A stretch of 64,000 nt of DNA from a virus. This document shows positions 1 through 64,000 of the stretch, piece by piece. The DNA lies in IMG/VR virus record IMGVR_UViG_3300039159_000275, positions 1-64,000 of that record. One strand, 5' to 3'. Positions within the stretch are counted from its first letter, which is position 1. The number at the start of each line of letters is the position of its first letter. Made by a program: the position numbers and the translations under genes. Under the pieces are notes generated by a model that worked only from the letters and a program-made list of their open reading frames with translations, ran no database searches and was not told the DNA's origin.

Positions 1-1
1 A

Positions 2-595
2 TTAAATAAGGATAAAGACGCAAAATATACTTTAAACACAGATAACAGTATTGATGTTGAAGGAAATATTAATTTATCACATTTAAAGTTAACAGAAATG
101 CCAGTTAAATTTGGTAAAATTAATGGATATTTTAGTTGTTTTAATAATAACTTAACATCATTAAAACATTGTCCAACTACTGTATCAGGAGATTTTTATT
201 GTTCATTTAATAAATTAACATCATTAGATGGTTGTCCAAGTATTGTAACAGGAGATTTTCGTTGTCATGATAATAAATTAACATCATTAAAAGGTGGTCC
301 TATTACAGTATCAGGAAATTTTAGATGTTCTAATAATCTTTTAACATCTTTAGAACATGGTCCAACTACTGTATCAGGAGATTTTTATTGTTATATAAAT
401 CAATTAACATCTTTAAAACATGGTCCAACTACTGTAACAGGAAATTTTAATTTTGCTAATAATGAATTTCCTGAAAACATTCAAAAAAAGATTGATAATT
501 TTGAAGGTACTTGGCAAGAATTGTTATTTTTAATGAATATTTGGCAATCTAAAAAACTAAGTCGTTTAGATAATAAAACTGGATTATTTAACTAA
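2..595 (+). CDS. LRR-family protein, 5'-truncated by window edge (copy A)
   Basis: The frame is open from base 2, so the gene begins upstream and the internal ATG at 98 is not its start. The visible 197 residues hold the end of the N-terminal domain (TLNTDNSIDVEGN), five 21-residue repeats of the form N-x-L-T-S-L-x-x-x-P-x-x-V-x-G-x-F-x-C, and the C-terminal cap (FPENIQKKIDNF, then GTWQELLFLMNIW, ending KTGLFN). The repeat resembles the short bacterial LRRs of the YopM/IpaH type. That is a fold prediction, not a function. Only six bases separate it from the next paralogue, so it is the first visible member of a six-copy tandem array. The leader peptide seen in the other copies lies outside the window. 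Confidence 0.85.
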   Translation, partial: LNKDKDAKYTLNTDNSIDVEGNINLSHLKLTEMPVKFGKINGYFSCFNNNLTSLKHCPTTVSGDFYCSFNKLTSLDGCPSIVTGDFRCHDNKLTSLKGGPITVSGNFRCSNNLLTSLEHGPTTVSGDFYCYINQLTSLKHGPTTVTGNFNFANNEFPENIQKKIDNFEGTWQELLFLMNIWQSKKLSRLDNKTGLFN

Positions 596-601
596 ATAAA
601 T

Positions 602-1330
602 ATGAAGCATTTAAAAACATATCAAATCTTTGAAAAAGCAAATGCAACAGATCCTATTGAAATTATTAAAAGTTTAAATAGAGATAAAACCACAATTTAT
701 ACTTTAAACAAAGATAACAGAATTGATGTTGAAGGAAATGTTGATTTATCATATTCAAATTTAACAAAATTACCAGTTAAATTTGGTAAAGTAACAGGTA
801 ATTTTTATTGTGATAATAATAAATTAACATCTTTAGAACATGCTCCTATTACAGTATCAGGAGATTTTTATTGTTCATTTAATAAATTAACATCTTTAGA
901 ACATTGTCCAACAACTGTATCAGGAGATTTTAATTGTTATGATAATCAATTAACATCTTTAGAACATGCTCCAACAACTGTATTTGGAGATTGTATTTGT
1001 TCTAATAATCTTTTAACATCTTTAGAAAATGCTCCAACAGCTGTAACAGGACATTTTAATTGTTCTAATAATCTATTAACATCTTTAGAACATTGTCCAA
1101 CTACTATAGTAGGAGATTTTAAATGTTATGATAATTTTTTGACAACATTAAAAGGTGGCCCAACTACTGTAACAGGAAATTTTTATTGTTTTAATAATAA
1201 ATTTCCTGAAGATGTTCAGGAAAAGATTGATAATTTTAAAGGTACTTGGCAAGAATTAATGGTGTTAAATGCTATTTGGCAATCTAAAAAACTAACCGAT
1301 TTAGATAATAAAACTGGATTATTTAACTAA
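602..1330 (+). CDS. LRR-family protein with T4 internal-protein-like leader (copy B)
   Basis: 242 residues. The leader is MKHLKTYQIFEKAN, followed by a ~45-residue capping domain (DPIEIIKSLN to LPVKFGKVTG), six 21-residue repeats, and the conserved 42-residue C-terminal cap ending KTGLFN. The start is fixed by alignment with the other copies. The leader resembles the capsid-targeting sequence of T4 internal proteins (MKTYQEFIAE, from memory), and I-F-E fits the L/I-x-E rule of the T4 prohead protease, but here the next residue is K rather than the usual small residue. Repeat four (GDCICSNN) is slightly divergent. It is separated from copy C by one base, so the array is probably co-transcribed. 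The biochemical function is unknown. Confidence 0.87.
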   Translation: MKHLKTYQIFEKANATDPIEIIKSLNRDKTTIYTLNKDNRIDVEGNVDLSYSNLTKLPVKFGKVTGNFYCDNNKLTSLEHAPITVSGDFYCSFNKLTSLEHCPTTVSGDFNCYDNQLTSLEHAPTTVFGDCICSNNLLTSLENAPTAVTGHFNCSNNLLTSLEHCPTTIVGDFKCYDNFLTTLKGGPTTVTGNFYCFNNKFPEDVQEKIDNFKGTWQELMVLNAIWQSKKLTDLDNKTGLFN

Positions 1331-1331
1331 A

Positions 1332-2060
1332 ATGAAGCATTTATCAACATACCAAATCTTTGAAAAAGCAAATGTAACTGATCCTATTCAAATTATTAAA
1401 AATTTAAATATTAATAAATACGCAAAATATACTTTAAACACAGATAACAGTATTGATGTTGAAGGAAATATTAATTTATCACATTTAAGGTTAAAAAAAA
1501 TGCCAGTTAAATTTGGTAAAGTAACAGGTAATTTTTATTGTTTTAATAATAACTTAACATCATTAAAACATTGTCCAATTACAGTATCAGGTAATTTTTA
1601 TTGTTCATATAATCTATTAACATCTTTAGAACATGGTCCAACAACTGTAACAGGAAATTTTAGATGTTCTAATAATCTTTTAACATCTTTAGAACATTGT
1701 CCAATTACAGTATCAGGAGATTTTTATTGTTATAGAAATCAATTAACATCTTTAGAACATTGTCCAATTACAGTAAAAAGAAATTTTGATTGTTCTAATA
1801 ATCTTTTAACATCTTTAAAACATGGTCCAACTAATGTATTAGGAAGTTTTGATTGTTCTAATAATCAATTAACATCTTTAAAACATTGTCCAACTACTGT
1901 AACAGGTAATTTTCGTTTGTTTTGTAATGAATTTCCTGAAAACATTCAGGAAAAGATTGATAATTTTAAAGGTACTTGGCAAGAATTGTTATTTTTAATA
2001 AATATTTGGCAGTCTAAAAAACTAACCGATTTAGATAAAAAAACTGGATTATTTAACTAA
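1332..2060 (+). CDS. LRR-family protein with leader (copy C)
   Basis: 242 residues with the leader MKHLSTYQIFEKAN, the capping domain (residues about 13-60, ending MPVKFGKVTG), six repeats and the C-terminal cap (GTWQELLFLINIW, KTGLFN). Several repeats carry V-K-R-N-F in place of V-S-G-x-F, a variant also seen in copies E, G and I. This suggests repeat units have been exchanged between copies. The start directly follows the stop of copy B (one base between). Highly AT-rich coding with repeated codons is shared with all copies. The role is unknown; the leader suggests a packaged internal head protein (inference). Confidence 0.87.
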   Translation: MKHLSTYQIFEKANVTDPIQIIKNLNINKYAKYTLNTDNSIDVEGNINLSHLRLKKMPVKFGKVTGNFYCFNNNLTSLKHCPITVSGNFYCSYNLLTSLEHGPTTVTGNFRCSNNLLTSLEHCPITVSGDFYCYRNQLTSLEHCPITVKRNFDCSNNLLTSLKHGPTNVLGSFDCSNNQLTSLKHCPTTVTGNFRLFCNEFPENIQEKIDNFKGTWQELLFLINIWQSKKLTDLDKKTGLFN

Positions 2061-2066
2061 ATAAAT

Positions 2067-2984
2067 ATGAAGCATTTAAAAACATATCAAATCTTTGAAA
2101 AAGCAAACGCAACTAATCCTATTGTAATTATTACAAAATTGAATAGGAATAAAGACGCAAAATATACTTTAAACAAAGATAACAGTATTGATGTTGAAGG
2201 AGATGTTGTCATATCATCTTTAAAGTTAACAGAAATGCCAGTTAAATTTGGTAAAGTATCAGGAGATTTTAATTGTTTTAATAATAAATTAACATCTTTA
2301 GAAAATGCTCCTATTACAGTATTAGGTAATTTTTATTGTTCTAATAATTTTTTAACATCTTTAGAAGGTTGTCCAACTACTATATTAGCAGATTTTAAAT
2401 GTTCTAATAATCAATTAACATCTTTAAAACATTGTCCAACTACAATAAATGGACAGTTTAGTTGTTATAGAAATCAATTAACATCTTTAAAACATGGTCC
2501 AATTACAGTATCAGGAGATTTTTATTGTTATAGAAATGAATTAACATCTTTAGAACATTGTCCAACTACAATAAATGGACAGTTTAGTTGTTATATAAAT
2601 CAATTAACATCTTTAGAACATTGTCCTATTACAGTATCAGGAGATTTTAATTGTTATAGAAATCATTTAACATCATTAGAACATTGTCCAACTACTATAG
2701 TAGGAGATTTTGATTGTGCTCATAACGACTTAACATCTTTAGAACATGGTCCAAAAACTGTAGCAGGAGATTTTGATTGTTCTAATAATCTTTTAACATC
2801 ATTAGATGGTTGTCCAAAAACTGTATCAGGACGGTTTAATTTTGCTATTAATAAATTTCCTGAAGATATTCAAAAAAATATTGATAATTTTGAAGGTACT
2901 TGGCAAGAATTGTTATTTTTAATGAATATTTGGCAATCTAAAAAACTAACCGATTTAGATAATAAAACTGGATTATTTAATTAA
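2067..2984 (+). CDS. LRR-family protein with leader, nine repeats (copy D)
   Basis: 305 residues, exactly 63 (three 21-residue units) longer than copies B and C, with nine LTSL repeats between the same N-terminal domain and C-terminal cap. The leader is MKHLKTYQIFEKANATNP. Two repeats carry the variant I-N-G-Q-F-S-C, indicating duplication of pairs of units. One repeat reads DCAHNDLTSL. The length difference in whole units shows that the family grows and shrinks by recombination between 63-bp repeats. Function unknown, with predicted curved beta-solenoid fold (inference from the LRR-like spacing of L, N, P, G and F). Confidence 0.87.
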   Translation: MKHLKTYQIFEKANATNPIVIITKLNRNKDAKYTLNKDNSIDVEGDVVISSLKLTEMPVKFGKVSGDFNCFNNKLTSLENAPITVLGNFYCSNNFLTSLEGCPTTILADFKCSNNQLTSLKHCPTTINGQFSCYRNQLTSLKHGPITVSGDFYCYRNELTSLEHCPTTINGQFSCYINQLTSLEHCPITVSGDFNCYRNHLTSLEHCPTTIVGDFDCAHNDLTSLEHGPKTVAGDFDCSNNLLTSLDGCPKTVSGRFNFAINKFPEDIQKNIDNFEGTWQELLFLMNIWQSKKLTDLDNKTGLFN

Positions 2985-2987
2985 AAT

Positions 2988-3035
2988 ATGAATTATTTAA
3001 AAACATATCAAGTCTTTGAAACAAAAAATAACTGA
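2988..3035 (+). pseudogene. Orphan leader remnant of an LRR-family gene
   Basis: ATG at 2988 starts MNYLKTYQVFETKNN and then hits TGA at 3033-3035. This is the family leader cut off after 15 codons. A second, intact leader starts at 3043 inside the next gene. It is best read as the scar of a deletion or unequal crossover between two gene starts, although a translated 15-residue leader peptide cannot be excluded. Confidence 0.6.
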
Positions 3036-3042
3036 TAATCCT

Positions 3043-3831
3043 ATGAATTATTTAAAAACATATCAGATTTTTGAAGCAAATGTAACTAATCCTATTGAAA
3101 TTATTACAAAATTGAATAGGAATAAAAAAGTAAAATATACTTTAAACACAGATAACAGTATTGATGTTGAAGGAGATGTTGACATATCACATTTAAGGTT
3201 AAAAGAAATGCCAGTTAAATTTGGTAAAGTAACAGGATATTTTTATTGTTCTGATAATAAATTAACATCTTTAGAACATTGTCCAAGTATTGTATCAGGA
3301 GATTTTGATTGTTATAGAAATCATTTAACATCTTTAGAACATTGTCCAACTACTGTAAAAAGAAATTTTGATTGTTCTATTAATAAATTAACATCTTTAA
3401 TACATGGTCCAACTAATGTATTAGGAAGTTTTGATTGTTCTAATAATCTTTTAACATCTTTAGAAGGTTGTCCAATTACAGTATTAGAAGATTTTTATTG
3501 TTCTTTTAATCAATTAACATCATTAGAACATTGTCCAACTAAAATATCAGGAAATTTTCTTTGTTCTGATAATAAATTAACATCATTAGAACATTGTCCA
3601 ACTACAATAAATGGAGATTTTTATTGTGAAAATAATCTTTTAACATCATTAGAACATTGTCCAATTACAGTAAAAAGAGATTTTGATTTATCTAATAATG
3701 AATTTCCTGAAAACATTCAAGAAAAGATTGATAATTTTAAAGGTACTTGGCGAGAATTAATGGCGTTAAATGCTATTTGGCAGTCTAAAAAACTAAACAA
3801 TTTAGATAATAAAACAGGATTATTTAATTAA
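3043..3831 (+). CDS. LRR-family protein with leader, seven repeats (copy E)
   Basis: I place the start at ATG 3043 (MNYLKTYQIFEANV), which matches the family leader. An in-frame TTG at 3016 would add nine residues that have no counterpart in other copies. 262 residues: leader, capping domain (ITKLNRNKKVKYTLN to MPVKFGKVTG), seven repeats, and the C-terminal cap with one change (GTWRELMALNAIW). Here the putative protease site is I-F-E followed by A, an exact fit to the T4 gp21 rule. Downstream, 22 bases containing TATATAG separate it from the truncated copy F. Confidence 0.86.
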   Translation: MNYLKTYQIFEANVTNPIEIITKLNRNKKVKYTLNTDNSIDVEGDVDISHLRLKEMPVKFGKVTGYFYCSDNKLTSLEHCPSIVSGDFDCYRNHLTSLEHCPTTVKRNFDCSINKLTSLIHGPTNVLGSFDCSNNLLTSLEGCPITVLEDFYCSFNQLTSLEHCPTKISGNFLCSDNKLTSLEHCPTTINGDFYCENNLLTSLEHCPITVKRDFDLSNNEFPENIQEKIDNFKGTWRELMALNAIWQSKKLNNLDNKTGLFN

Positions 3832-3853
3832 TATATAGAAAAAATAACTAATG

Positions 3854-4138
3854 ATGAATTATTTAAAAACATATCAGATTTTTGAAGCAAAGACGCAACA
3901 TGCTCCTATTACAGTATCAGGAAATTTTGATTGTTCATATAATAAATTAACATTATTAGATGGTTGTCCAATTACAGTATTAGGAAATTTTAATTGTTCT
4001 AATAATGACTTAACATCTTTAGAACATGGTCCAACAACTGTAACAGGACATTTTTATTTTGATAATAATAAATTTCCTGTTATGTGGCAGTCTAAAAAAC
4101 TAACTAACATAAATAATAAAACTGGATTATTTAACTAA
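3854..4138 (+). CDS. LRR-family protein, internally deleted short copy (copy F)
   Basis: 94 residues from MNYLKTYQIFEAKT (an ATG immediately upstream at 3851 is an alternative). The leader joins directly to HAPITVSG, so the capping domain is missing. Only two repeats remain, and the C-terminal cap is shortened to FPVMWQSKKL before the conserved KTGLFN. The junctions look like two internal deletions that nevertheless kept both ends in frame. The retained leader and tail suggest the ends are what matters, or that the event is recent. It may be a decaying copy. Confidence 0.7.
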   Translation: MNYLKTYQIFEAKTQHAPITVSGNFDCSYNKLTLLDGCPITVLGNFNCSNNDLTSLEHGPTTVTGHFYFDNNKFPVMWQSKKLTNINNKTGLFN

Positions 4139-4145
4139 TAGAAAT

Positions 4146-5084
4146 ATGATACACAATTTTACAATTTTTGATAATATCTCTGAAAAAATGGGTTCATTTT
4201 TATTGAGAAATTTAACCGTAAGAGAACTTGATACATTAAAATATGCTATAGATCTTAATGTTATAACAGATAAAGATATTTTAAAGATTGAAGATCCAAA
4301 AATTTTAACAAAAAAACCATATACTGGTTATGATTGCATTATTTTATTAATGTGTGATAATCGTGTTAAAAACAAAACTGTTTATGGTTTAAATTTCATG
4401 ATTAGAGATACACAAATATATCAAGGTGATAATAGTATTTATTCAAAAAAAGATAAATTACCATCAAGAGGAGATAAATTACCATCAAGAAGAGAACTTT
4501 TAACAGATAATAATTTTATAACTAATCATGATTATTTTGCTATTTTTAAAAGTGAAGACATAAGTAAAATTCGGCAAAATAGACAAATTAAAAATGGTAT
4601 CTTAATTAATCCTAATGAAGAAATTTATCAAGATCAAAGTTATATTAATAGAAGATCTTTTTATAACAATACAATTGCTAAAGCTAATCAAGACAGATAT
4701 GCAAAACAAGTTGCTGGAAAAAGTAATTACAATGAATACTTTGAAAAATTTATAAGTTTGTTTGGATCATTAGAAAAGAAAAAAACTGATGCTATTAAAA
4801 AACATTTAGAGTTTTATAAAGAAAATAAAACTGTTAAAGAATATGAATTCTTAAAAGATTTTAATTTTGATAATATTAGTAAAGATTTTTTACAAATATG
4901 TGAAAAAGCAAAATTTTATATTAATAATAAAGACAGGGACGGCAATATAACATATGATAAATTTCTTTATGAAATATATAAAAAATTCTTAGATATATTA
5001 AAAAATGCTACTGAAGGATCATTAAATAATTCTGAAAATTTAGAAAAATTAAAAATTATAAAATCAATATTAAATAAGTTATGA
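4146..5084 (+). CDS. Hypothetical protein, 312 aa
   Basis: Not recognised. The protein is Lys/Asn-rich and soluble-looking, with no signal peptide or membrane segment. A 21-bp direct repeat at 4452-4472 and 4473-4493 encodes two DKLPSR units near residues 103-116. The C-terminal third (from about residue 200) is predicted mainly helical with many K and E. It starts eight bases after the truncated LRR copy and overlaps the next gene by ATGA (5081-5084), so the two are translationally coupled. It could be a virion or accessory protein; nothing in the sequence decides. Confidence 0.7.
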   Translation: MIHNFTIFDNISEKMGSFLLRNLTVRELDTLKYAIDLNVITDKDILKIEDPKILTKKPYTGYDCIILLMCDNRVKNKTVYGLNFMIRDTQIYQGDNSIYSKKDKLPSRGDKLPSRRELLTDNNFITNHDYFAIFKSEDISKIRQNRQIKNGILINPNEEIYQDQSYINRRSFYNNTIAKANQDRYAKQVAGKSNYNEYFEKFISLFGSLEKKKTDAIKKHLEFYKENKTVKEYEFLKDFNFDNISKDFLQICEKAKFYINNKDRDGNITYDKFLYEIYKKFLDILKNATEGSLNNSENLEKLKIIKSILNKL

Positions 5085-5413
5085 AAGAAAAAATTAAATC
5101 AATAATAGCTAATTTAAAATCGGTTGCTAGAAAAGAAAATGATATATTAGTTAAAATAGATTCTGATGAAATATCTAAAAATGTTTATAAAATAGATATT
5201 GATATTAAGAATGTCAAAATGTTTACTGTTGAAAAAATAATTAAAATGGCTAAGAAGTATAAAGAATACAAATCACACGAATTTGTAAGTAAATTACAAA
5301 CAGCTGAAGAAATTAAAGCAAAAGCCGACAAAAATAAATTAAGATTTATATTTAAAGATAAAGCAGCAAATGAAAGCTTACTTATGTCTTTTGAAAGATT
5401 TAATAGTAAATAA
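5081..5413 (+). CDS. Hypothetical small protein, 110 aa
   Basis: Starts inside the stop of the preceding gene (ATGA overlap), a strong sign of translational coupling. The 110 residues are Lys-rich, alternating short beta-like stretches (YKIDIDIKNVKMF) with a helical, charged second half (AEEIKAKADKNKL). No known motif. It is convergent with the leftward gene ending at 5467, with 53 bases between and no clear hairpin terminator. Confidence 0.65.
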   Translation: MKEKIKSIIANLKSVARKENDILVKIDSDEISKNVYKIDIDIKNVKMFTVEKIIKMAKKYKEYKSHEFVSKLQTAEEIKAKADKNKLRFIFKDKAANESLLMSFERFNSK

Positions 5414-5466
5414 TTAAAATAGTATGTATTATTATGTGGTATGATTTTTGCCGTCTTGGCCATCAT

Positions 5467-5955
5467 TTACTCATCAAAAATGCCAGTTTTATCAAGTTTA
5501 GCCATTTTATCTGAAGATGTTAAATTTGTTCCAAGTAATTTGGCCTTATCAACTAATTGTTTTGCAGTTATAATAGTCATTCTAAGCTCAGAATTTTTTG
5601 ATAAATTTTTAACAATTATACAATACTTAGATTTAGTTTTTGTCATTCCTTTTATTTTAAAAATATCTCCAGTATAAAAGAATTTAACATCTAAATCTTC
5701 TGGTGTCATACCATATCGTTTTGCATAAAGTTTAAATTCTTCAGCCTCTAAATCAATAGCTTGTCCTAACAAATCTTTAACAGCAAATGTTAATTTGAAT
5801 TCGCTTTTTTGTGAACTATAAGAAGCATGTCCAACAATAGCATTAACATCATATTTATCACAAACTACTTTCATAGCTGCTTTAATATCGTTTCTAAAAG
5901 CTTCCCATTTTATGGTATTTTTACCAAAGTCTTCTTTAAAAGATGAAATTTTCAT
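5467..5955 (-). CDS. Hypothetical protein, 162 aa, with LRR-like tail motif
   Basis: Unknown function. The N-terminus is MKISSFKEDFGKN and the C-terminus is KLDKTGIFDE, which resembles the LRR family ending LDNKTGLFN. Whether that is meaningful is uncertain. The middle has an alternating hydrophobic pattern (EFKLTFAVKDL) and a segment rich in acidic and aromatic residues (EEFKLYAKRYGMTPEDLDVKFF is split here into EEFKLYAKRYGMTPED and LDVKFF). The upstream region on the minus strand (5956-5998) is AT-rich with a TATATT stretch. It stands alone between the LRR array and the glycan island. Confidence 0.65.
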   Translation of the reverse strand: MKISSFKEDFGKNTIKWEAFRNDIKAAMKVVCDKYDVNAIVGHASYSSQKSEFKLTFAVKDLLGQAIDLEAEEFKLYAKRYGMTPEDLDVKFFYTGDIFKIKGMTKTKSKYCIIVKNLSKNSELRMTIITAKQLVDKAKLLGTNLTSSDKMAKLDKTGIFDE

Positions 5956-5998
5956 AGATTATTTATAAAAGTATGAAAATGTAAATTATAGAAATATA

Positions 5999-6634
5999 TT
6001 ATTTCAATTTTAATAATATTCCATTATTTAAATATTTATGTTCTTCAATTTTTTCAAAATCATCAAAAACATCATTAATTAAATTATCATAATTATGAGA
6101 GTTTAAATTTTCAATTAAAAAAATATATTTATTTGATAATTTCTTCATGTTTTTTAAAAATTTATTAGCTCTATCATATGACAAATGCATCGTAACAGCT
6201 TGTGTGTAAACAAATTCATATTTATTAATCATATCTTTTTCAATTGTTCCATCTACCATATCTAAAATTTTTAATCTATTGCTAAATTCATAATCTTTTA
6301 AATTAAATAATTTAAAACCCAAATTTAATTGATTTTGTGAATAATCGCATCCATCGACATATAAATTTGGATTAATGATTTGATTATTTATTAAATGATG
6401 TGCACAACCAAAACCACATTCAAAAATAGAATTGACCTTTAATTTTTGTATTATATGATACAATTCTTTCCAATTTTGATGTAAATTATCTTTAAAAATA
6501 ATTTCTCCATTTATATCATATTCTATATTTTTTACAATTAAATCTATAGATTTTTCAATAAATTCGTTGTTTAATTCTTTTAAATAATAATCGTTAGTAT
6601 AATTTTCCCAGTTAAAATCATCTTTTATTTTCAT
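5999..6634 (-). CDS. Class I SAM-dependent methyltransferase
   Basis: 211 residues. SAM-binding motif I is seen as FECGFGCAHHL around residues 72-82, followed by an acidic residue at the end of the second strand (VDGCDYS), as in Rossmann-type methyltransferases. Motif IV region is EFVYTQAVTMHL. This fold transfers a methyl group from SAM; the acceptor cannot be read from the sequence. It is the last gene of the leftward glycan operon, 12 bases after the GDP-mannose dehydratase, so a sugar or a glycan is a plausible acceptor (inference). Confidence 0.75.
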   Translation of the reverse strand: MKIKDDFNWENYTNDYYLKELNNEFIEKSIDLIVKNIEYDINGEIIFKDNLHQNWKELYHIIQKLKVNSIFECGFGCAHHLINNQIINPNLYVDGCDYSQNQLNLGFKLFNLKDYEFSNRLKILDMVDGTIEKDMINKYEFVYTQAVTMHLSYDRANKFLKNMKKLSNKYIFLIENLNSHNYDNLINDVFDDFEKIEEHKYLNNGILLKLK

Positions 6635-6646
6635 GTTTTTTAATTT

Positions 6647-7615
6647 TTAATTTTTCTCTAAACAATACATTAGCATTTCATCTAACATCGTTTCAAATGT
6701 ATATTCTTGTTCCCATGACAGAATTTTTTTTATTTTTGAAGCATCACCTTTTAAAAAATGTAATTCTTCTGGTCTCAAAAATTTCTCATCTTTTTTTACA
6801 TATTTTTTCCAATCTAAATCCAGTTTACCAAAAACATATTCAACTAATTGTTTTACAGTGTGCGATACTCCTGTTGCACATATAAAATCATCTGGTTTGT
6901 TATGTTGTAACATTAACCACATTGCTTTAGTGTAATCCTTAGCATGACCCCAATCTCTAGATGCATTTAAGTTTCCAAGTTTTAATTCGTTTTGTTTTCC
7001 GTTTTTAATGTTAACTGCAGCGTGAATTACTTTATTTGTTACAAAATTCATGCCTCTTCTCGGTGATTCGTGATTAAATAGTCTAGCACATGAAACAAAC
7101 ATATTGTAACTGTTTTTATAATTTTGACATATATTATGTGCAAAAACTTTAGAAACTCCATATGGAGATACTGGAATCATTGGAGTAGTTTCTCTCTGAT
7201 AACCATCATCATCAATATTATTTCCAAATTGTTCAGATGATCCAGCATTGTACATTTTGGAATTTGGAACAATAGATTTCATTGCTTCAAGAACATTTAG
7301 TGTTCCTATAGAATTTGCAAATGCTGTATATACAGGTTGGTCAAAAGATATTCTAACATCAGATAAAGCGGCTAAATGATATATTTCCGAAGGTTCATAT
7401 TTTTGCATTACTTTAATAAGTGAAGACATATCTGTAACATCACAATATTCTAAAAAAATTTTATCCTTAATATGTTCAATTCTGTAATTTGAATTTGGAG
7501 CACTATTTCTTTTTAATGTTCCAATCACATTATATCCTTTAAAAAGCAAAAATTCTGAAAGATAACTTCCATCTTGTCCGGCAATTCCAGTAATTAAAGC
7601 TGTTTTATTATTCAT
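6647..7615 (-). CDS. gmd: GDP-mannose 4,6-dehydratase
   Basis: Extended short-chain dehydrogenase of 322 residues. It shows the NADP-binding TGIAGQDGSYLSEFLL (residues 9-24), which is the GMD signature; the catalytic S-S-E at 126-128 in AGSSEQFG; Y152 and K156 in SPYGVSK; and the family block NASRDWGHAKDY. The enzyme converts GDP-D-mannose to GDP-4-keto-6-deoxy-D-mannose, precursor of GDP-fucose, GDP-colitose and GDP-perosamine. It is somewhat shorter than the usual ~345-370 residues. It sits directly downstream of ColD-like and GMER/ColC-like genes (16-17-base gaps), which points to the colitose branch. Cytoplasmic. Confidence 0.93.
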   Translation of the reverse strand: MNNKTALITGIAGQDGSYLSEFLLFKGYNVIGTLKRNSAPNSNYRIEHIKDKIFLEYCDVTDMSSLIKVMQKYEPSEIYHLAALSDVRISFDQPVYTAFANSIGTLNVLEAMKSIVPNSKMYNAGSSEQFGNNIDDDGYQRETTPMIPVSPYGVSKVFAHNICQNYKNSYNMFVSCARLFNHESPRRGMNFVTNKVIHAAVNIKNGKQNELKLGNLNASRDWGHAKDYTKAMWLMLQHNKPDDFICATGVSHTVKQLVEYVFGKLDLDWKKYVKKDEKFLRPEELHFLKGDASKIKKILSWEQEYTFETMLDEMLMYCLEKN

Positions 7616-7631
7616 TGATTTATCATTATTT

Positions 7632-8789
7632 TTAAAATTTATTAATAATATCGCATATTTTAATGATGTTATCAGTGGTTAAATCTTGATGATTTGGAAT
7701 ATAAAAACCGTATTTATCTATTTTTTCGCAATTTTCCAATTTGGTTTCTATTTTATTTTTAAAATTTTTCCAAAAGGGTTTATTAGACATGTTTCCAGCT
7801 ATTAACGGCCTTACTTCTATATTATTTTCTTTTAAAGATTTTACTATTTCTGATCTGTTTTTGTGTACAATGGGATATGCAAAATTTGAAATAAAACCTC
7901 TTTCTATTAATTTTAATTCGTTATTTTTAATATTTTCTTTATATATGTTATAATTAGCATTTCTAATTTTTTTAAAAATATCTAATTTATCTATTTGACT
8001 AATACCAATAAATGCTTGTAAATCGGTTGATCTTAAATTAAATCCAGGATAGTAAAATTGATATAATGCTGAAAATTCATCAACATTGTGTTTTTTTCTC
8101 CATAATAATTGTGTTTCAGAATCAATGTCTCTGTCCCAACCATGAGAACGACACGATAATAAAACATCATATATTTCTTTATCATTCGTGTTTATAAAAC
8201 CTCCTTCTATAGTTGATAAATGATGACCATAATACATTGAGAAAAAAGACATTATACCAAAACTTCCTAATTTTTTAGAATTAAATTCAGATCCCATACT
8301 TTCACAAACATCTTCAATTAATAGAACGTCATATTGTTTACAAAGATTAACAATTTTTTCCATATCTGGTACTAGACCTAAAACACTAACTAATATAACT
8401 GCTTTGGGTTTGTATTGTAAAAAACTTTTTTCTAACTCTTCTAAATTTAATGATAAATCAGACATATTACAATCTATCAAAATTGGATTTAATCCAATTT
8501 GCATAGGAGAAGAAACATCTGTCAACCATGAAAGAGCTGGTACAATTATATTATCACCAACAGATAATTTATTCATCTGTATTAAAGTAAAAAGACCTAA
8601 TAATATAGCTGAACTACCAGAATTTACATACACAGAATAATTTGTATGTATGTAATTGGCCCATTTTTTTTCTAATTGTACTGTTACTTCACCCTTTGTT
8701 AGTCGAGGAATAGGGTCTTGTTGTAACCATTCTATTAATCTATTAATGTCGTTTCTATCTATTGTATCACTTACTAATTTAATATTCAT
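7632..8789 (-). CDS. colD: ColD-like GDP-4-keto-6-deoxymannose 3-dehydratase
   Basis: PLP enzyme of the DegT/DnrJ/EryC1/StrS fold. In the segment FFSMYYGHHLSTIEGG a histidine (about residue 189 from the chosen start) replaces the PLP-binding lysine. This replacement marks the 3-dehydratases ColD and RfbH rather than aminotransferases. Other ColD-like blocks are EDVCESMGS, CRSHGWDR, PGFNLRSTDLQAFIG, IEVRPLIAGN and GFYIPNHQ. The reaction would remove the C3 hydroxyl of GDP-4-keto-6-deoxymannose. I start at ATG 8789 (MNIKLVSDTIDRND), five bases after the upstream stop; an ATG at 8834 would overlap that gene by 41 bases. RfbH-type specificity is the alternative, but adjacent gmd favours ColD. Confidence 0.85.
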   Translation of the reverse strand: MNIKLVSDTIDRNDINRLIEWLQQDPIPRLTKGEVTVQLEKKWANYIHTNYSVYVNSGSSAILLGLFTLIQMNKLSVGDNIIVPALSWLTDVSSPMQIGLNPILIDCNMSDLSLNLEELEKSFLQYKPKAVILVSVLGLVPDMEKIVNLCKQYDVLLIEDVCESMGSEFNSKKLGSFGIMSFFSMYYGHHLSTIEGGFINTNDKEIYDVLLSCRSHGWDRDIDSETQLLWRKKHNVDEFSALYQFYYPGFNLRSTDLQAFIGISQIDKLDIFKKIRNANYNIYKENIKNNELKLIERGFISNFAYPIVHKNRSEIVKSLKENNIEVRPLIAGNMSNKPFWKNFKNKIETKLENCEKIDKYGFYIPNHQDLTTDNIIKICDIINKF

Positions 8790-8793
8790 ATGT

Positions 8794-9696
8794 TTATTTG
8801 TATGTTTTGTAATATTTTCTAATTCCTTCTTCAAGATTCATAAATGAATAATTTGGAATTATTTGATTAAATTTTTCAATACTTAAATCTTTTCGCATTT
8901 GACCATTTGGTTTTGTTTCATCATAATCGATTCTCAAATGTAATGAATCAGTTGCTTTTAACGCAATATTTGCTATTTGCGAAATTGTTAAATTTTCGGG
9001 TGTTGCAACATTAAAAGATTCTGTAATGTCTTCTTCAATTACTCTTTTAATGATTTTAGCAAGATCAGATGCATGCATAAATTGACGCATTGGTTTTCCA
9101 TTACCATATAGTGTTATATGATCTTCTTTGTTTAAGTTAGCTAAATAAATCTTCTTAACAAGAGCAGTTACAAAATGAGATTTGTTTTCATCATCTTTAT
9201 CTTCATTACCATATAAATTACAAGGTGAAATATAATTATACTTAGTACCATATTCTTTATTACATGCATCAATTTGAACTGCCATGGCACGCTTCGCCAT
9301 CCCATATGAAAAATTAGTTTTAGTTGGTGCACCTCTATGTAAATCTTGTTCAAGCATTGGATATGTTTCAACTACATCTGGAAAAATACAAGATGAAAGA
9401 ATACCAATAAATTTTTTAACATGAAATTTGCGAGCATTACGAATCATAAAAGTATTCATTAAAATATTTTCTTCAAAATATTCAGAAGGGTGATTAATAT
9501 TATCAAAAATTCCACCGACTCTAGCTGCCAAATGTACAACACAATCAGGTTGATAATATTCATACATTTCTTTAACTTTATCTTGTATTGTTAAATCATA
9601 ATCTTTAGAAGACATATAATGTGCGCTTGGTAATATTTTTTGTAAATATTTACCACATAAACCTGAACCACCGGTTACTAAAATTTTATCATACAT
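8794..9696 (-). CDS. GDP-sugar 5-epimerase/4-reductase (ColC or GDP-fucose synthase type)
   Basis: 300 residues, extended SDR. NADP motif TGGSGLCG at residues 8-15; S101, S102 and C103 in LSSCIFP; Y131 and K135 in SYGMAK; and H174 in KSHFVTAL. These match the catalytic Ser, Cys, Tyr, Lys and His of GDP-L-fucose synthase (GMER). ColC, which makes GDP-L-colitose, belongs to the same family and cannot be separated from Fcl by motif. It is the first of three consecutive genes with colD and gmd, so a GDP-L-colitose route is the most economical reading. Alternatively it makes GDP-L-fucose from the gmd product. Upstream 158 bases (9697-9854) are non-coding. Confidence 0.85.
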   Translation of the reverse strand: MYDKILVTGGSGLCGKYLQKILPSAHYMSSKDYDLTIQDKVKEMYEYYQPDCVVHLAARVGGIFDNINHPSEYFEENILMNTFMIRNARKFHVKKFIGILSSCIFPDVVETYPMLEQDLHRGAPTKTNFSYGMAKRAMAVQIDACNKEYGTKYNYISPCNLYGNEDKDDENKSHFVTALVKKIYLANLNKEDHITLYGNGKPMRQFMHASDLAKIIKRVIEEDITESFNVATPENLTISQIANIALKATDSLHLRIDYDETKPNGQMRKDLSIEKFNQIIPNYSFMNLEEGIRKYYKTYK

Positions 9697-9854
9697 AATT
9701 TTATTTAAAATGTTTTGAAATAGTCGAAATTTTTCTCATCTTTGAAAAATTCCAATACTTGTTTAACATATATACGAAATTGTTTCTTATATTTATAATG
9801 CGTGTCAAAGTCCGTCGTTTTTGGCCATCATGACTTTTTTACTATATTTTTGTG

Positions 9855-10922
9855 TTATTTTAATAAAGATACATTGCGAAGTTCTTGTAATGATCTTTGA
9901 TAAGAATCATCAATTTTTAAATCTAAAGAAGTTATCCAATTAACATAATCTATTAAACCTGTTTCTAAAGAAACTTTTGGTACAAAATTTAACTCATTCT
10001 TAATTTTTGTAATGTCTGCAACGTTATGTTTAATATCTCCTTTACGTACTTCATTATTTATTTTAATTTTAGAAGTTGAAGAATATAAATTTCTTAATAG
10101 CTCTGCTAAATTTAAAATCTCTGTGCTAGTACCTGAACCAACATTATAAGTTTGAGAATTAGCAACAGGTTGCATTGCTAAAATTAATGAATCAACAACA
10201 TCTGAAACATGTATAAAATCTCTTGTCATTTTGCCGTCTTCAAAAATAAAAACATCTTTTTGAAATAAAAATTGTTTTGAAAAAATTGATAATATACCAG
10301 TATAAGGATTATTCAAACTTTGATATCGACCATACACATTTTGAAAACGTAAAATAGTGTAATCAATTTTATCTGTTAATAAAATTTTAAAAAGATACTC
10401 TTGATATAATTTATTTGCAGCATAAATTGATAATGGAGATACTTTATCCGTTTCAAGTGATGGTACTATTTTCCCATTTACAATATTAGCATCGCCATAA
10501 ACTGCTCGACTGGACGCTAAGATAATTTTATCAGGTGCTAATGTTGGATGTTTTAAATAAAAATTTAAAACATCTGCAGTACCATCAATATTTGTGTTGT
10601 GATATTTAGACAATTCATACATTGATTGACCTGTACCAGTTTCTGCAGCTAAATGATAAATAATATCAAATTTAAATCTTTCTTTCCACAATGTTATTCG
10701 ATCCTGATTGTAATTTATAACATCCGTTTTAAGAAATTTAAGAGGATATTTGGAATTTATAAATGAATTTAAAAATTGATATGAATATGAACTTAAAACA
10801 TTTGTACCATGAATTTGTGGATTTAAATTATCAATAACCCAAACTTCATGATTTTGTTCTAACAATTTCTTTACAAGATTAACTCCAATAAAACCTGCGC
10901 CGCCGGTTATTAAAATTTTCAT
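9855..10922 (-). CDS. NAD-dependent nucleotide-sugar epimerase/dehydratase
   Basis: 355-residue extended SDR with TGGAGFIG at residues 7-14, active-site SSRAVYGD, and Y-A-A-N-K as the YxxxK motif. The block AAETGTGQSMYELSKY is close to the ETGxGQSMYE signature I associate with dTDP-L-rhamnose 4-epimerases (Tll/WbiB type). The exact substrate is inference; UDP-glucose 4-epimerase is the alternative. Its start overlaps the stop of the upstream methyltransferase (10919-10922). It would supply a second activated sugar for the local glycosyltransferases. Cytoplasmic. Confidence 0.85.
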   Translation of the reverse strand: MKILITGGAGFIGVNLVKKLLEQNHEVWVIDNLNPQIHGTNVLSSYSYQFLNSFINSKYPLKFLKTDVINYNQDRITLWKERFKFDIIYHLAAETGTGQSMYELSKYHNTNIDGTADVLNFYLKHPTLAPDKIILASSRAVYGDANIVNGKIVPSLETDKVSPLSIYAANKLYQEYLFKILLTDKIDYTILRFQNVYGRYQSLNNPYTGILSIFSKQFLFQKDVFIFEDGKMTRDFIHVSDVVDSLILAMQPVANSQTYNVGSGTSTEILNLAELLRNLYSSTSKIKINNEVRKGDIKHNVADITKIKNELNFVPKVSLETGLIDYVNWITSLDLKIDDSYQRSLQELRNVSLLK

Positions 10923-11614
10923 TTCTTTACAAAGTACGCTAATTTATTTGGACCATATATTGTTTCAGGTAATGTAAACATTTCAGCGTGTGTAATGTTG
11001 TCTGTTAAATATTGATTCTCATCAGCTGTTAAAAACTCAGATGATGATATTTGTGTATCAACAATACGTTGTAAAAAATCATAAGTAGTGTTAGTGCGTT
11101 TTTCATTAATATCTAAAGTTGTTCCATATAAATCTTTAAAATCATTAATTGGCCAAAAAGAAGTATGTAAATCTTCAACCCAATATTGACCATTAGATTT
11201 TAAAAATGAAAACAATGTGCCAAAACTTACTTGTTGTTGTTGCATCATATGACCACCATCATCAATGATAATATCAAAAGCAGTATTTGCTTTTTCAAGA
11301 AACTGTTGTAAGCTTTCCCTACTAGATTGATCGGCAATATATGTTGTTACTTTATCATTATTCAAATATGTATAATTTTCAATATCAATAGCGTGGATTG
11401 TTGCATTTGGAAAATAATCATACCACATTTTTAAAGACGGTCCACCACCAATACCAATTTCTAAAAATGTAATTGCTTGATTTCTAATTGCTTCAAATGT
11501 TTTTTCATATTGTGTTGTGAAATGTAAACGGGGACCATGATGTTTACCATCTTGAGGAATTTCAGTACCTTTATCTGAAGCATATTTATTTGCAAGTTGT
11601 GTTAAAGTCATCAT
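10919..11614 (-). CDS. SAM-dependent O-methyltransferase, MycE/TylE-like family
   Basis: 231 residues. The N-terminal block LANKYASDKGTE with a later HFTTQYEKTF is typical of sugar O-methyltransferases of the macrolide (MycE-like) family and related polysaccharide enzymes. Motif I is FLEIGIGGGPSLKMW; the likely metal site includes IDDGGH, and there is a later VEDLHTS. It probably methylates a sugar hydroxyl. It overlaps both neighbours by four bases (10919-10922 and 11611-11614), so it is tightly coupled within the leftward operon. Two consecutive Met codons begin the ORF. Confidence 0.8.
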   Translation of the reverse strand: MMTLTQLANKYASDKGTEIPQDGKHHGPRLHFTTQYEKTFEAIRNQAITFLEIGIGGGPSLKMWYDYFPNATIHAIDIENYTYLNNDKVTTYIADQSSRESLQQFLEKANTAFDIIIDDGGHMMQQQQVSFGTLFSFLKSNGQYWVEDLHTSFWPINDFKDLYGTTLDINEKRTNTTYDFLQRIVDTQISSSEFLTADENQYLTDNITHAEMFTLPETIYGPNKLAYFVKK

Positions 11615-12306
11615 ACGTATTTATATTTTATATTTTGATCAATTTTGTAATTGTATTTATTCAAACAATAATCAATTTCTTTTTTTCTTAATTCTGTTGT
11701 TGCAAGCGTATTTGTTACACTATTAGGCCACATTCTGATACTAACATAAGTATTATCTGAAATTGAAACAGGTTCACCATATTTATGAAATAACGTGTAA
11801 GCTATTTCGCAATCATTCATCCAAATTAAATTATCATCGAAAAAATTATTATCATTTTTAAAAAACATAACTGAAGGAGCACCTATTGTGTTTTTCGCAG
11901 TAATAATTTCATCAGCATAAGAAGGTGTCATGTTTCTATAAAAAGAAGTACCCATTTGATCTGTATGATTAAAATTAAAAAAACCCCAATCCATTTTTAT
12001 TTTTTCTAAAGCATGTTCATTATAAAAGAAATCATCTTGATGCATTATTTTAATATATTCACCTTTTGCGTGTAAAATTGCATTATTCATATTGTTAGAT
12101 GAATTACCAATCTTTTCAAGATTACGATAATATTTAATATTACTATTTTTACAAACATTGAAGATTATATCTGATTTAGAATGATCTGATATAATAATTT
12201 CATAATCTTTTTCTGATTGATTGTTAATTGTGTTCAAAAGAACTTTTAAATATTTGTCACCAACACCATTCATTTCATAAGTTGGAATACATATTGAAGT
12301 TTTCAT
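11611..12306 (-). CDS. Family 2 glycosyltransferase
   Basis: 231 residues of GT-A fold. The N-terminus SICIPTYEMNG is the strand-turn that binds the nucleotide sugar; IIISDHSKSD follows; and the metal-binding DxD-like motif is HQDDFF near residue 94. The family uses activated sugars to extend glycans with inversion. It lacks a membrane segment, so it acts in the cytoplasm or at the inner membrane face. It overlaps the GT10 gene upstream by 32 bases and the methyltransferase by four. Donor and acceptor unknown. Confidence 0.83.
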   Translation of the reverse strand: MKTSICIPTYEMNGVGDKYLKVLLNTINNQSEKDYEIIISDHSKSDIIFNVCKNSNIKYYRNLEKIGNSSNNMNNAILHAKGEYIKIMHQDDFFYNEHALEKIKMDWGFFNFNHTDQMGTSFYRNMTPSYADEIITAKNTIGAPSVMFFKNDNNFFDDNLIWMNDCEIAYTLFHKYGEPVSISDNTYVSIRMWPNSVTNTLATTELRKKEIDYCLNKYNYKIDQNIKYKYV

Positions 12307-13087
12307 TAGTTATTTCTAATATTTTTTCTTTTAAACGTTTATTATAATCCATATAATATAACGCAGTTTGATAATTTTCTTCAATTGCAACAATTCGATT
12401 ATTATAGTCAAATTCCGTCAATTTGTTTACTTTATCAAAACATTCTTCTATAGTATTAAAACAAATTATACCATCAATATTAAAATAATTTGAAATATTT
12501 TCACATCCCCAATAAATAGGTATAGTTTTAGTTAAAAAACAATCTATTATTTTTTCAGTAAACCAATTTTTAATATTTACATTTTCAACACATATATGAA
12601 ACATTGAATCATTAAAAAGTATAATTTTATCATTTGGTAAATTTCCAATATACTTTTTATATTGATTTGGTATAGGTAAATTAGAACTATTATAAAATTC
12701 AGTTTTAATTTTAAAAAGATTTTCTGAATGCCAAATTTTTGATCTTAATATGTGACCATTTGTTTTTGATTTAGAGTTACATAACATTGTAACTTTTAGT
12801 TTTTTTTCTATAGAATTTGGATTAACAAATGAAGATCCAAATTCAAATAACACACTATTATTACATTTAGATAAAATATTTTCTGACCATGTTAAAATAA
12901 AATCATAATATTTATGATTTTCATAAACTTTTTCAAATTGTAAACCTATTTCAGGAGGTTCAATTATTAATAATATTTTAATACCATCAAAATGTGGTAA
13001 ATGATAACTGTCAATAACAAGTAATGTTGGTTTTAAAACATTAAATAGAGGTAAATGTACAGTGTTATTAATTATATTAATGTTCAT
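12275..13087 (-). CDS. Family 10 (alpha-1,3-fucosyltransferase-like) glycosyltransferase
   Basis: The conserved GT10 core is clear: FHICVENVNI, then FTEKIIDCFLTKTIPIYWG and NISNYFN. This matches the F-x-I-x-x-E-N plus T-E-K-I-x-D-x-F-x-x-x-x-I-P-I-Y-W-G signature of alpha-1,3/4-fucosyltransferases. These enzymes use GDP-L-fucose; colitose is 3-deoxy-L-fucose, so GDP-colitose is a chemically plausible donor here. Start at ATG 13087 overlaps the upstream GT11 stop as ATGA; the ATG at 13099 is less likely. The N-terminal half (acceptor domain) is divergent, as usual for the family. Confidence 0.85.
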   Translation of the reverse strand: MNINIINNTVHLPLFNVLKPTLLVIDSYHLPHFDGIKILLIIEPPEIGLQFEKVYENHKYYDFILTWSENILSKCNNSVLFEFGSSFVNPNSIEKKLKVTMLCNSKSKTNGHILRSKIWHSENLFKIKTEFYNSSNLPIPNQYKKYIGNLPNDKIILFNDSMFHICVENVNIKNWFTEKIIDCFLTKTIPIYWGCENISNYFNIDGIICFNTIEECFDKVNKLTEFDYNNRIVAIEENYQTALYYMDYNKRLKEKILEITNENFNMYSNL

Positions 13088-13863
13088 ATTATAATCCAAT
13101 TATCGCAATAAATATCTTTGGTTTCTAAGTGATTTAAATTAGGACCAAACCATTTTTTCGGAGCTATTATTTTTTTGTTTTCAGATTCAGATAACCAAGC
13201 ACCCCACCAAGAAAAAGTTGAATTTGAAATAATAAAATTTTTCATTTTTGACATTAAATAAATTTCACAATAATCTTTTTCTTCAATAAATTCAAATTTA
13301 CCTTTAATAAAGTTTTGCTTACACCATTCTATATCGGAAGAAAAAACAACATACTTATTATTAAAATCAAAATAAGACATTGCATTGTTAAAATAATCCA
13401 TGTCCATAACAACATGATTATTTTGATCATTTAAATAATCTCCTCTTCTAACATGAATAACTGTTCTATTATACAAATGAGAATATTTTTTATCTAATTC
13501 TGTCCTAATATTTAATGGTAAGTCAAAAAGATTTAAAATATCTTTTCGATATTTTTTAAAATATTTTTCAGATTGAAAATAACCGATATATTGAGCATCT
13601 TTAATATATTCTATATTTTGAAATCCCCACTCTATATTTTTTATAGAGTGAAGTGTTATATCAGATTTTTTAAATTTATCAAAAAATATTGAAAATTCTC
13701 TAGCATGAGAAACATCCCATCTTTTATCTGATAATAATTCATTATATCTTTTTTCTATATTTAATAAAACTAATTCATCAACATTTTGAGTTGCTAATGC
13801 ATACATACTTGCTATTTGAAAAAGCATATTTCCAAGACCTCCAATTGGATATAGATATATCAT
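13084..13863 (-). CDS. Family 11 (alpha-1,2-fucosyltransferase-like) glycosyltransferase
   Basis: 259 residues carrying the GT11 motifs: GGLGNMLFQIASMYALA at the N-terminus, HVRRGDYL (the GDP-fucose-binding HxRRGDY), SNSTFSWWGAWL, and APKKWFGP. These enzymes transfer L-fucose from GDP-fucose; some members transfer colitose in bacterial O antigens. This is the first gene of the leftward block, with its start at 13863 facing the rightward block. The promoter should lie in 13864-14200. Cytoplasmic, with no membrane segment. Confidence 0.9.
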   Translation of the reverse strand: MIYLYPIGGLGNMLFQIASMYALATQNVDELVLLNIEKRYNELLSDKRWDVSHAREFSIFFDKFKKSDITLHSIKNIEWGFQNIEYIKDAQYIGYFQSEKYFKKYRKDILNLFDLPLNIRTELDKKYSHLYNRTVIHVRRGDYLNDQNNHVVMDMDYFNNAMSYFDFNNKYVVFSSDIEWCKQNFIKGKFEFIEEKDYCEIYLMSKMKNFIISNSTFSWWGAWLSESENKKIIAPKKWFGPNLNHLETKDIYCDNWIII

Positions 13864-13964
13864 TTTTTATTTATAAAATAATATACATTTCTATAATTTT
13901 TTATATAATTTTTAATATTTTAGCTCATATAATATGGGAAAAAGCTCCTATTTCAAATACTAAA

Positions 13965-14153
13965 ATGATTGATATATCAAATGTTACAAACTCAGATGAA
14001 TTATCTAAATTAGAACGAAGAATTTCATATAATGATGTTGCTTGTTATTTTGGAAAAGGGAGATTTAAAAATTTTAAATTAAATCCTCCTTATCATAATT
14101 TAAGTATGTATTTTGGTAATGGAGCTGGTAATATTACGATATTTGAATATTAA
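13965..14153 (+). CDS. Possible small protein, 62 aa
   Basis: The frame is open from inside the antisense of the GT11 gene through to 14153. A start at ATG 13965 gives MIDISNVTNSDELSKLERR and a C-terminal half rich in G, N, F and Y (YFGKGRFKNF, MYFGNGAGNI). Upstream in the same frame, 13864-13964 would encode a very hydrophobic Ile/Phe/Tyr stretch, so a longer membrane-anchored form using a non-ATG start is possible. No homologue recognised. This is the only content seen in the 337-base gap between the two glycan blocks other than promoters. Confidence 0.4.
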   Translation: MIDISNVTNSDELSKLERRISYNDVACYFGKGRFKNFKLNPPYHNLSMYFGNGAGNITIFEY

Positions 14154-14200
14154 TTTTTTATATCTTTTATAAGAGAAAGGTTTCTTAAATAAATATTATC

Positions 14201-15277
14201 ATGAACATTTTTCATAATACAAACGTAATTCTAGTATATGGCAATTCTGGCAACGGTAAAACAACTACAGCTATAAAAATAAAAGATTTAGATCAATATA
14301 ATAAAGTTATTCATACTGATGGGATTTTTCTATATGAAAATTCACCGCAGCTTATAGATCTATATTTTAAATCAAATCAAGATGTTAGTTGTGCTGCTAG
14401 ATCAGAGGAATTTTTATATTATAAACATATTTACATTTTTGCTATTATACAGGAAATAGAACAAATATTAAAATCAACATCTTATGTTTCAAATATTATA
14501 ATCGAAGGATATGCATTAATGTTTTGTTTAAAAGAAATAACAGATTTTTTTAATAAAAGAGATTTAAGAATATATTTATTAGAAATGATAAATTTTAATA
14601 TTTTCATAGATCAAAAAGAAATTACATTTAATGAATTTCAAAATGTTTTATACAGTAAAGAAGTATTAAACAAATCAAATTATCAAAGTTTTGATTTTTT
14701 AAATGATATTGTAAAAGACAGTTCATCTTTAAATAAATTTATTTTGTCTGGTTTAGATAAAATAAATCTAAATGATAAAGTATTAGTAGATTTTGGTTGT
14801 AATTGTGGATATTTTTTATTTAAATTGAAGGATAAAAACTGTAAATTGATTGGTGTTGATGTATCTAAAGATGTATTAAAAATAGCATATGATATAAATA
14901 GAAGCTTTATAAAAACTGATAATATTACATTGTATAATATGTCATGTTTTGATTTTACAGAAAAAGTAAATGTTGTTTTTGCTGCTTCAATGTTTCATTA
15001 TCTGATTGATCAACAACAACAATTTATTGATCATTGTTATAATATATTAAACATTAATGGTATTCTATTATTAGAAATAGAAGAACACACTGATAATGAG
15101 AATATTAACACATTTAAAATAGCTAGAAGAGATGGTGAATCTTGTTTAAATTATCCAAACGAAAAAAAAATTCATCAAATGATTCATCGAAAGTTTTATG
15201 TTAAAAGCAAAACCATTTCTTCACATCAATCCGGAAGTTTTTTTAATAGATATTTTTACCATTTAATAAAATTATAA
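14201..15277 (+). CDS. P-loop kinase fused to class I methyltransferase
   Basis: 358 residues in two parts. Residues 1-~170 begin with a Walker A motif GNSGNGKT (14-21), then HTDGIFLYE and an acidic patch before NIIIEGYALMF, resembling small-molecule or nucleotide kinases of the AAA_33/zeta type. Residues ~190-358 form a SAM-dependent methyltransferase with VDFGCNCGYFLFKL (motif I), LIGVDVSKDVL and the motif IV region VVFAASMFHYL. Phosphorylation plus methylation in one chain recalls the O-antigen chain terminator WbdD, although that enzyme has another kinase fold and domain order. A role in capping a phage-made glycan is inference. Confidence 0.75.
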   Translation: MNIFHNTNVILVYGNSGNGKTTTAIKIKDLDQYNKVIHTDGIFLYENSPQLIDLYFKSNQDVSCAARSEEFLYYKHIYIFAIIQEIEQILKSTSYVSNIIIEGYALMFCLKEITDFFNKRDLRIYLLEMINFNIFIDQKEITFNEFQNVLYSKEVLNKSNYQSFDFLNDIVKDSSSLNKFILSGLDKINLNDKVLVDFGCNCGYFLFKLKDKNCKLIGVDVSKDVLKIAYDINRSFIKTDNITLYNMSCFDFTEKVNVVFAASMFHYLIDQQQQFIDHCYNILNINGILLLEIEEHTDNENINTFKIARRDGESCLNYPNEKKIHQMIHRKFYVKSKTISSHQSGSFFNRYFYHLIKL

Positions 15278-15291
15278 AACAATAATAATTA

Positions 15292-15942
15292 ATGTTACTA
15301 AAAGAATATTTTGATCATATTTACTGTATAAATTTAGACAGAAGACCGGATAAATGGAAAAACTGTTTACTTGAATTTGAAAAACACGATATAGTAGTAG
15401 AACGAATTACTGCTATTGATGGAAATCCAAATAATGAAATAAAAAACGAAATAAAAGAACCATATGTTTATAAACCTGGAATAATAGGTTGTGCATTATC
15501 ACATTTAAAAATAGTTAAAGATGCATTAGAAAATAATTATAAAAATATTTTAATATTAGAAGATGATATAGTATTTGAAGAAGAAGTTAATTATAAATTT
15601 TCGGAATATATCAATAAAATACCATTAGATTGGCAACTTTTATATTTTGGCGGAAATCATTTAGGAGAACATTTTACTGAAATAAATGATAATGTTTTTA
15701 AAATAACTAACACATATACAACACATTGTATTGGTATGAAAAATGAATTTTTTAAAAAATTCATTGCTCGTGTGGAATTATCAATCGATTATCCAATTGA
15801 TGTTATATATGCAGAGTTACAAAAATCAAATTCTGCATATTGCTTTAAACCACATTTAGCATGGCAAAGAAAAGGTTTTTCTGATATTGATAATGCATAT
15901 GTTGATTATGATATAATTATAAAAGAATTTAAAGCTAATTAA
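15292..15942 (+). CDS. Family 25 glycosyltransferase
   Basis: 216 residues. Family features are YCINLDRRPDKWKN at the N-terminus, GCALSHLKIVKDAL, and the metal-binding ILEDDIVFEE. This is the arrangement of LPS galactosyltransferases LgtB/LpsA and of procollagen galactosyltransferases. It transfers a hexose, often galactose, to a glycan. It lies 14 bases after the kinase/methyltransferase and five bases before the next glycosyltransferase, in the rightward glycan operon. Confidence 0.88.
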   Translation: MLLKEYFDHIYCINLDRRPDKWKNCLLEFEKHDIVVERITAIDGNPNNEIKNEIKEPYVYKPGIIGCALSHLKIVKDALENNYKNILILEDDIVFEEEVNYKFSEYINKIPLDWQLLYFGGNHLGEHFTEINDNVFKITNTYTTHCIGMKNEFFKKFIARVELSIDYPIDVIYAELQKSNSAYCFKPHLAWQRKGFSDIDNAYVDYDIIIKEFKAN

Positions 15943-15947
15943 AAAAT

Positions 15948-16772
15948 ATGTATTATTTACAAACAATATTTGCACCCAATAATAACCAATTAAATAGAAA
16001 TATTGCATCAATTAAAAGTCTTGATGCATATTTGAAAAAATATCCATATCCAGTTATTTTAATATGTGGTGGTTGGTGTGAATCCGAAGAATATTGGGAT
16101 AAAATCATTACATGTTTAAATGAAACAACAAGCTTTAAAAGTCATTATTTTAAATTTAATGAAAATAAAGGAAAATCCTTTACAATTAATTTTTTGTTTG
16201 ATAATTTTTTAAAATCAAGTTCTGAAAAATATTTTTTAACTGCTGATTCAGACATATGTTTTGATTTAAATGTTTATAATTTTTTTGAACGATTAGAAGA
16301 AGCTCCTAAACATATAGAAAGAATAACAAATAAATCTTTTGGTATGATAGCATTAAATCAAACACAAATGAGCTGTCATGTTTATGAAAATTTAAAAATA
16401 AATCATGAGTACAGCAATTCATTTAATGAAGAAGAAATAATCATTTCTTCTTCTAATACATCAGGTATAGCAGGTGGTTGCTTATACACATCAACTGCTG
16501 CTTGGAAAAAAATAAACGGATATAGATTAATTCACATTTATGGTGGAGACGATGGCTATTATGCATATGACAATTATGTAAATAACTTTAGTTGTGATGT
16601 ATTATTAACATTGTCAATTATACATCCTTTTGATACAGATAAAGATTATCAACAATGGAAAAGCGATCAAATTAAAATGATTCAAAATGCTGGTGGACAT
16701 AATAGATTAGTTGATGAATATTTAAAAAGTAATATAATTTCAACTGATTTTTGGAAAAATAAACCTAAATAA
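15948..16772 (+). CDS. GT-A fold glycosyltransferase
   Basis: 274 residues. The segment FLTADSDICFD provides a D-x-D-like nucleotide-sugar site around residue 100, followed later by GIAGGCLYTSTAAWKK and the acidic IYGGDDGYYAY motif common in GT2-like and chondroitin-type transferases. It has no transmembrane segment. Substrate unknown. A 37-base gap separates it from the next gene. The N-terminus (MYYLQTIFAPNNNQLNRN) is not the classic GT2 PTYN motif, so the assignment is to fold rather than family. Confidence 0.7.
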   Translation: MYYLQTIFAPNNNQLNRNIASIKSLDAYLKKYPYPVILICGGWCESEEYWDKIITCLNETTSFKSHYFKFNENKGKSFTINFLFDNFLKSSSEKYFLTADSDICFDLNVYNFFERLEEAPKHIERITNKSFGMIALNQTQMSCHVYENLKINHEYSNSFNEEEIIISSSNTSGIAGGCLYTSTAAWKKINGYRLIHIYGGDDGYYAYDNYVNNFSCDVLLTLSIIHPFDTDKDYQQWKSDQIKMIQNAGGHNRLVDEYLKSNIISTDFWKNKPK

Positions 16773-16809
16773 TAATTTTACAAAGACTATAAAAACAAAT
16801 AGATAATTG

Positions 16810-18879
16810 ATGCGACTATGTCTTTTTTCAAGTTATTCAGAAAAGAACACTATTGACAATTATATAAAATATTATATTAAAGAACTAAGTAATCATTTTG
16901 ATAAGATTATTTTTATTACTAATCATCGTCAAATAGATATAGAAGATACTAAGTTTTTAAATGAAAATAATATCGTTTTAAAGTTAGTTGAAAATAAAGG
17001 TTATGACTTTGGTATGTATTATCATGTGATTAAAGATTTAGATGTTAAAGACATTCAAATATTAGGATTGGTTAATGATAGTTGTATTCTTTTTAAACGT
17101 TTAGATAATTTTTTTACATGGTTTAACAATCAGAAAATAGATTTAGGTGGATTTACTGATTCAATTACATATCAAAAACATATTCAATCATATTTTTGGG
17201 TCTTTAAGAAAAGAGTTATTCATTTTGTAAAAGACTATTTTCTTAAACATGGTATTATTGAAAATGTTGCTGATTTAATTCTAACATATGAATTAGGTTT
17301 TTGTAAGCATTTATTGGATAACGATTTTAAAATAGCTGCATTATATAATCAAAAACTGTTTGATAATTATGATGGAAATATGTCAACTGAGATAGTTGAA
17401 AAACTTTTAGAAAAAGGTATTCCTTTAATTAAAAGAAAAGTTATTTATAAACATTTTAGAGCAGACGAAGTTTCTTATTTACAACATAAAAATATTGATT
17501 TTAATAAAGATTATAAAACATTGCTTTATTTATATGGTGATAAACCCATTTTAGATTATGTTCTGCAATCCCATCGTTTAAAAATTTATCAAATTTATTA
17601 TGATGTTGAACAGATTAAACAACTTTCACCAAACACAATGCCTTTTTATAACTCAAAATTGTCAGTATATTTTGAAAATGATTTATTAAAAGATTTTTAT
17701 TACAATAATAAAATAGATTCAGATTATTTTGGCATTTTATCCTGGAGATTTAATTCTAAAAATGGTTTTACATTTTCACCAGAAATGATAGACGGTGATT
17801 ATGATGCATATGTTTTTGAAGGATTAATACAATCACATGATGTTTTTTATGACTCTGTTAGATGTCATCCATATTTCATGGACATATTTAAAAAAGTGTT
17901 ACAGCATCTTAAAATAGATGTAACAATTAAACCAATGTTGGGGTTATATCAAAATTCAATTATTGCAAAGCAATCTGTTTTTAAAAAATATATGGAAGAA
18001 TATTTACTTCCAACAATGGATTTTTTAAACAATATGGATAAGAAATTTCCAGAATTAAATCAAAAGCTTTGGGCAGATGCTAAATATAAATATGATCCAG
18101 CTTTAACCGAAAGATTACATCAACAAACTGGTAAACCATATTACACTTATCATACGTTTATTTGTGAACGTCTTTGGTCAGTATATTGTTTAGTTAATGA
18201 TTTAAAATTAAAAATTGTAACAACAAATAATAAAACATCACTAATATCATTAGTTCAAGGAAAGTCTGCTCCATTACTATATGTTGAAACTGGATCTATT
18301 GTAGAAGAAATTAAAAAACCTATAACAATTCATTCGCCTACTATCATAGATAAAACAAAGGAACATGCTATTTGCATTTTTCATACATCGGATTGTCATA
18401 GTTTAGAAAAAATAAATCAACAAAACACAATATACGATTTTTATTTAACATCATTTGATAATTTAGATATTTCAAAATGGCATAAATCATTTAAAAAACA
18501 TAAAATAATGTCTCAAAATATTATAGCAGATGTTGAATCAAGAATCACTAAACAGAGTCTAGCAAATGTATATGCAGCAAGTGCTGTTAGTCAATTAATT
18601 ATTGAACAAGAAAACATTTCTAAACAAAAGTATAAAACTATAGTAATGTGTAGCAGTTTATCTGGTCTTGGCAATTTAATAGATTTTCATAAATTGAAAA
18701 TGAATACTAACACAATATATGTTAAAAAAGGAAATCAAAAATATTGGTTTGGAAAAGCTGATGTAATGTCTGTTTTTGTTAATTTTTTTACAGAACATAA
18801 ATTTTTCTCAGATGGAGCTATTGAAGAAATTATTGTTCAATTTGCTTTAAGAAGAAATATAAAAATTATTGAATGTTAA
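16810..18879 (+). CDS. Large multi-domain glycosyltransferase-like protein, RgpF type N-terminus
   Basis: 689 residues from ATG 16810; a TTG three bases earlier is also in frame. The N-terminal ~220 residues match rhamnan synthesis F (RgpF) proteins: MRLCLFSSYSEKN, YYIKELSNHFDKIIFIT, ENKGYDFG, LVNDSCI, FTDS and IQSYFWVF. The middle (about 290-480) has a block DYDAYVFEGLIQSHD and later FICERLWSVYCLV, reminiscent of glycan-processing domains appended to capsule glycosyltransferases. The last ~180 residues are unassigned. It probably adds or assembles a rhamnose-like sugar chain. The stop overlaps the region of the next gene start. Confidence 0.7.
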   Translation: MRLCLFSSYSEKNTIDNYIKYYIKELSNHFDKIIFITNHRQIDIEDTKFLNENNIVLKLVENKGYDFGMYYHVIKDLDVKDIQILGLVNDSCILFKRLDNFFTWFNNQKIDLGGFTDSITYQKHIQSYFWVFKKRVIHFVKDYFLKHGIIENVADLILTYELGFCKHLLDNDFKIAALYNQKLFDNYDGNMSTEIVEKLLEKGIPLIKRKVIYKHFRADEVSYLQHKNIDFNKDYKTLLYLYGDKPILDYVLQSHRLKIYQIYYDVEQIKQLSPNTMPFYNSKLSVYFENDLLKDFYYNNKIDSDYFGILSWRFNSKNGFTFSPEMIDGDYDAYVFEGLIQSHDVFYDSVRCHPYFMDIFKKVLQHLKIDVTIKPMLGLYQNSIIAKQSVFKKYMEEYLLPTMDFLNNMDKKFPELNQKLWADAKYKYDPALTERLHQQTGKPYYTYHTFICERLWSVYCLVNDLKLKIVTTNNKTSLISLVQGKSAPLLYVETGSIVEEIKKPITIHSPTIIDKTKEHAICIFHTSDCHSLEKINQQNTIYDFYLTSFDNLDISKWHKSFKKHKIMSQNIIADVESRITKQSLANVYAASAVSQLIIEQENISKQKYKTIVMCSSLSGLGNLIDFHKLKMNTNTIYVKKGNQKYWFGKADVMSVFVNFFTEHKFFSDGAIEEIIVQFALRRNIKIIEC

Positions 18880-18887
18880 AAAATATT

Positions 18888-19754
18888 ATGAAAGTTTTAA
18901 TAGGTTGTATTTTTTTTAGAGATTATACTGGCTCAGAGCTATACGTTTATGAGTTAGCAATTAAATTAATAACATTGGGTTGTGAAGTACATGTTATAAC
19001 AGCTCATTTGGGTGGACCTTTGACTGATCAAGCAATTAAAAATGGCATATATGTACACCATTTATCAAATGCACCTGATATTGAATTTGATATAATTCAT
19101 ACTCAGCATGTACCAATTACTGAAAATTTAATAGCAATATATCCAAACATTCCTAAAATAACAACAATTCATTCCGAAATTATTGATTTGGAAAGACCTG
19201 TTCTTCATCCAACTATACATCGATTTATAGCAATTAGACCTGAAATAAAAGAGTATTTAAAAAACTTTAACATACTTCAAGAAAATATTCAAGTCATTTA
19301 TAACCCAATTGATGAAACAAGATTCTTTAAAAAAGAATTACCATCTGAGAATTTTATATTATTTGTTGGCTCTTTAGAAAGTTTAAGAAGAAATGCTATA
19401 TTTGAAACGTCTAAATATGCAGAAGAAAATGGTAAAGAACTTTGGATAGTTGGAAAGAATCATTCAAATTATTTAAACGAGTTGTTGCAAAAACAACATG
19501 TTAAATTTATAAACGTAGTACAAAATGTTGAAGAATATGTTCATCGTTGTGATGAAACATCTGGAATATTATTAGGAAGAACAACCATTGAAGGTTGGAT
19601 GTGTAATAAACCAGGTTGGATATATTCGGTTAATTCTCAAGGTGCTATTTTAGATAAACAAAAATATGAAGTTCCTTTAGATGTTGAAAAATATCACGCG
19701 ATAAATGTAGCAAAATCAATTAAAAAAATATATGAAGAAGTAATTTTATTATGA
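18888..19754 (+). CDS. Family 4-type GT-B glycosyltransferase
   Basis: 288 residues from ATG 18888 (MKVLIGCIFF); an ATG at 18873 would overlap the previous stop. GT4-like features: YTGSELYVYELAIKLI near the N-terminus, VIYNPID at the domain junction, ILFVGSLESLRRN, and the C-terminal donor-binding GRTTIEGWMCNKPGWIY. These are retaining transferases that extend polysaccharides. The stop overlaps the next start (19751-19754). Shorter than the usual 350-400 residues, mostly in the C-terminal domain. Confidence 0.8.
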   Translation: MKVLIGCIFFRDYTGSELYVYELAIKLITLGCEVHVITAHLGGPLTDQAIKNGIYVHHLSNAPDIEFDIIHTQHVPITENLIAIYPNIPKITTIHSEIIDLERPVLHPTIHRFIAIRPEIKEYLKNFNILQENIQVIYNPIDETRFFKKELPSENFILFVGSLESLRRNAIFETSKYAEENGKELWIVGKNHSNYLNELLQKQHVKFINVVQNVEEYVHRCDETSGILLGRTTIEGWMCNKPGWIYSVNSQGAILDKQKYEVPLDVEKYHAINVAKSIKKIYEEVILL

Positions 19755-20464
19755 TTATTTTAACAACACTTTATAATTGTGAAACATATATCGAAAGAGC
19801 TCTTAAAACTATAAAGTCTCAAACATATACTAATTTCAAATGTTATATTTTAGATGATTTATCAACTGATAATTCAGTGCGTGTAGCAAAAGCATTTATA
19901 CAAAATGATGATCGTTTTATTTTAGTAACAAATACTGTTAAAATGTATCAACCTGGTAATTATGATCAAATTATTAGAAATTTATCAAATGATGAAATTT
20001 GCGTAGAAGTTGATGGTGATGATTATTTACCAGACAATCAAGTTTTTGAAAGAATTAAAAAAGTTTATGATGATCAGTCTATTTGGCTAGCAAATGGTAA
20101 TTTTATTTATCATGATGGTAGACAAGGTTTTGCAAAAGAACCATCATCGTTTGAAAACATTAGAAATTTAGTGCCATTTTCTTTATCACATATTAGAACG
20201 TGGAAAGCTTTTTTATGGAATAAAATTCGTCAAGAAGATTTAAAAGATTCGATAGGTAACTATTGGCAAGTGGCAGGTGATTTAGCTTTTATGTTTCCAA
20301 TGTTTGAAATGGCTGGACGAGAACATTATAAATTCCTACAAGAGATTAATTATATTTACAATGAGGCCAATCCATTAAATGATCATAAAGTCAATATGAC
20401 AAATGTTAATCGAATAGTTTCAATAATTAGAAACATGCCTCCTTATCAAAAACTTGTGTTATAA
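19751..20464 (+). CDS. Family 2 glycosyltransferase
   Basis: 237 residues with the canonical GT2 layout: ILTTLYNCETYIERAL, SQTYTNFKCYILDD, STDNS, and the metal-binding VEVDGDDYLPD around residue 90. It overlaps the GT4-like gene by ATGA and is the last gene of the rightward glycan block. No hairpin terminator is visible directly downstream. Donor and acceptor unknown. Confidence 0.87.
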   Translation: MIILTTLYNCETYIERALKTIKSQTYTNFKCYILDDLSTDNSVRVAKAFIQNDDRFILVTNTVKMYQPGNYDQIIRNLSNDEICVEVDGDDYLPDNQVFERIKKVYDDQSIWLANGNFIYHDGRQGFAKEPSSFENIRNLVPFSLSHIRTWKAFLWNKIRQEDLKDSIGNYWQVAGDLAFMFPMFEMAGREHYKFLQEINYIYNEANPLNDHKVNMTNVNRIVSIIRNMPPYQKLVL

Positions 20465-20487
20465 TTTTTTAATCTCACTTTCATAAT

Positions 20488-20495
20488 TATATTTG
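20488..20495 (+). promoter_or_regulatory. Candidate Bacteroidota-type -7 element TATATTTG
   Basis: TATATTTG fits the TAnnTTTG -7 consensus of Bacteroidota and lies 69 bases before the small ORF at 20565. No convincing -33 TTTG is seen at the usual distance, so confidence is low. The same ATTAnnTTTGT context recurs at 25784, 25874 and 44009. Confidence 0.3.
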
Positions 20496-20564
20496 TTTAA
20501 AAATTAATTTATGATATACAAGTTAATACGATTATAATTGTTCTTTAAATAAACACTAAACTTA

Positions 20565-20665
20565 ATGGCAAAAACAGAAAAACAAAACTTTTCGGAAGTG
20601 ACTACACAAGACCTAAAAAAGGTGCACCAAAAGTAAGACCAGCACATCAACAACCAAAGAAGTAA
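20565..20665 (+). pseudogene. Frameshifted small basic protein
   Basis: ATG 20565 opens MAKTEKQNF and ends in frame at 20636. A second frame, entered near the A-rich stretch about 20571-20588, reads KLFGSDYTRPKKGAPKV and then RPAHQQPKK to a stop at 20663-20665. That second reading is basic and protein-like, whereas the first is not. A single-base indel (mutation, sequencing error in an A run, or recoding) would join them into a ~33-residue basic peptide. Function unknown. Confidence 0.35.
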
Positions 20666-20791
20666 TGCAAGACCTTCTATAACTCATTGATTATCAAATA
20701 TTTAAATTTTTATTTGAAATATGTCAAGGAAATGGCTAATTTGACAAAAATTTGTATTATATTAGCATAATTATTTAACCATTTGAATTCT

Positions 20792-22642
20792 ATGACAGAT
20801 TACGAACAACATACAGAACAGGAACTTTTGGACCTCTATAATCAAGCTAAAGAAGCTTATTATGGTACAGAAGAACCAATCATGACAGATGTTGAATTTG
20901 ATAATTTAGAACAATATTTAATCGCAGAATACGATCTGCAAAAGCATGTTGGAATGCTTACTGAAACAGGTAAAAAAATTAAACATTGGAATCAAATGCT
21001 ATCACTTGCTAAAGTGAAAATTGGTGATGATGGTTTTACAGACGAAAATAAAGTTGCTTTAGAAAAACATCTTAAAAGTAGTAACGATATTATAAATTAT
21101 CGAATTTCGGTAAAGCTTGATGGTTTAGCAATGGATTGTTCTTATTCAAAAGGAAAACTTTTAACAATTGCAACTCGCGGAACTGGTGAACAAGGTGCAG
21201 ATGTTACTGAAAAATTCCGTTCAAGAGTTCCTGAAACAATCGATATAAAAGATGACATTTCAATTCGAGTTGAATGTTGTATGTCAAAACAAAATTTTGA
21301 AAAACATTACGCATCACAATATACACATGCCAGAAATCTTGTATCTGGTATTAAAAACGATTTAAATCCAAATGATCCACGATTGAAGCATGTAGACTTA
21401 ATAGCAGTTGATGCAATTTATCGAAATGGAATTGTTGTTTCTTTTGATGATATTAAAAAAAACACTGGTTTCCAAATTGTTGAATTTGTAACATTTAACA
21501 ATTTTTCAGAAATTAAAAAAATATACGAAGATTTTAACAAGAGAAGATCTTCTATAGATTATCCAAATGATGGTCTTGTTGTTTTTCGTAACATCTTAAA
21601 TGAAATACGAACACATAATGGTCATGATCCAAAAGATGTTATTGCAATTAAATTTCCACCAGAAAAATTTACAACAACTGTTAAAGGTATTTATTGGGCA
21701 CTTTCAAAACATGGAAAATATATTCCAGTTGTTTTATTGAATCCAGTTCGTATCGATGGTCGAATGATTGGAAAAGTTTCAGGATATAATTATAGTAACG
21801 TTAAATCGTTGGGTATCTCTATAGGAGCAATTGTTGAAATCGCAATCATGGGAGATATTATTCCAGCTGTTAAATCAGTTATTAAACCATCAACAGTTGA
21901 ATTAACAATACCTTTAGATGCAGTTGTTGATGGAGTACATTTAAAAGCAACCGGATCAGAAGAAAAAATGCACCGCGCAAGATTTATTGCTGGTGTAATA
22001 ACTTTAGAATTTGATGGAATAGGTAGTTCAGGTGTTGGAAATCTTTTTGATACTATTTCAAATAAAGGTATAAAAGATTTTGATTACACCGAAATCTTCA
22101 AACCATACGTTGATGAAAATTATTTGCTTTGCATTGGTAATTCTGCTTCAAAAAAGATGTTTAAAAGAATACTTGCAATTAAAAAAGAAGGAATTCAACT
22201 TCGTAAAGTTATTCAAGCACTTGGTTTAACAGGTCTTGGTGAAAGCATGTCTATTCAAGTAGCAAGATATTATTCAAATTTAGAACCAGATTGGTTTGGT
22301 TTAGAAAAGAAAATCATTGAATCTTCATGTAATGGTGAATATTCAATTGCAATTAATAAAGCAATCAACAGTTTAAAAGCATCGGCTGTGATTTTACATC
22401 TCGAAGAAGAGAAAAAAGTAATTGCAAACGAATTTAGATATATGCTTACAGGTTCTCCAAAGAACTTTGGTTTCAAAACAAAAGAAGAATTCAAATCAAC
22501 ATTACCATCAAATTGGGTTGAAGTAGATAATTTAAAACAAGCACATATGCTTATTACAGATGATATGGCTTCAATATCATCAAAAATGAAATCAGCACAG
22601 CAATTAAAATTAAAAATACAAACATATGGAGACAAAAATTAA
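20792..22642 (+). CDS. ligA: NAD-dependent DNA ligase without zinc-finger cysteines
   Basis: 616 residues from ATG 20792; an upstream in-frame TTG at 20783 is less likely. Ia-like N-terminus (LLDLYNQAKEAYYGTEEPIMTD), adenylation motif KLDG near residue 108, then TRGTGEQGADVTEKF, YTHARNLVSG, DGLVVF and AIKFPPE. OB-fold residues GAIVEIAIMGDIIPAV follow. The four-cysteine zinc finger expected next is absent: the segment VDGVHLKATGSEEKMHRAR has no Cys. The HhH region and a C-terminal BRCT-like domain (MLTGSPKNFG, HMLITDDMAS) are present. It seals nicks using NAD+. Phages related to T4 usually carry ATP-dependent ligase instead. Confidence 0.93.
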   Translation: MTDYEQHTEQELLDLYNQAKEAYYGTEEPIMTDVEFDNLEQYLIAEYDLQKHVGMLTETGKKIKHWNQMLSLAKVKIGDDGFTDENKVALEKHLKSSNDIINYRISVKLDGLAMDCSYSKGKLLTIATRGTGEQGADVTEKFRSRVPETIDIKDDISIRVECCMSKQNFEKHYASQYTHARNLVSGIKNDLNPNDPRLKHVDLIAVDAIYRNGIVVSFDDIKKNTGFQIVEFVTFNNFSEIKKIYEDFNKRRSSIDYPNDGLVVFRNILNEIRTHNGHDPKDVIAIKFPPEKFTTTVKGIYWALSKHGKYIPVVLLNPVRIDGRMIGKVSGYNYSNVKSLGISIGAIVEIAIMGDIIPAVKSVIKPSTVELTIPLDAVVDGVHLKATGSEEKMHRARFIAGVITLEFDGIGSSGVGNLFDTISNKGIKDFDYTEIFKPYVDENYLLCIGNSASKKMFKRILAIKKEGIQLRKVIQALGLTGLGESMSIQVARYYSNLEPDWFGLEKKIIESSCNGEYSIAINKAINSLKASAVILHLEEEKKVIANEFRYMLTGSPKNFGFKTKEEFKSTLPSNWVEVDNLKQAHMLITDDMASISSKMKSAQQLKLKIQTYGDKN

Positions 22643-22777
22643 AAATTCAAAAAATGTTACAAGAAGTTATTAGAAGTTATAGCAGGTAATAATGTCACGT
22701 TTTAAAAATAATTTAGCCTTTTAATTAAACTTTATAAATTTTTTTAGTATTTTTATTAAAATATTACAACAATAATA

Positions 22778-23917
22778 ATGGCAGATATAACAGTAATGAA
22801 AATTGGTAATCATACCGTAGATTTTTCAAAAGAACAAAATCACAATGCTGAAGAAATCAAAGATTTGATAAAACTATTAGCATCAAATAAAGAAAACACC
22901 ATTCGTTATTACGGCAAAATCAGAGGTAAATTTGACAATGCGCCGTCCAATGTTTTATTACACGATATTGTTAAACCAGAATTTTCAAATGCTTCTTTAA
23001 CTGGCTTAATAGGGCCTCCAATTTTAGATAATGTTTTTTTAATAAATTCTTCGATTAATTTCTTTGGTGGTAAAGACGATCCTTATACTTTAAAGACTTT
23101 TGATTTAGTTACACATGCTAAAAAAATTACTTTCTATTTTGTTGATTCATTATTAGGTTTTCATACAGATTTGGATATTTCTAAAAGAGATTGGAAAGAT
23201 AAATATTCCGATTTACAATTACATGTTCCAGAACAAATTGTAAAAGCAATTACTCATTATTACGATTTTGATGCAGCTCTTAAAAAGATTCAAAAAACAA
23301 AACGTGATAAAAAATCAATACCTTATTTTACAAAAGATTCAATTCAACATTTTCCAATGTATAAATGGCATTATTTATTAATGCCAGAAAAAGAAATTAA
23401 AGACATATTAAAATACGATCTAACATTTGGTGGTAATCCAAGACACAAACTAAGATTAAATGCAATCGATAAATTTTTACTATCTGCTAAAAATGTAAAT
23501 GTTGATTTATTTGGTTCATGTACACCGGAACATTTTAATAAAACTGCTGAAGATATTTCAACAAATGTTAAATTTAACGGTACTATTACTTTCAATGAAT
23601 TAATTGAAAACTATAGCAGTAGCGTTGCAACGGTTTTATTGGCCGATTTAGATTCTGATAAAATGTTTACTGGTAGAATTGGTCATTCTCCTTTAGCAGG
23701 AGTTCCTTTATTGGTTGAACAATCATGTGATCCTAAAAGAATGTTATTTGGTGATATGAATGTTTATTTTACAACCGTTGAAGAATTAGAAAAATTAACA
23801 ATTGAATTAAAAAATAATTTAACATATAGAAGAGAAATTGTTGAAAAACAAAGAGCTCTTGTAAAATACACTTGGCAGGAATTAAGAGAATTTTTTGAAA
23901 ATGTTATATTAAAATAA
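22778..23917 (+). CDS. Putative GT-B glycosyltransferase
   Basis: 379 residues. The C-terminal half looks like a GT-B nucleotide-sugar domain: NVNVDLFGSCTPEHF, FNELIENYSSSVATVLLADL, TGRIGHSPLAGVPLLVEQ, then VEELEKLTIELKNN and a final helix with YTWQELREFF. The N-terminal half has no clear motif. It could act on glycans or on modified phage DNA, as T4 glucosyltransferases do; the sequence does not decide. Stands alone between ligA (135-base gap with nothing recognisable) and a group of small membrane ORFs. Confidence 0.55.
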   Translation: MADITVMKIGNHTVDFSKEQNHNAEEIKDLIKLLASNKENTIRYYGKIRGKFDNAPSNVLLHDIVKPEFSNASLTGLIGPPILDNVFLINSSINFFGGKDDPYTLKTFDLVTHAKKITFYFVDSLLGFHTDLDISKRDWKDKYSDLQLHVPEQIVKAITHYYDFDAALKKIQKTKRDKKSIPYFTKDSIQHFPMYKWHYLLMPEKEIKDILKYDLTFGGNPRHKLRLNAIDKFLLSAKNVNVDLFGSCTPEHFNKTAEDISTNVKFNGTITFNELIENYSSSVATVLLADLDSDKMFTGRIGHSPLAGVPLLVEQSCDPKRMLFGDMNVYFTTVEELEKLTIELKNNLTYRREIVEKQRALVKYTWQELREFFENVILK

Positions 23918-23937
23918 GATACAGAAATTAATCAATA

Positions 23938-24036
23938 ATGTATAAATCACTCACTGTAATCGCGTTAGGTCTATTTAATATTATGCATGCTGTACATCAT
24001 AGAAAACATGCTAAAAAAGACATTAAAAAACCATAA
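23938..24036 (+). CDS. Small His-rich membrane-like peptide, 32 aa
   Basis: MYKSLTVIALGLFNIM is a short hydrophobic helix, followed by a His/Lys-rich tail (HAVHHRKHAKKDIKKP). The ORF lies 20 bases after the GT-B gene and 22 before the next small membrane protein. Size and layout are typical of phage envelope-directed micro-proteins. No homologue recognised. Confidence 0.5.
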   Translation: MYKSLTVIALGLFNIMHAVHHRKHAKKDIKKP

Positions 24037-24058
24037 CTTAATATCATAACTTAATACC

Positions 24059-24286
24059 ATGCTAAAAAAATTATTAATTGATAACGTTTCAACCGATTTT
24101 TTACTTGGTGTATTATGTTTAATGCTTCTTATAATATCAATATACATTCTATATAAGGTAATTCAAAATGTTAAATGGTGGAATAGATCAAAAAAATATG
24201 TTAAAGAAAAAATGAAACTAAATGATCTTGTTTACATATCAACATATGAAAAGATTTGGAAATTTATCTGCTGTAATGTTAGATAA
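24059..24286 (+). CDS. Small single-pass membrane protein, 75 aa
   Basis: One strong transmembrane helix (FLLGVLCLMLLIISIYILY, residues about 14-32), then a basic, probably cytoplasmic segment (NRSKKYVKEKMK). The C-terminal ~20 residues overlap the start of another ORF in a different frame. Could be a host-envelope modifier, but nothing more specific is visible. Confidence 0.6.
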   Translation: MLKKLLIDNVSTDFLLGVLCLMLLIISIYILYKVIQNVKWWNRSKKYVKEKMKLNDLVYISTYEKIWKFICCNVR

Positions 24287-24401
24287 TCATGGACCAAATA
24301 TAGCATTTCATCACTCAATTGATCCTTTAGAAGTTATTTCATTTATTGAAGAGAACTTTAATTTATCAGATAAAACAAGTGGATTAGTAATTTTAAAATA
24401 A
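24246..24401 (+). CDS. Small hypothetical protein, 51 aa
   Basis: MKRFGNLSAVMLDNHGPNI then AFHHSIDPLEVISFIEENF and a tail ending GLVILK. The composition is much more protein-like than the end of the overlapping membrane ORF, and the stop is 12 bases before glf. A start at ATG 24222 (59 residues) is also possible. The overlap of 41 bases suggests coupling, or a frameshift joining the two. Confidence 0.5.
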   Translation: MKRFGNLSAVMLDNHGPNIAFHHSIDPLEVISFIEENFNLSDKTSGLVILK

Positions 24402-24413
24402 ATCTTAAATCTT

Positions 24414-25601
24414 ATGAATATTATAAAAAATGTAAATGATCTTGATAAAAAATATGATTTTATTGTGATAGGTGCTGGTTTATCCAGTTCTGTTTTTGTT
24501 TCATTAGCAAAAGAAAAATATAAAATTTTAATAATTGAAAAACAATCAGTAATTGGAGGAAATTTAAGAACTGATAATATTGAAGGTGTTCAAGTTCATA
24601 TGAAAGGTGCACATTTGATGCATCATAATAGTGATGAAATTCAGAAATTTTTGGAAAAACATTGTGAATGGGAAAATTATACTCATAATGTTGTAGCTGA
24701 AACTGGCAATGAAATGGTGCAGTTACCATTTAATCTAATGACTTTTAGACAATTGTTTAAAGATTGTGTAAGTATTTCAGATATTAAAAACAGAATTGAT
24801 TTAGAAATAAAAGAATATGGATTAATAAATCAACCATTAAATTTAGAAGAACAAGCAATATCAATGGTAGGTACAACTATTTACAATAAATTGATTAAAG
24901 GATATACCGAAAAGCAATGGGGTAAAAAATGTACAGATTTGCCGGCTAATATTATTAAAAGATTACCTTTAAGATTTAATTTTGATAATACTTATTTTAA
25001 TGAAGCCAAATATCAAATTTTACCTAAAGATGGTAGTTATACAAATTTTATACAAAATATGCTTCAATCTGAGGAAAATGTTGATATTTTATTAAATTAT
25101 AATTGGAATATAAATGATAAAAATTTATTATTAAAAAATAATTTAAAAGAAAATGGAAAAGTGATATATTCCGGTCCTATTGATGAACTTTTAAATTATG
25201 AATATGGATATTTAGAATATAGATCATTACAATTTGATATTGAAGTACATAAAAACACAGATAATTATCAAGGTAATAGTGTTGTAAATTACACAAATTC
25301 AAATGTTAAATATACTAGAATAATAGAACATAATCATTTTAAACCAAACATTAAAAACAGATACGCAGTAACAACAACTGAATATCCTATTGATTACATT
25401 CCAAATGTAACAGAACCATATTATCCAATATCAGATGATCGCAATAAAGAATTATATAAAAAATATCAAAAATTAGCATTAGAAAAATTTCCTAACACTG
25501 TAATTATTGGTAGATTGGGTCTTTATGTTTATATTGATATGCATCAATGTATTAATATGACATTAAAAACAACCGAAAAAATTCTTAATGAATATAATTG
25601 A
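24414..25601 (+). CDS. glf: UDP-galactopyranose mutase
   Basis: 395-residue FAD enzyme: dinucleotide-binding VIGAGLSSSVFVSLAKE, IEKQSVIGGNLRTD, the substrate-side block KGAHLMHHNSDE, EWENYTHNVVAE, LPFNLMTFRQLF, YTEKQWGKKC, and FNEAKYQILPKDGSYT. These follow the order seen in bacterial Glf. It interconverts UDP-galactopyranose and UDP-galactofuranose, providing Galf for glycan synthesis. It extends the sugar-nucleotide repertoire beyond the main glycan island 4 kb upstream. Followed by two chained micro-ORFs. Confidence 0.92.
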   Translation: MNIIKNVNDLDKKYDFIVIGAGLSSSVFVSLAKEKYKILIIEKQSVIGGNLRTDNIEGVQVHMKGAHLMHHNSDEIQKFLEKHCEWENYTHNVVAETGNEMVQLPFNLMTFRQLFKDCVSISDIKNRIDLEIKEYGLINQPLNLEEQAISMVGTTIYNKLIKGYTEKQWGKKCTDLPANIIKRLPLRFNFDNTYFNEAKYQILPKDGSYTNFIQNMLQSEENVDILLNYNWNINDKNLLLKNNLKENGKVIYSGPIDELLNYEYGYLEYRSLQFDIEVHKNTDNYQGNSVVNYTNSNVKYTRIIEHNHFKPNIKNRYAVTTTEYPIDYIPNVTEPYYPISDDRNKELYKKYQKLALEKFPNTVIIGRLGLYVYIDMHQCINMTLKTTEKILNEYN

Positions 25602-25671
25602 CAATTTTTTTAATAAAACTGCACAATGTGTAGGTAAAATATGGATAACTTTAAATAAAAAGATAAAATGA
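25588..25671 (+). CDS. Micro-ORF, 27 aa
   Basis: Starts inside the end of glf in another frame (MNIIDNFFNKTAQCVGKIW...) and ends at TGA 25669-25671, which overlaps the next micro-ORF start as ATGA. The overlapping chain glf to 25588 to 25668 argues for translation. Function unknown. Confidence 0.35.
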   Translation: MNIIDNFFNKTAQCVGKIWITLNKKIK

Positions 25672-25754
25672 TATTATTAGAAGAATTACAAAAATATAAA
25701 ATAGAAGGTTGGGAAAGAGGTAGATTTAGTACTAAAAAACATGAAAATAAGTGA
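25668..25754 (+). CDS. Micro-ORF, 28 aa
   Basis: MILLEELQKYKIEGWERGR then FSTKKHENK. It begins in the stop of the previous micro-ORF (ATGA overlap). Amphipathic, charged, no known motif. The remaining 159 bases before the next gene hold the two promoter candidates. Confidence 0.35.
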   Translation: MILLEELQKYKIEGWERGRFSTKKHENK

Positions 25755-25758
25755 TATT

Positions 25759-25793
25759 TTTGTTTTATTTGTCGTATAAATTGATTAAATTTG
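25759..25793 (+). promoter_or_regulatory. Candidate Bacteroidota-type promoter (distal)
   Basis: TTTG at 25759-25762 and TAAATTTG at 25786-25793 with 23 bases between; a second TTTG is at 25768. This fits the -33 TTTG / -7 TAnnTTTG consensus at the long end of allowed spacing. The core TTGATTAAATTTGTA is nearly repeated 90 bases downstream. Confidence 0.45.
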
Positions 25794-25875
25794 TATAGCA
25801 GTAATTGTGTCAGAATGGTTGGTTAGTTAGTTAAACAAATGGTTTAAGTATGTTCTATAAATCAACCATATTGAT

Positions 25876-25883
25876 TATATTTG
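25876..25883 (+). promoter_or_regulatory. Candidate Bacteroidota-type -7 element (proximal)
   Basis: TATATTTG, in the context TTGATTATATTTGTA, lies 30 bases before the start of the 183-residue gene. It copies the distal element with one change. The -33 region is not clear. Two promoters in tandem before a single gene with a strong terminator suggest high expression. Confidence 0.45.
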
Positions 25884-25913
25884 TAATAACAATTTTATTT
25901 AAATTTTAAAATT

Positions 25914-26465
25914 ATGAAAAATGTGTTTGTGTGGCTCGAAGACTTAAAGAAAAACTTAAGTTTCGAGATTGATCAAGAGGCTTTAAAAGCCGACTTGAAA
26001 GTGTTTAATGAACGCTTAAGTAAAGTGAAAGATTTTAATGACTTCTCAGCTTTAGAGAAAGAAGTAATTGAAAAGGGCACTATGACTTTTGCAACTTCAA
26101 TTGATGGAAAAACGTGTGTCTTTAAAGAATTTAAAATTTTGGTTCACAATGCTGGTGAGTCAAAATTTTCAATAGATCACGCTATGTCGCAATTAAATCC
26201 TGAAGATGTAATTCGTTATAGTATTTACGATTACAAAGTAATCAGGATTCGTACGCGTATGTGCGATGTTAATTCGTTAAAGAAAAGTTTGAAACTTGTT
26301 CCACACGATTTAACATACTATAAAAAGTATGTTGAAGAAATTATTTCTCAATTAACAGCAAAATTGAATGAGGCTACAAGCCGAACCAATGATGATAAAT
26401 ATAAGAACAGTATGGTGGAAAGAACCAACAAACTTTTAGAAAGAGCAAAAGCATTGCTAAGCTAA
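25914..26465 (+). CDS. Hypothetical protein, 183 aa, own transcription unit
   Basis: Not recognised. Mostly helical and charged: an N-terminal helix (KNVFVWLEDLKKNL), a central beta-rich region with TFATSIDGKTCVFKEFKILV, and a long C-terminal helix (ERTNKLLERAKALLS). Codons look slightly less AT-biased than the neighbours (gtgtggctcgaagac, cgtacgcgtatgtgcg), consistent with strong expression. It is flanked by two promoter candidates and an excellent terminator, so it is probably a monocistronic, abundant phage protein. Possible DNA- or RNA-binding or host take-over protein; that is a guess. Confidence 0.75.
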   Translation: MKNVFVWLEDLKKNLSFEIDQEALKADLKVFNERLSKVKDFNDFSALEKEVIEKGTMTFATSIDGKTCVFKEFKILVHNAGESKFSIDHAMSQLNPEDVIRYSIYDYKVIRIRTRMCDVNSLKKSLKLVPHDLTYYKKYVEEIISQLTAKLNEATSRTNDDKYKNSMVERTNKLLERAKALLS

Positions 26466-26496
26466 TCACCATTTTCATAACATTTCATAATTTTTT

Positions 26497-26526
26497 AGGG
26501 CAAGACACAACTTGCCCTATTTTTTT
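26497..26526 (+). terminator. Rho-independent terminator
   Basis: Perfect 8-bp stem AGGGCAAG / CTTGCCCT (26497-26504 and 26511-26518) with a 6-base loop, followed by A and seven Ts. Located 32 bases after the stop of the 183-residue gene. Confidence 0.9.
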
Positions 26527-26576
26527 GTAAACTTCTTGGTACTTTTTATAATAAGACATAAATAGAAGTTTATTTA

Positions 26577-27008
26577 ATGGCATTTTTACAACAATATGAA
26601 TTAAATTTTAACGTACAACAATATACTCCTCCTTTAGCAGATGAAAATATAACAAATGATTTAGCTGAAATAATAAAAAATATAGAAAATAAGATGGCGT
26701 TTATTTATGAAAAATTAAATATAGAAACTCCGTCAATTAAAGAGAAAAAATATTCTGATTGGAAAGAATTTTTAGACAATTTAAGTATTAAATATAACGA
26801 AGATATTGTATTTTTGCTAGAACAAAATTTTGATTTGCCTATAAGTAAAAAAAACACAATTAAAAGAAACGATCTAATTAAAGAGGCTAAAATAAGATTA
26901 ATACAAGAAATTTCAGAAAATGTTCCAATGATCTCTGTGCAATATCTTTTAAATCAATATGGATTTGAGACAGAAAATGCTAACAATTATCCTGATAATA
27001 TGACATAA
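26577..27008 (+). CDS. Hypothetical protein, 143 aa
   Basis: Unknown. N-terminus LQQYELNFNVQQYTPPLADE resembles flexible peptides of phage assembly factors; the rest is helical and acidic/basic mixed. An ATAAATA sequence about 17 bases upstream resembles a T4 late -10 box, the only good match noticed in the window. The stop lies in the TGACA half-site cluster before dnaK. Confidence 0.65.
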   Translation: MAFLQQYELNFNVQQYTPPLADENITNDLAEIIKNIENKMAFIYEKLNIETPSIKEKKYSDWKEFLDNLSIKYNEDIVFLLEQNFDLPISKKNTIKRNDLIKEAKIRLIQEISENVPMISVQYLLNQYGFETENANNYPDNMT

Positions 27009-27036
27009 CGACAATTATGTCACAAAAATATGACAC
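27001..27036. promoter_or_regulatory. Cluster of TGACA half-sites before dnaK
   Basis: TGACAT (27001), ATGTCA (27017-27022) and TGACAC (27031-27036) form two overlapping inverted repeats with 8-10-base spacers, 70-100 bases before the dnaK start. It could be an operator or a small RNA hairpin. It is not the CIRCE element of heat-shock genes. Confidence 0.3.
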
Positions 27037-27104
27037 AAATTATTCTTTTAAAATTTGGTATAGTATTTGAACAATAAAGATTAAAAATAAATAAATTTAA
27101 AATT

Positions 27105-28949
27105 ATGAGTAAAAGTTATGTTATCGGAATCGATTTAGGAACAACAAATTCGGCAGTTGCAATAATGGAAGCAGGTGCACCTGTTGTAATAGCCAATTCT
27201 GAAGGTAGAAGAACAACGCCATCAATTATTTCATTTGATGCAAAGTCGGGTGAAAGAAAAGTTGGTGATGCTGCAAAAAGACAATCAATTGTAAATGCTG
27301 TTAATACTATTAATAGTATCAAGAGATTTATGGGTCGTAAATATGATGCTGTAAAAAATGAACTTGACAAAGTTACTTATAAAGTAGAAAAGTCTGGTGA
27401 TAATCCAGTTGTTCGTATTAATGATCGTACATATACTCCGCAAGAATTATCTGCAAGTATTTTACAAAAAATGAAACAAACTGCTGAAGATTATCTTGGT
27501 CAAACAGTTACACAAGCAGTTATTACAGTTCCTGCATATTTTGATGATGCTGCTAGAACAGCTACTAAAGAAGCTGGAGCAATTGCGGGTTTAGAAGTTC
27601 TTAGAATTATTAATGAGCCAACAGCAGCAGCATTAGCTTATGGTCTTGATAAAATGTCTAAGAATCAAAAGATTGTTGTGTTTGATACAGGTGGTGGTAC
27701 TCATGATGTTTCGCTACTTGAATTAGGAGATGGTGTATTTGAAGTACTTGCAACTGCTGGAGATAATCATTTAGGAGGAGACGATTTTGATAATAAAATT
27801 ATTGATTGGATTATTGATGAATTTAAAAAAGATACTACTTTTGATTTAAGAAAAGATCCACAAGCTTATCAAAGAGTTCGTGAAGCTTCTGAAAAAGCAA
27901 AGATAGAATTATCAAGTTCATCACAAACAGAAATTAATTTACCATATGTTTGTCAAATTGATAGTGTGCCACAACATCTTGTTAAAAATTTAACAAAAGC
28001 AAAGTTTGAGCAATTAACTGCTGATTTAGTTGATAGAACAATTAAACCATGTGAAGAAATCTTAAAAGCTGCTAATATCACAATTGATAAAATCGATGAA
28101 ATTATTTTAGTTGGTGGATCAACCCGTATTCCAATCATTCGCGAAAAAGTAAAAGAATTTTTTAAGAAAGAACCAAATAAATCAGTTAACCCTGATGAGG
28201 CAGTGGCAATAGGAGCAGCCGTTCAAGGAGCTGTATTATCAGGTGACATTAAGGACGTTTTATTATTAGATGTAACTCCAATCAGTTTAGGTATTGAAAC
28301 ACTTGGTGGTGTATTCACTAAGCTAATTGATGCTAATACAACAATTCCAACAAAAAAGACAGAAACATTCTCAACTGCATCTGATAATCAACCATCAGTT
28401 GAAATAAATGTTTTACAAGGAGAACGTGTAATGGCAAAAGATAATAAAACTCTTGGAAGATTTCATTTAGATGGCATTCCACCAGCACCTCGTGGAACTG
28501 TTCAAGTTGAAGTAACTTTTGATATTGATGCTAATGGTATTTTATCAGTAAGTGCAAAAGATAAAGGAACAGGAAAAGAACAAAGAATTCGAATTGAAGG
28601 TTCTTCTTCTTTAACAAAAGAAGAAATCGAAAGAATGAAAGCAGAAGCAGAACAAAACGCAGATGCAGATAAAATTGAAAAGGATAAAATTGATAAAATC
28701 AATTCTGCTGATTCTTTAGCTTTTACAACTGAAAAGTTTGTAACAGAAAACGGAGATAAGATAGATGCTGCTGATAAAACGAGTTTAGAAGAAAAGATTC
28801 AAACTTTGAAAAATGCTTTACAAGTTAAAGACATAACTCAAATTGAAACTGCAACATCCGAACTTCAAGCATTAATGCAAACAGTTGCTACAAAATTATA
28901 TGCAAATGATGCAACCAATGTTCCTCCAATGGATGCATCTTCCAATTAA
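27105..28949 (+). CDS. dnaK: Hsp70 chaperone DnaK
   Basis: 614 residues, close to the ~635 of bacterial DnaK. ATPase domain 1-~380: [15 protein letters not shown] at the N-terminus, [16 protein letters not shown], phosphate-2 motif [16 protein letters not shown] (usually DLGGGTFDVS) and VGGSTRIP. The interdomain linker [19 protein letters not shown] leads to the substrate domain ([18 protein letters not shown]) and a lid ending in PPMDASSN rather than the usual acidic EEVD-like tail. ATP-driven chaperone for protein folding. No dnaJ or grpE is present here, so it would use host co-chaperones. Own terminator follows. Confidence 0.96.
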
Positions 28950-28977
28950 TAATTTAATAATTTAATAATAATTGTTT

Positions 28978-29004
28978 AAAAAAGGGCCTTAGGCCCTTTT
29001 TTTT
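28978..29004 (+). terminator. Rho-independent terminator of dnaK
   Basis: GGGCC TTA GGCCC hairpin (28984-28996) extended by A6 on the left and T8 on the right, 29 bases after the dnaK stop. Confidence 0.88.
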
Positions 29005-29043
29005 ATGTTTAAACTTTTTTTATATTTTAGTAATAATTATTAG

Positions 29044-29838
29044 ATGAAAGAAACTGTTGAAATTATAAATGTTAGTGAAAAAGATAGATTGGAGATTTTA
29101 AAAAAATACGACGCGTTTGTAAAATATTATGCTGTCTCAAGATTTCCTACCAAGTTTAGTTTAGATTATTCTAAAAAATTATTAAATGATATATTGATCT
29201 ATGATTTAGTGCCGTCTATGATTAATTTTGTACATTCAAAACGTAATCTTATTATCAATATAAAAATGTATGGATCAAAACTTAAAATTATTTTTTCGCA
29301 TAAACAATATTTTGAAATATTTTATGAATCATACAATCCAGTTTATGCAGAATATAAAAAACATTCAATATATGAATATGATATTTTTAAAAATAATATT
29401 GTAACAATTATTTGTAATAATTTAATTCAACCACAACATTTTCTTAAAAAAGCTTTGTCATATGTTTTCTTTAAAAGAGATCATGATGCAGCTAAAATTT
29501 TAGAGAATTATCTGAAATATTTAGGTCAACATTTAAAAATTGTCGGATATAAAGATCAAAAATACGATAGATCTGAATATTTAAAACGATTTAGTATAGA
29601 ACTTTGTAAGCAATATAAAACATATGCAATTTATAAAAATGAAAATAAAGCTGGATTTTTCACAATTGGTATATTAGATACTTATAAACATCCACATCTT
29701 AAAAAAGATGAAGTTGTATTTCATTTTTATAAATTGAGAGAAAATATAGAATGGCCAAATAAATACACAAAGAAAGAAGCTATTAAAATAATATCATTAA
29801 ACGATTTAGTTGAAATAGTTAATTGGTTTAATAATTAA
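29044..29838 (+). CDS. Hypothetical protein, 264 aa
   Basis: Unrecognised. Lys/Tyr/Ile-rich, with a helical N-terminal part and a region with FKRDHDAAKILENYLKYLG. No motif, signal or membrane segment. Lies in its own unit between the dnaK terminator and the antisense frameshifted ORF before the sheath gene. Confidence 0.65.
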   Translation: MKETVEIINVSEKDRLEILKKYDAFVKYYAVSRFPTKFSLDYSKKLLNDILIYDLVPSMINFVHSKRNLIINIKMYGSKLKIIFSHKQYFEIFYESYNPVYAEYKKHSIYEYDIFKNNIVTIICNNLIQPQHFLKKALSYVFFKRDHDAAKILENYLKYLGQHLKIVGYKDQKYDRSEYLKRFSIELCKQYKTYAIYKNENKAGFFTIGILDTYKHPHLKKDEVVFHFYKLRENIEWPNKYTKKEAIKIISLNDLVEIVNWFNN

Positions 29839-29869
29839 AAAAATCCGAATATTTGATCCATTTCTACAA

Positions 29870-30074
29870 TTAGCAATTAATAATTTCAACATCGTTGATT
29901 AAAATTTTATTATTTACCATATCTAGTTTAATTACCATATTGTTAATCCACCAAACTGGATCATTGTGCATCAGTTGAATGAATTGTTTGACATTTATAA
30001 TGGAGACATTACTTTTTTTAAACGGTCATATTTCCTTGAACTTGAACATTTCCGTTTACAACTAATGATGCCAT
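29870..30074 (-). pseudogene. Frameshifted small gene antisense to sheath upstream region
   Basis: On the minus strand ATG at 30074 reads MASLVVNGNVQVQGNMTV and meets TAA. Shifting +1 at that GTT-TAA, beside a run of seven As, gives KKSNVSIINVKQFIQLMHND, then PVWWINNMVIKLDMVNN and KILINDVEIINC before the stop at 29870-29872. Both halves are protein-like, so they were one ~68-residue gene. The break may be a mutation, a base-calling error in the A run, or +1 recoding at a stop. The start resembles short repetitive N-termini of tail-fibre-type proteins. It fills most of the 281-base gap before the sheath gene. Confidence 0.5.
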
Positions 30075-30119
30075 AGATTTTGATATTTTTTATATATAAA
30101 CCAAAATATTAACATTGTT

Positions 30120-33100
30120 TTGGCAGATCAAACAAGTAGAAATCTAAATCCTGGCATTTATGTAAATGAGATTGATAAAAGTGCTCGTACAAGTGTTCCA
30201 AGATATGATGATGTAATACATTTTATACCAGGGTTTTCTAAAACAGGACCACAGAATAGACCTATTTTAATAGAAACACCTACTGATTTTATTAAAATTT
30301 TTGGTGATATTGACTACAAATTAGAAAGAAAAGAATCATATTTTCATAGAACTGCTTTAAAAATGTTGGAAACTGGTCCAGCATATTGTATGAGTATTTT
30401 AAAAACAGACCCAATAATTGATAAATTAAATTGGGTAACAATGTCATCAGCAACTCATTTACAAAATGAAAACACTAGAACAAATCCATATGATCAATTT
30501 TTTAACAAATTAGATTTCTGGAAAAAATCGGAAGAAGATCTTATTAATGTTTCAAAAAGATATTCGTCATCTCCAACTGGAAAAATATTATCATTCGTCA
30601 ATATGTCAAATGATAATATTACTCTTTGGGTTTTTAAGTCAAATTTACCAGGTTTTAATCAAACTGTTGAAGATTGGTATGGTGCTGATAATAAACCATC
30701 TTTTTTACATCCAAAGGAATTGATTTCAGATTTTATGGTACGTGTTGTAGTTGTTAAAGGAGATTGGACAAATTATGCAAGTTTATCTGTTGACATTAAA
30801 TGGTCTCGTTATTTTAATATACAAGGTTTAAGAAAAGATAGAATAACTGATTTTTTAAATGATATTCATGTAACATTAATAACTGATTTACATGTTTCAC
30901 TTATTCCCGATTTTAAAGATGCATTAGGTAGAGATTTATTTATTCAATCAGTTATTAATAGCAATTCAGATAAAACAGGTTTATTTGCGGCATTAGATAT
31001 TGATCAATATGAAACCGATTTTAGAAATGGTTTTGTAGATTTAATTGGTTACAATACTATTGAACGTAATATTTTTGGTTTAAATTTTTTATCTTATAAA
31101 GAACAAATTGTAGATGAATTATTAATAGATGAAAAATTTATTGATCAAGCTGGTAACTCTTGGGGTGATCCTGCTTGGGAGTCAGAAAACAGATCTTCTA
31201 AAAATGCAGATGGTTATATTAATGACACGCAATTAAAACCATTAATCATTTCGCAAACATCAACATTTGTTGTAAAACCTTTTGTTCTTGGTTCAAATAG
31301 TTATGCAATTATTAAAGGTAAAAAAATAGCAATTAAACAATCACAAAACGAATTTCAATTAGAATTAAATAAAATCATTTCTCCTGGTAATAAATTTATC
31401 CTAGCACTTGTAATGACAGAAGCAGGCGTTGATTATAGATTAAGTGTTACAGTTCCATTTGACGGTAATTATGCTTTTCCTAAAATTGATGTTAAGAATG
31501 AATATGTTATAGGTTATTATACAATATCGCAAGATTTATCTGGTGAATACGAAACACTTTTAAATGGTGTATCTATTACTGAAGATGATGGTGAAACAGT
31601 TGATGATGGTTTATTTGGTTGGATACCATGTTTTTCAAATCAAATTGAAACAGTTCCTAAAATCAGATTTGATATAGTTAATGCTAATCAAATAGAATTA
31701 CGTTTTGAAAAATGTTTAAATATTATAGAAAACGATTATCATCAAAATAGAATTTATTATTTATATTTTCAACTTTATAAAAATTTAGTTGAAAGAGTTT
31801 CTATAGTTTTAGATAGTTTAGGTTATAAAAGAACAATTGCAAATGTTGAAAATATTATTAATAATCAAGATCGTTTAATTCTTTTAACAATCGAAGAAAA
31901 TGATCCTGCTATAATCTTACCACCTAACAATATAAATGGTTGGATTAGTATCTATTATAATGACTTAGAATTTTTATATCAAACAGCAAAATATATTAAT
32001 ACAGATTCATCACCATATACTTTTCCTGTAAATGGTGGTAGACTTGGGCCCGAAAGCTATTTATATAAATCATATTATGAAGGATTAGTTTCAACTGGAG
32101 ATAGAGTTTTTATTGAAATTGAAGAAGAATCAAATATTGAGTTTAGAAATATTAACGGTCAATATTATATTATCTTTAATAACCCAATTTTAGGAAATTA
32201 TTCTAATAAAATATACGTAAATAACACATTAAAAAACAAAGGTATTTTTACAATATCAAGTCAAACAACTATATCTGGTAAACAAGCTCTTATTGTTATT
32301 GAAGAAATAGTAAATGAAGATGCAGAATTAGTACAATTTTTTGATGCCAATTTAGAAAGATATTTTAAATTTTATTTTTTAAATAAAGAATTATATGTAC
32401 AATATGAAGAAAAATCTTTAAATCAGGATAATCTTTTAAAGAATATTAAAAAGACTGATGAAATTAAATTTAAAAGAACATTAGAAATTGAAGGTCAATT
32501 AGATCCTTTTACAATTTTAGTTGATTATAAAAGATATGCTGGTAACATTCAAACAGGACAATATTTACAAGCACAACTTTCTTCAACTGATATAAATTCG
32601 TCAACAATTCAAAGAGGATGGTGTAGAATATTAGAAGTTTATCCATATGATTTAGATAATACTCTTTTAACAATTCACTGCGATGATTATATTCAAGTTA
32701 ATGATTTCATAAACAATATTTCTTTTGGTGGTTCTTATGGAACATCAGGCACAGATTATTTAAATAAATCGGATAAACAATGTAATTGGTTTGTATCAAT
32801 TGATGATTGGGTTAAAACATATAAAGGATTCTTTTTAAAAGGATTTACAATTTCAAATGAAAGTATTCCAAATGGAACAGAAGAAAAATTAGCAGAGATA
32901 TTAACAGCAATTGCGCCAGGAACTGGATTATATAATGCATTATCAAACGTTAATAAAATCACATATCGTTATTTAATTGACTCTTTTGGTTTAGGATTTA
33001 ATGAGCAAACAAAATTACCATTAGCAAAAATATGTGATAAACACATGTCATTGGGATTTTTAAATTTACCATCTATTAAACAATTTAAAAATTATACAGG

Positions 33101-33866
33101 ATTAAATTTCTTAACATTAGATGGGCGCTTTGATTTATCAAAACTATTATCAGGAGGACATAAAAATTCTTTTGCTGGTGTTTATTTTACACTTATATCT
33201 GATCAATCATCTTCATCTATTGGTTATTATTTTCCTTACGTTAAAACTGAAGATATTAATTTAAATAGACCAATATTTGTACCTCCTGCAATGTTTGCAG
33301 CAGATTCATATATGCGTAATAAATGGCAAGTTAAAATTGGTGATATACGTCCTTGGTCAATTGTCGCCGGTTGGTCATTAGGCCGCGTAAATGATATATC
33401 GGGTTTAGAAATAGAATTCTCAGACGATGATTTGGGATTATTAAATCAATCAAATATTAATGGAATATCAAAAGATAAAGATTCAAGATATTTTATTTTT
33501 GCTGAAAATACTTCATACCCATTTGATTCATCATTAGGCTCTATACATGTTAGAGAAGCTTTAATTTCTTTTGAAGAAGAAATGCGAAACATGTTATTAA
33601 ATTTTCATTGGTCGTTCAACACTAAAGAAAATAGAGAAACTATTGTTAAGCAAGCAAATGTAATAGCTGCAAAATATATTTCACAATCAGCATTTTATGA
33701 CATAAGAAATATAATGGACGAATCAAATAACAATAAAGAAATGATTGACGCCGGTATTGGATTATTAGATACATATGTTGAAGCAGTTCAAGGAATGGGT
33801 GTGATAATATTAAATGTAAATGTTTTAAGAACTGGTCAAGTTAATTCACAACTATTATATAAATAA
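30120..33866 (+). CDS. Contractile tail sheath protein, gp18-like, oversized
   Basis: 1248 residues; the start is TTG at 30120, 20 bases after TATATATAAA. The N-terminus LNPGIYVNEIDKSA (residues 9-22) is the sheath handle that links neighbouring subunits. C-terminal segments MRNMLLNFHWSFNTKENRET, then ISQSAFYDIRNIMDE and a final VIILNVNVLRTGQVN fit the conserved sheath C-terminus with its last exchanging strand. T4 gp18 has about 659 residues, so roughly 600 extra residues sit in the middle (including a YGTSGTDYLN stretch near residue 878). These are probably surface-exposed decoration domains. Confidence 0.78.
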   Translation: MADQTSRNLNPGIYVNEIDKSARTSVPRYDDVIHFIPGFSKTGPQNRPILIETPTDFIKIFGDIDYKLERKESYFHRTALKMLETGPAYCMSILKTDPIIDKLNWVTMSSATHLQNENTRTNPYDQFFNKLDFWKKSEEDLINVSKRYSSSPTGKILSFVNMSNDNITLWVFKSNLPGFNQTVEDWYGADNKPSFLHPKELISDFMVRVVVVKGDWTNYASLSVDIKWSRYFNIQGLRKDRITDFLNDIHVTLITDLHVSLIPDFKDALGRDLFIQSVINSNSDKTGLFAALDIDQYETDFRNGFVDLIGYNTIERNIFGLNFLSYKEQIVDELLIDEKFIDQAGNSWGDPAWESENRSSKNADGYINDTQLKPLIISQTSTFVVKPFVLGSNSYAIIKGKKIAIKQSQNEFQLELNKIISPGNKFILALVMTEAGVDYRLSVTVPFDGNYAFPKIDVKNEYVIGYYTISQDLSGEYETLLNGVSITEDDGETVDDGLFGWIPCFSNQIETVPKIRFDIVNANQIELRFEKCLNIIENDYHQNRIYYLYFQLYKNLVERVSIVLDSLGYKRTIANVENIINNQDRLILLTIEENDPAIILPPNNINGWISIYYNDLEFLYQTAKYINTDSSPYTFPVNGGRLGPESYLYKSYYEGLVSTGDRVFIEIEEESNIEFRNINGQYYIIFNNPILGNYSNKIYVNNTLKNKGIFTISSQTTISGKQALIVIEEIVNEDAELVQFFDANLERYFKFYFLNKELYVQYEEKSLNQDNLLKNIKKTDEIKFKRTLEIEGQLDPFTILVDYKRYAGNIQTGQYLQAQLSSTDINSSTIQRGWCRILEVYPYDLDNTLLTIHCDDYIQVNDFINNISFGGSYGTSGTDYLNKSDKQCNWFVSIDDWVKTYKGFFLKGFTISNESIPNGTEEKLAEILTAIAPGTGLYNALSNVNKITYRYLIDSFGLGFNEQTKLPLAKICDKHMSLGFLNLPSIKQFKNYTGLNFLTLDGRFDLSKLLSGGHKNSFAGVYFTLISDQSSSSIGYYFPYVKTEDINLNRPIFVPPAMFAADSYMRNKWQVKIGDIRPWSIVAGWSLGRVNDISGLEIEFSDDDLGLLNQSNINGISKDKDSRYFIFAENTSYPFDSSLGSIHVREALISFEEEMRNMLLNFHWSFNTKENRETIVKQANVIAAKYISQSAFYDIRNIMDESNNNKEMIDAGIGLLDTYVEAVQGMGVIILNVNVLRTGQVNSQLLYK

Positions 33867-33890
33867 TAAATAATAAATAATAAATTATGA

Positions 33891-33929
33891 CTAAACGACT
33901 TAGATAATAAAATTGGATTATTTAACTAA
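33891..33929 (+). pseudogene. C-terminal remnant of an LRR-family gene
   Basis: Reads LNDLDNKIGLFN and stop, the family tail (KKLTDLDNKTGLFN) with one substitution, joined to unrelated sequence after the sheath gene. It is followed after one base by the intact LRR start at 33931. This is what insertion of a tail-to-tail duplicated unit next to a copy would leave. Confidence 0.7.
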
Positions 33930-33930
33930 A

Positions 33931-34908
33931 ATGAAGCATTTATCAACATACCAAATTTTTGAAGCAAATGTAATTGATCCTATTGAAATCATTACAAAAT
34001 TAAATAATGATAAAGACGCAAAATATACTTTAAACAAAGATAACAGTATTGATGTTGAAGGAAATATTAATTTATCACATTTAAGGTTAAAAAAAATGCC
34101 AGTTAAATTTGGTAAAGTAACAGGTAATTTTAATTGTTCTAGTAATGAATTAACATCATTAAAAGGTTGTCCAACTACTGTAACAGGTAATTTTAATTGT
34201 TCTAGTAATGAATTAACATCATTAAAAGGTTGTCCAACTACTGTAACAGGAGATTTTTATTGTTCATTTAATAAATTAACATCATTAGATGGTTGTCCAA
34301 TTACAATAAATGGAGATTTTAATTGTTCATATAATCAATTAACATCTTTAGAACATTGTCCAATTACAGTATCAGGAGATTTTAGATGTTCTTATAATCA
34401 ATTAACATCTTTAGAAAATAGTCCTATTACAGTAAAAAGAAATTTTTATTGTTCTAATAATGACTTAACATCATTAAAAGGTTGTCCAATTACTGTAACA
34501 GGAGATTTTTATTGTTTTGATAATCTTTTAACATCTTTAATACATAGTCCAACTACTGTATCAGGTGATTTTCGTTGTCATGATAATAAATTAACATCAT
34601 TAAAAGGTGGTCCTATTACAGTATCAGGAGATTTTTATTGCTTTAGAAATCAATTAACATCTTTAGAACATTGTCCTATTACTGTATTAGGAGATTTTTA
34701 TTGTTATAGAAATCAATTAACATCTTTAAAACATTGTCCTGTTACAGTATCAGGAGATTTTAATTTTGCTAATAATAAATTTCCTGAAAAGATTCAAAAA
34801 AAGATTGATAATTTTAAAGGTACTTGGCAAGAATTGTTATTTTTAATGAATATTTGGCAATCTAAAAAACTAACCGATTTAGATAATAAAACTGGATTAT
34901 TTAACTAA
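33931..34908 (+). CDS. LRR-family protein with leader, ten repeats (copy G)
   Basis: 326 codons including stop, the longest copy, with ten 21-residue repeats; a TTG at 33913 would wrongly include the remnant upstream. Leader MKHLSTYQIFEANV with the I-F-E/A cleavage fit, capping domain, repeats, C-terminal cap ending KTGLFN. The first two repeats are identical at the DNA level. The gene lies directly behind the sheath gene rather than in the main LRR array, six bases before copy H. Function unknown; leader suggests a head-packaged protein (inference). Confidence 0.88.
   Translation: MKHLSTYQIFEANVIDPIEIITKLNNDKDAKYTLNKDNSIDVEGNINLSHLRLKKMPVKFGKVTGNFNCSSNELTSLKGCPTTVTGNFNCSSNELTSLKGCPTTVTGDFYCSFNKLTSLDGCPITINGDFNCSYNQLTSLEHCPITVSGDFRCSYNQLTSLENSPITVKRNFYCSNNDLTSLKGCPITVTGDFYCFDNLLTSLIHSPTTVSGDFRCHDNKLTSLKGGPITVSGDFYCFRNQLTSLEHCPITVLGDFYCYRNQLTSLKHCPVTVSGDFNFANNKFPEKIQKKIDNFKGTWQELLFLMNIWQSKKLTDLDNKTGLFN
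34123..34248 (+). repeat. Identical tandem 63-bp repeat pair inside LRR copy G
   Basis: 34123-34185 and 34186-34248 are the same 63 bases, one LRR unit each (GNFNCSSNELTSLKGCPTTVT once per unit, 21 residues, quoted here as GNFNCSSNELTSL plus KGCPTTVT). Exact identity indicates a very recent unit duplication by slippage or unequal crossover. Confidence 0.9.
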
Positions 34909-34914
34909 ATAAAT

Positions 34915-35580
34915 ATGAAGCATTTATCAACATACCAAATTTTTGAAGCAAATGTAACTGATGATCCTATTGAAATCATTACAAAATTAAATAAGGATAA
35001 AAAAGTAAAATATACTTTAAACAAAGATAACAGTATTGATGTTGAAGGAAATGTTGATTTATCATATTTAAGTTTAACAGAAATGCCAGTTAAATTTGGT
35101 AAAGTAACAGGTAATTTTTATTGTGATAATAATAAATTAACATCTTTAGAACATGCTCCTATTACAGTATCAGGAGATTTTAGATGTTCTTATAATCAAT
35201 TAACAACTTTAGAAGGTAGTCCAACAACTGTAACAGGAAATTTTAGATGTTTTGATAATAAATTAACATCTTTAAAAGGTTGTCCAACTACTGTATCAGG
35301 AGATTTTGATTGTTTTGATAATAAATTAACTTCTTTAGAACATGGTCCAATTACAGTAAATGGAGATTTTTATTGTTATAGAAACAATTTAACTTCATTA
35401 GAACATGGTCCAAAAACTGTATCAGGATGGTTTAGTTGTTCTAATAATAAATTTCCTGAAGATATACAGAAAAAGATTGATAATTTTAAAGGTACTTGGC
35501 AAGAATTAATGGTGTTAAATGTTATTTGGCAGTCTAAAAAACTAAATGACTTAAATAATAAAACTGGATTATTTAACTAA
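34915..35580 (+). CDS. LRR-family protein with leader, five repeats (copy H)
   Basis: 221 residues: leader MKHLSTYQIFEANVTDD, capping domain with ITKLNKDKKVKYTLN, five repeats (one reading LTTLEGSP) and the usual cap (GTWQELMVLNVIW, NKTGLFN). Converges with the leftward gene ending at 35577, sharing four bases. The extra D in TDDP is the only change in the leader region. Confidence 0.87.
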   Translation: MKHLSTYQIFEANVTDDPIEIITKLNKDKKVKYTLNKDNSIDVEGNVDLSYLSLTEMPVKFGKVTGNFYCDNNKLTSLEHAPITVSGDFRCSYNQLTTLEGSPTTVTGNFRCFDNKLTSLKGCPTTVSGDFDCFDNKLTSLEHGPITVNGDFYCYRNNLTSLEHGPKTVSGWFSCSNNKFPEDIQKKIDNFKGTWQELMVLNVIWQSKKLNDLNNKTGLFN

Positions 35581-35945
35581 GCAGTATTAAAGAAAATAGC
35601 TGGTTTGTTTTCTGCATCTGGATCATTACAATTTTCAAAATTTTCTCCTTCTTCTTTGCAAAATAAAGTTAATGATTTATAACCATCAACAATATAAAAC
35701 TCAATATCGAATTCATTTGGTTTTTTTATATCCTCAACAACTTTATGCGCTACAACAAGTGAACTACCACAAGCTCTAGATGAATAATCTATTGAATGAT
35801 CATTTACCATTTGTACATATATTTGATTCATCCATTTAACAATTTCATGCTCAGTCATTGGATTACCATCTTTAAAATCATAAGCACTTTTTTTATAAAT
35901 GCCTATTTTTTGTAAGTGTCTTTTCTTAATCAGTACTTTTGACAT
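35577..35945 (-). CDS. Hypothetical protein, 122 aa
   Basis: Basic N-terminus (MSKVLIKKRHLQKIGIYKK) followed by an acidic, mixed region. A possible helix MTEHEIVKWMNQIYVQMV and the segment RACGSSLVVAHKVVED. No motif recognised. Overlaps the upstream gene by 20 bases, forming an operon with the 228-residue gene. Confidence 0.68.
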   Translation of the reverse strand: MSKVLIKKRHLQKIGIYKKSAYDFKDGNPMTEHEIVKWMNQIYVQMVNDHSIDYSSRACGSSLVVAHKVVEDIKKPNEFDIEFYIVDGYKSLTLFCKEEGENFENCNDPDAENKPAIFFNTA

Positions 35946-36612
35946 TTTTTTTCTTTTTATTACTATCTTTTTTGGCTAATAAATCTTCTAATTGCTTTCT
36001 AATTTGTGTTTGAATGATTTGTGGAGATGCTAATACTTCTTCAGTTATTTCAGAAATTAAATATTCCATAACGCCTTGATCAAAATTTTCATCCATCATT
36101 TTAATAAAATCAATGTTAGGTATTCTTTGAGTAAATTGAACATTTATTTTAATATCTTGATTTCTTTTCATTTTCTTAAAAAAATCAGAAGATGTTCCAG
36201 GTAAATGCTCTTCTTTTGAAGTTATCTTACCCGTTTTTTCATCTGTTTCAATAAAAATTCTTTTAACAGCTGGTTCTTCAACACGTGAATCAACCATTGA
36301 TTTTGTATCAACATGTTGAACTGGCGTTTTATTTAAATCAATATTTTCAGCTTCTTTTTTTAATTTTTCTAAAAGTTGATTATGACTACTATTATCAAAA
36401 AAACTTATTGGATCAACTTCATCATTATTAAATAAAACTCTCTTTGCTTCATTATTTGAAGATGATACTTCAGTAAATAATTCAGTAAACCTTTCTACTG
36501 GAACTCTGCCATCATCTTCGAAAATAACCAAATCGTTTCTGATTTCTTTCACAGTTTTAATTTCACCCTTCATTAAGTTATATTCAAACTTTTTCCCTAT
36601 GAGATTAGACAT
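35926..36612 (-). CDS. Hypothetical protein, 228 aa, near gp32
   Basis: Highly charged, with a Lys-rich C-terminus (AKKDSNKKKKNVKSTD) suggesting nucleic-acid or partner binding. N-terminal part has beta-like LVIFEDDGRVPVERF. No conserved motif seen. It is transcribed behind the gp32-like gene but separated from it by a terminator hairpin (36664-36698), so it may be expressed by read-through or from its own promoter. Confidence 0.68.
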   Translation of the reverse strand: MSNLIGKKFEYNLMKGEIKTVKEIRNDLVIFEDDGRVPVERFTELFTEVSSSNNEAKRVLFNNDEVDPISFFDNSSHNQLLEKLKKEAENIDLNKTPVQHVDTKSMVDSRVEEPAVKRIFIETDEKTGKITSKEEHLPGTSSDFFKKMKRNQDIKINVQFTQRIPNIDFIKMMDENFDQGVMEYLISEITEEVLASPQIIQTQIRKQLEDLLAKKDSNKKKKNVKSTD

Positions 36613-36663
36613 CGTTATTGGTATTTTTTTTATTTTATTAAGAAATATGAAAATGTTTTAAAT

Positions 36664-36698
36664 AAAAAAAGACGATTAGTTTCCCAATCGTCTTTTTT
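36664..36698 (-). terminator. Rho-independent terminator of gp32-like gene
   Basis: GACGATT / AATCGTC stem (36671-36677, 36686-36692) with flanking A7 and T6 so that it works in both directions. On the minus strand it lies 32 bases after the gp32-like stop. Confidence 0.8.
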
Positions 36699-36729
36699 AA
36701 GGCTACACCTTATTAAATAACTTTTTTAA

Positions 36730-37674
36730 TTAAAGATCATCAAAGAAATTATCAATCTGCTTTGTTGTTGCACTTGTTGCAGTTGTGTCAAAACTTGTGT
36801 TTGTTGCCTGCTTAGAAGTAACTGGTGATGATTGATCAGCCACTCTACTATTTGCAGAAGCAAATTCTGAATTAGTACCTAACAAATGAGAAACAATTCT
36901 GTTGACTTTAGATCTGTCTTCGACAGACCATTTTTTTGGAGCAAATTCTTCCAAATCATGATCTCTTTTTAACAAAATGTCTTTTACTTTATCACGTACT
37001 GCTGCTGCAATAACTTTTTTACCATTTGATTCTTCAACTGGCATAGTCTTCTTTTGACCTTCTTTTACAAATGTAATAGGACCTGCTGTTAAGAATCTTG
37101 ATGAATCATAGTTATTATAACCACCAATTTTTTTAACTACCAATTTGAAATCTTTTCCTTCTGCTAAATCAAATACATTACAAGCTTCACCATAAGTACC
37201 AGCTTTTTCTTCTTTGATTTTATCAGCAATTTTAAAACCATATTGGAAAATCAAAATTTTACCTTCCAATTCTGGATGTTGCTTATCTTCAACAATCAAT
37301 ACATAAGAATAATACTTAGTTTGACGAGAAATAATTTTTGCTTTCTCTTGATCAGTTACTGACCTAGAATTTTTTAATTTCCAAAAAGAATCATATAATG
37401 GGTTTGTATCACCAAATACTTTTTGACAATCATAAGTACCATTTAATTCTGGAAGTTCTTCTAACTTCACATAGTGTGTATGTTTCTCTAATGCGTTTTG
37501 TTCTACTACTTCTTTACGAGTAAAGTTTGGTAGAAAACGAATTGATGCTACATATCCAGTTTCTTTATCACCATCGTCAACATCTGGTCGATATAAACCG
37601 TCAGTGTTTCTTTTCTTTGCATCAAACACGCTCATTGTTTGATTGCTGTCTAAATTGAATAAATCATTTGCCAT
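36730..37674 (-). CDS. Single-stranded DNA-binding protein, T4 gp32-like
   Basis: 314 residues, T4 gp32 is 301. Seen: a basic/aromatic core with SIRFLPNFTRKE, KTKYYSYVLIVEDKQHPELEG (broken here as KYYSYVLIVEDK and QHPELEGK), ILIFQYGFKIADKI, and KLVVKKIGGYNNYDSSRFL, all in the gp32 order. The C-terminus is flexible and ends in acidic IDNFFDDL, the typical protein-interaction tail. The Zn-binding His-Cys3 of T4 gp32 is missing: only one Cys (TYDCQKV) remains. It coats ssDNA during replication and recombination. Promoter and terminator are its own. Confidence 0.85.
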   Translation of the reverse strand: MANDLFNLDSNQTMSVFDAKKRNTDGLYRPDVDDGDKETGYVASIRFLPNFTRKEVVEQNALEKHTHYVKLEELPELNGTYDCQKVFGDTNPLYDSFWKLKNSRSVTDQEKAKIISRQTKYYSYVLIVEDKQHPELEGKILIFQYGFKIADKIKEEKAGTYGEACNVFDLAEGKDFKLVVKKIGGYNNYDSSRFLTAGPITFVKEGQKKTMPVEESNGKKVIAAAVRDKVKDILLKRDHDLEEFAPKKWSVEDRSKVNRIVSHLLGTNSEFASANSRVADQSSPVTSKQATNTSFDTTATSATTKQIDNFFDDL

Positions 37675-37804
37675 ACATTTTTTAATTGAATTTATATAAA
37701 CCTTTTTATTAGTTTTCTTTTATTAAGTAAAGTGGAGATAAGTTTAAAAATTTCTTAAATTTACTTTGGTGCTTTTAAGTTATAATTTTAAAATTTACAA
37801 TGTT

Positions 37805-38116
37805 TTATAATTTTTCTCCTATCCATATTTTTTCTAATTCGTTTTTGAGAGCTATGCCAGGCCTTGAAACGTATAACAATTCTTCTGCTTTGTTTAAAAA
37901 GAAAAATCTGTCGATGTCTTTAGCTGCATAGCCATTTAATGCTATGATGAAGTTTAAAATTTTTGATGTGATTTGCATTCTTGTGTCAAACATTTCAAAA
38001 TGAAAAATTTTACCATCTTTTGTTCTTACTTTTAAATGCGATGTTTTTTGTGATAGTTTCTCAGAAAGATACTGAGGAAGATCCGTAATACGGACTGGGA
38101 TGATAAATAATTTCAT
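37805..38116 (-). CDS. Hypothetical protein, 103 aa
   Basis: Mixed alpha/beta with MKLFIIPVRITDLPQYL, KVRTKDGKIFHFEMF and a helix-rich end. No motif recognised. Preceded on its strand by two copies of TTTAAGGCAA (38120-38150). Confidence 0.6.
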   Translation of the reverse strand: MKLFIIPVRITDLPQYLSEKLSQKTSHLKVRTKDGKIFHFEMFDTRMQITSKILNFIIALNGYAAKDIDRFFFLNKAEELLYVSRPGIALKNELEKIWIGEKL

Positions 38117-38119
38117 AAA

Positions 38120-38150
38120 TTGCCTTAAATTTTTTTATTTGCCTTAAATT
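38120..38150. repeat. Direct repeat TTGCCTTAAATT, two copies
   Basis: Copies at 38120-38131 and 38139-38150, a 19-base period, just upstream of the start of the leftward gene at 38116. A partial third copy (TTGC) follows at 38150. May be an operator or chance duplication. Confidence 0.5.
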
Positions 38151-38208
38151 GCTAATTCACCATTCTTTCAAATGATTAAATTATATATGAATGTACTACT
38201 GCTCTGTC

Positions 38209-38616
38209 TTAAACATAAAACATTTTATTATCTACTGTTTTAAATGAAACATCGTTCATCATTTTTAAATCATTTAATTCAACAACAAGCATATATGAAT
38301 TATCCTTTTTAGAACGGAAAATGTTATAATATTCTTTTTGAAGATTTTCCATTTTTTCAAAAATATTATTATAGATTTTTTCGTCTATTAGAACATTAAT
38401 TTGTTTTTTTGATTTTGTTTTTTTAAAAAAGATTTTATTTAATTTTTTTGTAAAATTTTCTAACACTGTTGCATTATCAATATGCGTATAAGCATTCAAT
38501 AATTCGCCCTCATGTTCGGGTTCAAAACTGACGGCAGATGTTAATAAGTAAGAAAATCTTCCAAATAAATCTTCATTTTTTAAATTTTTCTTTAAAGACA
38601 TTGAAAGTCTAATCAT
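38209..38616 (-). CDS. Hypothetical protein, 135 aa
   Basis: Helical, Lys-rich, with FTKKLNKIFFKKTKSKKQIN and a C-terminal region MMNDVSFKTVDNKMF. Unknown. Lies between the gp32 group and the minus-strand LRR pair, whose nearest gene begins at 38656. Confidence 0.6.
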   Translation of the reverse strand: MIRLSMSLKKNLKNEDLFGRFSYLLTSAVSFEPEHEGELLNAYTHIDNATVLENFTKKLNKIFFKKTKSKKQINVLIDEKIYNNIFEKMENLQKEYYNIFRSKKDNSYMLVVELNDLKMMNDVSFKTVDNKMFYV

Positions 38617-38655
38617 AATCGTTTTATGACCAAAATGGTAAAAGTTTAAAACAGG

Positions 38656-39318
38656 TTAGTTAAATAATCCAGTTTTATTATTTAAGTCGTTTAGTTTTTT
38701 AGACTGCCAAATAACATTTAACGCCATTAATTCTTGCCAAGTACCTTTAAAATTATCAATCTTTTTCTGTATATCTTCAGGAAATTCATTATTAGCAAAA
38801 TTAAAATCTCCTGTTACAGTAGTTGGACCACCTTTTAAAGATGTTAATTTATTATCAGCACATCTAAAATTTCCTAATACAGTAATTGGAGCATTTTCTA
38901 AAGATGTTAATTGATTATAAGAACAATCAAAATATCCCGTTACTATTGTTGGACAATGTTCTAAAGATGTTAATTTATTACAAAAACAAATAAAATTTCT
39001 TTTTACTGTAATAGGACTATTTTCTAAAGATGTTAATTTATTATTAAAACATTCAAAATCTCCATTAATTTTACCAAATTTAACTGGCATTTTTTTTAAC
39101 CTTAAAGATGATATGTCAACATCTCCTTCAACATCAATACTGTTATCTTTGTTTAAAGTATATTTTACTTTTTTATACCTATTCAATTTTGTAATAATTG
39201 CAATAGGATCAATAGGATCAATTACATTTGCTTCAAAAATTTGGTATGTTTTTAAATAATTCATAGGATCAATTACATTTGCTTTTTCAAAAATTTGATA
39301 TGTTGATAAATGCTTCAT
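38656..39318 (-). CDS. LRR-family protein with doubled leader (copy I)
   Basis: 220 residues. The N-terminus contains two leaders in one frame: MKHLSTYQIFEKANVIDP followed by MNYLKTYQIFEANVIDP, and a short duplicated IDPID. Then capping domain (MPVKFGKINGDFE), four repeats (one VKRNF variant) and the standard cap ending KTGLFN. The second leader has the exact I-F-E/A cleavage site. The doubled leader shows recombination joining a start onto another start, the same event that left the orphan leader at 2988. Confidence 0.85.
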   Translation of the reverse strand: MKHLSTYQIFEKANVIDPMNYLKTYQIFEANVIDPIDPIAIITKLNRYKKVKYTLNKDNSIDVEGDVDISSLRLKKMPVKFGKINGDFECFNNKLTSLENSPITVKRNFICFCNKLTSLEHCPTIVTGYFDCSYNQLTSLENAPITVLGNFRCADNKLTSLKGGPTTVTGDFNFANNEFPEDIQKKIDNFKGTWQELMALNVIWQSKKLNDLNNKTGLFN

Positions 39319-39319
39319 T

Positions 39320-39862
39320 TTAGTTAAATAATCCAGTTTTTTTATCTAAATCGGTTAGTTTTTTAGATTGCCAAATATTCATTAAAAATAACAATTCTTG
39401 CCAAGTACCTTCAAAATTATCAATCTTTTTTTGAATCTTTTCAGGAAATTTATTATTAAAACAATAAAAATTTCCTAATACAGTTGGACCATGTTCTAAA
39501 GATGTTAAAAGATTATTAGAACAATAAAAATCTCCTGATATAGTAATTGGACCATGTTCTAAAGATGTTAATTCATTACTAGAACAATAAAAATCTCCTA
39601 CTATAGTAGTTGGACAATGTTTTAATGATGTTAAGTCATTATCAGAACAATTAAAATTACCTGTTACTTTACCAAATTTAACTGGCATTTCTTTTAAATT
39701 TAAAGATGATATGTCAACATTTCCTTCAACATCAATACTGTTATCTGTGTTTAAAGTATATTTTGCTGATTTATTTTTATTTAATTTTTTAATAATTACA
39801 ATAGGATCATTGTAATTTGTTACACCTGCTTCAAAGATTTGATATGTTGATAAATGCCTCAT
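39320..39862 (-). CDS. LRR-family protein with leader, three repeats (copy J)
   Basis: 180 residues, shortest intact copy. Starts MRHLSTYQIFEAGV (H-to-R change; I-F-E followed by A). Three repeats; the last lacks one residue (PTVLGNF). C-terminal cap normal, ending DLDKKTGLFN. One base separates it from copy I. Upstream, TATATATATA at 39867-39877 lies between this gene and the divergent one at 39884. Confidence 0.85.
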   Translation of the reverse strand: MRHLSTYQIFEAGVTNYNDPIVIIKKLNKNKSAKYTLNTDNSIDVEGNVDISSLNLKEMPVKFGKVTGNFNCSDNDLTSLKHCPTTIVGDFYCSSNELTSLEHGPITISGDFYCSNNLLTSLEHGPTVLGNFYCFNNKFPEKIQKKIDNFEGTWQELLFLMNIWQSKKLTDLDKKTGLFN

Positions 39863-39883
39863 TATCTATATATATATTGTATT

Positions 39884-40258
39884 ATGATTTTAACTAAACA
39901 TTCACAGAAACAATTAGACATTTTTAAAAAAGAATTAAAGAAAAGAGATATCGAAATTGATCTTTATAAATGTGATATTAAAGATTCCTTTCAGGAAATG
40001 GTAGATGTCAAAAATTATTTAACCATTATGCATAATGATTCTAAGATACCAATTCAGGATAGAACTAAACTATTTTTAGAAAAATTAAAAGAATTAGAAA
40101 ATATAGGTGAAAAACATGATTTAATTGTTAAAAAAATTCATGAACTTAAAGGTAAAATAGATCGAGATATTGACATTTTAATTAGTAATATTAAAACACA
40201 TGTAAATCTACCCGATTCAGAAATTAAGAATTATATCATTAAATTTATCGAAAGTTAA
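39884..40258 (+). CDS. Hypothetical helical protein, 124 aa
   Basis: I start at ATG 39884 (MILTKHSQKQLDIFKKEL); ATG 39854 would add ten residues overlapping the divergent LRR gene. Continuous amphipathic helices (KKELKKRDIEIDLYK, KHDLIVKKIHELKGKIDR) suggest a coiled coil. Size and position beside virion genes would suit a small chaperone or tail-assembly factor, but no motif supports it. Confidence 0.65.
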   Translation: MILTKHSQKQLDIFKKELKKRDIEIDLYKCDIKDSFQEMVDVKNYLTIMHNDSKIPIQDRTKLFLEKLKELENIGEKHDLIVKKIHELKGKIDRDIDILISNIKTHVNLPDSEIKNYIIKFIES

Positions 40259-40278
40259 TAAATTGATATATAACTGAG

Positions 40279-41937
40279 ATGAGAACTTCAAAATTTGTTA
40301 ATTTAGATCCTAATGTTCTTTTAGAATGGATATATGACGATGATAATTTTTTAGCTGAAGATTACAATATTGTTATTAATACTTTACAAGAAACACGTGC
40401 CTTTGTAAATGCTGAAACAACAAACACTTTACCAAGTAGTACAAATAATTTTGCTAAAACGAATTTGTTTGAACTTGATATTGTTAACAAAAAATGGGCG
40501 CAAGTTGATACTGTGTCTTATCCATTTTTACAGTTAATTAATTATCCGGGTAACATTCCTTATCGATATGATATTGTTAAACTACATTTTCCTATAAATT
40601 ACACATTTGCAGATAAAGTTGGTTTTCTTTTAAATGTAAACGTTTTAGATAGAACTGGTAAAGTTTATTTAAATCTTTCTAATTTCTTTTTTGATAAAAC
40701 TGATAGTTCACGATCTTTAGAATATACAGCACCTCCATTTCTTTATAATGAAAAATTGTGGGGTAAATTTTTAGAAATATCAGTACCAGCTTCAGTAGCA
40801 TTATCAAATGATGTTAGTATTTCTAACATTAATTCTGCTCCAATTCCAACATTAGGTGGAATAAATTCAAACTTAGCAGGCGCAGCCGGTTTAGGTGTTG
40901 GACCAAATTCACCAATTTTCATTGATTTTTCTTTCTTAACTAAAAAAGAAACACTTATTGGTAAAATTAGTTATACTGTTCAAGATCCATTTGGTGTAAC
41001 TATTCCTCAGATACCGGAATTTCAAACATTAGCAGTTCAAATTTTAAAGGCAACAGATGGTGATTGGTTTGAAATATCAGCAATTTATGATAGCACTGTT
41101 TCTGGTTTTAACACTTTTATAGAACAACAAGCGTTAAATGGCAATGATCAATATTGTATTTATACTGTAGCTGTTTATGAAAAGAATTTGTTAACTGATA
41201 CTATTCAATATATTGTTCAAGATAATTTTGATGATCCAATTCGTTTTAGACCTATTATAACTTTTTCAACTACAACAGCAGTTATTGATATTGAATTAAA
41301 ATTAATTTCAACTTCTTCTGGTAATTTTATTACACGAAATACTAATTACGTGATGGTTCAGGATGAAGTTGCAAAATATGGTAGAAATTTAACAAAGATA
41401 AATATATCAAACGCATTTAAACCAAAAATTTATCAATCTTCTCCTGATAAAGTTAATGTTACAACAATATCAAACGGTGCAACTGTATCAACAGTAGAAG
41501 TTCCTTTTCCTGTAATGTTTGAACGATTTAATATTGTAGCAAAAAATGTTTCAGAGCAAATAAACGATGAAACATTTTATGGCATTGGTCAATTGCAGAT
41601 TCTTTTATATCCTGCTGCTGATAATGTTGTTAAATTAACTATTGCTGCAAAAATAACAGATTCTGGATATACGCCTTTTATTATTGCCACTGGTACTCGT
41701 ACTGTTATGATTTTTAAATCAGACACATTAGCAGTTGAAGCTGAACTGTATGTTGAATCTGGTCAAGTTGATTATGCTAATGGTGTTGTAATTTTTAGAA
41801 TACTTGAATCACAAATTGCTAATATTAGAACAATTTTTAGAAGCGGATTTGATCAATTTTATATTGTAATGAAACCTAACACTGGAGTAAATACAATGAT
41901 TTACTCAGGACGTTTTTTAATCTTTTCAGAATTTTAA
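40279..41937 (+). CDS. Putative virion structural protein, 552 aa
   Basis: Beta-rich, few charged helices, with Ser/Thr/Asn-rich segments and glycine stretch GGINSNLAGAAGLGVGP (about residues 193-210). Three repeated-looking strands with VQILKATDGDW, YTVAVYEKN. No recognised family. GATATATAAC sits five bases before the start. Its place between LRR genes and tail tube suggests a neck, baseplate or sheath-terminator component. Confidence 0.6.
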   Translation: MRTSKFVNLDPNVLLEWIYDDDNFLAEDYNIVINTLQETRAFVNAETTNTLPSSTNNFAKTNLFELDIVNKKWAQVDTVSYPFLQLINYPGNIPYRYDIVKLHFPINYTFADKVGFLLNVNVLDRTGKVYLNLSNFFFDKTDSSRSLEYTAPPFLYNEKLWGKFLEISVPASVALSNDVSISNINSAPIPTLGGINSNLAGAAGLGVGPNSPIFIDFSFLTKKETLIGKISYTVQDPFGVTIPQIPEFQTLAVQILKATDGDWFEISAIYDSTVSGFNTFIEQQALNGNDQYCIYTVAVYEKNLLTDTIQYIVQDNFDDPIRFRPIITFSTTTAVIDIELKLISTSSGNFITRNTNYVMVQDEVAKYGRNLTKINISNAFKPKIYQSSPDKVNVTTISNGATVSTVEVPFPVMFERFNIVAKNVSEQINDETFYGIGQLQILLYPAADNVVKLTIAAKITDSGYTPFIIATGTRTVMIFKSDTLAVEAELYVESGQVDYANGVVIFRILESQIANIRTIFRSGFDQFYIVMKPNTGVNTMIYSGRFLIFSEF

Positions 41938-42389
41938 TCGTATAAAAACAATTTAGCATTGTTTTGATTGAAACCAGCTGTTTCATCAATATTACATATA
42001 CCAATTATATCGTCTTTCATAATATTATACTTATGAGCTTTTCCTTCGTTATTACCAACAAAAAATTTATAATCACTTACTCTAGTATGATCGACAAAAT
42101 AAAAATGTTCTATATCTATTTTTTCTTTTATAACACCTTTACCAAATAACAATGGAAAATGATATTCTCTACTAAAATCGTATGGACGATGTTCTGGATT
42201 AGCAATATCATTTTCTAATCTTGAATAATCATAAATAATGCTTTTACTAACAATATTTTTATATTTATAGTATAAATAATAATTCGTCTCAGCTTGCATA
42301 AATTTATCATATGCTTCTTCAAGCCTTTTTTCTTCATCAGTTCTTTTTTTAATAGACTGAAGTTTTGATATAATTGAACCAACTGACAT
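41934..42389 (-). CDS. Hypothetical protein, 151 aa
   Basis: Helical N-terminal half (ISKLQSIKKRTDEEKRLEEA), then an Asp/Tyr-rich region and a short C-terminus. No motif. Overlaps the structural gene by four bases on the opposite strand. Separated from the tRNA upstream by the terminator at 42399-42429. Confidence 0.62.
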   Translation of the reverse strand: MSVGSIISKLQSIKKRTDEEKRLEEAYDKFMQAETNYYLYYKYKNIVSKSIIYDYSRLENDIANPEHRPYDFSREYHFPLLFGKGVIKEKIDIEHFYFVDHTRVSDYKFFVGNNEGKAHKYNIMKDDIIGICNIDETAGFNQNNAKLFLYD

Positions 42390-42398
42390 TTTTTATCA

Positions 42399-42429
42399 AA
42401 AAAAAGACGATTGTTTTTTAACAACCGTC
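42399..42429 (-). terminator. Rho-independent terminator after tRNA
   Basis: On the minus strand a 10-bp stem with one G-T pair, GACGGTTGTT / AACAATCGTC, then a T run from the A run at 42399-42405. The pairing is better on the minus strand, which fits the leftward tRNA just upstream of it. Confidence 0.82.
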
Positions 42430-42469
42430 CTTAAACCTAAACCACATTTTCCATAAGTACAACAATTGT

Positions 42470-42555
42470 CGGGAGGGAAAGGATTCGAACCTCCTAAGCC
42501 CCTAAAGGCAACCCTCTTACGAAGGGCCGTGACTCTACAACTTCACCGCCTCCCG
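42470..42555 (-). tRNA. tRNA-Tyr(GTA)-like, class II, non-canonical
   Basis: An 86-base minus-strand stretch folds as CGGGAGG...CCTCCCG acceptor, GTGA/TCAC D stem, GCCCT/AGGGT anticodon stem with loop TCGTAAG (GTA anticodon), a long variable arm from about TTGCC to GGCTTA, and a T-arm with GGTTCGAATCC. Class II and GTA point to Tyr. Oddities: C at position 33 instead of U, no G19 in the D loop, C8, weak T stem with two G-U pairs, and one extra base before the acceptor. It may be an active divergent tRNA or decaying. Confidence 0.65.
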
Positions 42556-42620
42556 ATATTTTTTAACTTTTTTAAAATCAAATCTTCGTTTGATTTGATA
42601 ATGCTAATTTAGAAATAATT

Positions 42621-42971
42621 TTAAATACAAAAAATAATTTTAACTTTTTTCAAAAAATATTTACAATTGTTTTCATTTTCTGCCATTTTGTTGATTGCAC
42701 CAATACCACCTGCTTTATTTATAAAACGTATCAATTGTCTAATTTGAATAACTGCTTCTTCATAACTAATTGATATTAAATCATTTTCTCTAATAGTATC
42801 TTCTAAAGTTTGTGTTCTTTTTGTTTGAAAACTGTAAGCAATTCCATAGTTATGTATTTGATCAAGATATTTTGTATTATGTGAAAATAAAACAAATTTA
42901 TCTTTTTCTAGGTTATATGGCACTTTAAAATCTAAATGTGGACACTTCCAAGAAAATAAGCGATATTCCAT
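42621..42971 (-). CDS. Hypothetical protein, 116 aa
   Basis: MEYRLFSWKCPHLDFKVPYN then FVLFSHNTKYLDQIHNYG, a helical EEAVIQIRQLIRFINKAGGI, and Asn/Cys-rich tail. Unknown. Divergent from the tail-tube gene with 18 bases between starts, so both depend on the short TATATAC region. Confidence 0.6.
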   Translation of the reverse strand: MEYRLFSWKCPHLDFKVPYNLEKDKFVLFSHNTKYLDQIHNYGIAYSFQTKRTQTLEDTIRENDLISISYEEAVIQIRQLIRFINKAGGIGAINKMAENENNCKYFLKKVKIIFCI

Positions 42972-42989
42972 ATTTGAATATATACAAAT

Positions 42990-43574
42990 ATGGCGATAGG
43001 TTTAAATCCACAGAAAAATCAGTTTGTTTATCAACTGCCTACAGACTTTGTTCCAGCTGACATTGAAGCAAAGTATAAGGACTTTATTGTCCGAAATCAA
43101 TCTATTTATAATAGTGTACTTGATTATTTAAATGGAGCTATTTTAGGTGTTGATATTCCAGCAATGACTTTTCCAACTGCTGAACAAAATGCTAGATATG
43201 GCAAGAAAATTACTTTCAGAGGTGGTACTGCACCATATGATACTTTTTCAAGAGATTTTAAAATACGTTTTAAAGCAATTGATAATTTCATGAATTACTT
43301 TATCTTGCAAGATATTATGATGTATCATTATATTAATATTAACGCTATATTTATTAATCCTTTTATGATTGAAATTTTGGATAAAAATAGAGATGTACAA
43401 TTTAGATATGTTTTAAGAGAAGTAACAGTTACTGGTTTAGTTGGAAAAGATTTAGGTTATGAAAAAACAGACCAAGAGTTTGATAGCTTTGATTTATCAT
43501 TTGTAGTTAACTTTGTTGATTGGGAATATGTTGCTAACAAGAAAGAACCTCTGTTAATAAAAGTACCTTTATAA
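42990..43574 (+). CDS. Tail tube protein, T4 gp19-like
   Basis: 194 residues; T4 gp19 is 163. N-terminal NQFVYQLPTDFVPADIEA, KYKDF..., then a MTFPTAEQNARYGKKITFRG segment (positions about 67-85), a beta-barrel pattern, and a C-terminal VTVTGLVGKDLGYEK with FDSFDLSFVVNFVDWEYV that parallels gp19's final strands. This is the expected neighbour of a contractile sheath. Preceded by TATATAC six bases upstream of the start. Confidence 0.68.
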   Translation: MAIGLNPQKNQFVYQLPTDFVPADIEAKYKDFIVRNQSIYNSVLDYLNGAILGVDIPAMTFPTAEQNARYGKKITFRGGTAPYDTFSRDFKIRFKAIDNFMNYFILQDIMMYHYININAIFINPFMIEILDKNRDVQFRYVLREVTVTGLVGKDLGYEKTDQEFDSFDLSFVVNFVDWEYVANKKEPLLIKVPL

Positions 43575-43577
43575 AAG

Positions 43578-43955
43578 ATGAATTCAAAAGATCCATTTCA
43601 AAACTTAATAGCTTTGTTTCATTTATTCAATGGCTTACCAGAACTTTTAGCTCAAAAGTTAATACAATTTAGTGCATTGCATCCAGATTTTTTACAAAAA
43701 GTAATTGAAAATCAACATTTGACAGCATATGCAAATGATCCAAATAAACCATATTTTAATTCATTAAAAGATGTGCATACATTTTATGATAAATTTTTTA
43801 CATCTGATAATATAAAACAACTTCCAATGGCTAATGATCCTATCGAAATTTTACACGTGCAATTAAAGAAATTTGTTGATGATGAACGTTACGAGTTGGC
43901 CGAAATGGTAAAAAAATATATGCAATTAATAAATGTCGATATAAAATATTTTTAA
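43578..43955 (+). CDS. Small helical protein with UVR-like motif, 125 aa
   Basis: Three bases after the tube gene, so co-expressed. All-helical composition. The segment DDERYELAEMVKKYMQLIN resembles the UvrB/UvrC interaction (UVR) motif. That is a short pattern and could be chance. Likely a tail-assembly partner by position. Confidence 0.6.
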   Translation: MNSKDPFQNLIALFHLFNGLPELLAQKLIQFSALHPDFLQKVIENQHLTAYANDPNKPYFNSLKDVHTFYDKFFTSDNIKQLPMANDPIEILHVQLKKFVDDERYELAEMVKKYMQLINVDIKYF

Positions 43956-44010
43956 AAAATATTTTTAAAACTATTTACACGTCATGTATATATTGTATCA
44001 TTAACTTAAT

Positions 44011-44018
44011 TATTTTTG
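44011..44018 (+). promoter_or_regulatory. Candidate Bacteroidota-type -7 element TATTTTTG
   Basis: TATTTTTG 25 bases before the S1-domain gene, with a TTG at 43993 (15-base spacing). Same ATTAnnTTTGT context as 20485, 25784 and 25874. Confidence 0.4.
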
Positions 44019-44043
44019 TTTAACCCTTTAAAAATTTAAAAAC

Positions 44044-45195
44044 ATGCCACAAAGTGCAGCTGCAGAAATTGCTTTTGACATCTTCGATCAATCGCAACGC
44101 AAAATTAAAAAACTCGAAGAAGAAGTTTTCACAAAAACTGGAAACAAAGTAAAAGTTCTTTCTGATCGTCCATTTCATGAAATTGAATCTATGATGTCAA
44201 TGTATCTTGGTACATCATTTACTAAATCAAAAGTAATGGTTCCATATCAAGGACAAATCATAAAAGCAACAGTTATTGGAAAAACCGGAGATTGGTTATT
44301 GTTAGACGGTGGATTTAAAGACAGCGTTTATGTTGAATTAAAAGGTCCAGAAAAAGATCTTGTTGTTTCAAGAGAATTAAAAACAAATGACGAAATTGAT
44401 GTATTGGTCACATTTGTAGATGAAGAAAAATTTGAAATAAGAGGAAGCTTATCAAGTTTAGCTAAATTACAAGTCAATCAAGAACTTGAAAAAGCCTTAG
44501 CTAATGAATCATTTTTTAGTGCTCTTATTAAAGAATGGACACCTGCTGGTTATTTTGTTGAACTAACAGTATCTGGTTCTAAAACATCTGGTTTTATGCC
44601 AAACACTCTTGCTGGTATTAATAAATTACCTGATCCTAAATCTATTGTAGGATTAAATCTAGAAGTAATGATTGAAAATCAAACTAAGGAAGGTTTTATT
44701 GTATCACGTAAAAAATACCTTCAATCTCTTATTAAAGAGAAAATTCAAAGTTTAGAACAAAACAAGATTTACACTGGTAACGTAACAGGTACTACAGATT
44801 TTGGTATCTTTGTCGAATTTGAAACATGCTTAACTGGTATGATTCATAAGGCAAACGTAAATCTTGAATTGGTTGCTAATATTAATAAAATTGAGCCAGG
44901 CACTGAAATTGAATTTTACATCAAAGAAATTGTAAAAGAAAAATTAATTTTAACTCAAATTTTAAGAGAGTCTCTTTGGGACAATATTAAAATTGGTGAT
45001 AGATTAATTGGTAAAGTTAAAGCATTGAAAAACTTTGGAGCTTTAATTGCTCTTGATGAAGAAACAAATGGTCTAATTCATAATTCAGAACTTGAAAAAG
45101 CTAATTTAAAGATTTCCGAAGGACAAGAAATAAGAGTTAAAATTATCGCTGCCCAACGAGCAGAAAGAAAAATATTCTTAACATTTGACAATTAA
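44044..45195 (+). CDS. S1-domain RNA-binding protein (ribosomal S1-like)
   Basis: 383 residues with about four S1 (OB-fold) domains: residues ~78-145 (QGQIIKATVIGKTGDWLLLD), ~150-222, ~240-305 (TGNVTGTTDFGIFVEFETCL) and ~318-383 (IGKVKALKNFGALIALDE, GLIHNSEL). Helical N-terminus. Resembles ribosomal protein S1 (six domains in E. coli) in shortened form. It probably binds mRNA or ribosomes and could direct translation of phage messages, a meaningful job in a host that initiates without strong Shine-Dalgarno. That role is inference. Confidence 0.85.
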   Translation: MPQSAAAEIAFDIFDQSQRKIKKLEEEVFTKTGNKVKVLSDRPFHEIESMMSMYLGTSFTKSKVMVPYQGQIIKATVIGKTGDWLLLDGGFKDSVYVELKGPEKDLVVSRELKTNDEIDVLVTFVDEEKFEIRGSLSSLAKLQVNQELEKALANESFFSALIKEWTPAGYFVELTVSGSKTSGFMPNTLAGINKLPDPKSIVGLNLEVMIENQTKEGFIVSRKKYLQSLIKEKIQSLEQNKIYTGNVTGTTDFGIFVEFETCLTGMIHKANVNLELVANINKIEPGTEIEFYIKEIVKEKLILTQILRESLWDNIKIGDRLIGKVKALKNFGALIALDEETNGLIHNSELEKANLKISEGQEIRVKIIAAQRAERKIFLTFDN

Positions 45196-45203
45196 ATAAA
45201 AAA

Positions 45204-45500
45204 ATGTCAATTCTTTCAAAATACTACATAGACTTTGGTCGCTTAAATACTCTTCATACCACATATGAAAGAGTAGGCGACCAAGGTCTTATTTATAAGA
45301 TCATAGACGGAGAAGATTGGAGCAAATTAGATGGTGGACAAAAACTTTTAATATTTAACAGTTTAAGAAAGCTTGACATACTGTTACCTTATAAACAAGA
45401 AAATGTTAAAACAAAAGATTTCTTTTATAGCAACAATGATGCAACTGAAAAAGTAAATGAACTTGTAAAAGAAGAAGATTTTGATGATCCTTCTAAGTGA
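45204..45500 (+). CDS. Hypothetical small protein, 98 aa
   Basis: Eight bases after the S1 gene, probably same transcript. Unknown. Basic-to-acidic gradient ending KEEDFDDPSK. The 31 bases after the stop in the +1 frame read DFDDFDDYDH and a stop at 45529-45531, an acidic tail; see findings. Confidence 0.62.
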   Translation: MSILSKYYIDFGRLNTLHTTYERVGDQGLIYKIIDGEDWSKLDGGQKLLIFNSLRKLDILLPYKQENVKTKDFFYSNNDATEKVNELVKEEDFDDPSK

Positions 45501-45552
45501 TTTTGATGATTTTGATGATTACGATCATTAATGAAGATTTTTATTAATATTT

Positions 45553-46089
45553 ATGATAGACAAGGATAATAAAACATTTTTTCTTAAAGCATTAGATAAT
45601 AATGTTCACACGCATTATGAATTTTATTTTAATGTTTATAAATGTAAAAATCTTAAAGAAGAAGATGCTATAGCATTAGAAGATAGAAGCTATAGTTACT
45701 ATGCAAGAACAATGTCAGATTGCTGGGTAATATCTCTTTATATGACATTTCCATTTTTAAGTGATTTATCTATACTAGATTTAACAAAAACTCTTTATAA
45801 TTCTGTTAAAAGACATGATATTAATAATTTATTATCAATTGTAACATATTTAGATAGTGACGATTCACCTCATGAATATTCTATTAAAATTACTGTTAAT
45901 CCAGAATTTATTATTAAAAAACTTATAGCAGAAGGTTTTGGCGTTAGAACAGAATTAGGAGTTGACATCGACGTTATTCAAGAAAGTTTATCAGAATACA
46001 GTTACACTTTTAAAAATCTTGATTTTTTAGATAACTTTGTATTATTTTTTAAAGACATTATACGAGACTCATCATATGCAGCCATTTAA
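45553..46089 (+). CDS. Hypothetical protein, 178 aa
   Basis: Unknown. Mixed alpha/beta with TFFLKALDNNVHTHYEFYFN at the N-terminus and a C-terminal region FVLFFKDIIRDSS. No motif. Followed 63 bases later by a terminator hairpin. A 20-residue ORF at 46089-46151 overlaps its stop but is not called. Confidence 0.62.
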   Translation: MIDKDNKTFFLKALDNNVHTHYEFYFNVYKCKNLKEEDAIALEDRSYSYYARTMSDCWVISLYMTFPFLSDLSILDLTKTLYNSVKRHDINNLLSIVTYLDSDDSPHEYSIKITVNPEFIIKKLIAEGFGVRTELGVDIDVIQESLSEYSYTFKNLDFLDNFVLFFKDIIRDSSYAAI

Positions 46090-46152
46090 TGGATTTTAAT
46101 CCGCCGATTTTATTTTTACCTAATAATGAAAAAATTGAAGTCGAGATTTAAT

Positions 46153-46181
46153 AAAAAAGAGCTTTTGTTAAGCTCTTTTTT
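46153..46181. terminator. Bidirectional terminator
   Basis: AAAAAAGAGCTT / AAGCTCTTTTTT around loop TTGTT. Serves the rightward group ending at 46089 and overlaps the end of the leftward 84-residue gene. Confidence 0.85.
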
Positions 46182-46422
46182 CATCCATTTCTCCTTTAAT
46201 AAAATTAAAAACTTCTTCAATGTCATCTTTAGAAGTAGATACATGATCACACGCCCAATCGTGTCCATTTGTTAAAAGTGAATCTATTTCTTTTTCATCC
46301 ATTTTTAAAAGTTCTTCAGTTAATCTATTAATGGTTTTAATATTAGTAAAGAACATATAATGCTGTTCTTTTTCATCTTTTTCATCTTTTCCTTCGGAAA
46401 AATTATTAAATCTTTTAATCAT
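46168..46422 (-). CDS. Hypothetical acidic protein with leader-like N-terminus, 84 aa
   Basis: MIKRFNNFSEGKDEKDEK has the MK-x-x-F-x-x-F-x-E form seen in the LRR leaders, and F-S-E followed by G fits a prohead-protease site loosely. The remaining residues are acidic and helical (FNFIKGEMDEKRA). Unknown function; could be a small internal head protein. Preceded on its strand by TTATATATAA at 46443. Confidence 0.55.
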   Translation of the reverse strand: MIKRFNNFSEGKDEKDEKEQHYMFFTNIKTINRLTEELLKMDEKEIDSLLTNGHDWACDHVSTSKDDIEEVFNFIKGEMDEKRA

Positions 46423-46471
46423 TAATCTTTATTAATTTTTATTATATATAAGATTATGCATTATATCATTT

Positions 46472-46537
46472 ATGAAACTACTAATTCATTTAAAAGGAAT
46501 TTCTCCACCAAATAAAGGAATTATCTTCTTGGAATAA
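46472..46537 (+). CDS. Micro-ORF, 21 aa
   Basis: MKLLIHLKGISPPNKGIIFL then E and stop. The composition is plausible and it precedes the zinc-finger micro-protein by ten bases. Low support. Confidence 0.25.
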   Translation: MKLLIHLKGISPPNKGIIFLE

Positions 46538-46547
46538 AGATATAATA

Positions 46548-46643
46548 ATGAAAAAATTCCAATGTCCACATTGTGATAAACAAGCAGACATTGGAAATTT
46601 AAGACGCTGGCATTTAGATAATTGTAAATTTAAAAAAGATTAA
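46548..46643 (+). CDS. Zinc-finger micro-protein, 31 aa
   Basis: MKKFQCPHCDKQADIGNLRR then WHLDNCKFKKD. The C-x-x-C (residues 6, 9) and the H/C pair in W-H-x-x-N-C form a likely zinc site. The same CPHC...RWHxDNC pattern is common at the ends of phage HNH endonucleases and as free small proteins. It converges with the nuclease gene at 46640, sharing four bases. It may bind nucleic acid. Confidence 0.7.
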   Translation: MKKFQCPHCDKQADIGNLRRWHLDNCKFKKD

Positions 46644-47179
46644 ATTTTACACTTCAAGTCTGCTGCGCAACTTGCTGAAAATGCAAAGGGTTTTCCTAAT
46701 GTTTTGAATCCCATACCTTTTAACCATGGTAAAGCAGCAGTATAAACACGATTACTTAAATGTTGTGAATTTTCATTAAAATCAACATGTAATTCAACAT
46801 TTTTAAAGAATCCATCAGTAGCATCTTTAAGTACTCCTTTTATTGGATCAAAGCTTTTTCTTACATAATTTATTTCCTGTAATTTTAAATGTAATAAGTT
46901 ACCTATATCAACCAAATATTCAGCTTCTTTCCACAATCTAGCAAAATCATCTTTTACTTTTTTGTTTTCACGAATGCGCGTGTAAATAACGTGTGCACCA
47001 TTACGGAACAACGGACTATGTATAGTAATAGCAACAACATATAATGTTGCACCTCTTAGTTGTTTTGAGTCACAACCAACGCATACATACAGGTCACGAT
47101 TATACTTAACCATATTTTGAACGTATTGACCTACATCATCAATAATTTCGCCTCCGAATTTTTTAAACTTGTGTTCCAT
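46640..47179 (-). CDS. DUF458/YkuK family RNase H-like protein
   Basis: 179 residues. Motifs seen: LYVCVGCDSKQ around residues 30-40, LYVVAITIHSPLFRNGAHVI, ELHVDFNENSQ near 130, and GKPFAFSASCAADLK near the C-terminus. These place it in the DUF458 family with predicted ribonuclease H fold and acidic active site (D38, D133, D174 approximate). Nuclease activity is predicted. Preceding gap to the giant protein is 96 bases with AT-rich promoter-like sequence. Confidence 0.78.
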   Translation of the reverse strand: MEHKFKKFGGEIIDDVGQYVQNMVKYNRDLYVCVGCDSKQLRGATLYVVAITIHSPLFRNGAHVIYTRIRENKKVKDDFARLWKEAEYLVDIGNLLHLKLQEINYVRKSFDPIKGVLKDATDGFFKNVELHVDFNENSQHLSNRVYTAALPWLKGMGFKTLGKPFAFSASCAADLKCKI

Positions 47180-47275
47180 AAAAATAAAATATTATAACTA
47201 AAAAGATCCATTTTGTTTTAGTCCAGATCTTTCAATTTAAATATATATCTTTAAATTGACACTTTCTATATTTAA

Positions 47276-50200
47276 ATGGCAAATAGCGTAAAACTTTTGA
47301 ATTATGTTGATCCCGACGGCGATTTCATTAAATTCTATACTGAATTAAATTCTGACATAATTGTTGGTGATAAAGTTTTTATAGTTGGTGGTAGTTATGA
47401 TAACACAAATTTAGCTATAACCGATCCTTATAACGAGTTTGCTGCAGGTTATACTGTCATTGCTGCTGACTTAACAAATATTAGTAATAGTATCACATTA
47501 AATATTAAATACAACGACTTACGTTTTTCAAATAATCCAACATCAACATTGTTTGAGCCATTAAGTGTTTATCAAAGTAGAACTGAATCTTTTATTAATA
47601 TTAATAATAATAATGAAGCATTTATTACTAAAAACAGATTTATTAAAGGTGAATTTAATGGTGGAAGATTTTTAGATGGTGTTTTTGGTGAATATCAAAG
47701 ATATGAGAAAAATGAAGAAATTCTTTACAAAGCAGAAATAACATCTTCAAATATAGACATTACTTCTTTAAATGATATTGAGACATATTTTTACAACTAT
47801 AATGTTGTTGAAAGACCAATTCCAATTGAAGAATTTAAAACATATTTTAATAGAAAAAATGAAAATGAACCGGCTATATTATCAGGTGGTATCTTTTTAG
47901 GCGGTAACTGGCAATGGGGAGAATGGAATACAAAATATCCTTCTAATCAAATTGGTAAAGTTCAACAATTAAATGCATTAGGTGGAATTAGAAATCCATT
48001 AGATGAATCTAAATTCAATATTGCTGAATTTACAAATAATTATAACAATTTAGGTTACAATATTGTTTCTTCAGGTAATTTTGGGCAAGTTTGGAAAGGT
48101 TATGTAGGTGCATATTTTGATGCAGTGAATAATCAAATTGTGTTAGATTTTATACCATATGTTTTAAAAAGATCATTGAGAAACGGTTTTAACGTTCAAT
48201 TAGATATTGAAGTATTAGTAGAGTATGCTGCTTATAGAAACTCTAAAAAGTTTTTAATAGATTTTAATCCTACACCTAATTCTTCAGATTTTACTTTATT
48301 AAATAGTAATATTTTAAGAGTGTATGAAAAAATTTATGATGATCCATCTTTTGGTACTGATGCATTTAGATCTATTCAGTTACAAATTTTAATATCTGAT
48401 CCTGATCAAGTTTTATTATCTGATCCCGCTAAAAGAAAAATATCGGAAATTGCTCCATTAAGAAAATCAAAGAGAAATAGATTCTTAACTGGAAGATCAC
48501 AAGACTCAGATTTCTTTAATGGATTATGGAGAAGTGGACAATATCAAGGTGGAGAATTTTGGGGAGGAGAATTTATTTCAGGTAGAATTGGTTCTGAATT
48601 AAGAAGAACAACTTGGCATGATGGTCATTTTAATAGTACAATTAATACAGGTTTTGCAAATGATGTGTTTTGGATTGATGGTGTATGGAATGATGGAGCA
48701 TGGGAAGGTGCAAGAAATTTTAGAGTTAATGCATTAATAAAATTACCTATAATTAATGGTATAAGAAACACAAACTTGCAATTAGATTACAAATGGGAAA
48801 ATATGTTTAAAGTAGGAGAAATTGTTTTATTATCTTATTTTAAAAATAGTAATAGCACACTTTATTTAAATAATTGGTCAAATGATTATAAAGAAAATCT
48901 TTTAGAATTTCAATCATTTACTATTTTAAATATTACAAGAGATTTTGAAAATAAAAGATTGCTTTTAACTATTGATTTAGATCTTGATATTATTAATAAT
49001 ATTAATTTGACTACAAACGTTTTAACAGAGCAAATAGTTGATATTAATTATCAATTTGCAAGAGTAAGTAATTCTTATTTTGCAAATGGTACATGGAATA
49101 ATGGTAACTGGCAAAATGGTTACTTTAATGGTAATTTAAAACCTTTATCAATAGTATCATACACTCAAAACACTTTAACTATTCAAGTTGCAGATGTAAC
49201 TGGTTTAAAATCAGGTCAAATGATAGGTTTAACAAATATTAAATTAGAATATCAATTTAATTATATAACTCTTTTAGGTAGTACATTAGGTACAGCAGCT
49301 GGAGGTGTTGATGTTGATGATAGACCTAATGTTGAATATTGGCTAAATTTACAACAAAGCTTAGCAATATTAGATATTGATATTTTTAACAATTTAATTA
49401 TATTAGATTTATCAACCGTTCTTGAAATAATTCAAGAAGATGTTACAATTGTCAACGTAGCAGAATATTATCCTAATGAAAATGACAAACGTCCAGGTTT
49501 AACTGGTTACACAACACAAATTTGGAATAACGGTACATTTAATACAGGTGTTTGGGAAAATGGAGTCTGGAAAGATGGTATCTTTAAAAATATTTTTGTT
49601 GAAGATCCAACTAATGCACAAAATAAATCTATTTGGAGAAGCGGAGTATGGTTAAATGGTAATTGGAATGGTGGAGTATTTTTATCAGGTATTTGGGAAG
49701 CTGGAGTGTGGGTTAATGGTATTATGACAAATGGCTGGAAACGTTCAACAACATTTTGGAATGTTGTTGGTTCATGGCAACAAGGAGATTCTATTTGGTA
49801 CAACGGTGAATGGATGAATGGTAGATGGTTAAGAGGTGTATGGAAAGATGGTATATTTGAAAATGGTACTATTGAAAATGCAGGTATAGATGAAATTGAA
49901 ATAGTTAATGGAAGTTACTTAAATGGTAAATTGGATAATAATGGTAATACAATTTTTTCAAATGAATTAAATATTAACAATACATTAAATTCAGCACCAT
50001 CATTAATTTTTATTGATCAAGAAGGTTGGGTACAAATGGATCAATCTTCGTGGTATCAAATTGATTATAATGTTATTATTAAAGATTTAACATTGAGACC
50101 TAATGTTTTCAATGATCAAATGTTTAATGTTTTAAATAGAAATAAAACGGCATCGCAAATTAGAATAAGTATTGCTGGTGCAAATGGTACTAATGGTGTT

Positions 50201-53200
50201 GATATTCCACAAAACATTATTGATAATTCTTTACCAATTGTTGTTATACGTGATATTGTTGATATAATTGAATCAGATCCAAATGTTTTTTGGTTTGCTG
50301 ATACTAGTTATAAAAGAATTATTGAAGTTGATGAAAACTTTTCACCTAAAAAAATTAGAGCGATTAGTAAAATTATTAATGATGAAATTGAAAGAGCTGA
50401 TTTAGTTTATGGTCAAATCTTAAAAATGACAACTGACAATGTTCTTGATCAAAACAATTTAACAAGAACTCGTTACACATATGTTTTAGAAACAACGCGT
50501 TTAATCAGAATAAATAAAGATACTTTAGCATTAGAAATAATAATTACTTTTGCAACATTACAACAAGATTCAACAATCAATTTAGTAGAATGGATTGATA
50601 TATTTGTTTATCCTGCTAAAATTGGTATTTCAGAAACGGTTTTTATTCTGGCAAAAATTAAAGTTGATTTAGGAAATTCTTTTCAAGATCAATTTAAGAT
50701 TATTTCATATAATATAGATACTAAAATTTATGCAATATTAGAATATACTGGTGCATTAATAAATGATGCAACAATTTTAAATGAATGGTTAACAGGTTTA
50801 ACTGCTAATAATTTAAATTTAAATGATTTAAAAATAAAGGGTTTCTCTTTAGGCGATGCTTTAAATTTATTTTATAAATTACCTATTGATATATTAAGCA
50901 ATTCTAGAACATTTAACACAAACAATATTCAAAGACAAAGATTGTCTTTTGTAAACAACGCTTGGACAATATCAGAATATCAAATAAACGTTATTCCTAA
51001 TGTATCTTTATTGATTGGTAATACAGCATATTTATTTAAAGATTTTGCAGTACGTGTTCTTTCTCCAGCATTTAGATATTTCTTATTGTCATCAAATGGT
51101 TTAGATATTTACTATACTAAAGACAACAATTCATTAATTCCATTAGTAACTAATGTTAATGTTGAAAATATAGATTTTGGTATTAATAAAATTCTTTCGA
51201 TTAGAAAAGAATTTGGAGAAAATATGTCTCCCGTTATTATACCACAACAAACTAAAAGATTTGGTGCAATCAATAGACACTCAGATATTAGAGTACTTGA
51301 ATCTGTTAATTCATTACCTTTACCAAATACTGTTGTTCAGTGGTATGTTGATCAACCAACAAATAGATTGTTAAAATTACAAGAAGCAAAAGCACCATTT
51401 TTATATGACTCCATAGATGAATATGGTATAGAAAATGTTTCGTTTAACAAAATATTATACATTACAAATACTATTAATTTTAATAGATTAGTATATATTG
51501 AAGAAGATGTAATTGGATTGAAATTTATAAAATATTTTAATAAAATTGGACCGTCAACAAATACAATTAATGTTATTCCATCTGGTCCTCCAAACGCATC
51601 TGGTCCTCCAAACGATTTACTTATATATGATTTTGAATTAACCGCTATTGGTACAACTTCGGTCTTTAAAGATGCTTATTATTATCAAAACTATTTGTAC
51701 ATTTTATATACTCACAATTCTTTATATTTTTATGATATTTATAGAGTTGACGGTCAATTAACAGATCATAAATATAATTTAGCATTACCATTTTCAGATG
51801 CTATTAAAATATCTCATGCTGGTGAATCTATTGGTAATCAAACAATTTCAATATTTACTGATAATAGAATTGTTTATTTTAGTAATCAAACAACTATAAA
51901 AGACAATAATAATAATATTATCTTTGGAACAGTTCCAAATGAAAAAATTATAGATTTTGGTTTCTTTATAACCAATCAAAAGAAATATTTGTATGTTGCA
52001 ACTTTTAATGATCAAGATCAATATTATAGGATTATTAGAGTGTCTAAAAAATATTTTAATTCTACAGTTATTGCTTGGCCAGGTGATAATTATACTGGTA
52101 ATAATAACACATATGATGTAGTTTATATTTCAACAACTCCAATTGAAACATTATACAGCAATGTTGGATTTATTGAAAAAATGGTAGTTAACTCTAGAGA
52201 TAGAATTGATTTGTTAAGTTTAGAATACTCAAAAAATCAATTACAAAAGGTTAATAATTTAATTTTTAATGATGAAATTACATATTGGGTGGGTGATTCT
52301 TCTTCAAGAGTTGTGAATTATAATAACTATGGTACATCGGGTAATATTAAAAACTTAGATTTTGGTCAATATAAGCAACCATTTGAATTTGGTAAATATA
52401 TTAGAAATGCTAATTCAATTAAATATTTGGAATGGGCTGGTAATAAATATTTAATTTTCATTGACGAAGATTTTAATAGTACAAAAAAAGAACTTAGAGC
52501 AATTGATCTTGTTGCAAATGCATTATCGGATTCTGAAGATGTTGAAATTTTAACAATGTTATCAGGCAATGACGACGTTATTAATATTAAAGATTTATTT
52601 GGAGATTATTACTATGCACCAGTATTTGTACCTTTTGGAACTAATGGTACTGCTGGTACTGCTGGCACTTCAGGTTTTTTTATTCCACCTGGTTTAGTTG
52701 GAACTGAAAACTATGAGTTGGTTGATATTTGGACAAAAAATATTTCTGAAACCGGTGTTTTAAAAATGTTGGTTAGAAATATTAATAATAATGACAATTA
52801 CATTATGTCATTATATCATACAACGCAAGGTGCAACTAGTTTGAATTATCAATTTATTTCATCAAGTCAGAATTTTAGAAATTTGAGTAGCAATAGTAAT
52901 GATTTAACTAATGATGTTTTCTTATCAACAAACAATGAAATTTATTCATTCATTTCTAATAATCTTACACTTATACAGACATTACCTGAAAATATTGATA
53001 ATTTATTTGTTAATTATGGTACTGCAGGTATTTATGGTACATCGGGTTATGAACATATTTATGCAATTTCTAATTCATCTACTAATACAAATGGTAGATT
53101 ATATAGAATTGATAAAAATAATTTATCGTATAATACACCAGTATTTGATGATAATTCAACAATATTTGATGGTATTGATTGGGCAGAATCGGATTATGAT

Positions 53201-56200
53201 TTAGATAGAGTTATTATAAAAACAAATTATGATGTTAATAGAATAAAAACATCATCTGTTAATAATATTATATCTGGTATTATAAAAGTTGCTAAATTTG
53301 GAAACAATATATTTGCACATACTTCAACAAAATTAATTAAGTTAAACACAACAACAGTTAATTATGTTGAATTAGAAATAACATCTATAGAAGTTAATAT
53401 TAAAAAGGTTGTAGCTTTAACTGATAATTTATGTTATGCCTTATATGCTAACGGCGTTATTGTTGAATATGATTTTTCACTTTTAACTGCAACTGTTTTA
53501 GCAATTACTCCAATTTATTATGATCCTGCTTATTATTATACTGCAGTTGATATTGCTAAGCAATCAGGTAAATTAGCTATTTTATATAGAATTTTATCAT
53601 TTGCAAATGGTCAATCGCAAAACAATTCATATTGTGATGTTTGGTTATATGACACTGCAATAGCTGGTACAAATGGTTTTGCTAAACAAAATTTCTCATA
53701 TGATTTTTCTAATGATCCATTAGATCCTCAAGTATCAACTTCAGGTTTTATACCAATTTATGGTACAACTGGTTTTTCAACCTCTGGTTTTTCAACCTCT
53801 GGTTTTTCAACCTCAGGTACATCAGGTACATCAGGTTTAATAGTGCCAATTATAGAAGCAATTATAGATGTCATAGCTAATGTTCCATATGACATATATG
53901 ATAATGGTAGAGATTATTCATTTAAAGGACAATTATTGAATGGTAATAATATCAATTTATGGGTCTATAGTACATCTGGTTATGCTTGGAAAGTAGATAA
54001 TCAAAACACACTTGTTCCATTTATAAATAACTTATTATCTGTAACATCAGGTGAAGAATTTGATATAATTGCAGATGATATTTGGGCAATTAAAAAAAAT
54101 CAAACAACATTTATTGCTAATGATAATCAATTTACTTATAATACTGTAACTCAAACAACAGATGGTGATATTTTTACTTTTGCTGAAGTTATTAATTTTG
54201 AATATTGTTATAATGTTACAGATATTGTAACGTCACAGTTGTTTGTACTTATACCAAAACAAACATTTAACTGGTCAATTACATCTTCTTTCTCATTAAC
54301 ACCCGGAAAAGAAGTATTTGAAATTAATAGTTATCCAACAACACCTTTAGTTGATTATACAACTGAATTTGATGGTACAGCTATTTTTAAATCATATTCA
54401 GCATTCAATACATCTAATGTTCAAATTTCTCCACATGTTTCGGGTCGTGTTCTTTATAATACTATTTGGAGAAATGGACAATTTAATGTTGGTGTTAATT
54501 CAAGTAACTCTGCATATACTGCTCATTTAGTTAGCTCACGTTGGTTGAGTGGTACATTTAAAGGAAGTTGGGATACTCCTGATTATATTGACCATATGGC
54601 AATTAGAGAAGAATCGGTTTTCTTAGGAGGTTCATTTGGTGAACAAATATTTGGTGATTCAAACTCTAGTTTAACAGCAATATGGAATGACGGATTATTT
54701 TTAGGTGGTACTTGGAAATCTGGACAATTTAATGATGGTCATTTCTTTGCTGAAAATCAAATTTTAATAGAAAATATTATATTTCCCAATTTAGTTATTA
54801 ATCAAATAACAGATGCTAGATGGGATTATAATAGACAAATGTTTAAAATTGAAATTGATCACATTAAATGGAATCCTACAACTTCAGACTATGAAAAAAC
54901 ATTAGGAACTCTTGCAAAATATAATTTAATTCAAATTCCAGGATTGTTTAATCAAATAAGAATTAATATTTTAGAACTTAGAAAAAACAAATATTCTATA
55001 TCTGGCTTTGATGAAATTATTTTAATATGTACTAAACCGTTGTTTGAATATACAACTAATTGGTTAGAAAATCAATACATTTATATCTCTGGATTAAGTA
55101 CTTACGTTGAATATTTATACGGTGAACATTTTGTAACAGATTCTTTTACTTATCAAAATCAACTTTGGATAACTATTAGATCTAATTTTAATCGTTTCAA
55201 TGCACAAGGTAAAGTTGTTTTTACAACAAATAGAAAGCCTTATATTGGAATTGATTTATTAAGAATTCAAGATTTAACATTTTCTACAGATTCTAAATCT
55301 TCAACGATTTGGTTTAATTTACCGGTTTCTTCAGGAGAATTTATTTCTCAAGTTAATTTTATTAAATCAGCATTAATTATTGAATCTCTTGATATTATTG
55401 CTGATACATTTATTGCTGATTCTGGCACAAATGGTACAGCTGGTACAGCTGGTATATTAACTGTTGCACAAGATTATGGTGCAATAGTAATTGATGAAAC
55501 CTTACAAGTTTTTTCGAGATCAGTTAATGGCGGTAATAATAGCATATCAATTAATAGTACAACATTAATGAATACTATTTTGTTAAATAATGTTACTTCA
55601 GTTAATTATACTGGTACAACAGATCTATACGATTTAACAGTTTATAATTCAAATATTAATTCAACAAGTAATACAACAGTTGTTAACTTTAATATTTTAA
55701 ATAGTTTATTTATGTCGGGTTCAACAAACATCCCAACTAAAAATGTTGGATGGTTAAATAAAGACGCAAAAGGTTTTTCTTTTTCAAATTCTTCGTTTAG
55801 TGGATTATCAGCAACAGGTGATTGGGGACAAATATTGAATTTTGAAATAGATCAATTTGACAATCAATTATTTGTTTTAGAATTATTAAAACCATTAGAT
55901 GATTTAAATCCAAATCAATATATTTATGTTAGAGGTTTCTCTGGAAATAAAGCTAATCAAATTGGTTCAGCAATTTCAAGAGCTTTTAGAGTTGTTAAAA
56001 TTGAGCAAAATAAAATTTTTATAAAAAATCCTTTTAGATTATACAATCAAGAAAACATTGTATCTGATAGAATTTATAGAACTGCTTTTGATTCAAATGA
56101 ATTGATAACATATACTCAAGCAATGAATTTAAGAAGAGATTTAATATTTGACTTTAAGTATGCATATGTTAGTACTAATGCGTGGAATGGCGGTAAATTC

Positions 56201-58882
56201 ATCGGTAAAAGTAATATTGCTTCTAAGTTTAAAGGAATTTGGAATGCTGGAGATTTTTCGCCTATAAACTTAAACAGCACATTTGAAGGAGAATGGTTCT
56301 CTACACCATTAAATTATTACTGGTCTGGACAAATCAATGTAATTGTAACACAAACAAGTACATCTTTTAAATTTGAAATGAACTTAGCATCAGTTGGTAT
56401 TGATTGGGAAAATGGTTCTTTGGTTAGAATTGATTTCTTAAATTCAACACCTTCTGGTTTCTATAATTATATTACAAACGGCAAAGTTTCTAATCTTTAT
56501 CAAATATTTTATAACTCTGGATTATACACTGTTAATATTGTTTTATTAAGAAGAATTAACAAAACACTTAATGTTAATGATTTAGTTATTGATAGAAATT
56601 TGGCAATTGGTCCTGAACCAACATCTCAGTCGCATTTAGTGTTTGATAAAAATATTTACAATTGGGAAACAACTAACAATGCTACTTTTTTTAATGGAAT
56701 TATTAATTACAATATTACATATGTAACACAAGCAATTAATTCTGTTAATAATGAAATAGTTTTTGATTTATGGTTAAATCCAACTAGCACAATAACCGCT
56801 TTACCAGGTAATCCCATTATATCATTTAAATTAAATAATGCCGATTTTACAATCTTTACAGCTTTTGACGGTAGTGATTATTTAATCAATATACAATATT
56901 CATTAAATACAGTTTCTTACATTAGAACTGTTAAAGTAATAACAAACAATTGGCATCATTTATATGTTCAAACAATAAACAATATTTTTAAATTTGTTTT
57001 AGATGGAAATAACGATTTTGTTATTATAAATCCTACAGGAACAATAATAGATTCAGCAAATGTTTGGACAATAACATCATTAAATTATTCAAATGGCTAT
57101 GTTTTAAATAGAAGTTCTATTAGAGAAATTTCTATTGGTAGAAACAAATTCATAAATGCATCAACGTTACATGCTGTATCAGGGGCAATTGATCAAATTA
57201 GATTTTGGAATAAACAGTTATCAGATGAAGAAATTGCTCTTGTGAAAGATTCTAAATTCTTAGCAAAACGCTTTAAAGATATTGCTGCACAAATAACATT
57301 TGATGATCCTGCTAGAGAATTTGCAAATATCAATGATGATAAGCTTAGAATATCAATGGTAGAATATGTTTCAAATGTTGTATTAAGAGAACCTGCAGCA
57401 AATGCATTCTTAATATATTTAGATTTTGAATTTGAGCAACTTGAAACATATACGCCTCTTATTAAATTTTCTAACAATAAAATACAAAATTTAGGATTTG
57501 AAAAACCATATATTGTCTTAGCAACCAATGCTGGGAATAATATAGCTCTTTATATGAATCATGAATTGACGTTTAGTTCGTTTATAATAATAAATCCAGC
57601 TTCTCCTGGCCTATTCCCAGTGATTGCGCTGCCTGCAACATTTTATTCTTCAACTAATATTAATAACAAATTGTTCTCATATGAAGCTGAATCATCTAAT
57701 GGTTTTTCTAATTTATCGGAACATGGTTTTACATTCATAGCAAATACAGCTGTATGGTCAATTGCTCCACCAAGATTTGTAGTTAAGTTTGTAAATGATG
57801 GAATTAATTCATATGTTGAAATACAAGTTAGTTATGGTAATGCACTAACAACAGTGTTTGCAACACAAAATTTATCGAGTTTAATTCCACCTCAACAAAT
57901 TGTTGGACCTTTTTCAAAATATTCAGTATCTACAACTATAAATGATATTGGTGATTTAAAAATTAATGTTATTGTTAATTTTAATATTTATGCATTGCCT
58001 GTATTATCATTAACAATACCTAATCCATTCCCAATAAATGCAATAATATATGTAGCAGCTTGTTCTGGTTCTTATATTACTAAATTTAAAAATAGAAAAG
58101 CTGAAGATTTCCAATATCTTAATAGTGTTGAATATGGTGTATCAAACAAATTATACATAACACAAGATAGATTTATTTTAAATAAATCAACTTCTTATGC
58201 TGATCTAACAGAATTCAATTTAGATTTTGGCATATTCAACATTGGAAATAAAGCAATAGTTCATTTTGGTGATGATACTGTTTCTAATATTTCATCATTA
58301 AGTTTAATTAAATACAATGTTATTAATATTTATAAAAATCCTGCGAGTTTAACTCTTGAAAGTATTAATAATTTAATAATTGGCGATAATACTGATTTGA
58401 ATTTGTTAAGTTTTATTAATCAAGAAAATTACCAAAGCTATTCAGATTATTTTATTATTTATCCAAATATCGGAGATTATGGTGTAGTTATTCAATCAAG
58501 TGGTACTGCTGGTACTGCTGGTATTATTACTGAAATATCAGGTTATGGTACACCTGCAGCAGTTACTAATTTTAAATATTTCTTAGGAGATGGATTAAGC
58601 AATTTAAGAAAAAGTGATCAATATGGAACAAATTTAGAAATATATCCAGCACCAGTTACTCCATTAGATTATGTAATTAGTGAAACATTCATATTAAAAA
58701 CTGATGGTACTCCAAGATGGACAATAGATCAAGTAACATTTACAAGTTCATTCAATAATGGTAATTATGTATCAAAAATTTGGAGAGCAGGTGTATTTAA
58801 CAACGGTATTATAAACGTTGGAGATTTTATTTGGAAATGGGGTATTTCTAACGGCGGAACTATTTCTGATCCAGGTGTTTAA
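47276..58882 (+). CDS. Giant virion adhesin/baseplate-fibre protein, 3868 aa
   Basis: One of the longest phage ORFs. Pentad repeats [W/F]-x-[N/G/S]-G-x occur in blocks at residues ~120-220, 410-480, 604-620, 749-872, 2395-2500 and the C-terminus (for example SIWRSGVWLNGNWNGGVFL). The centre (~990-2340) looks like a seven-bladed propeller with repeated WFADTSYKRIIEVDENF- and FYDIYRVDG-like strands. Near 2160-2190 is a Gly/Thr/Ser repeat (GFSTS x3, GTS x2). A LamG/concanavalin-like domain is suggested at ~3120-3330 by IDQIRFWNKQLSDEEI. Likely a fibre or host-binding structure at the tail tip. Preceded by ATATATATC. Confidence 0.8.
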   Translation: MANSVKLLNYVDPDGDFIKFYTELNSDIIVGDKVFIVGGSYDNTNLAITDPYNEFAAGYTVIAADLTNISNSITLNIKYNDLRFSNNPTSTLFEPLSVYQSRTESFININNNNEAFITKNRFIKGEFNGGRFLDGVFGEYQRYEKNEEILYKAEITSSNIDITSLNDIETYFYNYNVVERPIPIEEFKTYFNRKNENEPAILSGGIFLGGNWQWGEWNTKYPSNQIGKVQQLNALGGIRNPLDESKFNIAEFTNNYNNLGYNIVSSGNFGQVWKGYVGAYFDAVNNQIVLDFIPYVLKRSLRNGFNVQLDIEVLVEYAAYRNSKKFLIDFNPTPNSSDFTLLNSNILRVYEKIYDDPSFGTDAFRSIQLQILISDPDQVLLSDPAKRKISEIAPLRKSKRNRFLTGRSQDSDFFNGLWRSGQYQGGEFWGGEFISGRIGSELRRTTWHDGHFNSTINTGFANDVFWIDGVWNDGAWEGARNFRVNALIKLPIINGIRNTNLQLDYKWENMFKVGEIVLLSYFKNSNSTLYLNNWSNDYKENLLEFQSFTILNITRDFENKRLLLTIDLDLDIINNINLTTNVLTEQIVDINYQFARVSNSYFANGTWNNGNWQNGYFNGNLKPLSIVSYTQNTLTIQVADVTGLKSGQMIGLTNIKLEYQFNYITLLGSTLGTAAGGVDVDDRPNVEYWLNLQQSLAILDIDIFNNLIILDLSTVLEIIQEDVTIVNVAEYYPNENDKRPGLTGYTTQIWNNGTFNTGVWENGVWKDGIFKNIFVEDPTNAQNKSIWRSGVWLNGNWNGGVFLSGIWEAGVWVNGIMTNGWKRSTTFWNVVGSWQQGDSIWYNGEWMNGRWLRGVWKDGIFENGTIENAGIDEIEIVNGSYLNGKLDNNGNTIFSNELNINNTLNSAPSLIFIDQEGWVQMDQSSWYQIDYNVIIKDLTLRPNVFNDQMFNVLNRNKTASQIRISIAGANGTNGVDIPQNIIDNSLPIVVIRDIVDIIESDPNVFWFADTSYKRIIEVDENFSPKKIRAISKIINDEIERADLVYGQILKMTTDNVLDQNNLTRTRYTYVLETTRLIRINKDTLALEIIITFATLQQDSTINLVEWIDIFVYPAKIGISETVFILAKIKVDLGNSFQDQFKIISYNIDTKIYAILEYTGALINDATILNEWLTGLTANNLNLNDLKIKGFSLGDALNLFYKLPIDILSNSRTFNTNNIQRQRLSFVNNAWTISEYQINVIPNVSLLIGNTAYLFKDFAVRVLSPAFRYFLLSSNGLDIYYTKDNNSLIPLVTNVNVENIDFGINKILSIRKEFGENMSPVIIPQQTKRFGAINRHSDIRVLESVNSLPLPNTVVQWYVDQPTNRLLKLQEAKAPFLYDSIDEYGIENVSFNKILYITNTINFNRLVYIEEDVIGLKFIKYFNKIGPSTNTINVIPSGPPNASGPPNDLLIYDFELTAIGTTSVFKDAYYYQNYLYILYTHNSLYFYDIYRVDGQLTDHKYNLALPFSDAIKISHAGESIGNQTISIFTDNRIVYFSNQTTIKDNNNNIIFGTVPNEKIIDFGFFITNQKKYLYVATFNDQDQYYRIIRVSKKYFNSTVIAWPGDNYTGNNNTYDVVYISTTPIETLYSNVGFIEKMVVNSRDRIDLLSLEYSKNQLQKVNNLIFNDEITYWVGDSSSRVVNYNNYGTSGNIKNLDFGQYKQPFEFGKYIRNANSIKYLEWAGNKYLIFIDEDFNSTKKELRAIDLVANALSDSEDVEILTMLSGNDDVINIKDLFGDYYYAPVFVPFGTNGTAGTAGTSGFFIPPGLVGTENYELVDIWTKNISETGVLKMLVRNINNNDNYIMSLYHTTQGATSLNYQFISSSQNFRNLSSNSNDLTNDVFLSTNNEIYSFISNNLTLIQTLPENIDNLFVNYGTAGIYGTSGYEHIYAISNSSTNTNGRLYRIDKNNLSYNTPVFDDNSTIFDGIDWAESDYDLDRVIIKTNYDVNRIKTSSVNNIISGIIKVAKFGNNIFAHTSTKLIKLNTTTVNYVELEITSIEVNIKKVVALTDNLCYALYANGVIVEYDFSLLTATVLAITPIYYDPAYYYTAVDIAKQSGKLAILYRILSFANGQSQNNSYCDVWLYDTAIAGTNGFAKQNFSYDFSNDPLDPQVSTSGFIPIYGTTGFSTSGFSTSGFSTSGTSGTSGLIVPIIEAIIDVIANVPYDIYDNGRDYSFKGQLLNGNNINLWVYSTSGYAWKVDNQNTLVPFINNLLSVTSGEEFDIIADDIWAIKKNQTTFIANDNQFTYNTVTQTTDGDIFTFAEVINFEYCYNVTDIVTSQLFVLIPKQTFNWSITSSFSLTPGKEVFEINSYPTTPLVDYTTEFDGTAIFKSYSAFNTSNVQISPHVSGRVLYNTIWRNGQFNVGVNSSNSAYTAHLVSSRWLSGTFKGSWDTPDYIDHMAIREESVFLGGSFGEQIFGDSNSSLTAIWNDGLFLGGTWKSGQFNDGHFFAENQILIENIIFPNLVINQITDARWDYNRQMFKIEIDHIKWNPTTSDYEKTLGTLAKYNLIQIPGLFNQIRINILELRKNKYSISGFDEIILICTKPLFEYTTNWLENQYIYISGLSTYVEYLYGEHFVTDSFTYQNQLWITIRSNFNRFNAQGKVVFTTNRKPYIGIDLLRIQDLTFSTDSKSSTIWFNLPVSSGEFISQVNFIKSALIIESLDIIADTFIADSGTNGTAGTAGILTVAQDYGAIVIDETLQVFSRSVNGGNNSISINSTTLMNTILLNNVTSVNYTGTTDLYDLTVYNSNINSTSNTTVVNFNILNSLFMSGSTNIPTKNVGWLNKDAKGFSFSNSSFSGLSATGDWGQILNFEIDQFDNQLFVLELLKPLDDLNPNQYIYVRGFSGNKANQIGSAISRAFRVVKIEQNKIFIKNPFRLYNQENIVSDRIYRTAFDSNELITYTQAMNLRRDLIFDFKYAYVSTNAWNGGKFIGKSNIASKFKGIWNAGDFSPINLNSTFEGEWFSTPLNYYWSGQINVIVTQTSTSFKFEMNLASVGIDWENGSLVRIDFLNSTPSGFYNYITNGKVSNLYQIFYNSGLYTVNIVLLRRINKTLNVNDLVIDRNLAIGPEPTSQSHLVFDKNIYNWETTNNATFFNGIINYNITYVTQAINSVNNEIVFDLWLNPTSTITALPGNPIISFKLNNADFTIFTAFDGSDYLINIQYSLNTVSYIRTVKVITNNWHHLYVQTINNIFKFVLDGNNDFVIINPTGTIIDSANVWTITSLNYSNGYVLNRSSIREISIGRNKFINASTLHAVSGAIDQIRFWNKQLSDEEIALVKDSKFLAKRFKDIAAQITFDDPAREFANINDDKLRISMVEYVSNVVLREPAANAFLIYLDFEFEQLETYTPLIKFSNNKIQNLGFEKPYIVLATNAGNNIALYMNHELTFSSFIIINPASPGLFPVIALPATFYSSTNINNKLFSYEAESSNGFSNLSEHGFTFIANTAVWSIAPPRFVVKFVNDGINSYVEIQVSYGNALTTVFATQNLSSLIPPQQIVGPFSKYSVSTTINDIGDLKINVIVNFNIYALPVLSLTIPNPFPINAIIYVAACSGSYITKFKNRKAEDFQYLNSVEYGVSNKLYITQDRFILNKSTSYADLTEFNLDFGIFNIGNKAIVHFGDDTVSNISSLSLIKYNVINIYKNPASLTLESINNLIIGDNTDLNLLSFINQENYQSYSDYFIIYPNIGDYGVVIQSSGTAGTAGIITEISGYGTPAAVTNFKYFLGDGLSNLRKSDQYGTNLEIYPAPVTPLDYVISETFILKTDGTPRWTIDQVTFTSSFNNGNYVSKIWRAGVFNNGIINVGDFIWKWGISNGGTISDPGV
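53771..53833 (+). repeat. Tandem GFSTS/GTS repeats in giant protein
   Basis: Three 15-bp units ggtttttcaacctct (53771, 53786, 53801; last with one change) then two 9-bp ggtacatca units (53816, 53825). They encode a flexible Gly/Ser/Thr linker. Expansion of simple repeats is recent. Confidence 0.88.
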
Positions 58883-58909
58883 AGTAAAATTTTTAATATA
58901 TAATGTATA

Positions 58910-61819
58910 ATGGCACAAGAAAATTTTTCAAGTAATTATTGGTTAGGAGGTTATCATACTGGCGGTAAAATACGTGGTGCAAATTGGTTAAGAGGCCGTT
59001 GGTCGGGTGGTAATTGGGATAAAGGTAATTTTTTTAGTGTTGATTTAACAATAGATTGGTCTGGTATAAATAAAAATTTATGGTCTAAATGGTCGGGTGG
59101 AGTTTGGAGAAGTAATTCTCAAGATTATACTTTCACTGAATATGGATTGACAAGTGAATGGTCTATTTGGCATGGAGGTACTTGGGAAAGTTCGGTTTTT
59201 CCAAAACAAAAATATTCTTGGCAAGGACCTTTTATTAATGCTGTTAATATTTATGGAGATTTAACACCTTATGATTGTGATATTCCTTCCAATAATATAT
59301 TGCCTAAAAGGACAATTTATTTACCTTCTCCAAAAAGTTTATGGTTAAGTGGTCAATGGTTACGTGGTGATTTTAAAGGTGGAATATTTTCGGGTGGAGT
59401 TTGGCATAGTTTGAAATGGGAACCATCTCAATATGAATATTTAGATAATTTATTTTTCTTATATGGTGCAGGTATTTTACCTTTTCCAATAGAAATTATA
59501 AATATTGATGGTAATAATTATAATTTTATTGATAATGATAATGAAGATCAAATTTTTACTATCTTTTTATATAATGATGCTGAATTCTTTACAATAAATT
59601 TATCTATTCAATATAAAGAAAATAATTCTAATTTTTATCAAGGAGCATTTGTTAACTCTATATGGGAAGGTGGAGTTGTTTTAGATACTTCAAACGATCC
59701 ATTTAATAGCATGTTTGGCATGGCTATTGATACAGAAACATCTTTAATTCAAGACGACTCAGGTGTAAGAGGACCAATTGGATTTCTTGAATCTAATCAA
59801 TTATTATATAAACGATACTATGGTCAAAAAATGTTAGATTTTTCTAGATATTATGATAATAATAATGCTAATACAATTAATCAAATCATTTCAATTCGTA
59901 ATGGAACAACTTATTGGATTCCATCTAAATATGAAACTGGTGGAGTTTATTCTGTAATATGGAAACGCGGTAAATTTAAAAATGGTGCGTTTATGTATGG
60001 ACAATGGTATGATTATAATGATACTCATATTCTTAATACTTCATATTCAACAGATGGATATATTGCAGTAACATATGATGATTATAATATTTTAAATTTG
60101 CCAATCTATTGGTCAGTTTTTGAAAAAGGATTTTTCTATAATTCGACTTGGTTTAATGGTGTTTTTTTAGCAAAAAACAGCACATCTTATAAAAAATCTG
60201 TTTTCTCTAAATCACAATGGATGACTGGATATTGGGCAACTGGAGAAAATAATGCAAATAATTCATCTAATAATAGAAATATAACAAATGCAGATTTTTG
60301 GAAATCGGTTTGGTATTCTGGTATTTGGGAAGGTGGTAAAATGACTATGTCAACTTGGAATGCATTCAATCCTTACTCTTTTGACATTAATTTAGAAAAC
60401 AATCTTATTGCAAAAAATATCGAAACAAATGATATTCCATTTGCTAATATTGAAAACAACCCATTAGGTTTAGTTAATGAGTTAGTATATTTTAATCCAA
60501 ACGGATCAAATACAACCGCGTTTAATGGATTTATTAATGATGTTTCAAAAATAGATCTTATTAAAATTCAATCGATTGAAAGTTTTGATTTTAATGAATT
60601 AACAGTATCTAATTTAGATTTTTATATTGAAGGTGAAGGTGATACTTCTGGATATGATTTTAATATTGATGATGACAGTGGTACATCAGGATTACCATAT
60701 GTATATTTAAATAATGCTGATGAATTCTTTATAAATGATACAGCTGTCAATCAATTGTTTTTAAGATATGCTGGTAGGGTTGATAATTTTAGCTCTCGTT
60801 GGAAAAATGGAAATGCTAAAGGTAATATGTGGAATGGTGGTATTTGGTCAAGCGGAGTGTTTGAATCATATTATTTTACTGATTATCCAAATTACATAAT
60901 GGAAAGAAGAACAAACATAATTGTTCAATATGATTGGTTTGATGATAATGTTATTAATTTAAACATTGTTGATAAAATTCAACAAGCTGTTTGGCAAAGA
61001 GGTCTTTGGTATGGTGGTTATATGAAAGGCAATTCATATATGACAGCATTATCTGCTTTTAAAGGCGATAACAATGTTGGTTTTACTTTATCATTAAATA
61101 ACAAATTTGTATTTAATGATGATCTTTTAACAGGTCAGTATAATGTGCCTACTGCAGAAATTGTTAGTTTAAGACCTAATAATTATACAAGTTTCTTTAC
61201 ACGTAAATCATTAAGAGATTGTGATGTTCCATATTTTAGTGTGTTTAATGGTCAAATGTTATCTGGCGTATTTTATGATCTTAATAAAAATGGAAAAGAT
61301 ACACCAGCTTTTGGAACAATTGCTTTTGCTGATGATTTAACACTTGCGCCAACAGGCGCTACATTTGGCAGAGTAGCTTATAATACTTCTAAAAATCCAG
61401 ATGCTATGTTTGATAATGATCCAATAATTGCAAACTCTCCAAATTTATCATTTAGAGTTAAAAACACTTTTAATACTGGTGGTATTGATATTAATATTGC
61501 TGCGCCACTTGCTTTTGATAGTATAAATTTAACATTAAACTATACTTTAACTACTCAACAATACGTTGATTTGTATTATTATAATAGTATGCAAACAATT
61601 GTACAAGCAACTGGTAATGATTCTAATTATAATATTAGACATGCAACTAAAATGCCAGTCGCAGACAGTGATATGCCTAAGTGGACAGACATATTACCAT
61701 ATACTGAAGCAACAACTGGAGGTAGAATTCCATCAACAGCTCAAGGTGATGGAGATAAAGAATTGCTATATGACCCTAAAATGCCAAATATATGGTTAGA
61801 TTCTGGTTATGGTCAATAA
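58910..61819 (+). CDS. Virion protein with pentad W/F-G repeats, 969 aa
   Basis: N-terminus MAQENFSSNYWLGGYHTGG then IRGANWLRGRWSGGNWDKGN shares the pentad repeat of the 3868-residue protein, so the two are paralogous parts of one structure. Repeats recur at ~145-155, 245, 340-365, 440, 480 and 665-680. A GDTSGYDFNIDDDSGTSG stretch near residue 580 repeats the GTSG linker seen in the giant and sheath. C-terminal 300 residues are beta-rich. Starts 27 bases after the giant gene with TTAATATATAATG between. Confidence 0.75.
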   Translation: MAQENFSSNYWLGGYHTGGKIRGANWLRGRWSGGNWDKGNFFSVDLTIDWSGINKNLWSKWSGGVWRSNSQDYTFTEYGLTSEWSIWHGGTWESSVFPKQKYSWQGPFINAVNIYGDLTPYDCDIPSNNILPKRTIYLPSPKSLWLSGQWLRGDFKGGIFSGGVWHSLKWEPSQYEYLDNLFFLYGAGILPFPIEIINIDGNNYNFIDNDNEDQIFTIFLYNDAEFFTINLSIQYKENNSNFYQGAFVNSIWEGGVVLDTSNDPFNSMFGMAIDTETSLIQDDSGVRGPIGFLESNQLLYKRYYGQKMLDFSRYYDNNNANTINQIISIRNGTTYWIPSKYETGGVYSVIWKRGKFKNGAFMYGQWYDYNDTHILNTSYSTDGYIAVTYDDYNILNLPIYWSVFEKGFFYNSTWFNGVFLAKNSTSYKKSVFSKSQWMTGYWATGENNANNSSNNRNITNADFWKSVWYSGIWEGGKMTMSTWNAFNPYSFDINLENNLIAKNIETNDIPFANIENNPLGLVNELVYFNPNGSNTTAFNGFINDVSKIDLIKIQSIESFDFNELTVSNLDFYIEGEGDTSGYDFNIDDDSGTSGLPYVYLNNADEFFINDTAVNQLFLRYAGRVDNFSSRWKNGNAKGNMWNGGIWSSGVFESYYFTDYPNYIMERRTNIIVQYDWFDDNVINLNIVDKIQQAVWQRGLWYGGYMKGNSYMTALSAFKGDNNVGFTLSLNNKFVFNDDLLTGQYNVPTAEIVSLRPNNYTSFFTRKSLRDCDVPYFSVFNGQMLSGVFYDLNKNGKDTPAFGTIAFADDLTLAPTGATFGRVAYNTSKNPDAMFDNDPIIANSPNLSFRVKNTFNTGGIDINIAAPLAFDSINLTLNYTLTTQQYVDLYYYNSMQTIVQATGNDSNYNIRHATKMPVADSDMPKWTDILPYTEATTGGRIPSTAQGDGDKELLYDPKMPNIWLDSGYGQ

Positions 61820-61848
61820 ATAAATATTAAAATATGATTATGTGATGT

Positions 61849-62256
61849 ATGATTAAAAAACATATTGAATTATTAAAGCAGTGTTATAATCAAGTAAATT
61901 CACTTTACAATCAATATCGTTATGTTATATTATTACTAATTATAGCAGCATTTTGTTTTCAAGCAGCAAATGAATTAGTATATCTTAGAAATTTTTATTT
62001 TAATCAAGAAGTGTTTGATTTAAATATGATACCTAAAGGTGTTGTTGTTTGGATTTATCCAAAGAATAAGAGTTTAAATGCATTACAACCAGATTCTTTA
62101 AAGATAAAAAATCTGACTACTAATATAACTTCTTTAAATTATAATGTTGACATTTGGATTGTAGCTATTCATACAACAGAAAATAAGATTATTAAAATAG
62201 AAGTACCAGATTATTCTATTGATTATTTTAAAATAGGATCATTTGTTGGATATTAA
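61849..62256 (+). CDS. Single-pass membrane protein, 135 aa
   Basis: Transmembrane helix at residues ~25-43 (VILLLIIAAFCFQAANELV) after a basic N-terminus, then an external beta-rich domain (GVVVWIYPKNKS). Could be an envelope or accessory protein at infection or lysis, but no holin or spanin signature. Ends four bases inside the convergent gene. Confidence 0.65.
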   Translation: MIKKHIELLKQCYNQVNSLYNQYRYVILLLIIAAFCFQAANELVYLRNFYFNQEVFDLNMIPKGVVVWIYPKNKSLNALQPDSLKIKNLTTNITSLNYNVDIWIVAIHTTENKIIKIEVPDYSIDYFKIGSFVGY

Positions 62257-62765
62257 TAAAGAATTTTATTTAAGCAATACACCGTAGTAGAAATATCCTC
62301 AACAATTGTTTGAACAAAAAATTGAATTAAATAAGTTTGTTTAGACATAATAACTGTATAATATTCTTTTAATACAGCTGTTTTTTCATTCTTTAAAAGA
62401 TTTTCAACTTTCCAGCCTAAACCTTCAAGATTTTCAAAAATGTTTACATTAGAACTGTAATAAGTGTTCATTATAACTTCATGCGATTTTGCATTTGGAA
62501 CAAAGTTAAATACTGAAGGTTTATTTCCAACTTGGTATTGTAAATTCTTTTTCTTAGCATTTAAAATGTCATTATTTGGATAAATAGATTTTAAATCCAT
62601 TAAAACAACAAGATCAGAATCTATTGAATTTTTTAAATAACAAATTTTATCAAAAGATATATTTAATTTAACTAATTCATCAACAGTCTTATCCTTATGT
62701 AAAGCAATAAAATCTTCATCAGTTACTATTGAGTTAAAAGCTTCAAATCTTTTTAGATTCTTCAT
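62253..62765 (-). CDS. Hypothetical protein with leader-like N-terminus, 170 aa
   Basis: MKNLKRFEAFNSIVTDEDF starts like the MK-x-L-x-x-x-x-x-F leader of the LRR proteins, though without a clean L/I-x-E site. The rest is alpha/beta with LVVLMDLKSIYPNND and a C-terminal TYLIQFFVQTIVED. Unknown. Starts 12 bases after the primase stop. Confidence 0.6.
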   Translation of the reverse strand: MKNLKRFEAFNSIVTDEDFIALHKDKTVDELVKLNISFDKICYLKNSIDSDLVVLMDLKSIYPNNDILNAKKKNLQYQVGNKPSVFNFVPNAKSHEVIMNTYYSSNVNIFENLEGLGWKVENLLKNEKTAVLKEYYTVIMSKQTYLIQFFVQTIVEDISTTVYCLNKILY

Positions 62766-62777
62766 ACTCTTTATATA

Positions 62778-63875
62778 TTACAAATCAATAATGTCCATCT
62801 TGTCTTTAGCAAAATAATTTTCTAATTGTAATGTGTTATAAGGATTGTTTATCTTTTGTGCCAACTGATTTAAATCTTTTAAGCTTTCTTGTAATTTAAA
62901 AAAACTTTCTTGAGGATTTGGCGACATTTTAGAAAATGCTTTAAAGAATTTATTCCATAAAAACACAGAATAACCTTTTTTAATTAATTCTTCTGTTTTC
63001 TTTCTACCACTTTTATCATTGTCAAAAAAGAATCTAATTAATAAACCATCTTGCATTAAAAAAGAATAATCAGTATTGACACCAACAAGAGCTATTGAAT
63101 TTGGCACAAATAAAGAATCTATAAATCCTTCAAATACTGTGATAGGAACTTCAGGATCAATGTTTAATATATTGTAGATATAACTTACTTTGTTATAAGC
63201 TTTATATTCATCGTCTGTTAAAGGATTATTAAAGAATTCCCAGCACTCTTGCCAGTTATAAATTTTAAATCTGCGTTTATCTTTTCTTTTTTCTAAATTG
63301 CGCCATTGAAATCCAAGTAATATATCCGATTGTCTATTTAAAGAAACCATTACAGGTTGCCAAACATTTTCAGTTATTTCATATTCGGCTTCATGAAAAT
63401 CTGATAAATCTGAGATTTTTCTTTCATAAACCAAATATTTCCAAACAATAGAATTTCTTTCAATAGGTTTAAAATTTCTTAACTTGTATGATGGATTTCG
63501 ATTAAGAAAATCTATTACAGTTTTTAATGAAATTTTTCTATCTAACGAAAAGAATTTCATTTCTTCAACATCATTGGAAGCAGTTTGTTTGTAAACCGAA
63601 ATTTGTTGATTTATATTATAAAGAGTTTCTGGATCAACATCTACTTTTACTAATTCTAAAAAAGTTGTGAATGGTACTTTTACATCGCAGTTATAGCAAA
63701 CATAAAAGAAGTTTTTCTTATAAAGATGTCCTCTCTTCATATTTGCTTTATCATGAGAGTCTCCACATATAGGACATGCAAATGTCCAAGATTTGGCAGA
63801 ATTAACTATTTTCCTTTTTATAGGATTAAGATGATGTTTATTTAAAGCGTTTGATAATATTTCTTCAATTTGCAT
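62778..63875 (-). CDS. DNA primase, T4 gp61/DnaG type
   Basis: 365 residues. Zinc ribbon C34-P-I-C37 and C60-x-x-C63 with CPICGDSHDKAN, then TOPRIM: VFEGFIDSLFV near residue 248 and FFFDNDKSGRK near 285, with the E and D-x-D metal ligands. It synthesises RNA primers for lagging-strand replication, with the phage helicase. The LTI-type C-terminal helicase-interaction part is not distinct. Encoded with gp32-like and LigA elsewhere, it completes a partial replication set. Confidence 0.9.
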   Translation of the reverse strand: MQIEEILSNALNKHHLNPIKRKIVNSAKSWTFACPICGDSHDKANMKRGHLYKKNFFYVCYNCDVKVPFTTFLELVKVDVDPETLYNINQQISVYKQTASNDVEEMKFFSLDRKISLKTVIDFLNRNPSYKLRNFKPIERNSIVWKYLVYERKISDLSDFHEAEYEITENVWQPVMVSLNRQSDILLGFQWRNLEKRKDKRRFKIYNWQECWEFFNNPLTDDEYKAYNKVSYIYNILNIDPEVPITVFEGFIDSLFVPNSIALVGVNTDYSFLMQDGLLIRFFFDNDKSGRKKTEELIKKGYSVFLWNKFFKAFSKMSPNPQESFFKLQESLKDLNQLAQKINNPYNTLQLENYFAKDKMDIIDL

Positions 63876-63924
63876 TGTATTAATATAAACGTTTGATGTA
63901 AAAAGTTTTCTAAATATATAATTT

Positions 63925-64000
63925 ATGAAACACTTAAAATGTTTTAAAGATGTGGCTAACGAAAATGCAGAACTACATGCGTCATTTATAAATCGTAATA
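63925..64000 (+). CDS. 3'-truncated gene with LRR-type leader
   Basis: MKHLKCFKDVANENAELHAS then FINRN at the window edge. The start matches the leader MKHLK and is preceded by AATATATAAT. It may be another LRR family member or a different internal protein; more sequence is needed to decide. Confidence 0.6.
   Translation, partial: MKHLKCFKDVANENAELHASFINRN

Follow-up and report, generated by a model that had tools for sequence, protein, structure and literature searches.

We found that the short N-terminal leader of a family of leucine-rich repeat (LRR) proteins in the window (the whole 64,000-nucleotide stretch of viral DNA analysed here) is probably a tag of the T4 type that directs proteins to the head and marks them for processing, that a clade of megaphages probably makes very wide use of it, and that the LRR proteins would be variable binders among its cargo. 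The tag, which stands on many unrelated proteins, opens with M-K-x-L/I-K-x-[F/Y], after which comes another aromatic residue, an E, or both. Four complete megaphages related to the window's phage, from a clade whose hosts are probably Bacteroidota, formed our comparison set; profile and motif together gave 66, 82, 139, and 124 leader ORFs per genome (7-14% of ORFs). Because the same tag is shared by unrelated proteins of giant phages, a large protein cargo may enter cells along with the DNA. Most megaphage genes have no known role, and a readable tag would flag dozens to more than 100 likely head-cargo proteins per genome, predicting what these phages bring in ahead of the expression of their own genes.

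The window contains ten LRR paralogues, A to H on the plus strand and I and J on the minus strand (see the table). The first-pass annotation had described ten leader-bearing paralogues within positions 2-4138; the leader is present in nine, the 5' end of copy A lying beyond the start of the record, and the quoted span holds copies A to F, whereas G to J lie at 33931-39862. The leaders of these nine copies follow the form [MKHL/MNYL/MRHL]-x-TYQIFE, opening with MKHL in B, C, D, G, H, and I, with MNYL in E, F, and the second leader of I, and with MRHL in J. All have Y7 and F10, two aromatic residues spaced three apart. The residue after IFE is A in E, F, G, H, J, and the second leader of I, exactly as first described, and K in the remaining four of the ten leaders (B, C, D, and the first leader of I), whose cutting is uncertain. 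Leader codons within the family have a dN/dS of 0.21, a sign of purifying selection, so it is the peptide and not the DNA alone that is conserved. One or two further leaders in the window's own record stand on non-LRR proteins. The second of these candidates, at 63922, was considered as ribosomal protein S21 and rejected, as the S21 model has no match in the record; the S21 frames of the four relatives have just 64-70 aa and thus no space for a long extension.

Table. LRR copies and other leader-bearing features of the window (the arrow marks the putative cut).
Feature	Coordinates	Strand	Leader and remarks
LRR copy A	2-595	+	N-terminus missing, record starts here; leader outside view
LRR copy B	602-1330	+	602-634, MKHLKTYQIFE, next residue K
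LRR copy C	1332-2060	+	1332-1364, MKHLSTYQIFE, next residue K
LRR copy D	2067-2984	+	2067-2099, MKHLKTYQIFE, next residue K
Leader remnant without body, between D and E	2988-3035	+	MNYLKTYQVFETKNN, then stop
LRR copy E	3043-3831	+	3043-3075, MNYLKTYQIFE↓A
LRR copy F, short	3854-4138	+	3854-3886, MNYLKTYQIFE↓A
LRR copy G	33931-34908	+	33931-33963, MKHLSTYQIFE↓A; directly follows tail sheath gene
LRR copy H	34915-35580	+	34915-34947, MKHLSTYQIFE↓A; structure predicted
LRR copy I	38656-39318	-	Serial leaders: 39286-39318 (E then K), 39232-39264 (E↓A)
LRR copy J	39320-39862	-	39830-39862, MRHLSTYQIFE↓A
Non-LRR protein	62253-62765	-	Related leader MKNLKRFEAFN; 18.7 bits (profile)
Small basic protein	63922-64000, on to 64152 of record	+	Begins MKHLKCFKDVANEN; possible further leader

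The leader had been taken for a feature of the LRR family, which is too narrow, since in the relatives the tag is genome-wide. The profile detected 314 leader ORFs in the four megaphages, falling into 259 sequence clusters, and 110 unrelated leader proteins could be aligned only across MKxLKxYxxFxxE. In the three related genomes that carry the strict form of the leader, it occurs at 33-76 ORF starts, compared with 0.4-2.1 expected from interior methionines; among leaders called by the motif only, 7-12 per genome are expected to be false. An initial, broad aromatic pattern could not tell leaders from background and was discarded. The leader pattern was found in at least 117 stretches of IMG/VR, compared with 0 for a scrambled DNA version, and gave 4 matches in 257 Gb of bacterial and archaeal genomes. 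Leader-tagged enzymes include a GluRS, a CTP_transf_like, and a Radical_SAM protein, with domains starting at residues 24, 20, and 22, respectively, as well as an RNA ligase. An ADP-ribosyltransferase domain also carries the leader, a parallel to T4 Alt.

Mutagenesis of the T4 leader MKTYQEFIAE assigned targeting to residues 4 and 7 and processing to residues 8 and 10 (PMC9026906). The likeness to this leader and to the I-x-E↓A rule, seen at first in the LRR copies, is borne out by the modularity and aromatic spacing of the tag, by the relatives' T4-like protease, whose gene lies between those for portal and capsid, by motifs in the tail of that protease and in the capsid protein, and by the recovery of ipII and ipIII with a profile made from megaphages alone. 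When leader genes were chosen by their first five residues alone, 78% had F or Y at position 7 and 51% at position 10. The motif [ILVMFY]xE[SAGN] lies within residues 6-24 in 55% of leaders, versus 6-9% in later stretches of these proteins; outside the window, many leaders, of the YNES and FE types, have no I, L, or V at P3. A profile built from three megaphages, run on the N-terminal peptides of 262 T4 ORFs, placed ipIII third and ipII fifth, with weak scores of 6-10 bits and with ipI not among the top matches. The pattern [FY]xx[FY][ILV]xE occurs near the N-terminus of only three T4 proteins, ipII, ipIII, and 61.1, and in gp23 it is located at that protein's own cleavage site.

The window's 68-kb record has no head genes and its own protease is therefore not directly visible: no gp21-family protease was found there, and the lack of a PF03420 match is for this reason uninformative. 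All four relatives encode a T4-like head protease (phrog_207, 6e-28) between the portal and capsid genes, and their capsid protein matches phrog_138. The megaphage protease is fused to a tail in which YSEYIAEN, a motif shared with T4 YQEFIAE(A), is repeated about 11 times in tandem. This tail holds 12-17 sites versus 1.7-1.9 expected from its length and 3.7-4.5 from its E content, and in each of the four genomes no other ORF of 300 aa or more is as dense in sites as the one that encodes it. Across 80 IMG/VR loci, most protease tails have about 11 repeats, and INEN is present in 62. In the megaphage capsid protein, INE↓N ends the N-terminal arm, a place matching the T4 site. We propose a mode of recognition in which the leader mimics the protease-tail repeat: the tag would bind the prohead core, perhaps taking the place of a single repeat in the protease-scaffold tail, the protease would cut after E, and the freed proteins would remain in the head until ejected along with the DNA. 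Whether this amounts to a general cargo system is evenly balanced in our judgement. The leader-like repeats of the protease would form the core of such a system, one N-terminal unit would load the product of any gene, and the products of 7-14% of ORFs, among them enzymes, an ADP-ribosyltransferase, and hypervariable LRR binders, would be delivered as protein at infection.

The leader could instead be a tag unrelated to the head, such as a signal for cell location, a handle for quality control or assembly, or an element of expression, with LRR proteins made anew in the infected cell to bind proteins of the host or of rival phages. This is the best of the alternatives, though we consider it unlikely. 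It is in keeping with the share of genes that are tagged, as high as 14%, some of them for metabolic enzymes of use to an infecting phage (GluRS, for example), and with the missing link to late promoters, as a TATAAATA-like late promoter was not enriched 5' of leader genes in the four genomes. It leaves unexplained, however, why the motif recurs in the protease-tail repeats, at the matching capsid site, and in T4 ipII and ipIII.

Modelling of one LRR copy, as had been suggested, was done for copy H and gave a bacterial-type LRR solenoid (pLDDT 84). Residues 1-14 are below pLDDT 50 and outside the fold, while the body is mostly confident; the model of another leader cargo behaves alike, with residues 1-9 below 50. 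The best Foldseek matches in the PDB were IpaH, SspH1, and YopM (E 6e-4 to about 0.03). The predicted bacterial-type solenoid is common to these proteins and to the LRR copies, which differ in being phage-borne, in their head-type leader, in the 21-residue length of their repeats, which have a C and N ladder, and in ending with a short helical C-terminus; Pfam found no ligase domain of the IpaH kind. DUF4893 and LRR_4 were rejected as identities of the copies, both Pfam matches being under their cut-offs. All 49 of 49 repeat units are distinct, and dN/dS is about 3 (3.0) at exposed LRR positions and 0.18 at core positions. From the fold and this diversifying change, the LRR proteins would be variable binders that may act on host proteins. 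The family would be one cargo of the tag, tandem-duplicated solenoids whose fast-changing exposed residues most likely bind a shifting range of proteins, such as those of host defence, once a cell has been infected. T4 IPI, which binds a restriction enzyme, offers a precedent.

The leader evidence concerns head targeting and not injection, and the LRR proteins might accordingly be internal parts of the core or head and not directed at the host, their variability stemming from assembly partners or from drift that followed duplication. T4 core proteins are mostly cut up and removed (PMC9026906), which fits this explanation. We regard it as somewhat less probable still than a tag unrelated to the head, given that an exposed dN/dS of about 3 and a full set of distinct repeats would be unexpected for a fixed structural partner, and that copy number and repeat number also vary among the paralogues. 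A role as adhesins of the surface or tail, varying to match the receptors of the host, is very improbable: LRR adhesins occur in bacteria, and copies G to J adjoin the tail sheath gene and other large tail-like genes, but A to F adjoin unrelated genes, no fibre domain was found, and T4 uses leaders of this type as a signal for the head core. Chance likeness in an AT-rich genome (the G+C content of the window, 21-30%, makes K, I, N, Y, and F codons common), or the shared descent of the paralogues alone, is refuted by the interior and scrambled controls, the unrelated cargo in four genomes, and the absence of the leader from other phages.

The preferred reading, a T4-type head tag, would carry the principle of the T4 internal proteins, three in number, over to a sizeable share of a genome. 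The kind of system is not undescribed, contrary to the first claim, because a targeting leader on internal proteins has been described in T4 and proposed for T4-like phages generally; its scale, its cargo, and the tandem-repeat protease tail are new. Like IPI, IPII, and IPIII of T4, the megaphage proteins combine a short N-terminal leader (aromatic-xx-aromatic plus I/L-x-E) with unrelated bodies, and both systems have a protease gene between the portal and capsid genes and an ADP-ribosyltransferase in the cargo. Dozens to over a hundred megaphage ORFs are tagged, in contrast to the three internal proteins of T4; the leader is about three residues longer, with [FY]x[IL]FE↓S as a main type instead of FIAE↓A; the protease has its tail of tandem leader-like repeats; and the cargo includes LRR, GluRS, and radical-SAM proteins.

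SPN3US and phiKZ, likewise giant phages, have numerous proteins inside the head, of which some are cut after E by the prohead protease and ejected (PMC5694885, PMC7411985). Their cleavage motifs are A-x-E (SPN3US) and S-x-E (phiKZ), unlike the I/L-x-E of the megaphage leaders; their propeptides are mostly long, with no common short leader described, whereas the relatives of the window's phage have T4-like head genes and the fused protease-repeat protein. About 50 head proteins are reported for SPN3US, and the tagging of 13% of genes would mean more than 100 packaged species, which counts against packaging on this scale. No virion proteomics was found for any leader-bearing phage, and no cultured relative with the leader was found. 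Two jumbo phages with related proteases, fENko-Kae01 and PA5oct, have no such leader, so their virion mass spectrometry data carry no test of it.

Two candidate assignments among the cargo were set aside. A leader called by the profile on SbcC in LR756504 was judged to be false, with a score of 11.4 bits and a native N-terminus, and the top PDB matches of the A3 cargo family, mostly ADP-ribosyltransferases or ART-like proteins (MbcT, PltA, an anti-CRISPR, ParT), have E values of 0.02-0.4 and give a hint only. If the tag acts as proposed, the leaders would be natural loading tags for phage-based protein delivery, and the LRR family makes the specific, testable claim that variable binders with the leader cut off would be found inside heads. 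The repeat type of the window's LRR proteins is also that of Vibrio phage SRILMA, the Lak phages, and IMG/VR contig L003. The LRR proteins of SRILMA and L003 have no leader, unlike those of the window, and the leader is therefore not required for every use of the LRR domain.

The unit of interest here is the leader, a short N-terminal tag (MKHL, MNYL or MRHL, then x-TYQIFE), and not the LRR family on which it was first seen. The pattern described in the first-pass annotation is real, and nine of the ten LRR paralogues (A to J) said to share the leader show it; copy A is truncated by the record start at its 5' end, where a leader would lie. As also described there, E is followed by A in copies E, F, G, H and J and in the second leader of I; K follows in B, C, D and the first leader of I. 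The ten copies are grouped at three sites, and a leader lacking a body (MNYLKTYQVFETKNN, then stop) between D and E is a trace of more duplication or loss. Behind the leader, the body starts with an N-cap, continues with between one and nine complete repeats of 21 residues, and closes with a helical end of 40 residues; no two of the 49 repeat units are alike. AlphaFold predicted one copy to be an LRR solenoid (pLDDT 84; residues 1-14 below 50), closest among solved structures to the bacterial-type LRR domains of IpaH, SspH1 and YopM. Pairwise counts put dN/dS at 0.21 in the leader, 0.18 at the core positions of the LRR, 1.3 in the N-cap and 3.0 at the exposed positions (16, 18, 19 and 21). As the pairs are non-independent and the repeats paralogous, the counts indicate direction only and are no formal test. 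The LRR domain occurs with the leader in LR756501 and LR756502 and without it in Vibrio phage SRILMA, the IMG/VR contig L003 and LR745206, which fits a detachable tag.

The window, bases 1-64000 of a 68,388-base IMG/VR virus record, encodes a primase-like protein, a T4-like gp32 (Pfam gp32, 4e-17) and the sheath of a contractile tail (phrog_34521, 6e-67). Its gp32 is nearest (35-46% identity) to those of LR756504, LR745206, LR756502, LR756501 and LR756500, uncultured megaphages of 460-735 kb. Al-Shayeb et al. (PMC7162821) assigned those of their genomes that exceed 634 kb to a 'Mahaphage' clade, for which Bacteroidetes hosts are predicted. In L002, a contig closely related to the window, a large repeat protein whose C-terminus is of the gliding type, together with a PorP/SprF-like protein (1851-7123, by eye), would be in keeping with a Bacteroidota host.

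When two complete genomes of relatives were scanned, many non-LRR ORFs proved to have the same start. The strict pattern opens 33, 5, 76 and 54 ORFs in LR756504, LR756501, LR756502 and LR745206, respectively, against 0.3-2.1 per genome expected from interior methionines. A profile built from three of these four genomes matches 50, 32, 126 and 108 ORFs (background, 1-5 among 2,100-3,100 interior peptides per genome); together with a T4-like spacing motif the counts are 66, 82, 139 and 124, including 7-12 chance motif matches expected per genome. The 314 leader proteins of sufficient length for comparison form 259 BLAST clusters, and proteins that have T4 homologues seldom bear the leader. In IMG/VR, at least 117 stretches, among them contigs of 150-480 kb, contain the leader in DNA form, and 36 different clusters stand behind the 85 matches read; a scrambled pattern gave no match there, and the leader was matched four times in 84,980 genomes of bacteria and archaea. 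TATAAATA-type late promoters showed no enrichment. A small ORF in the window (46168-46428, minus strand) starts MIKRFNNFSEGKDE and has a weak leader score (11.7 bits).

In T4, the stretch MKTYQEFIAE that opens IPIII is enough for packing. Mutations show that targeting depends mainly on its residues 4 and 7 (Y, F) and processing on residues 8 and 10 (I, E); the gp23 propeptide has 65 residues (PMC9026906). The spacing of the two aromatics is identical in the megaphage leader: among genes chosen by leader residues 1-5 alone, F or Y occupies position 7 in 78% and position 10 in 51%. Of genes chosen in this way, 55% have [ILVMFY]xE[SAGN] in residues 6-24, compared with 6-9% when stretches of equal size nearer the C-terminus of these proteins are examined, and LR756501 has near-T4 leaders such as MDKYNNFINEAV. 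In T4, [FY]xx[FY][ILV]xE lies near the N-terminus of ipII, ipIII and 61.1 only; inside gp23 it coincides with the known cleavage site, FLTE/A (cut after E). Gene 61.1 (18966-19130, in stretch L152) encodes a protein starting MKTFKEFIKED. This gp61.1 is the top T4 match of the leader profile, above ipIII and ipII, and is possibly a hitherto unrecognised internal protein.

All four megaphages have an ORF of ~700-810 aa between the portal and capsid genes. T4 gp21 can be aligned with each, and a search with one of the four gave a match to phrog_207, a head maturation protease (6e-28). The C-terminal 450-550 residues hold a tandem run (e.g. IAYSEYIAENLDKN) of a 14-residue repeat (YSEYIAENLDKN); the ORF looks like protease and scaffold in a single polypeptide. 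In each genome, no other ORF of 300 aa or more is as dense in [ILV]xE[SAGN], and the tail has 12-17 such sites where its length would predict 1.7-1.9. Most of 80 relatives in IMG/VR keep ~11 repeats, and INEN stands at the capsid site in 62 matches. Variants of one motif thus recur in the repeat (YSEYIAEN), at the capsid site (YAEFHQINE/N), in the leaders and in the T4 leader (YQEFIAE/A). On the simplest reading, the leader would imitate a single unit of the core-forming repeat and be cut at the same bond. Head genes were not found in the 68,388-base record of the window, and the protease is known here from relatives' genomes.

Protease ORFs and enzymes with leader-like extensions in the megaphage genomes
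Feature	Genome	Position	Strand
Head protease + repeat tail	LR756504	185342-187651	-
Head protease + repeat tail	LR756501	73901-76336	
Head protease + repeat tail	LR756502	225272-227371	
Head protease + repeat tail	LR745206	198486-200669	
Glutamyl-tRNA synthetase, leader-like N-terminal extension of ~20 residues	LR756501	L056:13276-14892	+
CoaD-like nucleotidyltransferase, leader-like N-terminal extension of ~20 residues	LR756501	L080:4325-4771	-
Radical-SAM protein, leader-like N-terminal extension of ~20 residues	LR756501	L059:707-1237	-

The proposal that the LRR proteins are packed in the head through this leader, cut and injected fares well as regards the leader, which comparison of sequences supports well as a putative head-injection tag; the leader is not peculiar to LRR proteins, and many other ORFs carry it. 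It is absent from PA5oct and fENko-Kae01, two jumbo phages that have related proteases and whose records contain mass spectrometry notes; they neither support nor refute this reading. Known cargo domains include GluRS, CTP_transf_like, Radical_SAM, RNA ligase, phage lysozyme, methyltransferase and peptidoglycan-binding, and one protein from the IMG/VR matches has an ADP-ribosyltransferase domain. One leader-tagged family has YHGNRKGDFPP behind the leader (L164:1001-1582, with relatives in L187, L194, L195, L199, L200, L203, L205, L210, L222 and L232); the fold predicted for it bears a weak resemblance to ADP-ribosyltransferases and to an anti-CRISPR protein.

Elsewhere in the window, the tail genes are followed at 47276-61819 by two giant proteins, of 3868 and 969 aa. 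Both have repeats rich in G and W (GxWxxGxWxxG), and the first also has GTSGTSG/GTAGTAG tracts. By eye, 6000-24000 holds a sugar-nucleotide and glycosyltransferase-like cluster on both strands, accompanied by methyltransferase-like and aminotransferase-like genes, and the phage encodes an Hsp70/DnaK-like protein (27105-28949) and an NAD-type DNA ligase-like protein (20783-22642).
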